From: Micromonospora cabrerizensis
GTDB lineage: Bacteria > Actinomycetota > Actinomycetes > Mycobacteriales > Micromonosporaceae
Assembly: GCF_022230955.1 (NCBI RefSeq)
Contig: NZ_JAKKFI010000054.1
Span: 1-64,000, forward strand
Length of the DNA: 64,000 nucleotides
Reading direction: 5' to 3'
The position numbers were made by a program, and so were the translations under genes. The notes beneath the pieces are model-generated. The model saw only the letters and a program-made list of their open reading frames with translations, was not told the DNA's origin and searched no databases. Positions 1 to 64,000 of this stretch are shown in pieces. How positions within the stretch are numbered: position 1 is the first letter of the stretch; the number at the start of each line of letters is the position of its first letter.

Positions 1-1
1 G

Positions 2-7897
<7,896 letters not shown>

Positions 7898-7925
7898 ACG
7901 CGCCGGGACAAGGAGGAACACACTC

Positions 7926-9691
7926 ATGACACGCGACTTCCCGGTGCCCGCCATCGAGGACTGGCAGCGGCTCACCCTCGGCGTGCTGCGCAGATCCGGA
8001 AGAGCGGACGAGAACACCACCGCGGGTGACGCCGCGGACCTGCTGGCCACCACCACGTACGACGGATTCCCACTGGCGCCGCTCTACACCTCGCGCGACA
8101 CCCCGGTGCCGGACGGGCTGCCCGGACAGGCGCCGTTCACCCGGGGCGGCGGTGTCGGCGGCCGGTGGGACGTGCGGACCGTGCACACCGACCCCGACCC
8201 GGTACGCACCGCTGCGGCTGCCCGTGCCGACCTGCACGGCGGGGCGACCTCGCTGTGGCTGCGGGCGGCCGCCCCCGAGCAGTTGGGCGAGCTGCTCACC
8301 GGAATCCCGCTGGAGCGCACCGGCATCGTGCTCGACGCCGGCACCGAGACCGACAAGGCCACCGCCGCCCTGCTGGACGTGGCCGCGCGGCAGAACATCG
8401 CGCCTCGCGTCCTGCGGGGAAACCTCGGCGCCGACCCGTACGGCGCGTTCGCGGCGACCGGCGTCGAGCCGGAACTCGGTGTTGCCGCGGATCTGGCGGC
8501 CCAGTCGGTGACGGCGCACCCCGAGCTGCGGGCGCTGACCGTCGACGTGACCATGTATCACGACGCGGGCGGCAGTGACGCCGAGGAGTTGGGCTGCGCG
8601 CTGGCCACCGGTGTCGCGTACCTGCGGGCGATGAGCGACCGGGGCATTCCGCTCACCAGGTCGCTCGGCCAACTCGAGTTCCGGTACGCCGCGACCGCCG
8701 ACCAGTTCGCCACGATCGCCAAGCTCCGGGCGGCCCGCCGACTCTGGCACCGGGTCACCGAGGTGGCCGGCGCGCACCGGCCGTCGGCGCAGCGGCAGCA
8801 CGCCGTGACCTCGGGCGCGATGATGACCGCCCGGGACCCGTGGAGCAACCTGCTGCGGACCACGCTCGCCTGCTTCGGCGCGGGCGTCGGCGGCGCCGGG
8901 GCGATCACCGTGCAGCCGTTCGACGTGGCGCTGGGCCGGCCCGACGAGACGGCCCAACGGATCGCGCGCAACACCCAGCTGATCCTGCTGGACGAGGCGC
9001 ACCTGCACCGGGTCACCGATCCGGCCGGCGGGTCCTGGTACGTCGAGTCGCGTACCGACGAGCTGGCCCGGGCGGCGTGGGACTGGTTCACCACGATCGA
9101 ACGGGCGGGCGGCATCGGGACGGCGCTGCGCAGCGGGCTGGTCGCCGACCGGCTGGCCGCCACCTGGGAGCGCCGGGCGACGCGGGTGGCCCGCCGCCAG
9201 GACGCCATCACCGGGGTCAGCGAGTTCCCCGATCTGGACGAGCAGGTCCCGGCCCGCCATGCCGCGCCACCCGCCCCGGTGGGCGGTCTGCCCCGCCACC
9301 GTTACGCGGAGCGTTTCGAGGAGCTGCGTCGACGGGCCGACGGTGCGGAGACGACGCCGGTGGTGCACCTGGTCACGATCGGACGGGTGTCCGAGCACAG
9401 CGCTCGGGTCACCTTCGCCGCGAACCTGTTCGCCGCCGGCGGCATCCGTACCGTGACGACCGCCGCCGGCGAGCCGGTCCCGCCCGGTGCCGTGGTGTGC
9501 GTCTGCTCGTCCGACCGCGTCTACGCCGAGCAGGCCGCGCCGGTCGCGGCCGCGCTCCGACAGACCGGCGCCACGAAGATCTGGCTGGCCGGACGGTCGG
9601 GCGGCCAGGCGGGCGTCGACGACCACCTGTACGCCGGGTGCGACGCCGCCCGCGTGCTGGAGACCACCCTCGACGACCTCGGAGTCCCCCG

Positions 9692-9695
<4 letters not shown>
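7926..9695 (+). CDS. mutA: Methylmalonyl-CoA mutase, small (beta) subunit
   Basis: 589 residues. This is the non-catalytic partner of the B12-dependent mutase that interconverts succinyl-CoA and (R)-methylmalonyl-CoA. The sequence has the family's TIM-barrel features ([27 protein letters not shown]-type region ~345-375) and a degenerate B12-binding half at the C-terminus without the DxHxxG cobalt-ligand motif, as expected for the small subunit. AGGAGG at 7,911-7,916, nine bases before ATG, fixes the start. It follows the PKS by 28 bases and overlaps mutB by four (ATGA). The placement suggests supply of methylmalonyl extender units, although the two ATs seen here are malonyl-type. Confidence 0.93.
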
Positions 9696-11818
<2,123 letters not shown>

Positions 11819-11853
11819 GTACGGCGGTCGCGGGCTGACCCTGGACGACACGG

Positions 11854-11881
11854 TGGCCGCCTCCCATTCGGGGGGCGGCCA
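11854..11881. terminator. Hairpin between convergent mutB and PPTase genes
   Basis: Perfect 8-bp arms TGGCCGCC (11,854-11,861) and GGCGGCCA (11,874-11,881), extendable by a G-T and two G-C pairs. It lies in the gap between the stop of mutB (plus) and the stop of the phosphopantetheinyl transferase (minus). No U-tract, as is usual in high-GC actinomycetes. Confidence 0.65.
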
Positions 11882-11900
11882 TCGTGCTGTGTGCGGGGGC

Positions 11901-12605
11901 TCAGCGGTGCGCGGCGAGGCGGCCGGTGGGCCGGGTCTTCGGGACCACCGGCGCGAGGACGGTGATGGCGGTGACGATGAGGCCCTGCTGGACGAGCCAG
12001 CGGCCGCTGAAGCCGCTCAGGCGTCGCCCGTGCACCCACGGCCCGGTCACCAGCAGCGTGGCGTTGAAGGTGCCGTTCAGCGGGTCGATGACGATGTTCG
12101 CGTCCTCGAAGTCGAGCCACCGTGCGGTCAGCGGGAACCAGGCCTTGTAGACCGATTCCTTCGCGCTGAACAGCATCCGGTCCCAGGCGACACCGGGGTG
12201 GTCGCGACGCAGGACGGCGATGCGGTCCCGTTCCTCGGCCAGGGAGACGGCTTCGAGCACGCCGTTGGCGAGAGCATCGTTGGGCTCGGCGTCGATGCCG
12301 ACGGTGGTGACCTTCTCCTGCTCGGCGAGGACGGCGGCGCGGTAGCCGGCGCAGTGGGTGATGCTGCCGACCATCCCGAAGGGCCACTGGGGCTCACCGC
12401 GGGTGCCGGGCAGGACCGGCGCGGGAGCGATCCCGATCTGGCGCATCGCCTGACGTGCGCACCAGCGGGCGGTGGTGAACTCGCGGCGGCGTTTGTCCAC
12501 GGCCTTGCGGACGACGGCCTCCTCCTCGGGGAAGAGGTCGGCGCCGGGCGGGTCCACGAAGGTGTCGACGGCCGTCACGGCGCCGGGAAGGATGGACTCG
12601 ATCAT
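11901..12605 (-). CDS. 4'-phosphopantetheinyl transferase, Sfp/EntD type
   Basis: 234 residues. It transfers phosphopantetheine from CoA to the serine of acyl and peptidyl carrier proteins. Diagnostic motifs are present: GSITHC (~80), the Mg-binding GIDAE (~107) and FSAKESVYKAW (~153), which place it with EntD/PptT-like enzymes rather than AcpS. ATG at 12,605. It converges on mutB. The location beside a PKS suggests that it activates the ACPs of that assembly line. The octamer CCCCTAGC lies about 190 bases upstream and is shared with the two neighbouring minus-strand genes. Confidence 0.92.
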   Translation of the reverse strand: MIESILPGAVTAVDTFVDPPGADLFPEEEAVVRKAVDKRRREFTTARWCARQAMRQIGIAPAPVLPGTRGEPQWPFGMVGSITHCAGYRAAVLAEQEKVTTVGIDAEPNDALANGVLEAVSLAEERDRIAVLRRDHPGVAWDRMLFSAKESVYKAWFPLTARWLDFEDANIVIDPLNGTFNATLLVTGPWVHGRRLSGFSGRWLVQQGLIVTAITVLAPVVPKTRPTGRLAAHR

Positions 12606-12770
12606 GGCTTCCTCCGCGCCGGAGAAACGGTTCCGGAGTCAGCGGTGGCCGACCTGACGCCCTCGGGCGGCAGTGCACGGGCACGGCTGGCATTGGTCAC
12701 GCTTCAACAGTATCGACGCTGGTAGCCGTAGGGAACGGACGCTGCGGCTTTCACGGGCCGCGCCCGCGCA

Positions 12771-12799
12771 GCTAAGGGAGTGCCCTTCCCGGCTAGGGG
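12771..12799. promoter_or_regulatory. Direct repeat GCTAAGGG / GCTAGGGG upstream of the PPTase gene
   Basis: GCTAAGGG (12,771-12,778) and GCTAGGGG (12,792-12,799) are start-to-start 21 bases apart, two helical turns. The second is the reverse complement of CCCCTAGC, which also occurs at 13,191 and 18,746. It sits in the 274-base gap 12,606-12,879; I see nothing else in that gap. CTAG is rare in high-GC actinomycete DNA, so recurrence in promoter gaps suggests a binding site. Confidence 0.4.
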
Positions 12800-12879
12800 C
12801 CCGGGAGGTCGGTGGGCGTTCGATCGCGGGCCGCGGCCTCGGGCCGGTGCCCAGGGTGCGACCCGCGATCCGGCCCGGG

Positions 12880-13116
12880 TCATTCCGCGATCTTGGTCCG
12901 GGCGGTCCACGTGAACAACAGCGGGGAGCCGTCGCCGAAGTGGCGCTCGAAGTGCTCGTAACCGGCCAGGTAGGGAACTTTGATCTTCCCGTAGACCAGC
13001 TGCTCGACGCTGGCCACCATCGTGCGCGGGATGTCGGCCGGTCCGCCCTGGAGGAAGACCAGGACGGGCTCGGACGGTGCCAGGGCCGGCGGGTCGAGCG
13101 TCAGGTACTGAGGCAT
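12880..13116 (-). CDS. Small conserved protein, DUF5988-like
   Basis: 78 residues from ATG 13,116, which has AGAGGA eight bases upstream on the minus strand; longer in-frame starts lack a ribosome site. The sequence shows a hydrophobic VLVFLQGGPADIP strand, a KIKVPYLAGYEHFER block and an ending TWTARTKIAE. This resembles the short actinobacterial DUF5988 family, whose function is unknown; I recall members near secondary-metabolite genes. It lies between the carboxylase and PPTase genes on the same strand and carries its own CCCCTAGC element 75 bases upstream. No signal peptide or membrane segment. Confidence 0.7.
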   Translation of the reverse strand: MPQYLTLDPPALAPSEPVLVFLQGGPADIPRTMVASVEQLVYGKIKVPYLAGYEHFERHFGDGSPLLFTWTARTKIAE

Positions 13117-13190
13117 CGGATCGGTCCTCTCTGCCGCGGAGCCTCGTCGCTCCGAATTCAGCATGAGGGCGTCTCCGGCGCCGACACAGA

Positions 13191-13198
13191 CCCCTAGC
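13191..13198. promoter_or_regulatory. CCCCTAGC element upstream of the DUF5988-like gene
   Basis: Octamer CCCCTAGC (preceded by A, as at 18,745) in the 108-base gap between the carboxylase stop and the DUF5988-like start. It is one of three copies, each in an intergenic gap of the PKS-side minus-strand genes. Confidence 0.4.
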
Positions 13199-13224
13199 AC
13201 CCCGACGCCGGGGTGGGGAGGGCG

Positions 13225-16200
13225 TCACCTCTTCAGGCCGTGCTCGATCGCCTCGATGATGCGGGGCCGCAGCTCGGCCGTGCTGACGATGGCGTCGACC
13301 GAGCCGACCTGGACGGCTCGCTGGATGCTGTGCACCCGGTCGAACTCCGCGGCCACCTCGCCCAGCTTCTCCGCGCGGACCGACGAGCGCACCTCGGCAA
13401 GCAGGACGGTGAGGGCCGCGCGCTCCGCGCCGGTCGCGCCCGCGACCTGCGCGTGCAGCTCCGCGACGCGGGGGTCCTTCGCGGTGCGGTTGGTGACCTC
13501 ACCGGAGAAGACGACGGCCGCGGCCGGGGCACCCCCGAGCACCGAGGCGAACGACCCCTCCAGCGCGAGCACGGACATGTTCGGGTTGAGGGCCTTGGAG
13601 AAGACCACGAACGCGCCGCCGTGATAGCGGGAGATCACCGTGAAGACGATCGGACCCTCGAAGTTGACGATCGCCCGGCCGATCTCGGCGCCGTACTCCA
13701 GCTGGAGGTGGCGCATCGACTCGGGGGAGCCGTCGAAGCCGGACAGGTTCGCCAGGACGACGAGCGGCCGGTTGCCGGAGGCCGCGTTGATCGCCCGTGC
13801 CGTCTTCTTCGACGAGCGGGGGAACAGGGTGCCCGCCGTGTAGGTGTCCGGCCCGTCGGTGGGTGGGAACCCGCGCCGGGGGACCGGGCGCGACTCGATG
13901 CCGATCAGGCAGACCGGATAGCCGCCGACGTGGGCGTCCTGGACCACCGACGTGTCGGCGTCGGCCATCCCGGCCCAGCGTTCGAGCACCGGGTGGTCCT
14001 GGTCGGACAGGGCGCGCATGACCGTACGGATGTCGAAGGCCTTCTTGCGGTCCGGGTTGTGGCTCGCCGAGAAGATCTGCCCGACGGTCGTGAAGTCGCT
14101 GCCGTCGACCAGGTGCGGGTAGTCGGAGACGTCCCGGTCGACCGGGTCGTCGGTGTCGGCCCGCCGAGGTCCGGTCTCCCCGGGTACGACGTAGGTGTGG
14201 TCGTAGTGGGCCATCAGCACGTCCCGTGCCGCCGGCAGGCTGGGTGCCCAGTACTGTGCCTGCCCGTTGGGCCCCATGACCCGGTCGTAGCCGCCGATGC
14301 CGAAGTTGTCCTCGGCCGACACGCCACCGGAGAAGTCCAACGAGTGCTTGCCGGTGAGCACCATCGCCGAGTCCGGCGTCATCACCAGGATGCCCCTGGT
14401 GTGCATGAGCATCGTGGCCTCGGCGTTCCAGTACGGCTGCGCGCCCACGTTGATGCCGGCCACCACGATGTTGATCTCACCGCCGGCCTGGGTGAACGTC
14501 ACGACGCGCTTGAGGGCCGCGGCGACCCAGTCCATGTTCTCGGTCCCGGAACTCATCGAGATGCGGGCGCCCGCCGACAGCGCGAACCACTCCAGCGGCA
14601 CCCGCATGGTCTCGGCCAGGTCGAGGGCGGCGATGACGCGCGCGCACTCGGGTTCGGAGAGCGCGCCCAGCGCCTTGGTCGGGTCGCCGAGCAGCACCAC
14701 CCGGGTGACGCCCTCCGGGTAACGCTCGGTCGGCATGGTCACCACGCCGGCCACGATGGCCGCCGAGTTCTGCCCCTTCGGCCGTTCGACTGGCACGAGC
14801 GTCCCGGACGGGTCGAGGTCGTACTCGGTGAAGCGGCCCAGCAGCCCGGTCAGCTCGTACGGGTAGGTGGTGCCCCGACGCGCGGCACGCAGCACCTTCT
14901 GCCGGTAGTCGTCGAGTGGTCGTACCAGCTCGGTGGACGGCGCGCCCACGTTCAGGCGGGCGTCGTTGCCCGGGTCCAGGCTGATCGTCACCGCCACGTC
15001 CCCGGCCGAGTGCGGCTGCCGGGCGATGAACTGCACCTCTTCCAGGCCCGCGCCGGCCGAGGTGGGCAGGATCCTCTGGACCAGCGCGTTCAGCTCGTCG
15101 AGCGACAGGTTGGTGGGCGGCCAGACGTACATCAGGATCCGGTTGGTGTCGAACCGCTTGTCCTGCGGTCGCCGGGCCTGGATGTCGCGGATCGCGTCCA
15201 GGGCCAGGGTGGTGGCCTCCTCCAGGGCGGGCAGCGCGACCAGTCGCCCGTCGGTCTCCCGCAGCGGGGTCAGGTCGCGGATCTGGCCCATGGCGATGAG
15301 CCGCTCGTCGGCGGGGTTGCTGCGCGCCACGGCCTTGAAGAGGTAGATCTCCTCGTCGGCCGAGGCCAGCCGGGTCAGGTCGAACTCGCGTAGGCGTTCC
15401 AGTTGCAGGCGCTGGGCGATCTGCGGGTGCAGCCCACGGATCAGCCGGTCCTCGGTGAAGCCCGCCTCGCCGGGCCGGAAGGTGAAGTAGTGGTGCATGA
15501 CCCCGCCGCTGGAGCTGGCGACGGTCGCGGTGACCCGCTGGACGGTCGACGGCAGCGGGTGTGCCGCGAACAGCTCACCGAGCCGTTCCGCGACGGCGTC
15601 GTCGTCGGGCTGGTCCTGCACGGCGACGTAGAGGTCGGCGACCAGCGGGGCCGGGGCGTCGGCGGCCAGCTCCGCGAGCGCGGTGAGGGTGCCGGCGAGT
15701 CGGACGATGTCGGTGGCGCCCGCCACGATGTGGGTCGTGCCGTGCTCGGCGGTGACGAACCCGTCCCGTGCGGTCACCGCGGTCAGGCCCCGGTTGCCGT
15801 AGTAGCGGCGGGTGAGCACCTCCAGCAGGGGCCCGTGCTCGGTGTGGCCGGGGCGTCGGATGCGCTGGCCGATGATCCGCACGAGGGGTTGTCGGCAGGA
15901 GACCATGCGCTGGATGCGGTCGGCCCGGTCCGGGGCGTCCGGGTGCGCATCGAGGTGGCGCAGGTCGGCGCGGACCTCGGCGTAGACCTCGGCGCGGGTG
16001 CGGCGCAGCAGGGGTTGGGCGTACCAGCGGAAGACCAGGCCGCGCGCCAGATCGGCGATCACCGGGAAGCGGACCTGGGTCGCCTCGATCAGGCGCTCCA
16101 GGACGACACCGGCGGGTTCGCGCAGGTCGCCGACGGGTGCCGGCCCGGCGAGCAGTTGGCGCAGCACCTCGGAGACGACCGGCGTCGCGGCGGCCATCCG

Positions 16201-18627
16201 TTGCTGGGCCAGGAAGATCCGGAAGACGGCGTCCTCCAGGTGCGGTGTGCGGTCGAGCCCGGTCACGCCGTAGTGGGCGAGGACCCGTTCCAGGCGTGCC
16301 ACGAACCCGGGGGAGACGCCGGCCCGTTCGGCGTCGAGGCTCTGCAGGTAGCTGTGGAGGAACTCGCGCGGTGTGTGCACGGCGCTGCCCGGCTGGGCGT
16401 CGGCGGTCCGACGCGGCTTGTTGCGGGCCAGCTCCGCCAGGTTCGCGAAGATCGTCAGAAGGTCGAGGTGACCGGCGGGCGACCCGGTACGCACGGCTGG
16501 GCAGCGCCCGACTTCGCCCGGGGCGACGTCGTAGCCGAGCAGCAGCGCGCGCAGATCGTCCAGGGCCTGCTCCGCCGACGGCCCGGCCGGTGCCACCGGC
16601 AGGTCGATCTCGACGCCCTCGGTCGAACTCGGCGTCTCCTCGGCGGTGGTGTCGGCCAGGGGCTCGAGGCGCATCAGGGGGCTGCCGGTCTCGACCTGGC
16701 TGCCGACCGCGACGGGGCACTCGCGCACGCGGGCTCGGAACGGGGCCCGGAGCACGTTCTCCATCTTCATGCTCTCCAGCACCAGGATCGGCGCGCCGGC
16801 CTCGACCTCGTCGCCGACGGCGAGGGGAGTCGCGACGACGAGGGCCGGCGCGGGGGAGCGGACCACGCCGCCCTCGTCCCGGCTGACCCGGTGGGTGACG
16901 CCGTCGACCTCGATCGTGTGGATCGGACCGTGGGTCGCGGTCACCAACCGGAAGCGGTGCCCGTTGACCAGCATCTGCCCGCGGTGCGCGTCGAACCGTT
17001 CCATCTCCACGTCCACGCGGTGGACGTCGCCACCGGCCGACAGGCCGATCCGGAAACACCGGCGGCTCACGCGGGACACGGCCACCCGGTAGGAGACGCC
17101 GCGCAGTTTCAGGTCGAGCGGGCGGCCGGTCTCGTGGCGCACCTGGGGGCGGCCGCCGTGCGCGGTGGTGAACAGGCGCTGCCGGCTGATCTCCTCCTCG
17201 TCCTGGTAGGCCTCGATGGCGGCCGCGGCGAGGGCGATCGCGGAGTGCCGGTGGGTGACGAGGCGACCCTCGGAGCGAACCCGGTCGATCCAGCCGGTGT
17301 CGGCGGAGCCGTCGATCACCTCGGACTGGTCGAGCAGGTCCAGCACGAAGCTCTTGTTGGTGGTGCCACCCTCGATGATGACCGTGGTCTCGGCCATGGC
17401 CCGACGCAGGCGACCGAGCGCCTCGTCGCGGTCCCGACCGTAGGCGATGATCTTGGCGATCATCGAGTCGAAGGCCGCCGGGATGCTGTCGCCCTCACTG
17501 ACACCGGTGTCGACCCGGATGCCCGGGCCGGCCGGCAGCGCGAGCCGGACGATCCGGCCGGGGGAGGGCGCGAAGTCGCGGTCCGGGTCCTCGGCGTTGA
17601 GTCGGGCCTCCACCGCGTGACCCGCCTCCACCGGCGCGGGGCCGTCGAGGCGGCCACCGCCGGCCACGTGCAGTTGGAGTTTGACCAGGTCGGTGCCGGT
17701 GGTGATCTCGGTGATCGGGTGCTCGACCTGGAGCCGCGTGTTGACCTCCAGGAACGCGAACAGCTTCTGGGCCGGGTGGTACAGGAACTCGACAGTGCCG
17801 GCGCCCCGGTAACCGACCGCCAGTGCGAGTCGCACCGCGGCGCCCTTCACCTCGGCGACCTGTTCCGCCGTCAGCACCGGCGACGCGGACTCCTCGATGA
17901 TCTTCTGGTTGCGGCGCTGGACCGAGCAGTCCCGCACCCCGAGCGCCCAGGCGCCACCCTGCCCGTCGGCGATCATCTGCACCTCGACGTGCCGGGCGCC
18001 GGTCACCAGGCGTTCCAGGAAGACGACGCCGGAGCCGAAGGCGCGCAGCGCCTCCTGGCTGGTGCGCTCGTAGGCGTCGGTGAGGTCCGCCGGCGAGTCG
18101 ACCCGCCGGATGCCACGCCCACCACCGCCGGCGGTCGCCTTGAGCATCAGCGGGTAGCCGATCTGGTCGCCGGCGCGGAGAGCGTCCGGAAGGGTTGCCA
18201 CCTCGCCCCGGCTCCACGGGGCGACCGGGACACCGACCTCCTCGGCGATCAGCTTCGAGCCGATCTTGTCGCCGAGCTGGCGCATGGCCTCCGCGCTCGG
18301 CCCCACGAACGCGACCCCGATCCGCTCGCACAGCTCGGCGAACGCCGGATCCTCGGCGACGAATCCCCAGCCGACCCAGGCCGCGTCGGCGCCGGTCTCG
18401 ACAAGGGCGCGTTCCAGCAGCTCGTGGTTGAGGTAGGGGCGGGTGGCCGCGGCGCCCAGTGGATACGTCAGGTCGGCCGCCCGGACGAATGTCGCCGTCC
18501 GGTCCTCGTCGGTGAACAGGGCGACCGTCTCGACGTGGTCACCCGACTCCGCCGACAGATCCCGTACGGCATGGATCAGCCGCATCGCGGCTTCTCCCCG
18601 ATTGATGATCGCGATACGCCTGAACAC
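13225..18627 (-). CDS. Single-chain acyl-CoA carboxylase: biotin carboxylase-BCCP-carboxyltransferase fusion
   Basis: 1,800 residues from GTG 18,627, with GAGGGG seven bases upstream on the minus strand. It carboxylates acetyl- or propionyl-CoA, giving malonyl- or methylmalonyl-CoA. Residues 1-450 are biotin carboxylase (INRGEAAMR at the start, glycine-rich ATP loop GGGGRGIRRV ~165). A BCCP domain follows, with the biotinyl lysine Lys621 in ESMKMENV. Residues ~1,150-1,800 form a crotonase-fold carboxyltransferase of the fused ACC type. Most bacteria use separate subunits. Eukaryotic ACC has a similar architecture; I recall single-chain enzymes also in some actinobacteria. Beside mutAB and a PKS it probably supplies extender units. 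Substrate choice cannot be read from the sequence. Confidence 0.92.
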   Translation of the reverse strand: MFRRIAIINRGEAAMRLIHAVRDLSAESGDHVETVALFTDEDRTATFVRAADLTYPLGAAATRPYLNHELLERALVETGADAAWVGWGFVAEDPAFAELCERIGVAFVGPSAEAMRQLGDKIGSKLIAEEVGVPVAPWSRGEVATLPDALRAGDQIGYPLMLKATAGGGGRGIRRVDSPADLTDAYERTSQEALRAFGSGVVFLERLVTGARHVEVQMIADGQGGAWALGVRDCSVQRRNQKIIEESASPVLTAEQVAEVKGAAVRLALAVGYRGAGTVEFLYHPAQKLFAFLEVNTRLQVEHPITEITTGTDLVKLQLHVAGGGRLDGPAPVEAGHAVEARLNAEDPDRDFAPSPGRIVRLALPAGPGIRVDTGVSEGDSIPAAFDSMIAKIIAYGRDRDEALGRLRRAMAETTVIIEGGTTNKSFVLDLLDQSEVIDGSADTGWIDRVRSEGRLVTHRHSAIALAAAAIEAYQDEEEISRQRLFTTAHGGRPQVRHETGRPLDLKLRGVSYRVAVSRVSRRCFRIGLSAGGDVHRVDVEMERFDAHRGQMLVNGHRFRLVTATHGPIHTIEVDGVTHRVSRDEGGVVRSPAPALVVATPLAVGDEVEAGAPILVLESMKMENVLRAPFRARVRECPVAVGSQVETGSPLMRLEPLADTTAEETPSSTEGVEIDLPVAPAGPSAEQALDDLRALLLGYDVAPGEVGRCPAVRTGSPAGHLDLLTIFANLAELARNKPRRTADAQPGSAVHTPREFLHSYLQSLDAERAGVSPGFVARLERVLAHYGVTGLDRTPHLEDAVFRIFLAQQRMAAATPVVSEVLRQLLAGPAPVGDLREPAGVVLERLIEATQVRFPVIADLARGLVFRWYAQPLLRRTRAEVYAEVRADLRHLDAHPDAPDRADRIQRMVSCRQPLVRIIGQRIRRPGHTEHGPLLEVLTRRYYGNRGLTAVTARDGFVTAEHGTTHIVAGATDIVRLAGTLTALAELAADAPAPLVADLYVAVQDQPDDDAVAERLGELFAAHPLPSTVQRVTATVASSSGGVMHHYFTFRPGEAGFTEDRLIRGLHPQIAQRLQLERLREFDLTRLASADEEIYLFKAVARSNPADERLIAMGQIRDLTPLRETDGRLVALPALEEATTLALDAIRDIQARRPQDKRFDTNRILMYVWPPTNLSLDELNALVQRILPTSAGAGLEEVQFIARQPHSAGDVAVTISLDPGNDARLNVGAPSTELVRPLDDYRQKVLRAARRGTTYPYELTGLLGRFTEYDLDPSGTLVPVERPKGQNSAAIVAGVVTMPTERYPEGVTRVVLLGDPTKALGALSEPECARVIAALDLAETMRVPLEWFALSAGARISMSSGTENMDWVAAALKRVVTFTQAGGEINIVVAGINVGAQPYWNAEATMLMHTRGILVMTPDSAMVLTGKHSLDFSGGVSAEDNFGIGGYDRVMGPNGQAQYWAPSLPAARDVLMAHYDHTYVVPGETGPRRADTDDPVDRDVSDYPHLVDGSDFTTVGQIFSASHNPDRKKAFDIRTVMRALSDQDHPVLERWAGMADADTSVVQDAHVGGYPVCLIGIESRPVPRRGFPPTDGPDTYTAGTLFPRSSKKTARAINAASGNRPLVVLANLSGFDGSPESMRHLQLEYGAEIGRAIVNFEGPIVFTVISRYHGGAFVVFSKALNPNMSVLALEGSFASVLGGAPAAAVVFSGEVTNRTAKDPRVAELHAQVAGATGAERAALTVLLAEVRSSVRAEKLGEVAAEFDRVHSIQRAVQVGSVDAIVSTAELRPRIIEAIEHGLKR

Positions 18628-18745
18628 CGGTCGACCCCTCCCCCGACGCCTGACGCTTCGACAGACGACGATTCTCAAGTGACCCGCGCGCGCATCGCGG
18701 TACGGGCACGGCCGGACCGTAACGCGCCCGTGGGAGCAGCCGACA

Positions 18746-18753
18746 CCCCTAGC
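18746..18753. promoter_or_regulatory. CCCCTAGC element upstream of the carboxylase gene
   Basis: CCCCTAGC 119 bases upstream of the carboxylase start, in the 190-base gap before the MocR regulator stop. Same octamer as at 12,792 (reverse) and 13,191. Confidence 0.4.
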
Positions 18754-18817
18754 TTGGCCTGGGACGCGAGCCCGCCCAGGGTGACGCCGCCGGCACGACA
18801 GGGGTCACCGGACGCGC

Positions 18818-20284
18818 TCACCGTCCACCGCGGACCCCCGTGCCGCTCGGTTCGGCCGTCGGAGTCACCCGGAGGGCTCTGGGCCCGGTGCGGCCCATCG
18901 TCTCCCGGTACGCCCCGGCGATCCCGGCCAGTGCGCGGCCCAGCTCGGTGCCGCGCAACCCGGCGTAGCCGACGACCAGTGCCGGCGGTCGGTCGTCGGC
19001 TCGCAGGGCGTAGAAGCGGCCACCCCGGACCAGGACCGAGCGGCGTCGGGCGGCCTGCACCAGCGCCTCCTCGGCGCACCGCGCGGGTAGTTCCAGGTAC
19101 GCCTGCAACCCGCCGTGCCCGCTCAGCAGGGTGGCGCCGGGCAGCTCGCGGGCGGCGAACTGGTGGACCACCTGACGGCGTTTCTGGATGTCGGCGGTGA
19201 GTCGCCGCAGGTGCCGGTCGAACGCCCCGGTGTCGATGAGCCGGGCGAAGGCGAGCTGCTCCAGGCCGGAGCAGCCGAGGTCCCAGCCGGCGCGCAGGCG
19301 CTCGATCGGCGCGGTCAGTGTGGGCGGGGTGGCCAGCCACCCGAGGCGGAGCGCCGGGGCGAGCACCTTGCTGGCGCTGCCGGCGTAGATCACCCGGTTC
19401 GGGGCGAGGCTCTGCAACGCCGGCATCCGCTGCGCCGGGGCGACGAAGGCGGCGTCGAAGTCGTCCTCGACGATGTAGCCGTCGACCGACTCGGCCCAGG
19501 CGACGAGCTGCTCCCGGCGTTGCGCGCTGAGTGGGGCCCCGGTCGGGAACTGGCTGGCCGGGGTGACGAGCACGGCACGGACCCCGCTCGCGGCCAGCGC
19601 GTCGACCCGGATGCCGTCGGCGTCGACCGGGAGGCCCACCGGACGCAGGCCGGCGTCCGCGATGAACTCCCACTCGCCCGGGTGACCCGGGTCCTCCACG
19701 CCGACCGTGTCGTGGCCCCGGTCGCGCAGCTCCCGGCAGAGCAGCGCGAGCCCCTGGGCGAAGCCGGACGTGATCATGAGGTGGTCGGGTCGGGTGCGCA
19801 CGCCGCGCACCCGGCCGAGGTAGCCGGCGAGGGTGTGCCGGACGACCGGCAGGCCGGACGGCGGGGCGTAGCCCAGCTCGCGGAGGCCGGCCGAGGTGAC
19901 CACCGCGCTGACCGCCCGGATCCAGTCCTGGCCGGGAAAGGTGGAGGCGTGCAGGCCGCCGGTGCGCAGGTCCCAGAGCGCCGCCGTCGGTGCGCGGTCG
20001 CCCGGCGTGAGCGCCGAGCCGATGTCGTCGCGTGCCGCCGCCGCCACCGAGGTGCCCGAGCCGTGCTGGGAGACGAAGTAGCCCTCGGCGCAGAGCTGCT
20101 CGTACGCCTCGACGACCACACTGCGGGACACGCCGAGGTCGGCGGCGAGCTGCCGGCTCGACGGCAGCCGGGTGCCGGGACGCAGTGCGCCCTCCTCGAT
20201 CTGCGTACGAAATGCGTTACGGAGCTGCACCGCCAGCGTTTCCCGCGACTCACCATCTATTGACAGGTTTAGATTCAACAACAA
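18818..20284 (-). CDS. MocR-family regulator (GntR winged helix fused to PLP aminotransferase fold)
   Basis: 488 residues. The N-terminal ~75 residues form a GntR helix-turn-helix ([25 protein letters not shown]). The rest is a fold-type I aminotransferase domain with the PLP-lysine block [14 protein letters not shown] and IVEDDFDA before it. TTG 20,284 is chosen because GGAG lies eight bases upstream; no ATG or GTG is suitably placed. It is divergent from the 15-gene biosynthetic run, so it probably controls that promoter. MocR proteins sense PLP with an amino compound and usually bind direct repeats; AAGTGGT repeats occur in the gap. A second MocR closes the other end of the cluster. Confidence 0.9.
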
Positions 20285-20556
20285 GTGGTCCGCTCCGGCG
20301 TAGTCGAAGTGGTATGGACAGCGCGATCTGTGCTTGAGGAAAGTGTTGGCCGGGCGCGCAACCGCCCAGCGGTCGGCAAATCAGGGTGTACGTTCCGAGT
20401 TGTCCAATATGGACCTCACTAACGTCCCTGGTGCCGGCGCGAGGGCGGTCGTGTGAGTCCTTTTGTGCGGGGGGGAAAGTCCGATCTGCCGTGTCACGCG
20501 GTGGGGTCAGCGCCAACGGTGGCGCGGAAATCGGGCTGCTCAGAGGGGGTTTCGCA
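20285..20556. promoter_or_regulatory. Divergent promoter region between MocR and the biosynthetic operon
   Basis: 272 bases, less GC-rich than its surroundings. Contents: direct repeats AAGTGGT at 20,283-20,289 and 20,307-20,313 (24 bases apart, overlapping the MocR start); TATGGAC at 20,313-20,319 and again at 20,408-20,414; palindrome GTCCA-ATA-TGGAC at 20,402-20,414; and AGAGGGGG at 20,542-20,549, the ribosome site of the next gene. MocR regulators typically bind direct repeats, so the AAGTGGT pair is the better operator candidate. Confidence 0.5.
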
Positions 20557-22119
20557 GTGTCCTCATTGTCAACCAAGACCGCCACGTGGCCCATTCGGTC
20601 GCATTCTGTGGCGATGCGACCTACGCCACTGGCCAACTCAATTCCAATAGAAGTGACGTCCGTCACACTGTCGGCAATCGATCCGTTGTCGCTCTACACG
20701 GCACTCTCCGAATGTCGTCCGCACGACGATCTGTATCTCTTCGAAAGCCTAGACGGCCCGGCTCAGGACCGCTATGCGGCGGCAGTCGGCTGGGACGCCC
20801 TCGCCGAGTTGCGGTTCATCGCCGACCGGCTTGAGGTGATCTGCGACGGTCCGCTGGGCGACGCCCTGGCGGCCGTGCTCACCGCGGTCCTGGGCGAACC
20901 GGTCCGGCACCGCGCGCCGGAGCGGGTCTGGACGGTCTCCGGGCCACCCGAGGTGTGGTCGGCGGTCCGGGCCGTGCAGCGGGCGTTCGCGGTGCGGACC
21001 ACCGCCCCCGCCGACAGCTTCGCCTTCGGCTTCCTCACCACCCTGGCGTACGAGGCCGCGCGGGACATGGACGAGCTCTCCGTCGACCGGGTGGTCGACG
21101 ACATCCCGCGCTGCACCCTCGTGCTGTTCCGGCACACCGTCTGGTGGGACCTGCGCGCCGGCACCGTGCGGCAGCTGACCGCCGGCGGCCCGCACCTGCC
21201 TCCGGACAGCGGCGCGCCCCGGCTGCCGGAGCTTCTCGCCGGCCTGCCCGACGACCACGCCGCGGTGCCGGTCGCCCCACCGCCCAGCCTGGTGCGGGAC
21301 AACGTCGACGAGGAGACGTTCGCCGCCCGGGTCAAGCAGTGCCTGCGGCACATCGAGGTGGGGGACAGCTACCAGATCCAGATCGGCCACCGGATCGACG
21401 TGGAGACGGCTCTCACCCCGCTGGAGGTCTACCGGCGGCTGCGGCACCGCAACCCGTCGCCGTACATGTACCTGACGCCCTGGGCCGGCGGCACCGTCAT
21501 CGGGGCGAGCCCCGAGCTGTTCCTCCGCGTCGAGCAGGGCCGGCTGTCCATGCGCCCCATCGCGGGCACCGCCGCCCGCAGCGCCGACCCGGAGACCGAC
21601 CGCCGGCTGGTGGCCGAGCTGACGGCCAGCGAGAAGGAACGGGCCGAGCACGTCATGCTGGTCGACCTCTGCCGCAACGACATCGGTCGGGTCTGCGTGC
21701 CGGGCACGCTCAGCGTGGACGCGATGTTCGACGTCGAGCCGTTCGCGTACGTGCACCACCTGGTGTCCACCGTCTCCGGGCAGCTCGCCGACGACGCCGA
21801 CGTCTGGGCGGCGATCTGCGCCGCCTTCCCGGCCGGCACCATGACCGGCGCGCCGAAGCTGCGGTCCATGGAGATCATCGACGGGTTGGAGGACGAGCCC
21901 CGGGGCGTCTACGCCGGCTCGATCGGCCTGGTCGACGTCCGCGGGTACGCGGTGCTGGCGCTCTGCATCCGCACCGCCGTGCACGACGGTCGCCGCTACC
22001 GCACCCAGGCCTCCGCCGGGGTCGTGGCCGACTCCACACCCGGCGCCGAGTGGCGGGAGACGCTGGCCAAGATGAGCGCCACCTTCTGGGCCCTGACCGG
22101 TACGGAGCTGCTGCCGTGA
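20557..22119 (+). CDS. Chorismate-utilising synthase component I (TrpE/PabB family), probably C2-amination type
   Basis: 520 residues from GTG 20,557, with AGAGGGGG seven bases upstream; an internal ATG at 20,614 is the alternative. It aminates chorismate with ammonia from the glutaminase encoded next. Family blocks: LYLFES near the N-terminus, RPIAGTAAR (~333), DLCRNDIGRV and FPAGTMTGAPK. The residue after PI is Ala. Aminodeoxychorismate synthases (PabB) have a nucleophilic Lys there (PIKGT), whereas anthranilate and isochorismate-type enzymes have Ala. That favours anthranilate or 2-amino-2-deoxyisochorismate as product. The first ~60 codons contain more A/T-ending codons than the rest. First gene of a coupled run (GTGA overlap with the next). 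Confidence 0.88.
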   Translation: MSSLSTKTATWPIRSHSVAMRPTPLANSIPIEVTSVTLSAIDPLSLYTALSECRPHDDLYLFESLDGPAQDRYAAAVGWDALAELRFIADRLEVICDGPLGDALAAVLTAVLGEPVRHRAPERVWTVSGPPEVWSAVRAVQRAFAVRTTAPADSFAFGFLTTLAYEAARDMDELSVDRVVDDIPRCTLVLFRHTVWWDLRAGTVRQLTAGGPHLPPDSGAPRLPELLAGLPDDHAAVPVAPPPSLVRDNVDEETFAARVKQCLRHIEVGDSYQIQIGHRIDVETALTPLEVYRRLRHRNPSPYMYLTPWAGGTVIGASPELFLRVEQGRLSMRPIAGTAARSADPETDRRLVAELTASEKERAEHVMLVDLCRNDIGRVCVPGTLSVDAMFDVEPFAYVHHLVSTVSGQLADDADVWAAICAAFPAGTMTGAPKLRSMEIIDGLEDEPRGVYAGSIGLVDVRGYAVLALCIRTAVHDGRRYRTQASAGVVADSTPGAEWRETLAKMSATFWALTGTELLP

Positions 22120-22727
22120 AGGTCCTGCTCGTCGACGCGTACGACAGTTTCACCCACATCATCGACCAGTACCTGCGGACCCTCGGCGCGCGGACCGTGG
22201 TGGTCCGTTCCCGGTCGCGGTCCAGCCAGCAGCTCGCCGCCCTGCGGCCCGACGCGGTGGTGCTCGGCCCCGGGCCGGGGCACCCCGCCGAGTCCGGGCA
22301 CGTGGAGCTGGTGCACGCCTTCGCCGGCCAGGTGCCGCTGCTCGGCGTCTGCCTCGGCCACCAGGCGATCGGCCTCGCCTACGGCGGCACGATCGCCGTC
22401 GCCCGGCACCTGATGCACGGCAAGACCAGCGTGGTCACCCACGACGGCCGAGGTGTCTTCGCCGGCGCGCCCGCCCCGCTCACCGTCACCCGCTACCACT
22501 CGCTCATCGTCGCCGAGCCGGCCCCGCCGGCTCTGGAGATCACCGCGCGCTCGTCCGACGACGGCTACGTGATGGGGGTACGACACCTCACCCTGCCGGT
22601 GGAGGGGGTGCAGTTCCACCCGGAGAGCGTCCTCACCGAGGACGGGCTGCGCCTGTTCGACAACTTCCTGGGCCGCGCGTCGGTGGCACTGCCGACCGCC
22701 GGTGCCGGGGCGGTGGGATCGCCATGA
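22116..22727 (+). CDS. Glutamine amidotransferase, component II (TrpG/PabA family)
   Basis: 203 residues, class I glutaminase that feeds ammonia to component I. The catalytic triad is complete: Cys ~78 in GVCLGHQAIG, His and Glu ~167/169 in QFHPES. The oxyanion strand GPGPGHP is also present. The unfused arrangement is that of trpE/trpG or pabB/pabA pairs and differs from the fused ADC synthases common in actinomycete p-aminophenylalanine clusters. GTG 22,116 overlaps the previous stop and the stop overlaps the next ATG. Confidence 0.93.
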   Translation: MKVLLVDAYDSFTHIIDQYLRTLGARTVVVRSRSRSSQQLAALRPDAVVLGPGPGHPAESGHVELVHAFAGQVPLLGVCLGHQAIGLAYGGTIAVARHLMHGKTSVVTHDGRGVFAGAPAPLTVTRYHSLIVAEPAPPALEITARSSDDGYVMGVRHLTLPVEGVQFHPESVLTEDGLRLFDNFLGRASVALPTAGAGAVGSP

Positions 22728-23434
22728 CCGACCAGTCCATCCCGCTCGCCGTGGTCACCGGCGCGGCGGGCGGCATCGGCCGGGCCGTGACCGTCGCGCT
22801 GACCGCGTCCGGGCACCGGGTGCTCGGCGTCGACGTCGACCCGGCCGGCGACCCGGCGGCGTACGCCTCGCTGGTCGCCGACGTGGCCGTGCCGGAGCAG
22901 GTGGAGCAGCTCTTCGCGCGGATCCACGAGCGACACGGGCTGCCCACGGTGCTGGTGAACAACGCCGGCGTCTACCACGCCCGGGACTTCCTCGACTACG
23001 ACCCGAAGACGTACGCGCAGGTGCTCGACGTCAACCTGGGCGCCGCGTTCTTCTGCACCCAGGCGTTCGCCCGTGCCCTGGTCGACGCCGGCCGGCCCGG
23101 CACGGTGGTCAACGTGGCCTCGATCAGCGGGCAGTCCGGCAGCCCGGACGCGGCGTACGGGGCGTCGAAGGGTGCGTGCATCGCGCTCACCCGCAGCCTC
23201 GGCCGGGCGCTCGCCGAGCACCGCATCCGGGTCAACGCGGTCGCTCCCGGCCTGGTCGACACCCCGATGGCCGCCCGGATCCCGGTCGAGCGCCGGGACG
23301 ACTACCGGGCCCGGATCCCGGTCGGCCGGTTCGGCTCGCCGGCCGAGATCGCCGCGGCCGTCGCCTGGTTGGCGGGCCCGGAGAGCAGCTACGTCACCGC
23401 CTCGGTACTGGACGTCAACGGTGGCCTGCACTGA
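22724..23434 (+). CDS. Short-chain dehydrogenase/reductase
   Basis: 236 residues, classical SDR. NAD(P) motif TGAAGGIG at 12-19, NNAG (~84) and the catalytic Ser-Tyr-Lys at about 133, 145 and 149 (VASISG, YGASKG). It ends in the usual SVLDVNGG. An Asp at the end of beta-2 (GVDVD) hints at NAD rather than NADP. In chorismate-derived pathways SDRs oxidise dihydro-dihydroxy- or dihydro-hydroxyanthranilate rings, and BacC oxidises the anticapsin precursor; either role would fit, but neither is provable here. ATG 22,724 is coupled to the preceding gene. The next gene starts after a 61-base gap. Confidence 0.9.
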   Translation: MTDQSIPLAVVTGAAGGIGRAVTVALTASGHRVLGVDVDPAGDPAAYASLVADVAVPEQVEQLFARIHERHGLPTVLVNNAGVYHARDFLDYDPKTYAQVLDVNLGAAFFCTQAFARALVDAGRPGTVVNVASISGQSGSPDAAYGASKGACIALTRSLGRALAEHRIRVNAVAPGLVDTPMAARIPVERRDDYRARIPVGRFGSPAEIAAAVAWLAGPESSYVTASVLDVNGGLH

Positions 23435-23495
23435 CCTGCGCCACGGCCGACCGCGACAGCACCGCAGCCGGCTCACCCCTGGAGAGGATCCGACC

Positions 23496-24920
23496 ATGTG
23501 GCTTCCGACCACCGGCCCGGCGGCGGACTTCGCCGCCGACTACCTGGCCCTGCACCAGGCCTTCTACGACCGCACCCTCGATCACGCCGACCTGGAGGCC
23601 TGGCGGGCACGACAGTTGCGCACGGTGCTCGACCAGGTGTCCACCGGCTCGCCGTTCTACGCCCGTCACCTGGCCGACGTCGACCTCGCCACGATCACCC
23701 CGGCGACCCTCGACCGGCTGCCCTTCACCACGAAGACGCACCTGCGCCAGGAGATGCTCGACGTGCTGAGCCGGCCGCTGACCGAGGGGGTCTTCTTCTA
23801 CGAGACGACCGGCACGACCGGCCGGGCGACCCCGTGCCCCCGCGACGGCCGGGAGGTGGTGGCCAGCAACGCCCACGTCACCGAGTCCTGGGCGTCGATC
23901 TTCCGGCACCACTTCGGCGACCACGCGCCCCGGATCGGTCTGATGGGGCCGACCGAGGTGCACTCCTTCGGCGACACCCTCGGTGACGTCGCGCGCAACG
24001 TCGGCTCGCTGAACGCGAAGATCTGGCCGTACTCGCCGGTGATCGGGTTCGCCAAGGCGTTGCAACTCATGAAGGACCTTGAGCTGGAGGTCGTCTGCTG
24101 CACGCCGGGCGTGGCCATGATGCTCGCCAAGGCGGCCGAGCACTACGGCTACCGGCTGCGCGAGGACTTCGCCGTCAAGCTGCTCTTCGTCACCGGCGAG
24201 ATGTGCACCCCGGCGCTGGCCCGAAACCTGGAGTCCGTCTGGGGCGCGGACGTCTACAACATCCTGTACGGCTCGCAGGAGGCGTTCGTCATCGCCACCG
24301 CCTGCCGCAACAAGCGGATGCACCTCTCCCAGACCAACTACCTCGTCGAGGTGGTGGACCCGGAGACCGGGGTGTCACACGGCTCGCGCGGCAGCGGGGA
24401 ACTCACCGTCACCATGCTGGTCGACGGGGTGAAGCCGCTGGTCCGTTACCGCACGGGCGACGCGGTGATCATCGAGTCGTCGGACTGCGACTGCGAGATG
24501 CCCGGCGACCTGGTGCAGATCGTCGGCCGCACCCTGGACCGGATCGAGCTGGGCGGTCGACGCCTCACCGCCGGGCAGATCGAGATGGCCGTCCTGGCCG
24601 GGGTCGTCGGCTCGGGCGGGTACCAGGTGGTGATCGACCACGACCCGGGCAGCGGCGGCGACCGGCTGACGGTCCGCCTGGAACTGCTCAAGGACCTCGT
24701 CGACGACCCCGCCGGGGTTGCCGACGGGGTCCGGCAACGGGCCGCCGCCGCGCTCGGCGTACCGGTCGAGGTGGAGCTGACCGACGGGCTCGACCCGATC
24801 GTGAGCACCGGCGCCTTCGTGAGTTGGAAGGCCGCCCGGATCGTCGACCGGCGGGTCGAGGTCGACCACGAGACCCGGGTGGCGCAGCGGATGGCGGGCA
24901 ACCGTGGCTACACCACCTGA
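23496..24920 (+). CDS. Phenylacetate-CoA ligase-like (PaaK family) adenylate-forming enzyme
   Basis: 474 residues from ATG 23,496, with GGAGAGG eight bases upstream. The phosphate-loop motif YETTGTTGR (~102-110), the YGSQEA aromatic/adenine block (~265) and the VRYRTGD hinge region (~317) mark an ANL-superfamily ligase of the PaaK branch. It activates a carboxylic acid as acyl-AMP and usually passes it to CoA. The likely substrate is an aromatic or dihydroaromatic acid made in this cluster, such as anthranilate; that is inference. No carrier protein lies nearby, so transfer to CoA or directly to an amine is plausible. It overlaps the next gene by 17 bases. Confidence 0.85.
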   Translation: MWLPTTGPAADFAADYLALHQAFYDRTLDHADLEAWRARQLRTVLDQVSTGSPFYARHLADVDLATITPATLDRLPFTTKTHLRQEMLDVLSRPLTEGVFFYETTGTTGRATPCPRDGREVVASNAHVTESWASIFRHHFGDHAPRIGLMGPTEVHSFGDTLGDVARNVGSLNAKIWPYSPVIGFAKALQLMKDLELEVVCCTPGVAMMLAKAAEHYGYRLREDFAVKLLFVTGEMCTPALARNLESVWGADVYNILYGSQEAFVIATACRNKRMHLSQTNYLVEVVDPETGVSHGSRGSGELTVTMLVDGVKPLVRYRTGDAVIIESSDCDCEMPGDLVQIVGRTLDRIELGGRRLTAGQIEMAVLAGVVGSGGYQVVIDHDPGSGGDRLTVRLELLKDLVDDPAGVADGVRQRAAAALGVPVEVELTDGLDPIVSTGAFVSWKAARIVDRRVEVDHETRVAQRMAGNRGYTT

Positions 24921-25548
24921 GACGGCCGCCGACGAGTGGGTGCCGGCGCTGCCCGGCCCGCTCGCCGAGGCGTACGGGCAGCGGTGGCGCGCCGTGGTGG
25001 ACCGGTGGGCGAGCCGGCCCGGCACCACGTTGGCCACCCTCGGCCCGGCCGGGACGTCCAGCCACCTGACGGCGGCCTTCCTCGCCGAGCGGCACGGGCT
25101 GCGCGTGGAGCTGTCCGACACCTTCGACGCGGTGCTCGCGGCGTTGGTGGACCGCCGGGTCGACCAGGCCCTCGTGCCGAGCGCCTACCAGGGGCTCACG
25201 CGCTTCCACTGGCACCGCGACCTGCGGCTGGACGCGTACTTCGCGCAGGCCACCCCGGAGTACGGCATCGCGGCCGACCCGGACCGCGAGCCGGCCGCCG
25301 GTCAGCTCGCGGTGGCCGCGCTCTGGGAGGTCCGGCGGCTCTTCGCCGACCTGGCGCCACCCGCCCTGCGGGACCGCCCGATGCGGTGGGTCGACGCCGA
25401 CTCCACCCAGCACGCCGCCGAGATCGTCGCCGCCGGCGGCGCCGACCTGGCGGTGACCAACGCGCCCGGGGTCCACCGCCACGCGTTGCGGTGGGTGGCC
25501 CGCCGCCCGGGCGCCGAGATCGTGTGGACCCTGTTCGGCCGCCGCTGA
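24904..25548 (+). CDS. BacA-like protein (prephenate dehydratase fold; non-aromatising prephenate decarboxylase family)
   Basis: 214 residues from GTG 24,904 (GTG 24,940 is also possible). The PheA-like motif TLGPAGTSS at ~45-53 opens the fold, followed by LSDTFDAVL, VPSAYQGLTRFHWHRDLRL and a C-terminal VTNAPGVHRH ... WTLFGRR. From memory these blocks align with Bacillus BacA (DTF, VPHAYDGIKHFYMRPDLQL, TNE, SWSLFG) rather than with PheA. BacA-type enzymes decarboxylate prephenate without aromatising, giving dihydro-hydroxyphenylpyruvate. Relatives are AerD and SalX. There is no ACT domain, so it is not a housekeeping prephenate dehydratase. The chorismate mutase encoded at 33,814 could make the substrate. 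Confidence 0.72.
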   Translation: MATPPETAADEWVPALPGPLAEAYGQRWRAVVDRWASRPGTTLATLGPAGTSSHLTAAFLAERHGLRVELSDTFDAVLAALVDRRVDQALVPSAYQGLTRFHWHRDLRLDAYFAQATPEYGIAADPDREPAAGQLAVAALWEVRRLFADLAPPALRDRPMRWVDADSTQHAAEIVAAGGADLAVTNAPGVHRHALRWVARRPGAEIVWTLFGRR

Positions 25549-25598
25549 GCCACCGTCGGCTCTCCTGCCCCGACACCGAGAGAACCGGAGTGATCGTC

Positions 25599-26888
25599 GT
25601 GTCCCGACGAACGTTGCTGCACCGCGCCACGGTCCAGGAAGGACTGGGGGTGGCCTCCCGAGCGCGCCACAGCGTCCTGCTCGACGGCGAGCGGATCGTC
25701 GCGGTCCTGCCCGAGGCGCAGGCCCCGCTGCACGACCCGGACGTGGACGTCCTCGACCTCGACGGCCGGACGGTCATGCCGGGCATGACGCTGGGCCACA
25801 CCCACATCGCGTACCTGAACGTGCTCGACGGTCGGGAGATGCTCTTCAAGTACACGATCCCGGAGGTCACCCTCGGCGCCGCCGCCAACGCCGCCGACAT
25901 GCTCCGGCTGGGCTACACCGCCTTCGTCGGGGCCGGCTCGGTCTCCGGCATCGACATGGCCCTGCGCCGGGCGATCGACGCCGGTCGGCTGCCCGGCCCC
26001 CGGATCACCCCGTGCAGCCGGGACCTGATGGTGTCCGGCCCGCCGGAGCGCCGCAACCCGGCCGTCAAGCAACGCATCCCGAGCGACCTGATGCGGCTGG
26101 CCGACACCCCGGAAGAGCTGATCGAGTACGTCGACACCGAGGTCGCGCAGGGCGCGGAGATCATCAAGGTCTTCTCCACCGGCGATGACACCTTCCCCAA
26201 CGGTCGATCGCACGAGCTGCTCTTCACCGCCGAGGAGCTGGTGATCGCGGCCCGGGCGGCGCACGAGCGGGGCGTCCGGATCCGGGCGCACTCGCGGGGG
26301 CTGGGCGGCATCCGCAACGCCATCGCCGCCGGCGTCGACGTGATCGACCACGCCACGTACGCCGACGACGCGGCCCTGGAGGCGATCGCCGAGCGGGGCA
26401 TCTTCGTGGTGCCGAGCCTGCACCAGCCGCACCGGCTGCTGACCACCGGCACCCGGTACGGCAAGACCCCGGAATACCTGGAGACCCTCGAATTCCAGGC
26501 CGAGGTCGAGAACACCCTGCGCATCCTGCCGCTGATGGTGCAGATGGGCATCCCGATCGTTGCCGGCGACGACTTCGGCTTCGCGTGGACCCCGCACGGC
26601 CGCTACGCCGAGGAGCTGGAGACGTACGTGACCATGGCCGGCATTCCCGCCCCGGTGGTGCTGACCTGGGCCACCGCCAACGGCGCGCGGTTGGCCGGTC
26701 GGGGCGACGACGCGGGCACGGTGCAGCCGGGGCGGCTGGCCGACCTGGTGGTCACCGACGGGGACCCGGCCGAGGACATCACCGTGCTGGGCCGACCGGA
26801 GGCGATCGAGCTGGTGCTGCTCGGCGGTCGGGTGGTCGCCGGGGACGCCAGCCGTTACCGTGCCGGGCAGCCGGCGGGAGTGGCGTGA
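25599..26888 (+). CDS. Metal-dependent amidohydrolase (imidazolonepropionase/prolidase-like)
   Basis: 429 residues from GTG 25,599, with GGAG eight bases upstream; GTG 25,590 lies on top of that site. The metal ligands of the superfamily are visible: HTH (~66/68), the Lys of EIIKVF, the His of RAHSRG, the His of DHATY and the Asp of GDDFG. N- and C-terminal beta-sandwich segments (VLLDGERIVAV ... RLADLVV) complete the fold. It resembles Xaa-Pro dipeptidase-type members, so it may hydrolyse a peptide or amide bond, perhaps releasing or trimming a peptide product or opening a cyclic amide. The stop overlaps the next ATG (TGATG). Confidence 0.85.
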   Translation: MSRRTLLHRATVQEGLGVASRARHSVLLDGERIVAVLPEAQAPLHDPDVDVLDLDGRTVMPGMTLGHTHIAYLNVLDGREMLFKYTIPEVTLGAAANAADMLRLGYTAFVGAGSVSGIDMALRRAIDAGRLPGPRITPCSRDLMVSGPPERRNPAVKQRIPSDLMRLADTPEELIEYVDTEVAQGAEIIKVFSTGDDTFPNGRSHELLFTAEELVIAARAAHERGVRIRAHSRGLGGIRNAIAAGVDVIDHATYADDAALEAIAERGIFVVPSLHQPHRLLTTGTRYGKTPEYLETLEFQAEVENTLRILPLMVQMGIPIVAGDDFGFAWTPHGRYAEELETYVTMAGIPAPVVLTWATANGARLAGRGDDAGTVQPGRLADLVVTDGDPAEDITVLGRPEAIELVLLGGRVVAGDASRYRAGQPAGVA

Positions 26889-28177
26889 TGCGCCGCAGCG
26901 TGCCGGTCGTCCCGCTGCTGGCCGTGGGCGCCTTCGCCATCGGCACCGACACCTTCGTCGTTGCCGGTGTGCTCCCCGAGGTGGCCCGTACGCTGCGCGT
27001 CAGCGTCGCCTCCGCCGGCTGGGTGAGCGCCGTCTTCGCCCTGGCGTACGCGGTGGCCGCCCCGGTGCTCGGCGCCCTGACCGGCCGGCTGGAGCGGCGT
27101 ACCGTGCTGGTGGTCTCGCTGGTTGGGTTCACCGTGGGCAACGTCGCCTCCGCGCTGGCGCCCGACCTGCCGCTGCTGCTGGCGGCCCGTGTCCTCACGG
27201 CGGTCAGCGCCGCGCTCTACATCCCCGCCGCCACCGCCTCGGCGGCCGCCATGGCCCCGCCGGAACGACGCGGCCGGGCCATGGCGGTCGTGCTCGGCGG
27301 CCTCTCCGCGGCCACCGTGGCCGGGGTGCCGTTCGGCACCTGGCTCGCCGCCGACCTCCAGTGGCGCGCCACCTTCTGGCTGCTGGCCGCCATCGGCGCC
27401 GCCTGCGCGGTCGCGGTGACCGTCGGCCTGCCGAGGCTGGCCCTGCCGCCCGGCCCGTCGCTGGCCATCCGGCTCGCCCCGGCACGTGACCGCCGGGTCG
27501 GGTTGGCCGTGCTCACCACCGCGCTCTTCATGACCGGCGGCTACCTCGCGCTGACGTACGTCGGGGCGCTGCTCGCCCCGGCCACCGAGGGCGACGGAAC
27601 CCTGCTGGCGGTGCTGTTGCTGGTCTTCGGTGTGCCGGCGGTCGCCGGCACCGTGCTCGGCGGACGGGCCACCGACCGGTGGGGCGGCGTGCCGGTGCTG
27701 CTGGTCTCGGTCACCGGGCTGGCCCTGGTGCTGGTCACGCTGCCGCTGACCCGGCAGGCGCTGCTGCCGGCCGCGCTGGCCATGGCCGCCTGGGGCGTCA
27801 CCGCGATGGCCACCCAGCCCGCCCAGCAGCACCGGCTCTTCACGGTCGCGCCCAGTTCCGGGCCGTTGCTGCTCTCCCTCAACTCGTCGGCCACGTTCGT
27901 GGGCATCGCCCTCGGCGGCTTCCTCGGCAACCGGCTGCTGCGACACGGCGGCACGGACGCCCTCGACCTGCTCGGGCCGGTCGGCGCGGCACTCTGCCTG
28001 CTGGCCCTGGGCACCACGCTGCTCGGTGCCCGGGATCGTGCCGAGCGTCGCGCCGACCAGGCACCGAGCGCCGGATTGGCCTCACCGGATCACCCCGGAT
28101 TGGCCACACCCGGTGGTCGTGAGGCTGCGTACGGTCGGTCCGACAATCGGACCCGAACCACGCGAGGATCACGATGA
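26888..28177 (+). CDS. MFS transporter, DHA1-type drug/product exporter
   Basis: 429 residues with about twelve hydrophobic segments and the DHA1 loop motif GALTGRLERRTVLV between the second and third. Related to AraJ/CmlA-type exporters. The ~45-residue hydrophilic tail after ~385 is poorly constrained. Located inside the biosynthetic run and coupled on both sides (TGATG before, ATGA after), so it is the likely exporter of the pathway product or an intermediate. A second, dissimilar MFS gene follows at 30,176. Confidence 0.88.
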   Translation: MRRSVPVVPLLAVGAFAIGTDTFVVAGVLPEVARTLRVSVASAGWVSAVFALAYAVAAPVLGALTGRLERRTVLVVSLVGFTVGNVASALAPDLPLLLAARVLTAVSAALYIPAATASAAAMAPPERRGRAMAVVLGGLSAATVAGVPFGTWLAADLQWRATFWLLAAIGAACAVAVTVGLPRLALPPGPSLAIRLAPARDRRVGLAVLTTALFMTGGYLALTYVGALLAPATEGDGTLLAVLLLVFGVPAVAGTVLGGRATDRWGGVPVLLVSVTGLALVLVTLPLTRQALLPAALAMAAWGVTAMATQPAQQHRLFTVAPSSGPLLLSLNSSATFVGIALGGFLGNRLLRHGGTDALDLLGPVGAALCLLALGTTLLGARDRAERRADQAPSAGLASPDHPGLATPGGREAAYGRSDNRTRTTRGSR

Positions 28178-28953
28178 CCCAGCTCAGCGACGGTGTGGAC
28201 ACCCTCACCGTACGCATCGACGACCGGGTGCTGACCGCAGTGCCGAACTACGTGCTCGGCGTGATCGCCATACCGGCGGTCGAGGTCGCCCCGGCGCCGC
28301 CCGCCGTGTCGGCGCTGCTGACCGCCGCCGAGGACGCGCTGCACGAGGCAGCCCTGGACAAGGCAGCGGTGGCGGAACTGCCGGGCATCGCCGCGTGGCG
28401 GGAGGCGTACCGCGCGGTGGGGGTCAACCCCAACCGGTTCCCGTGCGCCGCCGAGTCCATCGCCCGGCGGGTCGCCAAGGGTGACCGACTGCCCCGGATC
28501 AACGCCCTGGTGGACCTCTGCAACGCGGTGTCGCTCGGTGCGGCGCTGCCGGTGGCCTCGTGCGCGGTCGACGGCCTCGCCGACCTCGTCGTCCGGCCGG
28601 CCGACGGCACCGAGATCTACCTGCCGCTCGGCGCGCCCGAGGCGCCGGAACAGCCCGAGCCGGGCGAGGTCGTCTACGCCGACGCCGACGGGCGGGCCCA
28701 CTCGCGGCGCTGGAACTGGCGGCAGGGCCACCTGGTCCGCACCGATTTGGGCCGGCACCGCCTGCTGCTCACCGTCGAGTCGGCCCACCCCGGCGGCCGG
28801 GTCGACGTGACGGCCGCGCTGGCCCGGCTCGCCGCCGCCCTCGACGAGCTGTCCGCCGCCCCGCGGCAGGAGGCGGTGCTCGACGCCACGACGACCAGCG
28901 CCGTCCTGCGTGTTGCGGGCCCGGTCGGCAGCGACCATGGGAGCCGCTCGTGA
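28174..28953 (+). CDS. Solo B3/4 domain protein (PheRS beta editing-domain homologue, COG3382)
   Basis: 259 residues. The core reads AWREAYRAVGVNPNRFPCAAE, then RRVAKGDRLPRINALVD and SRRWNWRQGH. These are hallmark stretches of the B3/4 fold, which in phenylalanyl-tRNA synthetase beta removes wrongly attached tyrosine from tRNA-Phe. Freestanding copies are known but rarely characterised. Here it sits in a pathway likely to make a phenylalanine- or tyrosine-like amino acid, so clearing tRNA-Phe mischarged with that analogue is an attractive self-protection role. That is inference; a metabolic role is possible. ATG 28,174 overlaps the exporter stop. Confidence 0.88.
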   Translation: MTQLSDGVDTLTVRIDDRVLTAVPNYVLGVIAIPAVEVAPAPPAVSALLTAAEDALHEAALDKAAVAELPGIAAWREAYRAVGVNPNRFPCAAESIARRVAKGDRLPRINALVDLCNAVSLGAALPVASCAVDGLADLVVRPADGTEIYLPLGAPEAPEQPEPGEVVYADADGRAHSRRWNWRQGHLVRTDLGRHRLLLTVESAHPGGRVDVTAALARLAAALDELSAAPRQEAVLDATTTSAVLRVAGPVGSDHGSRS

Positions 28954-30185
28954 ACCGCGCGATCCTGGTGATCTACCGACCGGCGGCCGGCCGGTACGCG
29001 GCCCAGTTCCGCAGCGTGCTCGCCGCCGCCACCGAGCTGGGCGTGGCCACCGTCGTGCTGCTGCCGACCGGGCAACCGGCCGCCGAAGCCGCCGGTCTGC
29101 CCTGCTACCACGCCGACCTCGACGACTCCGAGGCCGTCCGCTCGGCGGTCACGACGATCCTCGCCGCGCACCCGGTGCAGCGCATCTTCCCGCTCTTCGA
29201 GGGCGACGTGCTCACCGCCGCGCGCTGCCGCCGCGACCACGGCATCGCAGGGCTGGACCCGGAGGAGGCGCTGGCCTTCCGGGACAAGAACGTGATGCAC
29301 CGCCGGGCCGTCGAGCTGGGCGTGCCGGTGGCCCGCTCGTGCCGCCCCGAGACGGTGGGCGCGGTCGCCGAGTTCGCCGCCGAGGTGGGCTGGCCGGTGG
29401 TCGTCAAGCCGTACGCCGGCTGGGCCTGCGGCGACACCCACCGGGTGGACTCCGCCGAGGACCTGACCCGGGTCTGGCCGCTGATCGCCGACGACCGGCA
29501 CGACTACCGGGTGGAGGAGTACGTCCGGGGCGCCGAGTACCACGTCGACTCGCTGCTGCGCGACGGCGAGGTGGTCTTCGAGCAGCTGTCCCGCTACACG
29601 TACTCGGTGCTGGAGTTCCGCGACGAGCCCGGCGGGACGGTCTCCCGCAAGCACGACCTGACCCCGGCGGAGCGGCGCATCCTGACCGCCAGCGCCACCG
29701 TGCTGCGCGGCTTCGGGATGCGTACCGGGGTGGCGCACGTGGAGTTCTTCCTCCGCGACGACGGCGAGCTGATCTTCGGCGAGGCGGCCGCCCGGGCCGG
29801 CGGCGGCTCGATCGTCCCCGCCATCCAGGCCGGGCGGGGCATCAACCTGGCGGGGGAGTGGTGCCGGCTGGAGCTGGACCCGGGGCACGTCCCGGCGGCC
29901 AGCCTCGGCCCGGAAATCGGCACCGAGTACCTGTGCTCCGACCGGTACGGCCGGATCACCGCGATCACCACCGCCCAGGAGCTGCGGGCGCTCGACTCGG
30001 TGCTCGACGCGGACGTGTGGAAGACCGTGGGGGACGTGCTCGCCGAGCCGACCGCCTCCAACGACGTGCTCGGCTGGTACGTCTGCGAGGGCCGCGACTT
30101 CGACGACGTCCGCGCCCGGTTCAAGGTCATCCGGGACGCCTTCGAGGTGCTCACCGAGCCAGCCGGTGACCCGTCATGTGGCTGA
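28950..30185 (+). CDS. ATP-grasp carboxylate-amine ligase (BacD-like L-amino acid ligase type)
   Basis: 411 residues from GTG 28,950 (GTGA overlap with the B3/4 gene). Conserved ATP-grasp blocks: FRDKNVMHRRA (~112), PVVVKPYAGWACGD (~150), EEYVRGAEYHVDS (~190) and the metal-binding GELIFGEAAARAGGGS (~275). Enzymes of this branch join a carboxylate, via an acyl phosphate, to an amine; BacD makes the Ala-anticapsin dipeptide. Together with the exporters and the amidohydrolase this suggests a short peptide product. Substrates cannot be read from the sequence. The last ~10 bases overlap the next gene. Confidence 0.88.
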   Translation: MNRAILVIYRPAAGRYAAQFRSVLAAATELGVATVVLLPTGQPAAEAAGLPCYHADLDDSEAVRSAVTTILAAHPVQRIFPLFEGDVLTAARCRRDHGIAGLDPEEALAFRDKNVMHRRAVELGVPVARSCRPETVGAVAEFAAEVGWPVVVKPYAGWACGDTHRVDSAEDLTRVWPLIADDRHDYRVEEYVRGAEYHVDSLLRDGEVVFEQLSRYTYSVLEFRDEPGGTVSRKHDLTPAERRILTASATVLRGFGMRTGVAHVEFFLRDDGELIFGEAAARAGGGSIVPAIQAGRGINLAGEWCRLELDPGHVPAASLGPEIGTEYLCSDRYGRITAITTAQELRALDSVLDADVWKTVGDVLAEPTASNDVLGWYVCEGRDFDDVRARFKVIRDAFEVLTEPAGDPSCG

Positions 30186-31396
30186 GCCGGTTCCGGGCCC
30201 TGCCGCGACCCCTGCGGATGCTGGTCTACGCCTCCTTCATCAACCGGGCCGGGATGTTCGTCTTCCCGCTGCTCGCGGTCTACCTGGTGCAGAGCCGGCA
30301 CCTCAGCACCGGCGAGGCGGGTGTGCTGATCTCGGTGGGCAGCACCGGCCTGCTGGCCGGCAGCCTGCTCAGCGGCCCGGTCTGCGCCCGGGCCGGCCGG
30401 CGCGCCGCGCTGGTGACGAGCCTGCTGCTCAACGCGGTCGGCTACCTGGGCCTCGCCCTGCTCAACGGCCCGACCTGGACGTACGCGGTGCTGCTCTTCG
30501 TCGCGCTGGTCGGGATGGGGATGTTCGCCCCGGCGGCGAACACGCTGATCGCCGACCTGACCCAACCCGAGCAGCGCCCCTTCGCGTACACGGTCAGCTA
30601 CCTCGCCAACAATCTCGGCATGGGCGTCGGCCCGCTGCTCGGCGGGTTCGCGGCGGCCTACTCCTACCAGCTGATGTTCGCCGGCAACATCCTGCTCGGT
30701 CTGCTGGCGGCGGCCACCATCTGGCTCTTCGTGCCGGCGGACACCCGGCGGGTGCCGGCGGCCCGGCCGGCCGGCACCACCCGTCGGGCCAGCCTGCTGC
30801 GGGACCTCGACGTGGCGGTGCTGGTGGTGGTCTCGATCTGTTTCGTCGCGCCGCTGATCGGCCTGGAATACACGCTGCCCCTCGCGGTCACCACGGTGCT
30901 GCACTCGTCGGTGGCGGTGGTCGGTGCCGTCTACACCATCAACAGCGTGGTCGTGGTCAGTGCCAGCCTGCTGATCGAGAAGCGGATGAAGGCGTACTCG
31001 ACCCGGGCCCTGCTGATCACGGCGGGCCTGCTCTGGTCGACCGGGATGGCCATCCTGGTGTTCGCGTTCTCGCTGCCCGCCGTGCTGCTCTCCACAGTGG
31101 TCTGGACCCTCGGGGAGATCATCGCCTCGGTGGTGATTCCGACCTACATCGCCGACCACGTCCAGGAGCACCGGGTCGGCAGCTTCATGGCGCTGAACGG
31201 TTTCGTGCTCAGCTCCGCCCGCCTGGTCGTGCCGATGGGTCTCGGCTTCGTCTGGCAGGCCGGTGGGCACCGCCCCGTCCTCCTCCTGCTCCTTCTGACC
31301 CCGGTGGTCGGCGTGGTCGCGTTCGCAGTGTTGCGGATCCGACCGGCTGCCCGGCCCGTGCCGACACCCGCCGAGCCGGCCACCGCCAGTCCCTGA
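30176..31396 (+). CDS. MFS transporter, second exporter
   Basis: 406 residues, about twelve membrane segments, signature GPVCARAGRRAALV after segment two and a D-L-T-Q-P-E-Q-R loop mid-N-half. It belongs to a different MFS subgroup from the exporter at 26,888. It overlaps the ATP-grasp gene by ten bases, as BacE follows BacD in bacilysin operons, which supports export of the ligase product. The short hydrophilic C-tail (PVPTPAEPATASP) is typical of actinomycete proteins. Confidence 0.88.
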   Translation: MWLSRFRALPRPLRMLVYASFINRAGMFVFPLLAVYLVQSRHLSTGEAGVLISVGSTGLLAGSLLSGPVCARAGRRAALVTSLLLNAVGYLGLALLNGPTWTYAVLLFVALVGMGMFAPAANTLIADLTQPEQRPFAYTVSYLANNLGMGVGPLLGGFAAAYSYQLMFAGNILLGLLAAATIWLFVPADTRRVPAARPAGTTRRASLLRDLDVAVLVVVSICFVAPLIGLEYTLPLAVTTVLHSSVAVVGAVYTINSVVVVSASLLIEKRMKAYSTRALLITAGLLWSTGMAILVFAFSLPAVLLSTVVWTLGEIIASVVIPTYIADHVQEHRVGSFMALNGFVLSSARLVVPMGLGFVWQAGGHRPVLLLLLLTPVVGVVAFAVLRIRPAARPVPTPAEPATASP

Positions 31397-31417
31397 CACC
31401 CACCCCTGGAAGAGGCC

Positions 31418-32722
31418 ATGACCGCCACGAAGTTCGTGCTGCCCGACAGTGAGATCCCGACGACCTGGTACAACGTGGTCCCCGATCTGCCCAAGGGCCT
31501 GCCCCCGATGCTCCACCCCGGCACCCGCGAACCGATCACGCCAGCCGACCTCGAACCGCTCTTCGCCAGCGGCATGATCGAGCAGGAGTTCTCCACCGAG
31601 CGGGAGGTGGACATCCCCGGGCCGGTGCTCGACATCTACCGGCAGTGGCGGCCCAGCCCGCTCGTGCGGGCCCGCCGCCTGGAGCAGGCCCTCGGCACGC
31701 CGGCCCGGATCTACTTCAAGTACGAGGGGGTCAGCCCGGCCGGCAGCCACAAACCGAACACCGCCGTTCCGCAGGCGTACTACAGCAAGCAGGACGGCGT
31801 GCGGCGGCTGACCACGGAGACCGGCGCCGGCCAGTGGGGCAGCTCGCTGTCGATGGCCTGCGCATACTTCGGCCTCGACTGTGAGGTCTTCATGGTGCGG
31901 GTCAGCTACGACCAGAAGCCGTACCGGCGGGGTCTGATGGAGACGTTCGGGGCGTCGGTCACCGCGAGCCCGAGCGACCGCACCGGGGCGGGACGGGCGG
32001 CCCTCGCCGCCGACCCGGAGTCCAGCGGCAGCCTCGGCCTGGCCATCTCCGAGGCGGTGGAGGCGGCCATGCACAGCGGCGGCGCCGCCAAGTACGCCCT
32101 CGGTTCGGTGCTCAACCTGGTGCTGATGCACCAGACGATCATCGGCCAGGAGGCGCTGCTCCAGTTGGCGATGGCCGACGACTACCCGGACATCGTCATC
32201 GGCGCGGCCGGCGGCGGGTCCAACTTCGCCGGGCTGGCCCTGCCGATCCTGCGCCGACAGTGGGGCGGCGGCCCGACGGTGCGGTTCATCGCGGCGGAGC
32301 CGGCCTCCTGCCCGTCGCTGACCCAGGGCAGTTACGACTACGACTTCGGCGACACCGCCGGGCTGACCCCACTGACCAAGATGCACACCCTGGGCCACGA
32401 CTTCCACCCGCCGGCGATCCACGCCGGCGGGCTGCGCTACCACGGCATGGCGCCGATCGTGAGCGCGCTGCGGGAGATCGACCTGATCGAGGCACGGGCG
32501 GTGCCACAGACCGCCTGCTTCGAGGCGGGCGTGCTGTTCGCCCGCAGCGAGGGGATCGTGCCGGCGCCGGAGTCCACCCACGCGGTCCGGGTGGCGGTGG
32601 ACGAGGCGATCCACTGCCGGGAGACGGGCGAGTCGAAGGCGATCGTCTTCTCCCTGTCCGGGCACGGCCACTTCGACATGCAGGCCTACATCGACTACTT
32701 CGCCGGCAAGCTGACGGACTGA
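31418..32722 (+). CDS. TrpB2-type PLP enzyme (tryptophan synthase beta-like)
   Basis: 434 residues; GGAAGAGG just upstream of ATG. The PLP lysine is ~111 in GSHKPNTA, the catalytic Glu in TETGAGQWG (~133) and the phosphate-binding loop is GAAGGGSN (~268). The extended N-terminus ([13 protein letters not shown]) and length mark the TrpB2 subgroup, which works without TrpA and in archaea uses O-phosphoserine. TrpB-like enzymes add a nucleophile to a PLP-bound aminoacrylate, so here it may form a C-C or C-N bond to build a non-standard amino acid. No trpA, trpC or trpD is present, so simple tryptophan supply is unlikely. A strong hairpin follows. Confidence 0.88.
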
Positions 32723-32726
32723 CCTC

Positions 32727-32762
32727 GCAGGGGGTGGGCGTCGTGCGGCGCCCACCCCCTGC
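32727..32762 (+). terminator. Strong 14-bp hairpin after the TrpB2-like gene
   Basis: Perfect arms GCAGGGGGTGGGCG (32,727-32,740) and CGCCCACCCCCTGC (32,749-32,762), 8-base loop. It begins four bases after the stop. It probably attenuates or ends the first transcript; the next gene starts only 13-20 bases further on, so read-through or a promoter inside the previous gene is needed. Confidence 0.7.
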
Positions 32763-32775
32763 CTCGCACCCGGGG

Positions 32776-33480
32776 GTGAAAGTGCACAGCGAAGCAGGGA
32801 CCATCCTCGCCATCAACGGATCGGAACGGGTCGGTGGCAACACCGACCACGCCATCGCGTACGCGGGTCGGCTGATCGCCGAGCGGGGGGCGGTCCTGCG
32901 CACCATCCAACTACGTGAGCACCGCATCTCGCCGTGCAGCCCGTGCGGCGACTGCAACAGCCGTACGGTGCCCTGCCAGCTGGACGACGACGTCCCCGCC
33001 CTGGTGGAGCAGATGACCAACGCCGACGGGCTGATCTACGCGGCCCCGGTGCACGGCTTCGGCCTGGCCCACCTCATGCAGGTCTTCATCGAGCGCGCCG
33101 GCGTCGGCTACCTGCGGTTCACCCGTCCTCTGGCGGACAAGGTGGGCGGCATCATCGTCACCGGGCGGCGCTACAGCGACTCCTCCGTCCACAACCAGAT
33201 CGTCAACAATCTGCTGCTCAACCGGATGATCCTGGTGGGCAGCGGGTTCCCCGTCCTGCTGCGCAACACCACCGGCACGCCCGGCCTGACCGACCCCGAG
33301 GGCATCGACGCGTTGGAGCGGATGGTGCACCGGATGCTCGACATGGTGCAGCTGCTCAAGCAACACCAGCGGGTCGACGGCGACCCGGTGCTTCCGCGCC
33401 GGGACCGTAACGAACGCGTTCCGCGGCCCCGCCGCACCGAATCCGCCCAGACCAGAGGAGATATCGAGAATGTCCACTGA
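32776..33480 (+). CDS. NADPH-dependent FMN reductase / iron-sulfur flavoprotein-like
   Basis: 234 residues from GTG 32,776; GTG 32,782 is equally possible. Flavodoxin-like fold with the FMN phosphate loop NGSERVGGNT (14-23) and APVHGFG (~96). Four cysteines at 54, 57, 60 and 67 form CX2CX2CX6C, the compact pattern of iron-sulfur flavoproteins (CX2CX2CX4-7C), which bind a [4Fe-4S] cluster. It may act as a reductase on a ring intermediate or deliver electrons or reduced FMN. The C-terminus is rich in Arg/Pro and overlaps the next gene by 11 bases. Confidence 0.85.
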   Translation: MKVHSEAGTILAINGSERVGGNTDHAIAYAGRLIAERGAVLRTIQLREHRISPCSPCGDCNSRTVPCQLDDDVPALVEQMTNADGLIYAAPVHGFGLAHLMQVFIERAGVGYLRFTRPLADKVGGIIVTGRRYSDSSVHNQIVNNLLLNRMILVGSGFPVLLRNTTGTPGLTDPEGIDALERMVHRMLDMVQLLKQHQRVDGDPVLPRRDRNERVPRPRRTESAQTRGDIENVH

Positions 33481-33817
33481 GCAGGTTGCCGCGCCGGTCG
33501 GCATCGACTTCCCGGCCACCGAGTGGGAGAGGTGGGACAAGCCGGGGGCCGAGGGGCGCGTCAAGATCTCGTACGTCGGTGGGCAGCGTCTGCGCCTGCT
33601 GGAGCTGCCGCCCGGCTTCGACGAGCATCACTGGTGCCTGCGGGGGCACACCGGCTACGTCCTGCGGGGCGAGTTCACCATCCACTTCCGGGACCGGTCG
33701 GTGCCGTGCCGCCCCGGCATGGGTTTCGTCATCCCCGACGACGAGGAGCACCGGTCGCAGGGCAGCGACGCCGAGCCCACCGTCGTCTTCGTGGTCGACC
33801 AGGTTCCGCAGCCGTGA
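33470..33817 (+). CDS. Small single-domain cupin
   Basis: 115 residues. Cupin motif 1 (HHWCLRGHTGYVLRGEFTI) and motif 2 (CRPGMGFVIPDDEEHR) are both recognisable, with His/Glu metal ligands partly kept. Bacilysin BacB is a bicupin isomerase acting after BacA; this protein is only one cupin, so an equivalent isomerase role is possible but not shown. The ATG overlaps the reductase stop by 11 bases and its own stop overlaps the chorismate mutase GTG. Confidence 0.82.
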   Translation: MSTEQVAAPVGIDFPATEWERWDKPGAEGRVKISYVGGQRLRLLELPPGFDEHHWCLRGHTGYVLRGEFTIHFRDRSVPCRPGMGFVIPDDEEHRSQGSDAEPTVVFVVDQVPQP

Positions 33818-34182
33818 GCGACCAGCACCGGCTTCCCGCGCCGGCCGGCTCCCCGCCGGCCGGCGCCGCCGACGGCCCGGCCCGGATCGCCGAGCTGCGC
33901 GGTGCCATCGACGGGCTCGACCAGCGGATCATCGCCCTGCTGGCCGAGCGCACCCGGGTGGTGCAGGAACTGACCGCGCACAAGACCGACGAGGCGACCG
34001 TCCGCTCACCCGACCGGGTGCGGCAGGTGCTCGGCCGGGTGCACGACCTGGCCAGCCGACACGGCATGCCGCCCGAGGTGGCGGTCGGCACCTACCGCGC
34101 CCTCATCGACGAGCTGACCCGGATGCAGCTCGACATGCTGGCCGCCCGCCGTGCCGCAGCGCCGCTGGTGGACGAGCGATGA
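33814..34182 (+). CDS. Chorismate mutase, AroQ type
   Basis: 122 residues from GTG 33,814, coupled to the cupin stop. The all-helical AroQ pattern is clear: ELRGAIDGLDQRIIALLAERTRVV, the Lys of AHKTDEATVRSPDR and the final helix TYRALIDELTRMQLD, which together supply the Arg/Lys/Glu-Gln active site. It converts chorismate to prephenate, or an aminodeoxychorismate to the amino-prephenate as PapB does. A ~30-residue Pro/Ala-rich N-terminal extension precedes the domain. Placement with the BacA-like protein suggests that the two act in sequence. UbiD follows with a four-base overlap. Confidence 0.9.
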   Translation: MSDQHRLPAPAGSPPAGAADGPARIAELRGAIDGLDQRIIALLAERTRVVQELTAHKTDEATVRSPDRVRQVLGRVHDLASRHGMPPEVAVGTYRALIDELTRMQLDMLAARRAAAPLVDER

Positions 34183-35636
34183 GCCGCCCGCCGGTCGACC
34201 TGCGGCACGCGCTGGCCACTCTCGACCCGCTGCCCGGCGAGCTGGTCCGGGTCGCCACGGAGCTGCCGGCCCGCTACGGCGTCTCCGCTCACTACGCCCG
34301 GTGGGCCGGTGCGCCCGCCGCCCCGCCCACCGGCGCCGGCCCGGCGGTGCTCTTCGACCGGGTACGCCCCGACCACGGCCCGACCCGAGCGGTGCTGATG
34401 GGCCTGTACGGCACCCGTCGACGCGCCGCCGGCCTGCTCGGCTGCACCCCGGCCGAGTTGCCGCACCGGCTGCTCGACGCGGTGGCCGCGCCCCGCCCGC
34501 CGGTGCCCGCACCCGACCCGGCCCGCTGGCCTCGCGAGACGCTGCCGCTGGACCTGACCGCGCTGCCGGTGCCGGTGCTCACCGACGAGGACGCCGGCCC
34601 CTACCTGACCCTCGGCGCGGTGCTCGCCACCGACCCGGACACCGGGGTCCGCAACCTGTCCGTGCACCGGATGTGCGTGCAGGGCCCGGACACGCTGACC
34701 ATCTGGATGGTGCCCGGCCGGGATCTGGAGCTCGCGCACCAGGCCGCGCTGCGTCGGGGGAACCCGTTGCCGGTGGCCATCCACCTCGGCCTGTGCCCGG
34801 CGGTGCTCCTCTCCTCCTGCTGCCCGACGTCGCTGGTGCCACCCGACGTCGACGAGCTGGCGGTGGCCGGTGCCCTCGCCGGGCAGCCGGTGGAGCTGCT
34901 GCCCTGCCGCACGGTGGACACCGAGTTCATCGCGCACGCCGAGTACGTCATCGAGGGGGAGCTGCTGGCCGACCGGGCCCCGGAGAGCCGGCACGGCACG
35001 GTCGCCACACCCGAGTTCCTCGGCTACCAGGGCCGCGCGCACCCCTCGTTGCCGCTGATCCGGGTCACCGCGATCACCGCCCGGGAGAGCCCGATCCTGC
35101 AGTCGGTGTCCGGCCCCGGGCACGAGCAGTCGGTGCTGCTCGGCTTCGGGATGGAGGCCGCGGTGCTGGACCTGCTGCGCCGTCGGGGCACGCCGGCGCT
35201 GGCCGCGCACTGTCACACCGCGGGTGGCGGTCAGCTCATGGTGGTGCTCCAGTGGCCGCCGAAGCGCGGCCCGGAGGACGACGTGGCGGTACGCGTCGCC
35301 GCCGAGGCGGTGCTGGAGCAGTTCCGGATGGCCAAGCTGGTGCTGTGCGTGGGCGACGACGTCGACATCGAGTCCGACCAGGACCTGTGGTGGGCGATGG
35401 TCACCCGCTTCCAGGCCGACCAGGACCTGCACGTGCTGCCGGACCGGGAGGGTTTTCCCCTCGACCCGAGCCAGCACACCGGCTACTCCCCGTCGCTCTC
35501 GGCCGACGGGCGCACGGCGAAGGCGGTCTTCGACTGCACCGTGCCGTACGCCCAGAGCGCCCGGTTCCAGCGGCCCCGCTTCACCGAGCCGTCACATCCC
35601 GCACCGCGGCGGCCAGCAGCGCCACGCCCTCGGTGA
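34179..35636 (+). CDS. ubiD: UbiD-family prenylated-FMN (de)carboxylase
   Basis: 485 residues. Family blocks: VRNLSVHRM (~154), AEYVIEGEL with the conserved Glu (~260), LPLIRVTAIT and DVDIESDQDLWWAMVTRFQ (~390), which carry the metal- and prFMN-binding Glu/Arg/Asp residues. UbiD enzymes reversibly decarboxylate aromatic or alpha,beta-unsaturated acids using prenylated FMN made by UbiX; no UbiX-like gene is in the window, so cofactor must come from elsewhere. Within this cluster it may remove a ring carboxyl. It is the last gene of the run and its end overlaps the converging MocR gene by 56 bases. Confidence 0.9.
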   Translation: MSRPPVDLRHALATLDPLPGELVRVATELPARYGVSAHYARWAGAPAAPPTGAGPAVLFDRVRPDHGPTRAVLMGLYGTRRRAAGLLGCTPAELPHRLLDAVAAPRPPVPAPDPARWPRETLPLDLTALPVPVLTDEDAGPYLTLGAVLATDPDTGVRNLSVHRMCVQGPDTLTIWMVPGRDLELAHQAALRRGNPLPVAIHLGLCPAVLLSSCCPTSLVPPDVDELAVAGALAGQPVELLPCRTVDTEFIAHAEYVIEGELLADRAPESRHGTVATPEFLGYQGRAHPSLPLIRVTAITARESPILQSVSGPGHEQSVLLGFGMEAAVLDLLRRRGTPALAAHCHTAGGGQLMVVLQWPPKRGPEDDVAVRVAAEAVLEQFRMAKLVLCVGDDVDIESDQDLWWAMVTRFQADQDLHVLPDREGFPLDPSQHTGYSPSLSADGRTAKAVFDCTVPYAQSARFQRPRFTEPSHPAPRRPAAPRPR

Positions 35637-37092
35637 TCCGGGCGGTGGGCAACGCCGCGTACCCGATCAGGAAGGTCGGCTCGGTTGGTGGCCGGCTGAC
35701 GAAGTAGCCCGACGCCGGGTAGACCCGGACGTCCCGGGCGGCGGCGGCGCGCACGATCGCCGCCTCGTCGGCGTCGGGCGCGCCGCCCAGGGTCACCAGC
35801 ACGTGCAGTCCGGCCGCCGTGCCGGAGATCCGCACCCCCGCGCCGAAGTGTTCGTAGAGCGCCTCCAGCAGCCGGGCGCGTCGCTGCCGGTAGAGGCGGT
35901 CCATCCGGCCGATGTGCCGGGCGTACGCGCCGGAGGAGATGAACTCGGCCAGTGCCTCCTGGGTCAGCGTCGGGGTCAGCCGGTCGGTGATCCACTTGAC
36001 GCCGAGGAAGGGTCGGACGAGGTGCGGCGGCAGCACCGCGTACCCGATGCGCAGCGAGGGGAAGAGGGTCTTGCTGAAGCTGCCGACGTAGACCACGTCC
36101 GCGTCCTGCGGGTCGGCGGCCAGCGACGCAAGCCGCTCCTCGGCGAAGGTGAACTCGTTGTGGTAGTCGTCCTCCAGCACCGTGGCCCCGTGTGCGCGGG
36201 CCCAGCGCAGCAGCGCTCGTCGCCGCCGCTCGGACATGATGAACCCGGTCGGGAACTGGTGCGACGGGGTGACGTAGATCAGGCGTACCCGGGCCGGGTC
36301 GAGGCCGTGTGCGCGGACCTGGGGGTCGATCTCGTCGACCCGTAGGCCCTCCTCGTCGACACCGACCGGCACCACCGCGGCCCGCGAGTAGCCGAAGATC
36401 TGCCGCAGCACGGTGTGGCTCGGATCCTCGATGATCACCACGTCGTCGGGGCCGACGAGCAACCGGACCAGGATGTCCATGGCCTGGGTGGCGCCGCTGG
36501 TCACCACCGTGTGTTCGCGGGGGGCGTCGAGTGCCCGGCTGCGCCGCAGCAGCGCGCTGATCTGGGTACGCAGCGACGGGGAGCCCTCGGCCGGGCCGTA
36601 GCCCAGCGCCACCGCGTCGGCCCGGCTCACCGCCTCGGTGAGCGACTGTCGCCACCGGGTCACCGGAAAGCTGGCCAACGCCGGGGTGCCGTGCCGGAAG
36701 TCGTACGTGCCGTCCGGACGGTGCATCGGCGCTGGTTCCCAGGGCTTCCACAGCGGGCTGCCGGCGTCGGTGGGCAGCGGTGGCTCGGGCCACAGGTGCG
36801 CGCGGGCGGCCCGCCGGGCGGGCGGCGGCATGTCGGTCGGCGCGCCACTGACCCGCGTGCCGGATCCGCGCCGTGAGGTGAGCACTCCGTTGGCTCGCAG
36901 CAGCTCGTACGCCCGGGTCACCACGGTCCGGGAGACCCTGAGCTGGTGCGCCAGCTCACGGCTCGGCGGCACCGGGTCGCCGGGACGCAGCCGACCGGTC
37001 CGGACGGACCCGCTGATCTGGTCGCAGAGCTGCTGCTGCAACGGCACCGAACTGTCGCGGTCCAACGCGACGAGAAGCTGGGACGAACTCAC
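35581..37092 (-). CDS. MocR-family regulator closing the biosynthetic cluster
   Basis: 503 residues from GTG 37,092 (GGGGGAG upstream). N-terminal GntR winged helix (PPSRELAHQLRVSRTVVTRAYELL) fused to an aminotransferase domain with the PLP-lysine block GSFSKTLFPSLRIG and VLEDDYHNEF. It converges on ubiD and shares 56 coding bases with it. Two MocR regulators bracketing one cluster suggests layered control, possibly by an amino-acid-like intermediate that reacts with PLP. The sequence is clearly different from the first MocR (20,284), so it is not a recent duplicate. Confidence 0.9.
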   Translation of the reverse strand: MSSSQLLVALDRDSSVPLQQQLCDQISGSVRTGRLRPGDPVPPSRELAHQLRVSRTVVTRAYELLRANGVLTSRRGSGTRVSGAPTDMPPPARRAARAHLWPEPPLPTDAGSPLWKPWEPAPMHRPDGTYDFRHGTPALASFPVTRWRQSLTEAVSRADAVALGYGPAEGSPSLRTQISALLRRSRALDAPREHTVVTSGATQAMDILVRLLVGPDDVVIIEDPSHTVLRQIFGYSRAAVVPVGVDEEGLRVDEIDPQVRAHGLDPARVRLIYVTPSHQFPTGFIMSERRRRALLRWARAHGATVLEDDYHNEFTFAEERLASLAADPQDADVVYVGSFSKTLFPSLRIGYAVLPPHLVRPFLGVKWITDRLTPTLTQEALAEFISSGAYARHIGRMDRLYRQRRARLLEALYEHFGAGVRISGTAAGLHVLVTLGGAPDADEAAIVRAAAARDVRVYPASGYFVSRPPTEPTFLIGYAALPTARITEGVALLAAAVRDVTAR

Positions 37093-37187
37093 CTGCGCAC
37101 GCTCCCCCGATCGACGCCGGTGCCGAGTCTAGTCGCGCCGCCTCGGGCCATCTCCGGTTCGCGCGGCGCGTCGGACCGGCCTGACGC

Positions 37188-37520
37188 TCACCGGTCCCGG
37201 CAGCCGAGCTGGTCGCCGAGCTCGGTCGGGATGCCGAACGGGCTGCATTCGAGGGCGCTGCCCTCGCCCAGCTTCTTCCACCCACCGTTCGAGTACTCGA
37301 ACACCAGCACGCCGTCGCCCTGCATGGCCGGGTAGACAGCGATCACTCCGGCCGTCGCCCAGCGACGTGCGCAGTTGATGTGCTTCGGGTCGATGCGGTG
37401 GGTGTCGCGGGGGACGCGCTGCCGGTCGGCGCACCGCCGCCGGTCGGCGACGCGGCGGCGGAGGTGGGCACGGGCGGTGCCGAGCAGGCGTGCCCGGCAC
37501 CCGGTCGGCCCGATGGTCAC
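37188..37520 (-). CDS. Small hypothetical protein, possibly frame-disrupted
   Basis: 110 residues from GTG 37,520, which overlaps the stop of the upstream membrane-protein gene (GTGA). The C-terminal half (INCARRWATAGVIAVYPA, YSNGGWKKLGEG) looks like a folded extracytoplasmic domain with conserved cysteines, but the N-terminal ~45 residues are almost only Arg/Ala. The alternative frame over the same bases reads like a Ser/Thr/Pro/Ala-rich linker after a Cys, as in lipoproteins. A frameshift near 37,400 is therefore possible. Function unknown. Confidence 0.5.
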   Translation of the reverse strand: MTIGPTGCRARLLGTARAHLRRRVADRRRCADRQRVPRDTHRIDPKHINCARRWATAGVIAVYPAMQGDGVLVFEYSNGGWKKLGEGSALECSPFGIPTELGDQLGCRDR

Positions 37521-37984
37521 GGGTAGCGGGAGGTGTGGCGGAACAGGCCGAGTCGGTCCAGACCCAGCAGGGCCAGGACGATGCCGGCCAGCAGCACCAA
37601 CCACTGCTCGACCAACGGGTAGAGCCGGACGACCCACCCCTGCGTCACCGTCACGTCGTCGGTGCAGGCCACCTGGGCCGGCCCGGAGAACCACGGGTCG
37701 AGCCGGCGTCCGTCGACGTGGGGGCCCCGGCTGGGCCAGGACGGGACGTCGACAGCCCGCTCCTCGCCGCTCTCCGGAGTGACGGTGCAGGTGTGCGTGC
37801 CGCCGCGGACGGCGCTGGTGAGGTAGGCGGGGCCGGTGCCGGCCCAGGTGTGGCCCGCCTCGACGGGACCGGTGCGGGCGTAGCCCATCAGCGCCAGGCA
37901 CAGCGTGGCGACCACGCAGCCGAGTGCGACGAGCCCTCGGCCCAGCAGGGTGTTGGCCCGCTTCGACAGCGACCTCACTGCCAT
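37517..37984 (-). CDS. Small membrane protein with two transmembrane segments
   Basis: 155 residues from ATG 37,984 (GGGGAG upstream on the minus strand). A membrane segment near the N-terminus (~14-37) and another near the C-terminus (~120-142) enclose an extracytoplasmic loop with two cysteines. It overlaps the upstream gene by ten bases and the downstream gene by four, so it belongs to the WXG-protein operon. No family recognised. Confidence 0.7.
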   Translation of the reverse strand: MAVRSLSKRANTLLGRGLVALGCVVATLCLALMGYARTGPVEAGHTWAGTGPAYLTSAVRGGTHTCTVTPESGEERAVDVPSWPSRGPHVDGRRLDPWFSGPAQVACTDDVTVTQGWVVRLYPLVEQWLVLLAGIVLALLGLDRLGLFRHTSRYP

Positions 37985-38367
37985 GAGCGCTCCCCGGACG
38001 ACTCGTCGCCGTAGCCGGCCCAACCTCGGTCGACGTCGAGCCGCTCGTCGTCGGAGTCGGACGGGAGGTCGTCGGCCGCGGCGCGACGCGCGGCGGCGGC
38101 CAGGTCGGCCAGGTCGAGGCGCTCGGCCTGGGCGCGGGCCCGGCTGAGGAAGGGCTGGTAGTCGCCGACGGTGAGCAGCTCGCGCGGGCTGAGGTTGCCG
38201 TCGCGCAACTGCTGGCCGATCTCCCGGCCGACCGGGTCGGGGCCGGAGATCAACGATTCGTAGACCATCTGCCGTCGTCGGGCCTCGTCGCGCACGACAG
38301 CACCGTACGGGGTGCGGTCGACGGCGGCGAGGACGTCCTCCGGGCGGGTGCTGGGGGTGTCGTTCAC
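37975..38367 (-). CDS. Hypothetical acidic soluble protein of the WXG operon
   Basis: 130 residues from GTG 38,367, chosen because AAAGGA lies nine bases upstream; an ATG at 38,376 would sit on that site. Mostly helical and charged (RDEARRRQMVYESLISG, LADLAAAARRAAADDL), ending in an acidic tail. Follows the WXG-domain gene by 25 bases. No recognised family; its position suggests a chaperone or partner for the secreted WXG protein, which is a guess. Confidence 0.65.
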   Translation of the reverse strand: MNDTPSTRPEDVLAAVDRTPYGAVVRDEARRRQMVYESLISGPDPVGREIGQQLRDGNLSPRELLTVGDYQPFLSRARAQAERLDLADLAAAARRAAADDLPSDSDDERLDVDRGWAGYGDESSGERSWQ

Positions 38368-38392
38368 GTGGACCATCCTTTCCGACGTGGGC

Positions 38393-39511
38393 TCAGCGGG
38401 GCAGCTCGTTGGGCGGCGGTGCGAGCACGGGCATCTCCTGCACGGTGGCCGCCATCCCGAAGTTGCCGACGGTGGCGGTGAAGGCACTGGTCAGCGAGTC
38501 GGCGCGGCCCACCAGGTCAAGCGCCTCCTTCAGGATGTCCCACATCTTGTAGCCCTCGTAGAGCGCCGCCGCGCCGATCACGATGCCACCGATGACGGTC
38601 GGTGAGGTGGCGGCGGCCGAGCTGGCGGCCACCGTGAAGATCATGGCCGCGTCGGCGAGGTCGGACAGCAGCGAGCCGAGCAGCTTGCCGATCTCGAACA
38701 TCGCCTCGGCCGTCCTGCGGTATTCGACGCCGAGCGCGAGCAGCGGCCCGCCGGCGATGTCGAGTTTTCTCGCCGAGTCGAGCAGGTGTGACTGGAAGGC
38801 GGTGGCGGCCTTGCCCTGCCAGTGCTGCTCGGAGCCGAGGGCACCCCACCGGAGGTTGTCGGCCATGCCGGCCAGCGCGGTGGCGAGGCTGTCGAAGACG
38901 TCCGCGCAGCCCCGCACCCCGGCCCAGTCGCCGGCGACCGGTTTGATCAACGACTCGTACGGGTCGTAGGCGCGCTCGCAGATGCCCAGCTGGGCGGCGA
39001 GCCAGGTGGCACCCCAGATCGCGTCCCGGGTCAGCGACGTGGGGCTGGCCAGGTCCCACATCTGCGGCTCGAACTGGAACGCGTCGTCCTTGTTGTAGTC
39101 GGGCACCGGGCGCAGGAGCTGCTGCGGGTCGGCCCGGTCGGCGAACGGCGCCGGCAGGCCGGTTTCCCGATAGAGGCCCGCGAACTCGGAACGGTCCAGC
39201 ATCCAGGTGCGCTGGAACGCCTGGTCCAGTTTCTCGGCCGCCGCGGCGTCGGTGCGTTCGTAGTAGTCGAGGGACTGCCGCAACGCGTTCCCGGTGCCGG
39301 CCGCCGTGTACCTGGCGATGTCCTCGACGAGGTCGCGGATGGCCAGCATGGCCTCCTCGTGCTTGCCGTTGATCCGGTTGATGAAACCGGGCCCGTACTC
39401 CAGTGCGGTGTTGGCGTGGAAGTAGGTCAGCCCGGAGCGGGCGTCCTCCAAGAGACGGTCGAACAGCGGTGGAAGGCCGCGCAGCGCGGCCACGTCGACG
39501 TCGAAACCCAT
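38393..39511 (-). CDS. WXG100-like domain protein (type VII secretion substrate type)
   Basis: 372 residues from ATG 39,511 (MGFDVDVAAL). The W-x-G turn lies in HWQGKAATAFQ (~232), with long helices on both sides; a hydrophobic, Ala/Ile-rich segment follows at ~300-330 (AAATSPTVIGGIVIGAAALYEG). This layout is that of actinobacterial WXG100-like proteins exported by ESX machinery or of the N-terminal part of polymorphic toxins, but no toxin domain follows. No EccC or other ESX component is in the window. Confidence 0.75.
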   Translation of the reverse strand: MGFDVDVAALRGLPPLFDRLLEDARSGLTYFHANTALEYGPGFINRINGKHEEAMLAIRDLVEDIARYTAAGTGNALRQSLDYYERTDAAAAEKLDQAFQRTWMLDRSEFAGLYRETGLPAPFADRADPQQLLRPVPDYNKDDAFQFEPQMWDLASPTSLTRDAIWGATWLAAQLGICERAYDPYESLIKPVAGDWAGVRGCADVFDSLATALAGMADNLRWGALGSEQHWQGKAATAFQSHLLDSARKLDIAGGPLLALGVEYRRTAEAMFEIGKLLGSLLSDLADAAMIFTVAASSAAATSPTVIGGIVIGAAALYEGYKMWDILKEALDLVGRADSLTSAFTATVGNFGMAATVQEMPVLAPPPNELPR

Positions 39512-39683
39512 GACCAGAAGCCCCCGTGTACGTCGACCGGCGGCCCCCGCCGCCGGTCCTCGACTGTCTACATCCTGCGGTAGCCGGCGACTTCCGTGGG
39601 GGCGCGGTGCCGGAGGTCGGGGTGACCTCCTCAGCGCGTGGCGCTCGTCCTGCCCATCGTGAATTCGTGCCGCGCGCTGGTCG

Positions 39684-39696
39684 TACATCTGATGTA
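39684..39696. promoter_or_regulatory. Palindrome TACATC-T-GATGTA
   Basis: Perfect 6-bp arms around one T. Its ACATC-N-GATGT core is repeated at 39,860, which suggests a dimeric regulator controlling GH95 and perhaps the divergent WXG operon. The regulator is not identified. Confidence 0.45.
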
Positions 39697-39859
39697 TGTG
39701 TCTCTGAAGTGGTCTTTCCTGGCGGATCGCCCCTGCCGCGCGGGGCGGGCCGCTCTGCCCGGCCTGCGGGGCCGCCACTCCGATAGGTGCAGAAGCTGCG
39801 GTTCCACCTATCGATCGACCATTGCCTATTCAGTTGCCCCGGAGTAACCTTCCCGAAAC

Positions 39860-39870
39860 ACATCGGATGT
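39860..39870. promoter_or_regulatory. Palindrome ACATC-G-GATGT upstream of GH95
   Basis: Perfect 5-bp arms, 128 bases before the GH95 start. Same core as the palindrome at 39,684-39,696, 175 bases away. Confidence 0.45.
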
Positions 39871-39998
39871 CTGACTGTCTCAGGGGTTGACTTCGGCCTG
39901 CTCAGCGGGTCGCGGTCGGCGCCACCGAGCGGATCCCGAGTCGGCTCTCACAGTTGTCACGCTTCGGGTGGCCGGGCTGGTCACCGTTTGGAGGATCG

Positions 39999-42998
39999 AT
40001 GTCCGACCTGACCCGACGGCAGGCCCTCAAAGTCGGCGCAGCCGGCGCGGGTGGCGCTCTCCTGCCGTTGCCCTGGACCGCCGTGGCCCGAGCAGACTCG
40101 GCCGCGCCGCCGCAGGTCCTGGCCGCCGGGGACCTCGCGCTCTGGTACGACGAGGGTGCCGGCACCGACTGGCTCCGGGCGCTGCCGATCGGCAACGGGC
40201 GGCTCGGCGCCATGGTCTTCGGCAACGTCGACACGGAACGACTCCAGCTCAACGAGGACACCGTCTGGGCCGGTGGGCCCCACGACCCCAGCAACCCCAG
40301 GGGCGCGGGGGCGCTGGCGGAGATCCGGCGGCTGGTCAACGCGAACCAGTGGACCCAGGCCCAGGATCTGATCAACCAGACCATGATGGGCAACCCCGGC
40401 GGTCAGTTGGCCTACCAGACCGTCGGCAACCTCCGGCTCGCCTTCGGATCCGCCACCGGGGCGTCGCAGTACGACCGCACGCTCGACCTCACCACGGCCA
40501 CCGTCACCACGACGTACGTGCTGAACGGCATCCGATACCAGCGCGAGGTCTTCGCCAGCGCACCGGACCAGGTCATCGCGATGCGGCTGACCGCCGATCG
40601 CAGCGGCTCGATCAGCTTCACCGCCACCTTCGACAGCCCGCAGCGCACGACGGTGTCCAGCCCGGACGGCGCCACGATCGGTCTCGACGGTGTCTCCGGC
40701 ACCATGGAGGGCATCACCGGCGCGGTCCGCTTCCTCGCCCTGGCCAACGCCACCGTCACCGGCGGCTCGGTGTCCAGCTCCGGCGGCACCCTGCGGGTCA
40801 CGAACGCCACCAGCGTGGTCCTGCTGCTCTCCATCGGTTCCAGCTACGTCAACTACCGCAACGTCGGTGGCGACTACGGGGGCATCGCACGGCAGCGCCT
40901 CAGCGCCGCGCGGGCCAACAGCTACGACCAGCTGCGCAGCCGGCACGTGGCCGACTACCAGGCGCTGTTCAACCGGGTCAGCCTGGACCTGGGGCGCACG
41001 TCCGCCGCCGACCAGACGACCGACGTCCGGATCGCCCAGCACAACAGCGTCAACGACCCGCAGTTCTCCACGCTGCTGTTCCAGTACGGCCGCTACCTGC
41101 TGATCTCGTCGTCGCGGCCCGGCACCCAGCCGGCCAACCTCCAGGGCATCTGGAACGACTCGCTGGCCCCGGCATGGGACTCGAAGTACACGATCAACGC
41201 CAACCTGCCGATGAACTACTGGCCGGCCAACACCACCAACCTGGCCGAGTGCCACGGTCCGGTCTTCGACATGGTCAGGGATCTCGCCGTGGCCGGGGCG
41301 CGGACCGCCCAGGTGCAGTACGGAGCCGCCAGTGGTTGGGTCACCCACCACAACACCGACGCGTGGCGGGCCACCGCCGTGGTGGACGGCGCGTTCTGGG
41401 GCATGTGGCAGACCGGCGGCGCGTGGCTGTCCACGTTGATCTGGGACCACTACCTGTTCAACGGCGACATCGAGTTCCTGCGGGCGAACTACCCGGCCAT
41501 GAAGGGCGCGGCCCAGTTCTTCCTCAACACCCTGGTGACCGAGCCGACCCTCGGTTACCTGGTGACCAACCCGTCGAACTCGCCGGAGCTCAGCCACCAC
41601 GCGAACGCCAGCGTGTGCGCCGGCCCCACCATGGACAACCAGATCCTGCGGGACCTCTTCGACGGGTGCGCGCGGGCCAGCGAGATCCTCAACGTGGACA
41701 GCACCTTCCGGGCGCAGGTCCGGGCCACCCGCGACCGGCTCCCACCAATGAAGGTCGGCTCGCGCGGCAACATCATGGAGTGGCTCTACGACTGGGTGGA
41801 GACCGAGCCCAACCACCGGCACATCTCGCACCTGTACGGGTTGGCCCCCAGCAACCAGATCACCAGGCGGGGCACACCACAGTTGTTCGAGGCGGCCCGT
41901 CGGACTCTGGCCCTGCGCGGCGACGACGGCACGGGCTGGTCGCTGGCCTGGAAAATCAACTTCTGGGCGCGGATGGAGGAGGGCAAGCGGGCCCACGACC
42001 TGATCCGCTACCTCGCCACCACCGCCCGGCTCGCCCCCAACATGTTCGACCTGCACCCGCCGTTCCAGATCGACGGCAACTTCGGCGCCACCGCCGGCAT
42101 CGCCGAGATGCTGTTGCAGAGCCACGTCGGGGAGTTGCACATCCTGCCCGCACTGCCGCCGGCCTGGCCGAGCGGGCGGGTCTCCGGCCTGCGGGGTCGG
42201 GGCGGGCACACGGTCGGCATCACGTGGAGCAGCGGTCAGGCAACCGAGATCCTCGTCCGACCGGACCGCGCCGGCACCGTCCGACTGCGCGCCCGGATCC
42301 TCACCGGCACCGTCACCGTGGTCGACACCGCCGACGGTACGGCGGCCCGCGTCACCCGGATCGAGTCCGACCTGGTCGAGGTCACCGTGCAGGCGGGGCG
42401 CACCTACCGGGTCACCAGTTCCGGCGTCGCCACGCCCACGCTGGAGCAGAGCTTCAGCAACGTCGGCATCACCAGCGACAGCAACACGAACGTCGGGAAC
42501 TTCGACGGCGGCGGGGCATCGCTCTCCGCGCAGGCCCTGGCGCAGGCCGGTGCCAGCCCGGGTGGCACGGTGAGCCGCAACGGGGTCACCTTCCGCTGGC
42601 CCAACGTCAGCTCCGGGGCCGCCGACAACGCCATCGCCTCGGGTCAGACCATCGGCGTGACCGGCACCGGCAGCACCCTCGGCTTCCTGCTGACCGGCAC
42701 GTACGGCGCGGTGTCGGGGACCGGCACGGTGGTCTACGCCGACGGCACCCGTCAGACGTTCACCCTGAGCACGCCCGACTGGTACGGCGGGCCGCACTCC
42801 GGAGGAACAGCGGCGATCGTGTCCGCGTACCAGAACCGGCCCAACAACGGCCGCCAAGCCACGGCGGCCTGCATCTACTACGTGGGGGTGACGGTGCAGA
42901 ACAAGGCGGTGGCCTCGGTCGTGTTGCCCAACATCAGCGCCCGAGCGGCGGTCAACGTCCCGACCATGCACGTCTTCGCCATCGCGATCGGCGGCTGA
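39999..42998 (+). CDS. Secreted glycoside hydrolase family 95 (alpha-L-fucosidase/galactosidase)
   Basis: 999 residues from ATG 39,999 (GGAGG upstream). A twin-arginine signal (TRRQALKVGAAGAGGALL) exports it folded. The GH95 body has WYDEGAGTDWLRALPIGNGRLGAM-type N-terminal sequence, then IMEWLYDW with Glu594 and FQIDGNFGATAG with Asp692, at positions matching the acid Glu and base-assisting Asp of characterised family members. After ~790 comes a beta-rich NPCBM/F5-8-like domain for carbohydrate binding. It removes terminal 1,2-linked alpha-L-fucose or L-galactose, for example from xyloglucan. Single gene with its own palindromic promoter region and a strong terminator. Confidence 0.9.
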   Translation: MSDLTRRQALKVGAAGAGGALLPLPWTAVARADSAAPPQVLAAGDLALWYDEGAGTDWLRALPIGNGRLGAMVFGNVDTERLQLNEDTVWAGGPHDPSNPRGAGALAEIRRLVNANQWTQAQDLINQTMMGNPGGQLAYQTVGNLRLAFGSATGASQYDRTLDLTTATVTTTYVLNGIRYQREVFASAPDQVIAMRLTADRSGSISFTATFDSPQRTTVSSPDGATIGLDGVSGTMEGITGAVRFLALANATVTGGSVSSSGGTLRVTNATSVVLLLSIGSSYVNYRNVGGDYGGIARQRLSAARANSYDQLRSRHVADYQALFNRVSLDLGRTSAADQTTDVRIAQHNSVNDPQFSTLLFQYGRYLLISSSRPGTQPANLQGIWNDSLAPAWDSKYTINANLPMNYWPANTTNLAECHGPVFDMVRDLAVAGARTAQVQYGAASGWVTHHNTDAWRATAVVDGAFWGMWQTGGAWLSTLIWDHYLFNGDIEFLRANYPAMKGAAQFFLNTLVTEPTLGYLVTNPSNSPELSHHANASVCAGPTMDNQILRDLFDGCARASEILNVDSTFRAQVRATRDRLPPMKVGSRGNIMEWLYDWVETEPNHRHISHLYGLAPSNQITRRGTPQLFEAARRTLALRGDDGTGWSLAWKINFWARMEEGKRAHDLIRYLATTARLAPNMFDLHPPFQIDGNFGATAGIAEMLLQSHVGELHILPALPPAWPSGRVSGLRGRGGHTVGITWSSGQATEILVRPDRAGTVRLRARILTGTVTVVDTADGTAARVTRIESDLVEVTVQAGRTYRVTSSGVATPTLEQSFSNVGITSDSNTNVGNFDGGGASLSAQALAQAGASPGGTVSRNGVTFRWPNVSSGAADNAIASGQTIGVTGTGSTLGFLLTGTYGAVSGTGTVVYADGTRQTFTLSTPDWYGGPHSGGTAAIVSAYQNRPNNGRQATAACIYYVGVTVQNKAVASVVLPNISARAAVNVPTMHVFAIAIGG

Positions 42999-43026
42999 CG
43001 GCAACGGATCCTGCTCGGGGGAGCGT

Positions 43027-43061
43027 GACCGGGCCCGTCCCACCGTGGGACGGGCCCGGTC
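43027..43061. terminator. 16-bp hairpin after GH95
   Basis: Perfect arms GACCGGGCCCGTCCCA (43,027-43,042) and TGGGACGGGCCCGGTC (43,046-43,061) with a 3-base loop, 28 bases after the GH95 stop. A textbook high-GC factor-independent terminator without U-tract. Confidence 0.8.
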
Positions 43062-43157
43062 GTGGCTTCCGATGCTGCGGTGTACCCCGAACGCCGGCCG
43101 GCGCGCACCCGGCCGGCGACCCTCGGCCGCCTCCGTCGGGGCAGACGCGGCGTCGAT

Positions 43158-43199
43158 CGGTATACCTCAGAGGTATGAATATGACTCTGAGGTATACCG
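43158..43199. terminator. 15-bp A/T-rich hairpin downstream of GH67
   Basis: Arms CGGTATACCTCAGAG (43,158-43,172) and CTCTGAGGTATACCG (43,185-43,199), 12-base spacer, 40 bases beyond the GH67 stop. It contains a nested palindrome ATACCTC-A-GAGGTAT (43,162-43,176). Placed between convergent stops it most likely ends GH67 transcription; its A/T content is unusual for this DNA. Confidence 0.6.
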
Positions 43200-43238
43200 T
43201 CCAACAGCACATCGACGTGGCGGGCCAGGACCTGAGCG

Positions 43239-46200
43239 TTAGCGGATGCGCTCGCCGCGGCTCTCGATCCGGAAGTGGTCGAAGGCGACGTCGAGGTCGG
43301 TGGAGGTGCCGGCCCGGTTGAAGGCCAGCAGCCCGGCCCTCGTCGGCTCGACGTTCAGCGTCTGGGAGCCGAGGTAGCGGTAGACGCCCCCGTCGCTGGA
43401 GTAGTAGGCGCGGTAGCGGTCGCCGGTCTTGGTCAGTCGCAGCCAGATGGCGCCGTCGGTCCCGACGATCCGCTGGGCGTCGGCACCGGTGATCTCCAGG
43501 GTCGACGCCGTGCCGTTCTGCTCGCGCAGGAACACGATCCGGGCCTTGTTGACGGCCGCGGTCGCGTTGCCCATCTCCCAGGCGAGCTTCACATAGTTGT
43601 CGTCGTCCGCGTACGCGAGCACACCACCCTGTTCGTTGTTCGCGGCGAGTGGACGGGAGAAGACGATCCGGGACTCCGCTGTCCAGTCGCCGTCGACGGC
43701 CTGGAGGGCCAGGTTCCTCGCCGTGTTGGTGTTGCCCTGGAGGTCGCCCTGCTGAGCGGTGACGACCAGCGCGCCGTCGGCCAGACGCCACCTGCTGTCG
43801 TCCGGCCGGACCCACTGCCACTGCGGGCCGAGCGGGGTCGAGTCGAACTCGTCGCTGCCGGTGACGGTGGTGTTGAAGTCCACGGTGTAGACCGACGAGG
43901 CTCCGCCGTTGGTGACGGTGACCCGGGCCTGCCCGGTGGCGCTGGTCGCCTGCTCGACGGCGACCGAGGCGGCAGGGTCGGCGGCACCGGCGCTGACCGT
44001 CGGCACGGTCGTGGTGCCGGCCGGCGTGAGGACGTTGTAGTGGAGCACCGTCGGCGCGAAGGACGCCAGGCGCTCGCCGTCGACGCGCAGGCTGGTCACC
44101 GTCGTGTCGGGGACGAGGTTGAAGACGTAGTTCTTCACCAGGGGGCCGAAGAAGCTCTCCGTCGTGACCTTGACGACCGCCTGACCGGGTACGCCGGCCG
44201 CCTGGGAGATGATCTCGTGGCGAGCCTTCCGGTCGGCGGTGCGCACCTTCGTGATGGTCGGCGACGCCCCGGCCGGCAGCGGGATGGTGTACGAGGTGTC
44301 CGACAGGTTGAAGCCGCCGAACTCCGTGCCGTTGACGACGATCTTCGCGGACAGCGGCGCGTCGTCGACCGGGACGTCGCGCCCGCTGAACTCCTTCCAG
44401 TAGTTCACCGAGGTGTCCCGCCAGTCGGCGGCGTCCGCCTCGTGGACGGCCAGCTTGGCGCGTACCTCGGTGAAGCGGCGCGCGTCGATGTCGGGCTGGA
44501 GCGCGTCCCAGGACTCCCGCATCCAGGTCACGTACTGGACGCCCATCTGGTAGCGGTGGACCAGCTCGGCCCAGAACGTCCGCCCGCTGTCCATGCGATG
44601 GCCCCACGGCACATGGTGGAACCACATCATCAGGTTCTCCGGGACCGAGTCGATGTCCCCGTAGCGCTGCTCCAGTCGGGGGAAGTACTGGGCGGCCAGG
44701 TTGCTGCCGGTGGGGGAGCGGTCGAAGCCGAGCCCGACGGTGTCGGCCTTGTTGTAGTAGACCGGGCTCCAGTCGTCCCGCCCCGCCCAGTCGGCCGGGT
44801 CGGGACGGTAGTGGGCGCCCTCGGCGAACTGGTGGCCGATGCCCAGCGGCGTCTGATAGCTGACCAGGGACTCCCAGGAGCCCATCATCATCTTCCGGAT
44901 GGTGTCGACGACGCGCCTGTCGTTGCTCCAGGTCATCCGCACCCAGTCGGTCGCGATGTCCGTGGAGTCGAGGGTCCAGTCCCAGGCCTGGCGGCCGAAG
45001 GCGAACAGGTTCGCCTGGGAGAAGTGGTGCCCGGTCAGGTTGTCGGCGTTGCCGAGGTTGGCGACACCGACGATGGCGGTGTCCGGGTGGTGCTGGGCGG
45101 ACCCGTCGACGATGTTGCCGACCAGGCGCTTCCTCAGCAGCTTCCCGTTCTCGTCGGTCGCGTACGTGTCGGTCTTGAGGATCTCCTCGTACATCGGGCC
45201 GAGGTAGGCCAGCATCCAGTTCTGGCCGGTGTATTCCTGCGTGACCTGGAGCTCCAGGGCCTGGTTGGTGTTCTCCATCCGACCGAACATCGGGTGGATG
45301 GGCTCCCGGGCCTGGAAGTCCAGCGGCCCGTTCTTGGTCTGGAGGAACACGTTGTCGGCGAAACGCCCCCGGGTGCCGTCCGGCTGGACCTCGTCGTCGA
45401 TCGGGCCGAACTCCAGGTAGGCCCGCTTGAGTCGGTCGTTGTCGACCTCGGCGTTGTAGACGAACGTCCGCCAGTGCACGGTCATGCCCAGCGGCGCCAC
45501 CGCGGCGGCGATCGCGTTGGCACCGTCACCGTGGTCGTACCCGAAATCCTGTGGCCCCGGCTGGCCCTCCGAGTTGGCCTTCACGGTGAGCCCCATGAAG
45601 TCGGGAATGGCGGCCTGGATCTGCTGGGCGCGCCGGTTCCACCAACCCCGGAAGTCGGCGCCGTACGGGTCGAGCTGGCTGTTGGTCAGCGTGTCCGGCG
45701 CGAACCGGCTGTCCGTGGGCGCGGTGTAGCGGATCGACAGACCCAGCTTGATGCCGTACGGGCGCAGCGCGTCGGCGAGGGCCGCCTCCTGGGCGATGCG
45801 GGCGCTGGTCAGGTACGCGTTGTCGGCGTTGACGTTGTTGATGGTGATGCCGTTGATCCCCAGGGACGCCAGCGCGCGGGCCATCACGATGTAGCGGTCG
45901 AGGATGACGGGCAGGTTCCGGCCGGCGCTGGCCCCGGTCGCGGCAAAGTTGAAGATCGCACCGTTCTCACCGTTCAACCCGCCCAGGCCGGAGGCGTTGT
46001 TGCCGGCGTAGAGCCGCTCGGTCTCCCAGTTGTTCAGCAGCCGATGCCTGATCTTCGGCGACTCGGCGACGCGGAGGTGGTCGATGGGCTTCTGCGTCTG
46101 CAGGAGCCGAAGGAAGGCGTAGGTCCCGTACAGCGCGCCCAGGTCGGTGTTGCCGGCGATGACGGTGAACCGCGTCTTTCCGGTGGACACCGAGCGCACG

Positions 46201-46703
46201 AGGTAGCCCTCGTCGCCGACCCGGGCCAGGTCGCGGCTCGGGATGGCCCGGCCCACCAGGGGTGAGCTCGCCGGTGTGCCGACCACGACCGCGCCGTCCG
46301 GGACCTGGTCGCCGTCGATCGCCGTCACGGGTGTCGGCCGGCCGAGCAACCCACCCAGCCCGCGTACCAGCTCGTCCCGGGCGGCGCCGAGCGTGGTGTC
46401 GACCAGCTTCTCGCCGGAGCCCGGTGCCATGGCGAGGTCGGCCGTGTGCCGGTGCACCGGCGCGGCGTCGGCGTTCTCGACCACGATCGCCGTGGCCGTG
46501 CGGCGGTAGTCGCGCAGCAGCTTCGAGTCGCTGACCGGCACGTACCGCAGCCACAGGTCGGAGCCGCTGTAGTCGTCCGGCGACTGGGCCGCGGCGACGG
46601 GTGTCGTGGCGACCGCGAGGGTGGCCGCCACCGTGGTGAGCGCGGTTCCCAGCACGAGGAGAACCCGCCGTAGCCCGGGAGCCGGCTTTCGGATCGTCGC
46701 CAT
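43239..46703 (-). CDS. Secreted multidomain GH67 alpha-glucuronidase
   Basis: 1,154 residues from ATG 46,703 (GGAG six bases upstream on the minus strand). A Sec signal (LRRVLLVLGTALTTVAATLA) is followed by the GH67 N-domain (SDLWLRYVPV), the catalytic barrel (LTVKANSEGQPGP, then KNGPLDFQAREP at ~455-465 with the catalytic acids; QVTQEYTGQ) and the GH67 C-domain. From ~840 on there are two extra beta domains, an Ig-like one and a concanavalin/LamG-like one (WQWVRPDDSRWRLADGALV). GH67 enzymes release 4-O-methylglucuronic acid from xylo-oligosaccharides and are usually cytoplasmic and ~700 residues. An operator-like site lies 102 bases upstream. Confidence 0.9.
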   Translation of the reverse strand: MATIRKPAPGLRRVLLVLGTALTTVAATLAVATTPVAAAQSPDDYSGSDLWLRYVPVSDSKLLRDYRRTATAIVVENADAAPVHRHTADLAMAPGSGEKLVDTTLGAARDELVRGLGGLLGRPTPVTAIDGDQVPDGAVVVGTPASSPLVGRAIPSRDLARVGDEGYLVRSVSTGKTRFTVIAGNTDLGALYGTYAFLRLLQTQKPIDHLRVAESPKIRHRLLNNWETERLYAGNNASGLGGLNGENGAIFNFAATGASAGRNLPVILDRYIVMARALASLGINGITINNVNADNAYLTSARIAQEAALADALRPYGIKLGLSIRYTAPTDSRFAPDTLTNSQLDPYGADFRGWWNRRAQQIQAAIPDFMGLTVKANSEGQPGPQDFGYDHGDGANAIAAAVAPLGMTVHWRTFVYNAEVDNDRLKRAYLEFGPIDDEVQPDGTRGRFADNVFLQTKNGPLDFQAREPIHPMFGRMENTNQALELQVTQEYTGQNWMLAYLGPMYEEILKTDTYATDENGKLLRKRLVGNIVDGSAQHHPDTAIVGVANLGNADNLTGHHFSQANLFAFGRQAWDWTLDSTDIATDWVRMTWSNDRRVVDTIRKMMMGSWESLVSYQTPLGIGHQFAEGAHYRPDPADWAGRDDWSPVYYNKADTVGLGFDRSPTGSNLAAQYFPRLEQRYGDIDSVPENLMMWFHHVPWGHRMDSGRTFWAELVHRYQMGVQYVTWMRESWDALQPDIDARRFTEVRAKLAVHEADAADWRDTSVNYWKEFSGRDVPVDDAPLSAKIVVNGTEFGGFNLSDTSYTIPLPAGASPTITKVRTADRKARHEIISQAAGVPGQAVVKVTTESFFGPLVKNYVFNLVPDTTVTSLRVDGERLASFAPTVLHYNVLTPAGTTTVPTVSAGAADPAASVAVEQATSATGQARVTVTNGGASSVYTVDFNTTVTGSDEFDSTPLGPQWQWVRPDDSRWRLADGALVVTAQQGDLQGNTNTARNLALQAVDGDWTAESRIVFSRPLAANNEQGGVLAYADDDNYVKLAWEMGNATAAVNKARIVFLREQNGTASTLEITGADAQRIVGTDGAIWLRLTKTGDRYRAYYSSDGGVYRYLGSQTLNVEPTRAGLLAFNRAGTSTDLDVAFDHFRIESRGERIR

Positions 46704-46804
46704 CTTCTGCTCCGTCCACTGAAGACGTCGATCGGCTCGGCAGGCGAGCGCAGCGACGTGGATGGCTGGGGACCCGCCGATCCTGTCCGGCCGCTCCGCA
46801 CCGC

Positions 46805-46818
46805 GGCAACGAGTTGTC
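46805..46818. promoter_or_regulatory. LacI-type operator candidate upstream of GH67
   Basis: GGCAACGAGTTGTC, 102 bases before the GH67 start. 11 of 14 positions match the site before the ABC operon (GGCAACCCGTTGCC, 48,043). It lies just past the end of the lacI-type gene. Confidence 0.55.
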
Positions 46819-46847
46819 GTTTCTTGTCGCGGGGCCACGCGGGCCGC

Positions 46848-47930
46848 TCAGGACAGGTGGACCGCCGGCGTCGTCGTGGGCCGCTGTCGTACCCCTGGCG
46901 GTCGGGCCCGACCAGGGCGCAGGTTGCGGACGGCCGTCGAGTGGCGGACCACGAGCCGTACCGGCAGGACCATCGGCCGACCGGTGTGCCCGGGAGCGCC
47001 CTCGATCATCGAGAGCAGGTGCCGGGTCGCCGCCGAGCCCTCCGCGTAGAGCGGCGCCGCGACCGTGGTCAGCCCGGGTGTGACGATGTCGGCGGCGAGG
47101 ATGTTGTCGAAGCCGACGATGCTCACGTCGCCCGGTACGTCGACGCCCATCCGGGTGAGGCCGCGGATGAGACCGATCGCCATCTGGTCGTTGAAGGCGA
47201 GCACGGCCGTCGCGGGACGGGACCGCAGCTCCTCGGCGGCCCGCTCACCGCCCTCGATGGTCGGGCTGAACGGGCCGATCTGACGTACCTTGATCTCCAG
47301 CTCCATGCCCGCCTCGAGCAGTGACCGCCAGCGGATGCCGTTGGGCCAGGACGCCTGCGGACCCGCGACGTAGGTGATGTGGTCGTGCCCCAGCTCCCCG
47401 AGGTGCTCGGCGGCCCGCCGGACCCCACGGGGGTTGTCCGTCACGACGCAGGGCACGTCGGCGATGGCGCGGTTGAGGACCACCACCGGCCGCTGCTTGG
47501 CGAACATCCGGATGGCCGAGTCCGAGATCCGGCTGCTGGCCAGCACGATGCCGTCGACTGTCGGCATCGTGCGTTCGATCGCCGTCCGCTCCAGTCGGTC
47601 GGACTCCTGCGCGTCGATCAGCAGTGTGGTGTATTCGTCGTTCATCGCCGTCGCCTGCGCCCCACGGACGATCTCGGCGTACACCGGATTGGTGATGTCG
47701 GCGATGACCAGCGCGATCATGTGCGTCCGGGACGTGGTGAGGGCACGGGCGAGCGGGTTGGTCCGGTAGCCCAGCCGCTCGGCGACCCGCCGGATCCGTT
47801 CGGCGGTCTCCGAGTTGACGCGGCTCGGTCGGGAGAAGGCCCGGGACACCGTGGACGGTGAGACGTCGGCTTCGGCCGCGACGTCGTAGATCGTGGCCCT
47901 CTTGTCTGGCGGCCTGGTGTGGTCGGGCAT
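46848..47930 (-). CDS. LacI-family transcriptional regulator
   Basis: 360 residues. ATG 47,930 is preferred over ATG 47,936 because the GGGGGAG site is seven bases from the former and only one from the latter. The helix-turn-helix and hinge read ATIYDVAAEADVSPSTVSRAFSRP ... LGYRTNPLARAL. A periplasmic-binding-protein-like sensor domain follows (VDGIVLASSRI, FNDQMAIGLIRGL, VSIVGFDN). It is flanked by GH67 on the same strand and a divergent ABC importer. Matching operators before GH67, the ABC operon and the FGGY kinase make it their probable repressor, relieved by a xylan-derived sugar. Confidence 0.93.
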   Translation of the reverse strand: MPDHTRPPDKRATIYDVAAEADVSPSTVSRAFSRPSRVNSETAERIRRVAERLGYRTNPLARALTTSRTHMIALVIADITNPVYAEIVRGAQATAMNDEYTTLLIDAQESDRLERTAIERTMPTVDGIVLASSRISDSAIRMFAKQRPVVVLNRAIADVPCVVTDNPRGVRRAAEHLGELGHDHITYVAGPQASWPNGIRWRSLLEAGMELEIKVRQIGPFSPTIEGGERAAEELRSRPATAVLAFNDQMAIGLIRGLTRMGVDVPGDVSIVGFDNILAADIVTPGLTTVAAPLYAEGSAATRHLLSMIEGAPGHTGRPMVLPVRLVVRHSTAVRNLRPGRARPPGVRQRPTTTPAVHLS

Positions 47931-48042
47931 TGGCATGCTCCCCCCGGCTACGCGCCGTGATCATGCTATGACGCCGGCGTCTGCCCGGCAATGCTCCGGC
48001 ACCATTCCGTTCGCCCGAACACATTCGCGCGAGGCAATACAT

Positions 48043-48056
48043 GGCAACCCGTTGCC
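48043..48056. promoter_or_regulatory. LacI-type operator candidate upstream of the ABC importer operon
   Basis: GGCAAC-CC-GTTGCC, perfect 6-bp arms, in the 238-base gap between the divergent lacI-type and binding-protein genes. A second inverted repeat GTTCG-CC-CGAAC lies at 48,009-48,020. Variants of the first occur at 46,805 and 53,928. Confidence 0.6.
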
Positions 48057-48168
48057 GTTGCGGCACGGCGGCTGCCTGAATGCTTCACGGGCGGCCCCAC
48101 GGGCGACCCCACCGGAGCAGAGCGTGCACCTACCTGGGCAGCCGGGTAGCCGACGAAGGGAACGGCTC

Positions 48169-49389
48169 ATGGGTATGACGCGGCGCGGCGCCCTCATGGT
48201 CACGGCATCGTCGCTTCTGGTGGGCGCGGTCGGGTGTGGTGCGCCCGAGGCTCCCGGCGGCACCAAGGGTGACTCCACGGGTGAGGTGCCCCAGCGGCCC
48301 GCTAAGCCCGTCACCCTCAACGTCCTCGACGTGGCGGGTAACCTCCAACTGACCCAGGCGATGATCGACGAGTTCGTCGCGAAGAACCCCGATGTGATCT
48401 CCCGGGTGACCTATTCGAAGGCGCCGGCGCCCGAGCTGGCCGGGAAGATCAAGGCCCAGCAGGGCGCTGACCGGGTGGACATCGGCCTCGTGTTGACCGG
48501 CGTCGACGGCCTGGCCGCCGGGATCGAGCAGGGGCTCTGGCTCGACGTGCTGCCGACGTTCCAGGACCGCCTCGGCGGTATGCGCACCTATCTGGAGCCG
48601 GCCGCCGCGATGCAGCAGCTCGCCGGCAACGCGGGCGTGACCGTCACCTACTACCCGTCCGGGCCGCTGCTCGAATATCTGCCGTCCCGGCTTGCGACGC
48701 CGCCGACCAACGCGCAGGCCCTGCTCGCCTGGGCCAGGGCCAACCCCAGGAAATTCCAGTACGCGCGGCCGGCCAACTCCGGGCCGGGCCGCACGTTCCT
48801 GATGGGTCTGCCCTACGTCCTGGGCGACGCGAACCCCAAGGACCCCACCGCGGGGTGGGACCGGACGTGGGCCTTCCTGAAGGAGTTGGGCCAGTACGTC
48901 GACTACTACCCGTCCGGCACCACCGAGACGATGAAGAACCTCGCCAACGGCACCGCCCACCTGATCGTCAGCACCACCGGCTGGGACATCAACCCCCGGG
49001 TGCTGGGCACGGTGCCCAAGGAGGCCAGGATCGCCACGATCGACGGCTTCCACTGGGTCACCGACGCGCACTACGCCGTCCTGCCCAAGGGCGTGTCCAC
49101 GGACACCCAGGCCGCCGTGCTGGCCCTGCTCGCGTTCATGCTCACCCCGCAACAGCAGGCGAAGGCGTACGACGAGGGGTACTTCTACCCGGGGCCGGCG
49201 GTGAAGGACGTCCAGCTCGCCTCGGCGCCACAGAAGAGCCAGGACGCGATCCGCGAGTTCGGCCGCCCCGAGTACGACGCGCTCATCGCCGGGAACCCGA
49301 CCGAGGTCCCACTGGACGCGAAGAGTCTGGTGGCGGCGTTCAGCCGCTGGGATCGCGAGATCGGCGGCGGGAAGGTCAAGCAGGGATGA
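48169..49389 (+). CDS. ABC importer substrate-binding lipoprotein
   Basis: 406 residues from ATG 48,169 (GAAGGGA seven bases upstream). The export signal carries twin arginines (TRRGALMVTASS) and a lipobox ending VGAVGC, so the mature protein is membrane-anchored at a Cys near residue 23. The body is an extracellular solute-binding domain (VTLNVLDVAGNLQLTQAMIDEF, periodic strand-helix pattern). It resembles polyamine/iron-type binding proteins as much as sugar-type ones. First gene of a four-gene importer operon; ATGA overlap with the ATPase. Confidence 0.87.
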   Translation: MGMTRRGALMVTASSLLVGAVGCGAPEAPGGTKGDSTGEVPQRPAKPVTLNVLDVAGNLQLTQAMIDEFVAKNPDVISRVTYSKAPAPELAGKIKAQQGADRVDIGLVLTGVDGLAAGIEQGLWLDVLPTFQDRLGGMRTYLEPAAAMQQLAGNAGVTVTYYPSGPLLEYLPSRLATPPTNAQALLAWARANPRKFQYARPANSGPGRTFLMGLPYVLGDANPKDPTAGWDRTWAFLKELGQYVDYYPSGTTETMKNLANGTAHLIVSTTGWDINPRVLGTVPKEARIATIDGFHWVTDAHYAVLPKGVSTDTQAAVLALLAFMLTPQQQAKAYDEGYFYPGPAVKDVQLASAPQKSQDAIREFGRPEYDALIAGNPTEVPLDAKSLVAAFSRWDREIGGGKVKQG

Positions 49390-50498
49390 GCGCCTTCTCC
49401 CGGCTCCGGTTGGACGGGGTGTCCCGCCGGTTCGGCGGGCAGGCCGCGCTCACCGAGCTGGACCTGACGATCGAGTCGGGCGAGTTCATCGCGCTGCTCG
49501 GCCCGTCCGGCTGCGGCAAGTCCACGGCGTTGAACTGCCTGGCCGGGCTTCTGCCGTTGACGCAGGGCAGCATCTGGCAGGACGAGCGCCGGATCGACAC
49601 TCTGCCACCGGAACGTCGCGGCTTCGGGATGGTGTTCCAGAGCTACGCGCTCTTTCCGCACCTGACGGTCCGGGCGAACATCGCCTTCGGACTGCGCATG
49701 CGGCGCCTGCCGAGGGAGGAGACCCGCCGGCGTACGGAGGAGGCGGTGCGGCTGGTACGACTGGAGGACCACGTCGACAAGCTGCCCGGCCAGCTCTCGG
49801 GTGGTCAACAGCAGCGCGTGGCCATCGCCCGCGCCGTCGTGTTCGAGCCGTCCCTCGTCCTGATGGACGAGCCGCTGAGCAACCTCGACGCCAAACTGCG
49901 CCTGGAGATGCGTACCGAGATCCGTCGGTTGCACCAGTCGCTGGGGCTCACCACCGTCTACGTCACCCACGACCAGGAGGAGGCGCTCTCCCTGGCCGAC
50001 CGGCTGGTGGTGCTGCGGGAGGGGCGGGTGCAGCAGATCGGGTCACCGCGCGAGCTGCACAACCGACCGGCGAACTGGCACGTCGCCGACTTCATGGGCT
50101 ACCGCAACCTGTGGCGGGGCCGGGTCGACCGGCTCGACGGCAACAGGGCCACCATCGAGTCGTCCGGTCAACGACTTCTCGGCGAGGCGGTGGGCGACCT
50201 CCGGACCGGCGCGGACACGATGGTCGCCGTACGCCCCGAGGACATCCGTGTCGACGGGCCCGGCGAGACCCCCAACGCCATGTCGGCGATCATCGAGGTG
50301 GTCGAGTACCAGGGTCGCGAGTTGGCGGCCGAGGCCCGTACCGACACCGGGATGCTGCTGCACCTGCGGACCGAGCAGCGCATCGCGCCGGGCGACCAGG
50401 TCAAGCTCGCCATCGACCCGCAGCGGCTCCTGGTCTATCCCGCCGACGCGGCGCGGCGGACCGACCTCCCTGCCAGCGGGTCGGAGGCGGCGCGGTGA
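49386..50498 (+). CDS. ABC importer ATP-binding protein
   Basis: 370 residues. Walker A GPSGCGKST (~39), Q-loop FQSYALF, signature LSGGQQQR (~138), Walker B LVLMDEP and H-loop VTHD are all intact. A C-terminal TOBE-like domain (~240-360: VAVRPEDIRV, EVVEYQGRE) is typical of Pot/Fbp/MalK-type importers. Having a dedicated ATPase differs from many actinomycete sugar importers, which share one MsiK. Coupled to the genes on both sides. Confidence 0.94.
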   Translation: MSAFSRLRLDGVSRRFGGQAALTELDLTIESGEFIALLGPSGCGKSTALNCLAGLLPLTQGSIWQDERRIDTLPPERRGFGMVFQSYALFPHLTVRANIAFGLRMRRLPREETRRRTEEAVRLVRLEDHVDKLPGQLSGGQQQRVAIARAVVFEPSLVLMDEPLSNLDAKLRLEMRTEIRRLHQSLGLTTVYVTHDQEEALSLADRLVVLREGRVQQIGSPRELHNRPANWHVADFMGYRNLWRGRVDRLDGNRATIESSGQRLLGEAVGDLRTGADTMVAVRPEDIRVDGPGETPNAMSAIIEVVEYQGRELAAEARTDTGMLLHLRTEQRIAPGDQVKLAIDPQRLLVYPADAARRTDLPASGSEAAR

Positions 50499-51394
50499 GC
50501 GACGCCGGGCCCGGTCGGCCGCTGGCGCACTGGCAGCACCGTCTCGCCGAACGGGGCGTCGATCGTCAGCTCTGGTTGCTGGTCCCGGCCCTGATCTTCG
50601 TCGTCGCCCTGTTCCTCTACCCGTTCTTCTACGGGCTGACGCTCTCGTTCCAGCCGACCAACGGCGGGCCGTTCAGCGACTACGCCCGGTTCTTCTCCGA
50701 CGCCTACGAGCGCGGCACGATCTGGATCACGCTGCGGATCGCCCTGCCCGCGGCCCTGCTGAACGTCCTCGCCGCCGTGCCGATCGCCTACCGGATGCGC
50801 GGCCGGTTCCGGGGCAAGCGGCTGGTCACCACACTGCTGGTCGTGCCGATCACGCTCGGCACGGTGCTCACCGCCCAGGGGCTGCTGAACTTCCTCGGCC
50901 CGACCGGTTGGTTCAACCGGATCCTGCTGGCCACGAGCCTCGTCGACGAGCCGGTGCGGCTGACCCACAACTACTGGGGTGTCTTCTTCTCGTTGGTGAT
51001 CACCGGTTTCCCGTTCGCGTTCCTGCTGGTGCTCTCCTATCTGTCCGGCATCGACCCCACCCTGGAGCGGGCGGCCGCGACGCTGGGGGCGGACTGGCGT
51101 CGCCGGTTCACCCAGATCACCCTCCCGCTGCTGATGCCCGGTCTGGCCACGACCTTCTGCCTGACGTTCGTGCTGGCGTTCAGCGTGTTCCCGTCGGCCG
51201 TCCTGGTCGGCAACCCGGCTGGGGAGACCCGGGTCATCTCCCTCGCCGCGTACCAGGCCGCGTACGAGCAGTACGACTACCCGTACGCCTCGGCCATTGC
51301 GATGATCATGGGTTTCGTCGAGCTGGTCATCATCGCGGTGGTGCTGGCCGCTCGCAGCCGTTTCTACACCGGCTCCACCGGAGGCAAGGGCTGA
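50495..51394 (+). CDS. ABC importer permease, first subunit
   Basis: 299 residues from GTG 50,495 overlapping the ATPase stop. About six membrane segments and the EAA-type coupling loop (LERAAATLGADWRRRFTQITLPLLMPG). It pairs with the next permease as the transmembrane channel. Similar in layout to PotB-type permeases. Confidence 0.92.
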   Translation: MSDAGPGRPLAHWQHRLAERGVDRQLWLLVPALIFVVALFLYPFFYGLTLSFQPTNGGPFSDYARFFSDAYERGTIWITLRIALPAALLNVLAAVPIAYRMRGRFRGKRLVTTLLVVPITLGTVLTAQGLLNFLGPTGWFNRILLATSLVDEPVRLTHNYWGVFFSLVITGFPFAFLLVLSYLSGIDPTLERAAATLGADWRRRFTQITLPLLMPGLATTFCLTFVLAFSVFPSAVLVGNPAGETRVISLAAYQAAYEQYDYPYASAIAMIMGFVELVIIAVVLAARSRFYTGSTGGKG

Positions 51395-52281
51395 TGGCAA
51401 CGACCACCGAGGCACCACCGACCCGGCCCTCCACCACCACCGAGCGGCGGCGGCGCATCACCGCGCGGCCGGCCGCCTGGATCGTGTGGGGCGTCGTCAT
51501 CTTCTTCTTCCTCAACCTGCTGGGCGTCGTGGCGTCCGTGCTGGTCAGCTCGTTCGGTCAGCGATGGTTCGACACCTGGCTCCCGGACGGCTACACCACG
51601 AGGTGGTACGGGCGGGCCTGGGACGAGTTCGCGCTCCTACAGGTCATCACCGTGACACTGCAGGTCTCCGTACTCGTGGTGGGCCTGTCGTTGCTGATCG
51701 GCGTGCCGGCGGCCTACGTCCTCGCGCGGCGGTCGTTTCCCGGCAAACGGGTGATCTTCCTCGTGTTCCTGCTGCCCATCCTCATGCCCCCGATCACGTA
51801 CGGCATCCCGCTGGCGACCGTCCTCTACAAGTTCGGCCTGGCCGGGAACATGTCCGGGGTGGTGCTCGCCAACCTCGTACCATCGGTGCCCTTCGTCATC
51901 CTGACCATGACCCCGTTCATCGAGCAGATCGACCCGCGGATGGAGAGTGCCGCGCGCATGTGCGGCGCCGGCCTGCGCACGGTGTTCCTCCGGGTCCTCA
52001 CGCCGTTGCTCGTGCCGGGCATTCTCGCCTCCGCGATCCTCGTCCTGGTGCGGACCGTGGGCATGTTCGAGCTCACCTTCCTGACCGCCGGCCCGGACTC
52101 GCAGACCCTCGTGGTGGCGCTCTACTACTCGATGTCCGCGTCCGGGATCAGGGCCCAGCAGTCGGTCGACGCCATGGCGGTCATCTACACCTCGATGATG
52201 CTCGTCCTGCTCGTCGTCGCACTGCGCTACGTCAACCCGACCCAGTTGGTGGCACGGGTCAAGGACGAGCCGGAGCACTGA
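51394..52281 (+). CDS. ABC importer permease, second subunit
   Basis: 295 residues; ATG shares one base with the preceding stop. About six membrane segments and the EAA loop MESAARMCGAGLRTVFLRVLTPLL. PotC-type layout. The stop is 28 bases from the converging FGGY kinase stop. Confidence 0.92.
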   Translation: MATTTEAPPTRPSTTTERRRRITARPAAWIVWGVVIFFFLNLLGVVASVLVSSFGQRWFDTWLPDGYTTRWYGRAWDEFALLQVITVTLQVSVLVVGLSLLIGVPAAYVLARRSFPGKRVIFLVFLLPILMPPITYGIPLATVLYKFGLAGNMSGVVLANLVPSVPFVILTMTPFIEQIDPRMESAARMCGAGLRTVFLRVLTPLLVPGILASAILVLVRTVGMFELTFLTAGPDSQTLVVALYYSMSASGIRAQQSVDAMAVIYTSMMLVLLVVALRYVNPTQLVARVKDEPEH

Positions 52282-52309
52282 GGCCGCCACCGTGTCGCGA
52301 CCGGTCCGG

Positions 52310-53896
52310 TCACCGGCCCACGGCACCCCGAGGCATCGCGTCGGCCGGCCAGTGGACGCGCGGGCCGGCGGCCACCTCGTCGAGGATCTCACCGATCCGG
52401 CCCACGACCGCGACGAGTGCGGGCAGCTTCGTCCGCAGGCCCCGGTACGCCGCGGCGAGGGCTGGGTCGACCGCGATCGGCTCGGCGCGGGCGCTCCCGG
52501 GGTCGAGCTGGGTGATGGCCCCCCGCAGATCGGGGGCCAGGCCGATCGCGAAGAGCCCGAGCGCGGCCGCGCCGAGGGCGGCGTCGTCGTCGGCCGCATC
52601 CGACACCCGCACCGGGCAGTCCAGGATGGCGGCCATCACCGCACGCCACAGCGGAGATCGGAACGCCCCGCCGGCCAGGCGAACGCTGCTGACCGGTGTC
52701 AGCCGCGCCAGGCGGTCACGGACGTCGCCGAGCTGGAGGCAGACACCCTCCACGGCGGCCCGTACCAGGTGGCCGCGAGAGTGCTCGCCGCGCAGGCCCA
52801 GGTACGCGCCCGGGGGACCGGACTCCCCCTCCGGGGCCCGCTCGGCCAGCAGATAGGGCAGCATCACCAGGCCGTCGCTTCCCGGCGCGACCCGTTCGGC
52901 GAGACCCAGGAACGCGGGTACGGCCCGCTCGTCACCGGACGCCGGGCGAAGGTCGGGCGCGAGGGCGTGACCGGCCCACCCCACCACGTTGCCGCCGTTG
53001 CCGACCGTCGCGCCGACAACCCACGCGTCCTCGGTCAACGCGGCGCAGGAGAAGGTCTCCGCCGGGTCGACGAGCGGGGCCGCGACGACCGTCCGCAGGG
53101 CCCCGGTGGCCGCGAGCGTCAGACCACCGACCGTGCCGTCGATCGCCGCCATGCCCAGGCTGCTCGACGGGCCGTCGCCCGCGCCCACGACGACCGGCGT
53201 GCCGGACGGCAGCCCGACCGACCGGCCGGCCGCCGCCGAGAGTCGCAACACACCCGTCGTGGGTAGGACCGGGGGAAGCTGACCGTCGGACACCCCGACG
53301 AGGTCGAGGACGCCCGCGCTCCACACCCGTCGGTGCACGTCGAACATCCCGGTGCCGGACGCCGAGGACAGCTCGGTCACCAACGTCCCGGTCAGCCGAT
53401 GGACCACGTAGTCCTTGAGGCCGATCCACCACCGCGTCGTGGCGCAGAGGTACGGCTCGTGGCGGGCGAACCAGATGAGCTTGCAGAGCGGGCTTCCCGG
53501 GTGCACGGGCGTACCGCTCATGCGGTGCAGCTCCCGGCTCTGGCCGGAGACCCGCAGGTCGCGGGCCACCTCGGCGGAGCGCGTGTCGCGCCGGGTCAGC
53601 AGCGGCGTCACCGGCCTCAGCGTCGCGTCCAGCCCGATCAGGCCGTACCTGGCGGAACTGACCGCGAGGGCGACGACCTCCGCGCCGGCGGTGTCGGCGA
53701 CACACGCGGACATCACCGCCAGGGTGGCCGCCACGAGCACGTCCGGGTCCTGCACCTGCCAGCCGGGCACCGGCTGGAGCAGCGGGTACTCCCGCGCCCG
53801 CACGTGCCGTGCGGTGCCGTCCAGCGCGAACGCGCCCGCCCGCACGGCAGTGGTGCCCACGTCGACCCCGAGGATGACACGACGCTCCGGCCCCAT
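52310..53896 (-). CDS. FGGY-family carbohydrate kinase
   Basis: 528 residues from ATG 53,896. N-terminal phosphate motif LGVDVGTTAVRAG, ATP-domain blocks GAGDGPSSSLG and LAATGALRTV, and the C-terminal RLAGGAFRSPLWRAVMA loop are those of xylulose/gluconate kinases. It phosphorylates an imported sugar or sugar acid. It converges on the ABC importer. A LacI-type site 31 bases upstream of the start links it to the GH67/importer regulon, so xylulose, glucuronate-derived keto-acid or a similar substrate is plausible; the exact substrate is not readable. Confidence 0.9.
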   Translation of the reverse strand: MGPERRVILGVDVGTTAVRAGAFALDGTARHVRAREYPLLQPVPGWQVQDPDVLVAATLAVMSACVADTAGAEVVALAVSSARYGLIGLDATLRPVTPLLTRRDTRSAEVARDLRVSGQSRELHRMSGTPVHPGSPLCKLIWFARHEPYLCATTRWWIGLKDYVVHRLTGTLVTELSSASGTGMFDVHRRVWSAGVLDLVGVSDGQLPPVLPTTGVLRLSAAAGRSVGLPSGTPVVVGAGDGPSSSLGMAAIDGTVGGLTLAATGALRTVVAAPLVDPAETFSCAALTEDAWVVGATVGNGGNVVGWAGHALAPDLRPASGDERAVPAFLGLAERVAPGSDGLVMLPYLLAERAPEGESGPPGAYLGLRGEHSRGHLVRAAVEGVCLQLGDVRDRLARLTPVSSVRLAGGAFRSPLWRAVMAAILDCPVRVSDAADDDAALGAAALGLFAIGLAPDLRGAITQLDPGSARAEPIAVDPALAAAYRGLRTKLPALVAVVGRIGEILDEVAAGPRVHWPADAMPRGAVGR

Positions 53897-53927
53897 CAGC
53901 ACATGGTCGAGCGGTGTGCGGCGGGTG

Positions 53928-53941
53928 GGCAAGCGGTTGCG
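53928..53941. promoter_or_regulatory. LacI-type operator candidate upstream of the FGGY kinase
   Basis: GGCAAGCGGTTGCG, 31 bases before the kinase start and in the divergent gap to the methyltransferase. 11 of 14 positions match the ABC-operon site at 48,043. Confidence 0.5.
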
Positions 53942-54039
53942 CGCAGTTGTCGTCACCCGGCGCGCCGCAGCGCGCTGCCGACCAGTTTGGGCGCAGAAGA
54001 TCGAGCATCGCCGACGCGAGTCGTGACAGGATTGTCGGC

Positions 54040-54807
54040 ATGTCTGCTCGCGCACTGAGCTTCGGGATGGTGGCGGAACAATACGAGCGGTACCGACCGG
54101 GTTACCCCGTCGAGCTTCTCGACCTGGTGCTCACGTATTCGGGTCGACCGATTCGAACAGCCCTGGAGATCGGCGCCGGGACAGGCAAGGCGACTCGTCT
54201 GTTCACCGGGCGGGAGGTCACGGTCACCGCGACCGAACCGGACGGGGCCATGCTCGCCGAGCTGCGCAAGCATGTGCCAGCAGACGTCCGCACCAGGCAG
54301 GCCGCATTCGAGGACCTGCGGCCGGGCGAGACCTACGACCTGGTGTACGCGGCGGCGGCACTGCACTGGACGAAACCGGAGGGTCGATGGTCGAGCATGG
54401 CCGCGCTGCTGGAACCAGGCGGCGTGTTCGCCTCGTTCGGCGGGCCGACCCAACTGGCCGACCCGGCGGTGGCCGATGCGGTCCGTGCCGCCCGGGCACC
54501 CTTCCTGGAGAGCGACGAGGTGCCGTCGCCCGATGGCACGCCCCCGGGGCGTGGGATGCAGTGGCCGGGCACTGAACTCCAACGGTCCGAGTGGTTCGTC
54601 GACGTCCGGCAGACCGTGCTCGAGCGTCGTCTGACGATGAGCGCGCGCGACTACGTCGGGCACCTGTCGACGATCTCGGCGTATCTGGAGCTGCCGACCT
54701 CGGAGCAGGAGCAGGTCTTCGGCCAGATCATGCAGATCCTGCCCGGGACGGTCGAGCTCTCCGCCGACATCGTCGTGCACCTCGCGCGTCGGCGCACCGA
54801 GCGGTAG
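54040..54807 (+). CDS. Class I SAM-dependent methyltransferase
   Basis: 255 residues from ATG 54,040. SAM motif I ALEIGAGTGKATRLF (~36-50), motif II VTATEPDGAML and post-motif LVYAAAALHW. It belongs to the methyltransferase-11 type with a FGMVAEQYERYRPGYP entry, common in actinomycetes. Substrate unknown. Divergent from the kinase; converges with the next minus-strand gene at 13 bases distance. Confidence 0.88.
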   Translation: MSARALSFGMVAEQYERYRPGYPVELLDLVLTYSGRPIRTALEIGAGTGKATRLFTGREVTVTATEPDGAMLAELRKHVPADVRTRQAAFEDLRPGETYDLVYAAAALHWTKPEGRWSSMAALLEPGGVFASFGGPTQLADPAVADAVRAARAPFLESDEVPSPDGTPPGRGMQWPGTELQRSEWFVDVRQTVLERRLTMSARDYVGHLSTISAYLELPTSEQEQVFGQIMQILPGTVELSADIVVHLARRRTER

Positions 54808-54820
54808 CGTCCACGGGCGT

Positions 54821-55534
54821 TCAGACCAGGAAGTTCTCTCGCATCCTCGCGCCCAGGTTGATGCCACCCACCGCGCGGGGACCGGCCGGGTCGTGCACGC
54901 TGACGGTGTTGTTGCGCCGCATCAGCTCACGGACCGCGGGCGGCAGCCGGGGCGGGTCGTCCATGGCCGCGATGACCTGCCCGGCGCTCAGGATCAGTCG
55001 GTCGGCCAGGGCCGCCGCGTCGGTGTCCACCCGCACCCTTCCGTACTCCCAGGCCGCCGTGGTGAGGTCGAGCACCTCGAACACCCGGGTCAGCAGCGGG
55101 TTCGGGTCGGTCACCCGGTCCAGGCGGGGCGCCCGGCTGCCGACCACCGCGACAGCGGCGGCCACCTGCGCGTACGGGTGGAACCCGCACGGCAAGGCGA
55201 ACAGCGGCCACCGCAGGGCGTGTCCGGCCTCCATCCACAGCGGACGGTAGTTGCGGCGGTGCACCAGCAGTCGCCGGCCCGTCCGGCGGTGGATCTCCTG
55301 GGCCTGGGCCTGGAGGTCCACGTGGGCCTCGTCGGCGACCTGACTGACGATCCGGGCCGCCACCACCAGGCCGTCGTCGCTGTCGAGCGCCGCGGTCAGC
55401 GCCTCGACCTGCTCGGGGAACCGGACCTGTGCGTGCGTGCCGTACCGGGACTGGACGTCGCGGAGCAGCGCCTGCTGTCGTCCCGGATCAAGCTGGACCC
55501 GCCTACCGCCCAGCAACAGCCGGAGCCAACGCAT
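54821..55534 (-). CDS. Hypothetical protein
   Basis: 237 residues from ATG 55,534 (GAGG just upstream on the minus strand). No signal peptide or membrane span; mixed helix-strand with an Arg-rich start (MRWLRLLLGGRRVQLD) and a C-terminal half with a WEYGRVRVDTDAAALADRLILSAG stretch. I do not recognise the family. It is a clean coding frame with high third-position GC and stands alone between convergent and divergent neighbours. Confidence 0.65.
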   Translation of the reverse strand: MRWLRLLLGGRRVQLDPGRQQALLRDVQSRYGTHAQVRFPEQVEALTAALDSDDGLVVAARIVSQVADEAHVDLQAQAQEIHRRTGRRLLVHRRNYRPLWMEAGHALRWPLFALPCGFHPYAQVAAAVAVVGSRAPRLDRVTDPNPLLTRVFEVLDLTTAAWEYGRVRVDTDAAALADRLILSAGQVIAAMDDPPRLPPAVRELMRRNNTVSVHDPAGPRAVGGINLGARMRENFLV

Positions 55535-55676
55535 GTCGCCTCGTTTCAGCAGAGCCGTCGTGGACGGCGGCAATGCTAGTGCGTCGGGACTGTGCCGTGT
55601 GCGGACGGGGTGGCTGACCGAGCCCTCGGGTCGTGTCGGCGATGACCGGCGACGCGGCGGCGTGCCACAGTGGTCC

Positions 55677-55901
55677 ATGCCCCTGAGCAGGTATCACCTC
55701 CGAGCCTCGATCGCCGTCTCGGACATCGAGCGTGCCGTCGGGTTCCACGAAGGCGCACTCGTTGCCTCCGGTGTCGATTTCATCCGCTACGAGCGGGTGG
55801 AACACGACCCCAGGGGGATCACGCCTCGGGCCGGTGGTGGCCGCATCGCCTGGTTCCAGGATCCGGACGGCAACACCCTCGCCCTCGAAGCCGACGCCTG
55901 A
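55677..55901 (+). pseudogene. VOC/glyoxalase-family remnant with internal deletion
   Basis: 74 residues. It starts like a VOC protein (YHLRASIAVSDIERAVGF) and ends like one (RIAWFQDPDGNTLALEAD), but about 45-50 residues of the usual middle are missing, so FHEGAL joins directly to VASGVDFIRYE. One of the two paired beta-alpha-beta units is broken, so it should not fold as a normal VOC module. The frame is open, suggesting an in-frame deletion. Confidence 0.6.
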
Positions 55902-55933
55902 TCCGGCCACTCGGGGACCGGGACGAACGCGCC

Positions 55934-57055
55934 CTACCGCGCGCGCAGCGGGCGGAAGAACGCTCGCAGCTCCTCGGCGAGCAGCCGCGGCTCCTCGATG
56001 GCCGGGAAATGTCCGCCGCGCGGCAGCTCGGTCCAGCGTTCGACCTGGTAGAAACGCTCGGCCAGCTCACGCGGCGGCGTAGGCAGCGGTACGAACTCGT
56101 TGGGGAAGAGCGCGAAGCCGGCCGGCACCGGGATTCGCTCGGTCACCGGCGTGGAGTGCCGGCGGTGCTCGTAGTACATCCGGATCGACGGCGTCATGGT
56201 CCCCGTGACCCAGTAGAGCGTGAGCGTCGCGAGGAGGTGCGCACGGCCGATCCGTGCGTCGACGTCGCCGTGACTGTCCGACCAGTCGCGGTACTTCTCG
56301 ACGATCCAGCCGGCCAGCCCGGCCGGGGAGTCGGTCAACCCGTACCCCAGGGTCTGGGGTTTCGTCGCGTGTTGGTGTGCATAAGCGCCCTCGGCGGCTT
56401 GCCACTCGTCCATCCATGCGAGGTACCGCTGCTCCGCGTCGCTCCACGGCTGCTGCGGCCGCGGCATCGCCGTGGCGCTCAGGAGGATGCCGGTGACGCT
56501 CCTCGGATGCAGCTTGGCGAGCTGCGTGGTGACGCCCGCGCCGAGGTCGCTGCCGTGGGCGGCGAACGTGCGGTAGCCGAGCCCCTCGGTCATCAGCCGA
56601 TGCCAGCGGTCCGCGACGACGGCGTTGACCACGCCCGGGGATGCCGGCCAGTCGGAGAACCCGAACCCCGGCAGTGACGGCACCACCACGTCGAAAGCGT
56701 CGGCCGGGTCGTCGGGCTCGGTGAGCAGCGGGATGAGGTCGCGGTATTCCAGGAAACTGCCGGGCCAGCCGTGGGTGAGCACGATAGGTAGCGGGTCTGG
56801 CCCCCGGCCGCGGACGTGGACGAAATGCGTACCCTCGAACCGGTAGTGCGGCAGCTCGTTGAGCGTCTTCTCGAAGGCCGGCCAATCGAAATCCTGCCAC
56901 TGGCTCAGCAGCTCGCGCAGGTAACCCGGCTCGGTGCCGGACTCCCATCCCGGCTCCAGCGGTGCCTGCGGCCAACGCGTGCGACCGATGCGCTCACGCA
57001 GGTCAACAAGCACTTCGGTTGCGACGGAGATGCGATACGGCTCGATCGTCGACAC
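55934..57055 (-). CDS. Epoxide hydrolase-like alpha/beta hydrolase
   Basis: 373 residues from GTG 57,055 (ATG 57,097 would add 14 poorly conserved residues). It has the EHN N-terminal domain (VATEVLVDLRERIGRTRWP ... W-D-F-D-W), the oxyanion HGWPGS motif (~110), the nucleophile Asp in HGSDLGAGV (~178), ring-opening tyrosines in the cap and the catalytic His in GGHFPAIE (~350). It opens epoxides to diols; the substrate is unknown. Single gene. Confidence 0.9.
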   Translation of the reverse strand: MSTIEPYRISVATEVLVDLRERIGRTRWPQAPLEPGWESGTEPGYLRELLSQWQDFDWPAFEKTLNELPHYRFEGTHFVHVRGRGPDPLPIVLTHGWPGSFLEYRDLIPLLTEPDDPADAFDVVVPSLPGFGFSDWPASPGVVNAVVADRWHRLMTEGLGYRTFAAHGSDLGAGVTTQLAKLHPRSVTGILLSATAMPRPQQPWSDAEQRYLAWMDEWQAAEGAYAHQHATKPQTLGYGLTDSPAGLAGWIVEKYRDWSDSHGDVDARIGRAHLLATLTLYWVTGTMTPSIRMYYEHRRHSTPVTERIPVPAGFALFPNEFVPLPTPPRELAERFYQVERWTELPRGGHFPAIEEPRLLAEELRAFFRPLRAR

Positions 57056-57179
57056 CTGCGAACGATAGCCGATGCACAGTTGGCGGCCGGGTGGCATCGC
57101 CGCACCGACCGGGCGGCCGTCTCAGCGTCGATCCGGATCCGGTGTACGCCCCCGGGAAGGCCTGGGTAGTTTTCCTGTC

Positions 57180-57623
57180 ATGAGTGAGGACAGCTTCCGC
57201 TCGGTGCAGATCGAGCGCACCAGCGTGGGAAACTACGTCGCGCGCAACGTCCGCGGGGGGTCGATGGCGTTGGGCACGGGCGAGGACACCAGCTTCACGC
57301 CGGTGGAGTTGCTGCTGGCCGCCATCGCCGGCTGCACCGCGGTCGACGTGGATTACATCACCAGCCGCCGCGCCGAGCCGACCCAGTTCTCCGTCGAGGT
57401 CACCGGCGACAAGATCCGGGACGAGACCGGAGGCAACCGGATGCAGAACATCCGAGTCGAGTTCACCGTGACGTTCCCGGAGGGCGCGGACGGCGACCGG
57501 GCACGCGAGGCGCTGCCCCGCTCGCTGCAACAGTCGCACGATCGACTCTGCACGGTCTCCCGTACCGTCGAGCTGGGCTCTCCGGTCACGACCGTCGAGA
57601 CCGCCGGGTCCCGCGGAGACTGA
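57180..57623 (+). CDS. OsmC/Ohr-family thiol peroxidase-like protein
   Basis: 147 residues. The two redox cysteines are in place, AAIAGCTAVDV (~49) and HDRLCTVSRT (~123), with the TPVELLLAAIAGC helix typical of OsmC. Such proteins reduce organic hydroperoxides in the cytoplasm. No strong ribosome site; ATG 57,180 matches the family N-terminus. Divergent from the epoxide hydrolase. Confidence 0.88.
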   Translation: MSEDSFRSVQIERTSVGNYVARNVRGGSMALGTGEDTSFTPVELLLAAIAGCTAVDVDYITSRRAEPTQFSVEVTGDKIRDETGGNRMQNIRVEFTVTFPEGADGDRAREALPRSLQQSHDRLCTVSRTVELGSPVTTVETAGSRGD

Positions 57624-57680
57624 CCCGCTCTGAGCATGGCTACTCACGCGCGGTGCGGTCGGTCGTGTGAGGGTGGCGAC

Positions 57681-58766
57681 ATGCGTCGACTGCTGGTGCC
57701 ACTGCTGCTCGTGCTCGCCGTCGCCGCGGCCTGCGCCGGGCCGGACGCCCAACCCGGCGCTCCGGGGCGGGCAGCCGCGGAGTCGGCACCCACCTCGCTG
57801 CTTGCCGACGGCAGCGTGCCGTGGGCCGATCTGAGGATCACCGCCGAGGACCTCAACGGTCGCCCCGCCGGGCCGCGGCTGCCGTCCGCCGAGAGCAAGC
57901 CGTGCCGAGCGGATCAACTGTCCGGCCGGCTCGTGCGCTGGACGCGGCCCGGAGCCGGCGGCGAGACACCCCGCGGCCTGGACGCCGCCATCGGCAAGCT
58001 CGTCGGTGTGGTGGACGTGCGCAACTCGTCGGAGGCCGAGTGCACCGTGCAGGGTGAGGTGCCCACCACCATGTACGCCGGCGGTCGCGAGATCGCCATG
58101 CTCTACACGCACGGCATGGACGACGAGGCCCGCGCCCGGGTGGTCGTCGTGCCAGCCGGTGGTCAGGTGAGCCTGCGCCTGGACTGGTCCGGGCCGTTCT
58201 GCCAGCCGACCGAGGGGGCGTTGGAGCTTGCGATCGAGGTGCCGCACGGCGGTGGCACGTTGCGCGCACCGATCACCGCCGGCGACCGTCCGGGCTGCCC
58301 GCAGGGTGAGGGGGTGAATCCCCGCGCGCGGGCCACGCTCTACGCCAGCGGGTTCACCGAGCCCGACACGACGTCGGCGCCCCCGACCTCGCCGCTCGAC
58401 CAGCTCACCGTCAGTGTCGCGGGGCCGCCCACCACCACGGCCGGGTCGCGGTCCACCCTCCGCGTGACGCTCGGCAACCCGACCGACACATTCCTCGCGC
58501 TGGACCCGTGCCCGGGCTATCTGATGGAACTCTTCTCCCTCGGCGACGCGACCGACGAGGCGGTGAACACGGCTCAGTTGTACCGGCTCAACTGTGCCCC
58601 GGTCCCGCAGATCCCCGCGGGTGGTGCCGCAGTCTTCGAGATGGTCGTCGAGATGCCGGCACCGATGCGCGCGGGGCGCGAGCTGACGGTCACGTGGAAG
58701 CTCTACCTGCCGCATTACGTCCAGCGTGGCAACCAGTTCGGTGCTGTCGTCCTACCGGTCGTCTGA
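57681..58766 (+). CDS. Secreted lipoprotein, DUF4232-like
   Basis: 361 residues from ATG 57,681. Signal RRLLVPLLLVLAVAAAC ends in a lipobox Cys (~18). The mature part has two Ig-like halves; the first carries the DUF4232 pattern (NSSEAECTVQG, VPAGGQVSLRLDWSGPFC) with paired cysteines, the second repeats it (NPTDTFLALDPCPGY, LNCAPVPQIPAGG). A Thr/Pro/Ser linker joins them. Cell-surface role unknown. Confidence 0.82.
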   Translation: MRRLLVPLLLVLAVAAACAGPDAQPGAPGRAAAESAPTSLLADGSVPWADLRITAEDLNGRPAGPRLPSAESKPCRADQLSGRLVRWTRPGAGGETPRGLDAAIGKLVGVVDVRNSSEAECTVQGEVPTTMYAGGREIAMLYTHGMDDEARARVVVVPAGGQVSLRLDWSGPFCQPTEGALELAIEVPHGGGTLRAPITAGDRPGCPQGEGVNPRARATLYASGFTEPDTTSAPPTSPLDQLTVSVAGPPTTTAGSRSTLRVTLGNPTDTFLALDPCPGYLMELFSLGDATDEAVNTAQLYRLNCAPVPQIPAGGAAVFEMVVEMPAPMRAGRELTVTWKLYLPHYVQRGNQFGAVVLPVV

Positions 58767-58793
58767 GGCGCACCCGAGTTGGGCTTGAGGGTG

Positions 58794-58807
58794 TGGGAGC
58801 GCTCCCG
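58794..58807. promoter_or_regulatory. CebR-like operator upstream of GH62
   Basis: TGGGAGCGCTCCCG, one base off the known 14-bp CebR/CelR box TGGGAGCGCTCCCA of actinomycete cellulase genes. 96 bases before the GH62 start. It implies repression relieved by cello-oligosaccharides. Confidence 0.8.
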
Positions 58808-58902
58808 TAATATCCCTGACGCGGCCTGTTAACGCTCACAACAGTTTCGTCCGCAGTGACCACCACCAATGCATGGGCCGCCATCCGTCAGGAGGGTGCT
58901 TT

Positions 58903-60297
58903 ATGACCAGATCCACAGCCACCAATGTCGGCCTGGTGTCGGCCGGCGTCGCCTTACTGGTGTCGTCGACGGTTGTCGCTGCCTTGCCGGCCGGCGCCGC
59001 GGCTGCGGGCTGTTCGGTGACCTACGCCGTGTCGTCGCAGTGGCAGGGCGGCTTCGGTGCCAACGTGTCGGTCACGAACCTGGGTGACCCGCTGACCAGT
59101 TGGGCGTTGACCTGGTCGTACGGCGCCGGGCAGACGGTGACGCAGGCCTGGAACACGTCGTTGACGCAGAGCGGTGCGGCGGTGACGGCCACGAACGTGA
59201 GCTACAACGGAGCGGTCGCGACCAACGGCACGGTGTCGTTCGGCTTCAACGGCTCGTGGACGGGCAGCAACCCGGCTCCGACGAGTTTCGCCCTGAACGG
59301 GGTGACGTGCACCGGCGGCACGACGTCGCCTCCCACCACACCGCCTCCCACCACCCCGCCACCGACGACCCCGCCGCCGGGCGGCACCTGCGACCTTCCG
59401 TCGACGTACCGCTGGTCATCGACAGGCGTGCTGGCGACCCCGAGGTCGGGTTGGGTGTCGCTGAAGGACTTCACCGTTGCCCCGTACAACGGCCAGCAGT
59501 TGGTCTACGCCACCACGCACGACTTCGGGACCAGATGGGGTTCGATGAACTTCAGCCTGTTCACGAACTACTCGCAGATGGGCTCGGCCAGCCAGAACGC
59601 GATGAACTCGGCGACGGTGGCGCCGTCGTTGTTCTACTTCGCGCCGAAGAACATCTGGGTGCTCGCCTACCAGTGGGGTGGCACGGCATTCTCGTACCGG
59701 ACCTCCAGCGACCCGACCAACCCGAACGGGTGGTCGTCGCCGCAGACGCTGTTCACCGGAAGCATCACCGGTTCCGGCACCGGGCCGATCGACCAGGCTC
59801 TGATCGGTGACGGTACGAACATGTACCTGTTCTTCGCCGGTGACAACGGCAAGATCTACCGGGCCAGCATGCCGATCGGGAACTTCCCCGGCAACTTCGG
59901 CAGCAGCTACACGACCATCATGAGCGACACCACGAACAACCTGTTCGAGGCCCCGCAGGTCTACAAGCTCCAGGGCCTGAACAAGTACCTCATGATCGTC
60001 GAGGCGATCGGTTCGACGGGCCGCTACTTCCGCTCGTTCACGGCCACCAGCCTGGGTGGTTCGTGGACGCCGCAGGCCGCGACCCAGAGCAACCCGTTCG
60101 CGGGCAAGGTCAACAGCGGTGCGACCTGGACCAACGACATCAGCCACGGTGAGCTTCTGCGTACCAACGCCGACCAGACCATGACTGTCGACGCCTGCAA
60201 CCTGCAACTGCTCTACCAGGGCCGTTCCCCCAGCTCCGACGGCGTGGACTATGGCCTGCTGCCGTACCGGCCGGGTCTGCTGACCCTCCAGCGCTGA
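58903..60297 (+). CDS. CBM2-GH62 alpha-L-arabinofuranosidase, secreted
   Basis: 464 residues from ATG 58,903 (AGGAGG seven bases upstream). Sec signal to ~36, then a family 2 carbohydrate-binding module ([15 protein letters not shown] ... [14 protein letters not shown], closing Cys ~136), a Pro/Thr linker with repeated TTPPP units (~143-163) and a GH62 five-blade propeller ([59 protein letters not shown]). It releases arabinose from arabinoxylan while bound to cellulose or xylan. A CebR-like box precedes it and a strong hairpin follows. Confidence 0.95.
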
Positions 60298-60328
60298 GGC
60301 GCGCCGAGCAGGATCGGGCAGGACCGGA

Positions 60329-60362
60329 CGGGCGGGCTCGGCGCAGACGCCGAGCCCGCCCG
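60329..60362 (+). terminator. 15-bp hairpin after GH62
   Basis: Perfect arms CGGGCGGGCTCGGCG (60,329-60,343) and CGCCGAGCCCGCCCG (60,348-60,362), loop CAGA, 31 bases after the stop. Confidence 0.8.
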
Positions 60363-60469
60363 AGCCCATGCCACGACACTCGTCACCGGTGCCGGTCGGC
60401 GGCTGACGAGTTTGGGATGATGCGCCGGTCGATCCACCCGAAATCACCTGACTCGAAGGGGCCCTCGCG

Positions 60470-61084
60470 ATGGCAAAGGTCATCTCCACGCTGTTCATCT
60501 CGGCCGACGGTGTGGCCGAGATCGACCCGGCCTGGCACTTCCCGTACTTCGACGAGAACATGGGTCGCGCCGTCAGCGAGGACTACGACACCGCCGACGT
60601 GCTGCTCATCGGCCGCGAGACCTATGACAGTTTCGCCGGAGCGTGGCCCGACCGTGAGGCCGCCGGTGGCGACGACGCCTCGTTCGCCAAGCAACTCGGT
60701 GACGTCCGCAAGGTCGTCGTCTCACGTCAGTCGCTCGACCTGCCCTGGCGCAACTCGGAGCTGATCCAGGGTGACCTCCTCGATGCCGTCGCCTCGCTCA
60801 AGGCCGACGCGGGTGTCCGAGGCATCCTCATCCCCGGGTCGATCTCGGTGGTGCAGCAACTGCTCGCCGCGGGGCTGGTCGACGAGCTGCGGCTGCTGGT
60901 GCATCCGGTCGCGGCCCGCAAGGGCCGCAGACTGTTCGACGAGGGCGATGCGGCGTACCACCTGCGACTGGTGGCGACGGAGGCCTTTCCGACGGGAGTG
61001 CTCCGGGTGATCTACGCGCCGGGCGCGGCCCCCGACGCGGTCGGCTACGACGACGCCCTGGGTGAGGTGCCGGCCGGGAACTAG
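60470..61084 (+). CDS. RibD C-terminal / dihydrofolate reductase-like protein
   Basis: 204 residues. KVISTLFISADGVAE opens the RibD_C fold, followed by DVLLIGRETYDSFA and GSISVVQQLLAAGLVDELRLLVHPVAARKGRRLF, the usual blocks of the actinobacterial YwjB/YyaP-like family. It probably binds NADPH; natural substrate unknown. GAAGGGG before ATG 60,470. Single gene. Confidence 0.9.
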   Translation: MAKVISTLFISADGVAEIDPAWHFPYFDENMGRAVSEDYDTADVLLIGRETYDSFAGAWPDREAAGGDDASFAKQLGDVRKVVVSRQSLDLPWRNSELIQGDLLDAVASLKADAGVRGILIPGSISVVQQLLAAGLVDELRLLVHPVAARKGRRLFDEGDAAYHLRLVATEAFPTGVLRVIYAPGAAPDAVGYDDALGEVPAGN

Positions 61085-61152
61085 TGCGCTGAGGGTGCCC
61101 GCCGGCCGTGCGCCGGGTCCAGGTCGTCGTAGGCCCGTGTGAAAATTCCGCC

Positions 61153-61827
61153 GTGACTGGATGGACCTACAACGATCGCCCCGACGGCGTCCGCTTCCTG
61201 ACCGACCGCATCCACGAGCCGGGCCGCAGCGCGATCGAGGACGAGCTGTGGTCCTGGATCGTGCGTGGGGAGGACGACGCCGACGAGTTCGTTGACTTCT
61301 TCGACGACGACGACGAGCGCTGCGGTGTCACGGACGACGAGCTCAGGGCGGCGTACGAGAAGGCATCGGATGCCCGGCGGGCGCAGCAGCGCGAGTGGGG
61401 CGAGGTGCGTGGCAACATCACCCGCGCCTTCACCGAGCTCACCGAATTGGGCGTGTTGGCCAGGGCGGACTTCACCTGCTGCGGCACCTGCGCGAACGCC
61501 GAGATTCACGACGAGCGCGACGACTCCCGGCACTGGCAGGGCTTTCTCTGGTTCCACCAGCAGGACACCGAGTCACTGCTCGCGAGCGAGGACGGCGAGG
61601 TCTACCTCGGCTACGGCGTCTACCCGCCGACCGCCTTCGACGAGAGCGCCTACGAGGGCCTCTCGGAGGCGGAACAGCAGGCCGCCTATCAGGCCGACCT
61701 GGAGCGACTGCTGGACGAGATCGCGTTCCCGGTGCTGCGTCGGCACGGGATGCGGGTGGAGTGGAACCGCAAGCAGTCCAGGCGGATCCGGGTCATTGGC
61801 GCCCAGTGGTACGCGCCGTTGCGGTGA
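61153..61827 (+). CDS. Conserved hypothetical protein (DUF6891-like)
   Basis: 224 residues from GTG 61,153 (MTGWTYNDRP). An acidic N-terminal half is followed by a Cys-rich core FTCCGTCANAEI (~115-126), then HWQGFLWFHQQDTESL and YLGYGVYPP. It resembles a widespread actinobacterial domain of unknown function (DUF6891, from memory). No signal peptide. Function unknown; the CCxxC pattern could bind zinc. Confidence 0.7.
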   Translation: MTGWTYNDRPDGVRFLTDRIHEPGRSAIEDELWSWIVRGEDDADEFVDFFDDDDERCGVTDDELRAAYEKASDARRAQQREWGEVRGNITRAFTELTELGVLARADFTCCGTCANAEIHDERDDSRHWQGFLWFHQQDTESLLASEDGEVYLGYGVYPPTAFDESAYEGLSEAEQQAAYQADLERLLDEIAFPVLRRHGMRVEWNRKQSRRIRVIGAQWYAPLR

Positions 61828-61952
61828 GCACCACCGAGCCGTCCCACATCTTGACCCACCATTTAGTGAGGCCCATCTATATTGACGTTTGACGTTGACG
61901 GCGACAGGATCTTGGCACCACCACCCCACCGTTATCCCGTCTGGGAGGCGCC

Positions 61953-62846
61953 ATGACCCGTCCCCGCCTGCCCCTCCTGCGGGCAGCCACCCGGCTGGCC
62001 GCACTCGCCCTGGCCACCGCCGGCGTGCTGTTCACCGTCGCCACACCCGCCAGCGCGGCCGTGCCCACCGGCCGCTACGTCGCGCTGGGTGACTCGTACA
62101 CCTCAGGGCCCCTGATTCCCTCCCAGGTCGACCTGAACTGTCTGCGGTCCAGCCGTAACTATCCGTCGCTGGTGGCCGCAGCCGCCGGCTCGTCGTCGTT
62201 CGCCGACGTGAGCTGTTCCGGGGCCACCACGGAGGACATCCTCGTCGGCGGCAGCGGCGCGTTGGGCACCGCACTGCCCCCACAACTGAGCGCGGTGACG
62301 TCCAGCACCGCACTTGTGACGGTGCAGATCGGCGGCAACGACATCGGCTTCTCCGGCATCATCACCGACTGTGCGGAGGCGAGCCTCAGCAGCCCGCTCG
62401 GCTCACCGTGCAAGAACCGTTTCACCGCCGGAGGCGTCGACCAGTTGCAGGCGAGGATCGTCGCCGCGACGCCGAAGGTGACCGCTGTGCTCCAGGCGGT
62501 CCGCCAGGCCGCGCCGGGCGCGCGGGTCGTGGTGCTGGGATATCCGGCGATCCTGCCGGACACCGGGTACGGGTGCTGGCCGGTCGTTCCGATCGCCTAC
62601 CAGGACGTGCCGTACCTGCGTGGCGTCGAGAAGTCGCTCAACGCCATGCTGGCCAGCGCCGCGAGCGCCAACGGTGCCACCTACGCCGACGTGTACACCC
62701 CGTCGATCGGCCGCGACGCGTGCAAGAGCAGCGGCACCCGGTGGGTCGAGGGGCTGGTGCCGCAGAACTCGGCCGCCCCGTTCCACCCGAACGCCCGTGG
62801 TGAGCAGGGCATGGCCACCGCCCTGCTGGCCAGGCTGAACAGCTGA
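61953..62846 (+). CDS. Secreted SGNH-hydrolase esterase/lipase
   Basis: 297 residues; GGGAGG four bases before ATG. Signal peptide to ~36 (ATPASAA). Block I GDSYTSG (~47) with the nucleophile Ser, block III GGND (~128) and block V PFHPNARGE with the catalytic His (~275) define the family, close to Streptomyces extracellular SGNH lipases. Six cysteines in the mature part fit three disulfides. It hydrolyses esters outside the cell. Confidence 0.93.
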   Translation: MTRPRLPLLRAATRLAALALATAGVLFTVATPASAAVPTGRYVALGDSYTSGPLIPSQVDLNCLRSSRNYPSLVAAAAGSSSFADVSCSGATTEDILVGGSGALGTALPPQLSAVTSSTALVTVQIGGNDIGFSGIITDCAEASLSSPLGSPCKNRFTAGGVDQLQARIVAATPKVTAVLQAVRQAAPGARVVVLGYPAILPDTGYGCWPVVPIAYQDVPYLRGVEKSLNAMLASAASANGATYADVYTPSIGRDACKSSGTRWVEGLVPQNSAAPFHPNARGEQGMATALLARLNS

Positions 62847-62864
62847 CCCCGACCGCGATCGGTT

Positions 62865-62898
62865 GAGCCTGCCCCGTCGCCAGCGGCGGGGCAGGCTC
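62865..62898 (+). terminator. 12-bp hairpin after the SGNH esterase
   Basis: Arms GAGCCTGCCCCG (62,865-62,876) and CGGGGCAGGCTC (62,887-62,898), 10-base loop with three further possible pairs, 19 bases after the stop. Confidence 0.75.
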
Positions 62899-63047
62899 AC
62901 GGCTGCCCTCGTCACGGTCTGACCCGCGCCTTCGCCCTGGTCTCGGCCCTGGGGCGCTCAGGAGGCGACCGGTTGCGCGCACCGACGAGATCGGTCGAAC
63001 GACCGGGCGGTGCTTGAGATCGGGAAGTCCGGGGTATCGGAAGCTTT

Positions 63048-64000
63048 ATGCCGAGTGTGGGGCAAGTCGTCGGAGACCGTTACCGTCTGGTCGAAAGCAT
63101 CGCCAGTGGCGGTATGGGTGACGTGTGGCGGGCCGTCGACGAAACCCTGGACCGCTGCGTGGCGGTCAAGATGCTGCAACCCCGGCTGGTCACCGACGCC
63201 GGCTTCGGCGAGCGGTTCCGCCGCGAGGCCCGGGCGATGGCGGCCCTGCGTCACCCGGGTGTCGCCCAGGTCTACGACTACGGTGAGGTGTCCCGTTCCG
63301 GAGCGCCGGTCCTCGCCTACATCGTGATGGAATGCGTGCAGGGGCAGCCCCTGTCGCAGCGGATCGCCGAGGTTGGTCGGCTGGAGGTCGCCGAGGCGAT
63401 GTCGATCGCCGCGCAGACCGCCCGTGCCCTCCAGGCGGCGCACGACGCCGGGGTCATCCACCGGGACGTCAAGCCCAGCAACTTGGTCATCGAGCCGGAC
63501 GGGCACGTCGTCCTCGTCGATTTCGGCGTCGCGGTGACGCAGGAGGCGGTGAGCCTGACCGGCACGAACCAGGTCGTCGGCACCGCCCTGTACATGGCTC
63601 CGGAGCAGATCGCGAAGAACGAGATCTCCCCGGCGATCGACATCTACGCGCTCGGCGCCGTCGTCTACCACTGCCTCGCCGGCCGTCCGCCGCACCAGGG
63701 CGAGACCGCCCTCGCGGTGGCGCTGCGGCACCTCGAAGAGGAACCGTCGCCGCTGCCCGAGGACGTTCCGGAGGCGGTCCGGAGGCTGGTCGCCACCGCG
63801 ATGGCCAAGGAGCCCGCCCACCGCTTTCCGACGGCGGCGGCCATGGCCACGGCGGCGCAGGCAATCGCCGACCCGTCCGACCTGCTGCGGACCGCCACCG
63901 GGGCGACCGCGATCGGGGCGCCGGTCGCGCACCCGGTTGCCCGGCGTTCCATTCCCGGCGGCGCGACGCGTCGGGCGGGCAGTCCCGGGTCCACCGGGCT
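63048..64000 (+). CDS. PknB-type serine/threonine protein kinase (partial, runs off the right edge)
   Basis: At least 317 residues from ATG 63,048; still open at 64,000. All kinase motifs are intact: ASGGMGDVWRA glycine loop (~18), VAVKML lysine (~40), HRDVKPSN catalytic loop (~137), DFG, the activation segment with T residues (VSLTGTNQVVGTALYMAPEQ) and DIYALGAVVYHCLAGRPP. The stretch after ~270 is Ala/Thr/Pro-rich juxtamembrane linker; a membrane span or sensor domain would lie outside the window. The entry GDRYRLVESIASGGMGDVW is the actinobacterial PknB group. Confidence 0.93.
   Translation, partial: MPSVGQVVGDRYRLVESIASGGMGDVWRAVDETLDRCVAVKMLQPRLVTDAGFGERFRREARAMAALRHPGVAQVYDYGEVSRSGAPVLAYIVMECVQGQPLSQRIAEVGRLEVAEAMSIAAQTARALQAAHDAGVIHRDVKPSNLVIEPDGHVVLVDFGVAVTQEAVSLTGTNQVVGTALYMAPEQIAKNEISPAIDIYALGAVVYHCLAGRPPHQGETALAVALRHLEEEPSPLPEDVPEAVRRLVATAMAKEPAHRFPTAAAMATAAQAIADPSDLLRTATGATAIGAPVAHPVARRSIPGGATRRAGSPGSTG

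Follow-up and report, generated by a model that had tools for sequence, protein, structure and literature searches.

A CtdA-like solo B3/4 gene tied to one type of biosynthetic cluster across three bacterial families, a candidate for immunity by tRNA editing

The closest described counterpart of the protein considered here is CtdA, a stand-alone B3/4 protein that removes canavanine from tRNA-Arg and so protects Pseudomonas canavaninivorans, and a Clostridium homologue with 35% identity likewise stops the accumulation of canavanyl-tRNA, as related in PMC10018355. CtdA guards against a toxic amino acid, a plant compound degraded by the host, and is linked to genes for dealing with this compound; guanidine riboswitches are found in some of the hosts. 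The B3/4 domain is also known as the editing domain of PheRS beta (PheT). Free-standing deacylases may differ in specificity from the synthetase to which they are related, as stated in a review (PMC11415595).

The window analysed here is a stretch of 64,000 nucleotides from Micromonospora cabrerizensis, in which an intact open reading frame runs on the + strand from an ATG at 28174 to a stop at 28953 and encodes 259 amino acids. Residues 74-205 score 49.4 bits with the Pfam model B3_4 (PF03483; cut-off 29.3), and this is the sole domain found in the chain, so that no further PheT domain is present and the protein is a B3/4 domain standing alone outside PheT; no NCBIfam model matched it at 1e-3. 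The genome holds just one other B3_4 match, an 889-aa open frame on contig C10 that is PheT and lies together with the single PheS of the genome, and hence the gene is a solo one, additional to PheRS. An MFS exporter (MFS1, 26888-28177, + strand) lies upstream and an ATP-grasp ligase (28950-30185, + strand) downstream, with the B3/4 start codon overlapping the stop of the preceding gene and its own stop overlapping the start of the following one. The preliminary description, which had placed a solo B3/4 gene between an exporter and a ligase, is thus borne out by the reading frame, by Pfam and by the flanking genes. Orthologues with 76-93% identity occur in 13 further genomes of Micromonospora, and one with 66% in a genome from another genus of the same family.

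Both sequence and fold place the protein beside CtdA. A phmmer search against solved structures returned CtdA (9mkl, E 6.3e-22; 9f7e, E 7.2e-22) and, beyond CtdA, a single chance match (0.23) at E up to 1, with no PheRS among the matches within that limit. An AlphaFold model built from an alignment of 37 sequences (mean pLDDT 90.5) has the predicted fold of CtdA over the whole domain, with a Z of 26.8, 225 residues and an rmsd of 2.4 against 9f7e, whereas the best Z of the model against PheRS beta was 14.4 over 173 to 174 residues. CtdA is the nearest solved relative in sequence and in fold, with PheRS beta a distant second. With CtdA the protein shares its stand-alone form, the same fold over 220-225 residues and an RRWNWRQ stretch, although the identity in the structure comparisons is only 27-29%; with the editing domain of PheT it has a fold core in common, but it is a solo protein and fits CtdA far better. 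BLAST of the protein against the PheT of its own genome gave no match at E 10, and it is 36-45% identical to five other solo B3/4 proteins. Because CtdA is the kin and free-standing deacylases are not bound to the specificity of a synthetase (PMC11415595), 'deacylase' is a fair reading of the protein and 'tRNA-Phe' is not. The preliminary description had called the domain PheRS-type and had given tRNA-Phe as its target; with a nearest relative that acts on tRNA-Arg, neither that label as a guide to the substrate nor that target finds support.

The gene forms part of a cluster bracketed by two MocR-type regulators, MocR1 (18818-20284, - strand) and MocR2 (35581-37092, - strand), the former with a GntR-type DNA-binding domain and an aminotransferase-like domain. 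Between them, and all on the + strand, lie a chorismate-binding enzyme of the TrpE/PabB family (20662-22119, start codon uncertain) and a glutamine amidotransferase that is its likely partner (22116-22727), followed by an accessory block of a short-chain dehydrogenase (SDR, 22724-23434), a PaaK-like adenylating ligase (23496-24920), a 214-aa protein (24904-25548), an amidohydrolase (25590-26888) and MFS1. After B3/4 come the ATP-grasp ligase, whose LAL_C2 domain is of the L-amino acid ligase type, a second MFS exporter (MFS2, 30176-31396), a TrpB-like PLP enzyme of the TrpB2 group (31418-32722; PRK12391, 706 bits against a cut-off of 366), a protein of the NADPH-dependent FMN reductase family (32776-33480), a small cupin (33470-33817), a protein of the chorismate mutase type II family (33814-34182) for which the top NCBIfam hit is an isochorismate lyase model at a score below its cut-off, and a UbiD-family decarboxylase (34179-35636). 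The core comprises the TrpE-like enzyme, the amidotransferase, B3/4, the ATP-grasp ligase, MFS2, the TrpB2-type enzyme, the FMN reductase, the cupin, the chorismate-mutase-like protein and UbiD. Of 14 orthologous loci, 12 contain the SDR, PaaK-like ligase, 214-aa protein and amidohydrolase of the accessory block, and 11 contain MFS1 near its full length. The 214-aa protein has no Pfam or NCBIfam match at 1e-3 and gave just a chance match in a sequence search of solved structures; its GPAGTSS stretch is reminiscent of prephenate dehydratase-like proteins.

The cluster varies among its carriers. Producers L072 and L077 have no trpE-like gene in the locus sequence examined; they are also without an amidotransferase nearby, and in them MocR1 is directly upstream of B3/4. 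In the Paenibacillus producers (L082, L084, L086) a paralogue of ordinary TrpB takes the place of TrpB2, keeping the shared motifs and being shorter just before AGLDYPGVGP than the other TrpB copies of those genomes, and no ATP-grasp match was found in these three loci. This Paenibacillus version of the cluster carries AzlC-AzlD. Bacilysin-type systems also assemble an L-amino acid ligase (ATP-grasp), a cupin, an SDR and an MFS exporter around an amino-acid antimetabolite. The present ligase scores 21.2 bits against the BacD model, whose curated cut-off is 850, and unlike the bacilysin-type systems the cluster core includes TrpE-like, UbiD and TrpB-type enzymes.

As to the product, the motif PIAGT is present in the TrpE-like protein of every producer locus in which the gene was found. 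PabB carries PIKGT and TrpE carries PIAGT, the latter being a sign that C2 is aminated and not that the PabB reaction takes place. The motif therefore favours C2 amination, makes a p-aminophenylalanine route less likely and speaks against PabB-type (4-amino) chemistry. The use of two TrpB types at what seems to be the same step suggests that a beta-substituted alanine is built on an arylamine freed by UbiD, and the cluster genes thus hint at an arylamine-derived alanine; the Phe/Tyr-like product of the preliminary description finds no support in them. Amiclenomycin/stravidin was considered as a product on account of the chorismate-to-amine genes and was set aside, since several clusters lack the accessory block and no finding linked the core with that compound.

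The distribution of the gene follows that of the cluster. Among 300 genomes of the family the cluster clade of B3/4 was found in 15, at 63-100% identity, and the cluster UbiD (E 1e-100) in the same 15, and in the reverse direction none of the 300 has a cluster UbiD without a cluster-clade B3/4. All 14 orthologous loci besides the window carry the core, compared with none of six paralogue loci. A scan with one genome per species gave 38 named loci, of which 6 are from Micromonospora, 23 from Streptomycetaceae and 9 from Paenibacillaceae, with relatives of the cluster-clade protein in Streptomyces, Kitasatospora and Paenibacillus; related loci in these and the other counts are not independent of one another. 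The clade is rare in the genus group of one such Streptomyces, where at E 1e-45 it was found in 5 of 392 genomes. Three of these are producers already known and one is the non-producer L079, while the fifth is a new genome with a cluster that lacks the SDR. A CtdA-like solo B3/4 gene is therefore tied to one cluster type across three bacterial families. The preliminary description had asked whether such genes co-occur with clusters of this kind and had named a random genomic distribution as the outcome that would speak against it, and no such distribution was seen.

Some genomes carry the gene and lack the biosynthesis. In 30 of the 32 loci L059-L090, leaving out L073 and L087 (a 4-kb contig), the genomes of the Streptomyces, Kitasatospora and Paenibacillus relatives were searched for the cluster UbiD, which was found in 20 and was absent from 10 (Streptomyces L066, L075, L079, L080 and L081; Paenibacillaceae L083, L085, L088, L089 and L090), two of the latter having only a 33-35% UbiD-like match elsewhere in the genome. 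In all ten of these non-producers B3/4 and MocR2 are at most about 3.3 kb apart, and both genes are free of internal stops. The five Paenibacillaceae non-producers all have AzlC and AzlD, an amino-acid exporter pair, between B3/4 and MocR2 (assignment checked with Pfam in L082 and L089). L066, from Streptomyces katrae, is a direct case of cluster loss, as an open B3/4 and MocR2 stand at 3147-6820 amid scraps of MocR1, MFS1, ATP-grasp, MFS2 and UbiD. In L089 a chorismate-mutase gene, the only biosynthetic match, is split over two frames between AzlD and MocR2, a single frame change that could be a sequencing error. L079 (9884-14851) has kept B3/4, the ATP-grasp ligase, MFS2 and MocR2, and the protection may therefore come in part from the ligase and exporter, with the ligase perhaps detoxifying the compound on its own account. 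Among 42 rows of the B3/4 tree the state of producer or non-producer changes at least 8 times, gain and loss being counted alike. Pairwise dN/dS, on genes of high GC, was 0.25-0.41 for the B3/4 of L066 against four producers, compared with 0.23 and 0.44 for two producer pairs, and 0.018 between the Paenibacillus non-producer L085 and producer L086. These values indicate that B3/4 stays constrained where the biosynthesis is missing, although with the Streptomyces non-producer falling within the range of the producer pairs they do not point to a stronger constraint there. Retention and constraint of the gene in the absence of the biosynthesis favour protection over a part in the biosynthesis.

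Control of the gene appears to have been kept along with it. Many of the MocR sites in the literature are direct repeats with a spacer (PMC5320631). For the PdxR box PMC4494728 quotes AAAGTGGW(-/T)CTA, which is close to AGTGGTCT, a sequence found at many of the repeat sites described here. Two conserved ATTGG boxes were first seen in the aligned upstream regions of eight Paenibacillaceae loci, and AGTGG and ATTGG stand at the same distance in seven Streptomycetaceae loci. In the window an operator-like direct repeat, ATTGG-N19-ATTGG, lies at 28075-28103 (+ strand) within the 3'-terminal part of the MFS1 frame, with 70 bases separating the repeat from the B3/4 start codon, and a second, AGTGG-N19-AGTGG, at 20284-20312 (+ strand) between MocR1 and the trpE-like gene. 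These are the two matches of the window to AKTGG-N19-AKTGG, for which 0.19 are expected, and 3 of 100 shuffles reach two.

With the pattern A[AGT]TGG-N19-A[AGT]TGG, whose letters were loosened after the first pattern, the 330 bases upstream of B3/4 contain a repeat at 46 of 49 loci (16/17 Micromonosporaceae, 21/23 Streptomycetaceae and 9/9 Paenibacillaceae), and at 32 of 34 outside the 15 discovery loci, compared with none of six paralogue loci and at most 0.08 per group predicted by shuffles. The first, stricter pattern gave 16/17, 20/23 and 8/9 in the same order. The repeat and residue counts omit L053, L055, L056 and L058, which are the same genomes as L037, L038, L039 and L045. The loci that miss the repeat are L045, L063 and L080, the boxes of the last standing 20 bases apart by eye, and a new Streptomyces cluster fetched once the motif was fixed has it 133 bases upstream of the B3/4 match. 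Other 330-base stretches of the same loci contain it in 27 of 2047, 29 of 2527 and 3 of 863 cases, many of which represent the second site, the one before the trpE-like gene of actinobacterial producers. Across the genome there is no enrichment of the strict repeat (4 matches in 6.9 Mb, compared with 17 for a backward control), and so it is position and conservation that carry the argument. The arrangement resembles that of MocR regulons in that regulators with GntR and aminotransferase-like domains adjoin the genes concerned and conserved spaced AGTGG/ATTGG direct repeats lie upstream of the proposed targets. We infer that MocR2 binds the site before B3/4 from the position of the repeat and its likeness to the published MocR box, and MocR2 is preferred as its regulator chiefly because it is the one kept in all ten non-producers. 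The main text of the MocR regulon survey PMC5320631, as far as seen, does not mention tRNA, azl or anthranilate, and the MocR2-B3/4 regulon thus seems to be absent from it. Riboswitch control of B3/4 was considered and rejected, as Rfam gave no riboswitch in 18000-38000 of the window, nor in six of the ten non-producer loci, where two tRNAs were the only matches.

Taken together, we consider it probable, at roughly 0.68, that B3/4 is a dedicated immunity gene whose product strips the amino acid of the cluster from mischarged tRNA, which is controlled by MocR and which non-producers have kept. Where the biosynthesis is missing, the gene is still accompanied by a MocR regulator and in most cases by an operator-like repeat, and this retention, the shared repeat and the presence of B3/4 and UbiD in the same 15 of 300 genomes lend weight to the self-resistance role suggested in the preliminary description. 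The cluster would make from chorismate a non-protein amino acid, which is probably alanine linked to an arylamine, by way of the TrpE-like enzyme, the amidotransferase, the chorismate-mutase-like protein, UbiD and the TrpB-type enzyme. In actinobacteria the ATP-grasp ligase would then couple the product to another amino acid for export by an MFS pump. Some of the free amino acid would be charged onto host tRNA by a host synthetase, and the solo B3/4 protein, on the analogy of its family and fold with CtdA, would hydrolyse the wrong aminoacyl-tRNA in trans. A PLP-binding MocR regulator would sense the amino acid and control B3/4 through the spaced direct repeat, and strains that keep the regulator and the deacylase without the biosynthesis would be protected by them against producers.

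It might be supposed instead that the protein serves for general trans-editing in the manner of CtdA, dealing with canavanine, m-Tyr or similar environmental analogues, and lies in the cluster by chance. Solo B3/4 relatives are indeed common, with some relative at E 1e-5 in 106 of the 300 family genomes and matches in 172 plasmid records, and a transporter gene is directly beside B3/4 in three of five plasmid loci opened (L096, L097, L099 and L100, which are annotated, and L098, which is without annotation); CtdA itself handles canavanine (PMC10018355). The cluster clade, however, tracks the cluster exactly in the 300 genomes and stands apart from the common Micromonospora paralogues in a B3/4 tree of 56 rows (omitting L005, L007, L009, L011, L019, L022, L026, L028, L029, L053-L058 and L087), and Cys130, Pro151, Asn181 and Trp182 are present in 31 of 31 rows of the cluster clade and in none of six paralogue rows, the Asn-Trp pair being common to the cluster clade and CtdA. 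Furthermore, whereas CtdA is associated with the degradation of a plant compound, the cluster clade belongs to a biosynthetic cluster with MocR regulators, and neither canavanine degradation genes nor a guanidine riboswitch was found among the cluster proteins scanned or by Rfam in 18000-38000, the lack of any Rfam riboswitch extending to the six non-producer loci. A general factor is accordingly an improbable explanation.

Within the tree the clade that unites the actinobacterial and Paenibacillus proteins has moderate support (87/92), and an odd letter make-up was flagged in its Paenibacillus rows. The common Micromonospora paralogue (L047-L052, 39-49% identity) lies near a MocR-like gene outside the cluster. 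The plasmid solo B3/4 genes of L096 and L100, in Rhizobium and Streptomyces, adjoin or lie near DMT-family transporters, which suggests other resistance pairs against amino-acid analogues.

We also regard as improbable that the gene gives immunity by another route, with a product that binds or hydrolyses either the free amino acid or its dipeptide, or that exerts a regulatory effect on RNA. The gene distribution would be the same in that case, and the predicted fold also matches, at Z 10.0, a chain of the human 40S ribosome-LARP1-LRRC47 structure, so that proteins with this fold need not all be deacylases; the whole modelled domain nevertheless superposes on a proven deacylase, CtdA, and the cluster clade retains the RRWNWRQ stretch that it has in common with CtdA. 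That B3/4 is instead a biosynthetic enzyme, such as a hydrolase whose substrate is a pathway intermediate in aminoacyl-tRNA or ester form, is very improbable, for while it sits in an operon amid biosynthetic genes in each cluster seen (the loci having been found via B3/4) and no cluster UbiD occurs without it in the 300 genomes, it is open in ten genomes without the cluster UbiD, one of them with scraps of the cluster, and the scan of the cluster proteins recognised none as a tRNA-dependent ligase.

An extra TrpRS or TyrRS was considered as a second means of protection, and no link to the cluster was seen. PF00579 has three matches in the genome itself and 2 to 5 (median 3) in nine known cluster carriers among 101 genomes of the genus, compared with 2 or 3 by eye in most of the others, a weak comparison as G718-G751 were included whatever their cluster state.

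Beyond the cluster itself, the deacylation of tRNA charged with the cluster amino acid by B3/4, the sensing of that amino acid by MocR2 and the resistance of non-producers would together make MocR2 and solo B3/4, joined in Paenibacillus by the amino-acid exporter, a sensor-triggered tRNA-editing resistance module that shields producers and non-producers in Actinomycetota and Bacillota, a wider reading to which we give even odds. Such a module would add a class of resistance that acts on the charged tRNA and not on the drug, the target enzyme or transport alone. A search of the open-access literature found no description of self-resistance by a tRNA deacylase or of this cluster, which is weak evidence of absence. 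MocR2, the repeat and B3/4 provide a marker with which more such clusters can be found. If the immunity reading is true, solo B3/4 deacylases would gain a natural substrate beyond the first one known. The producer would then survive its own antimetabolite by cleaning mischarged tRNA, and the same pair of genes would protect bystanders.
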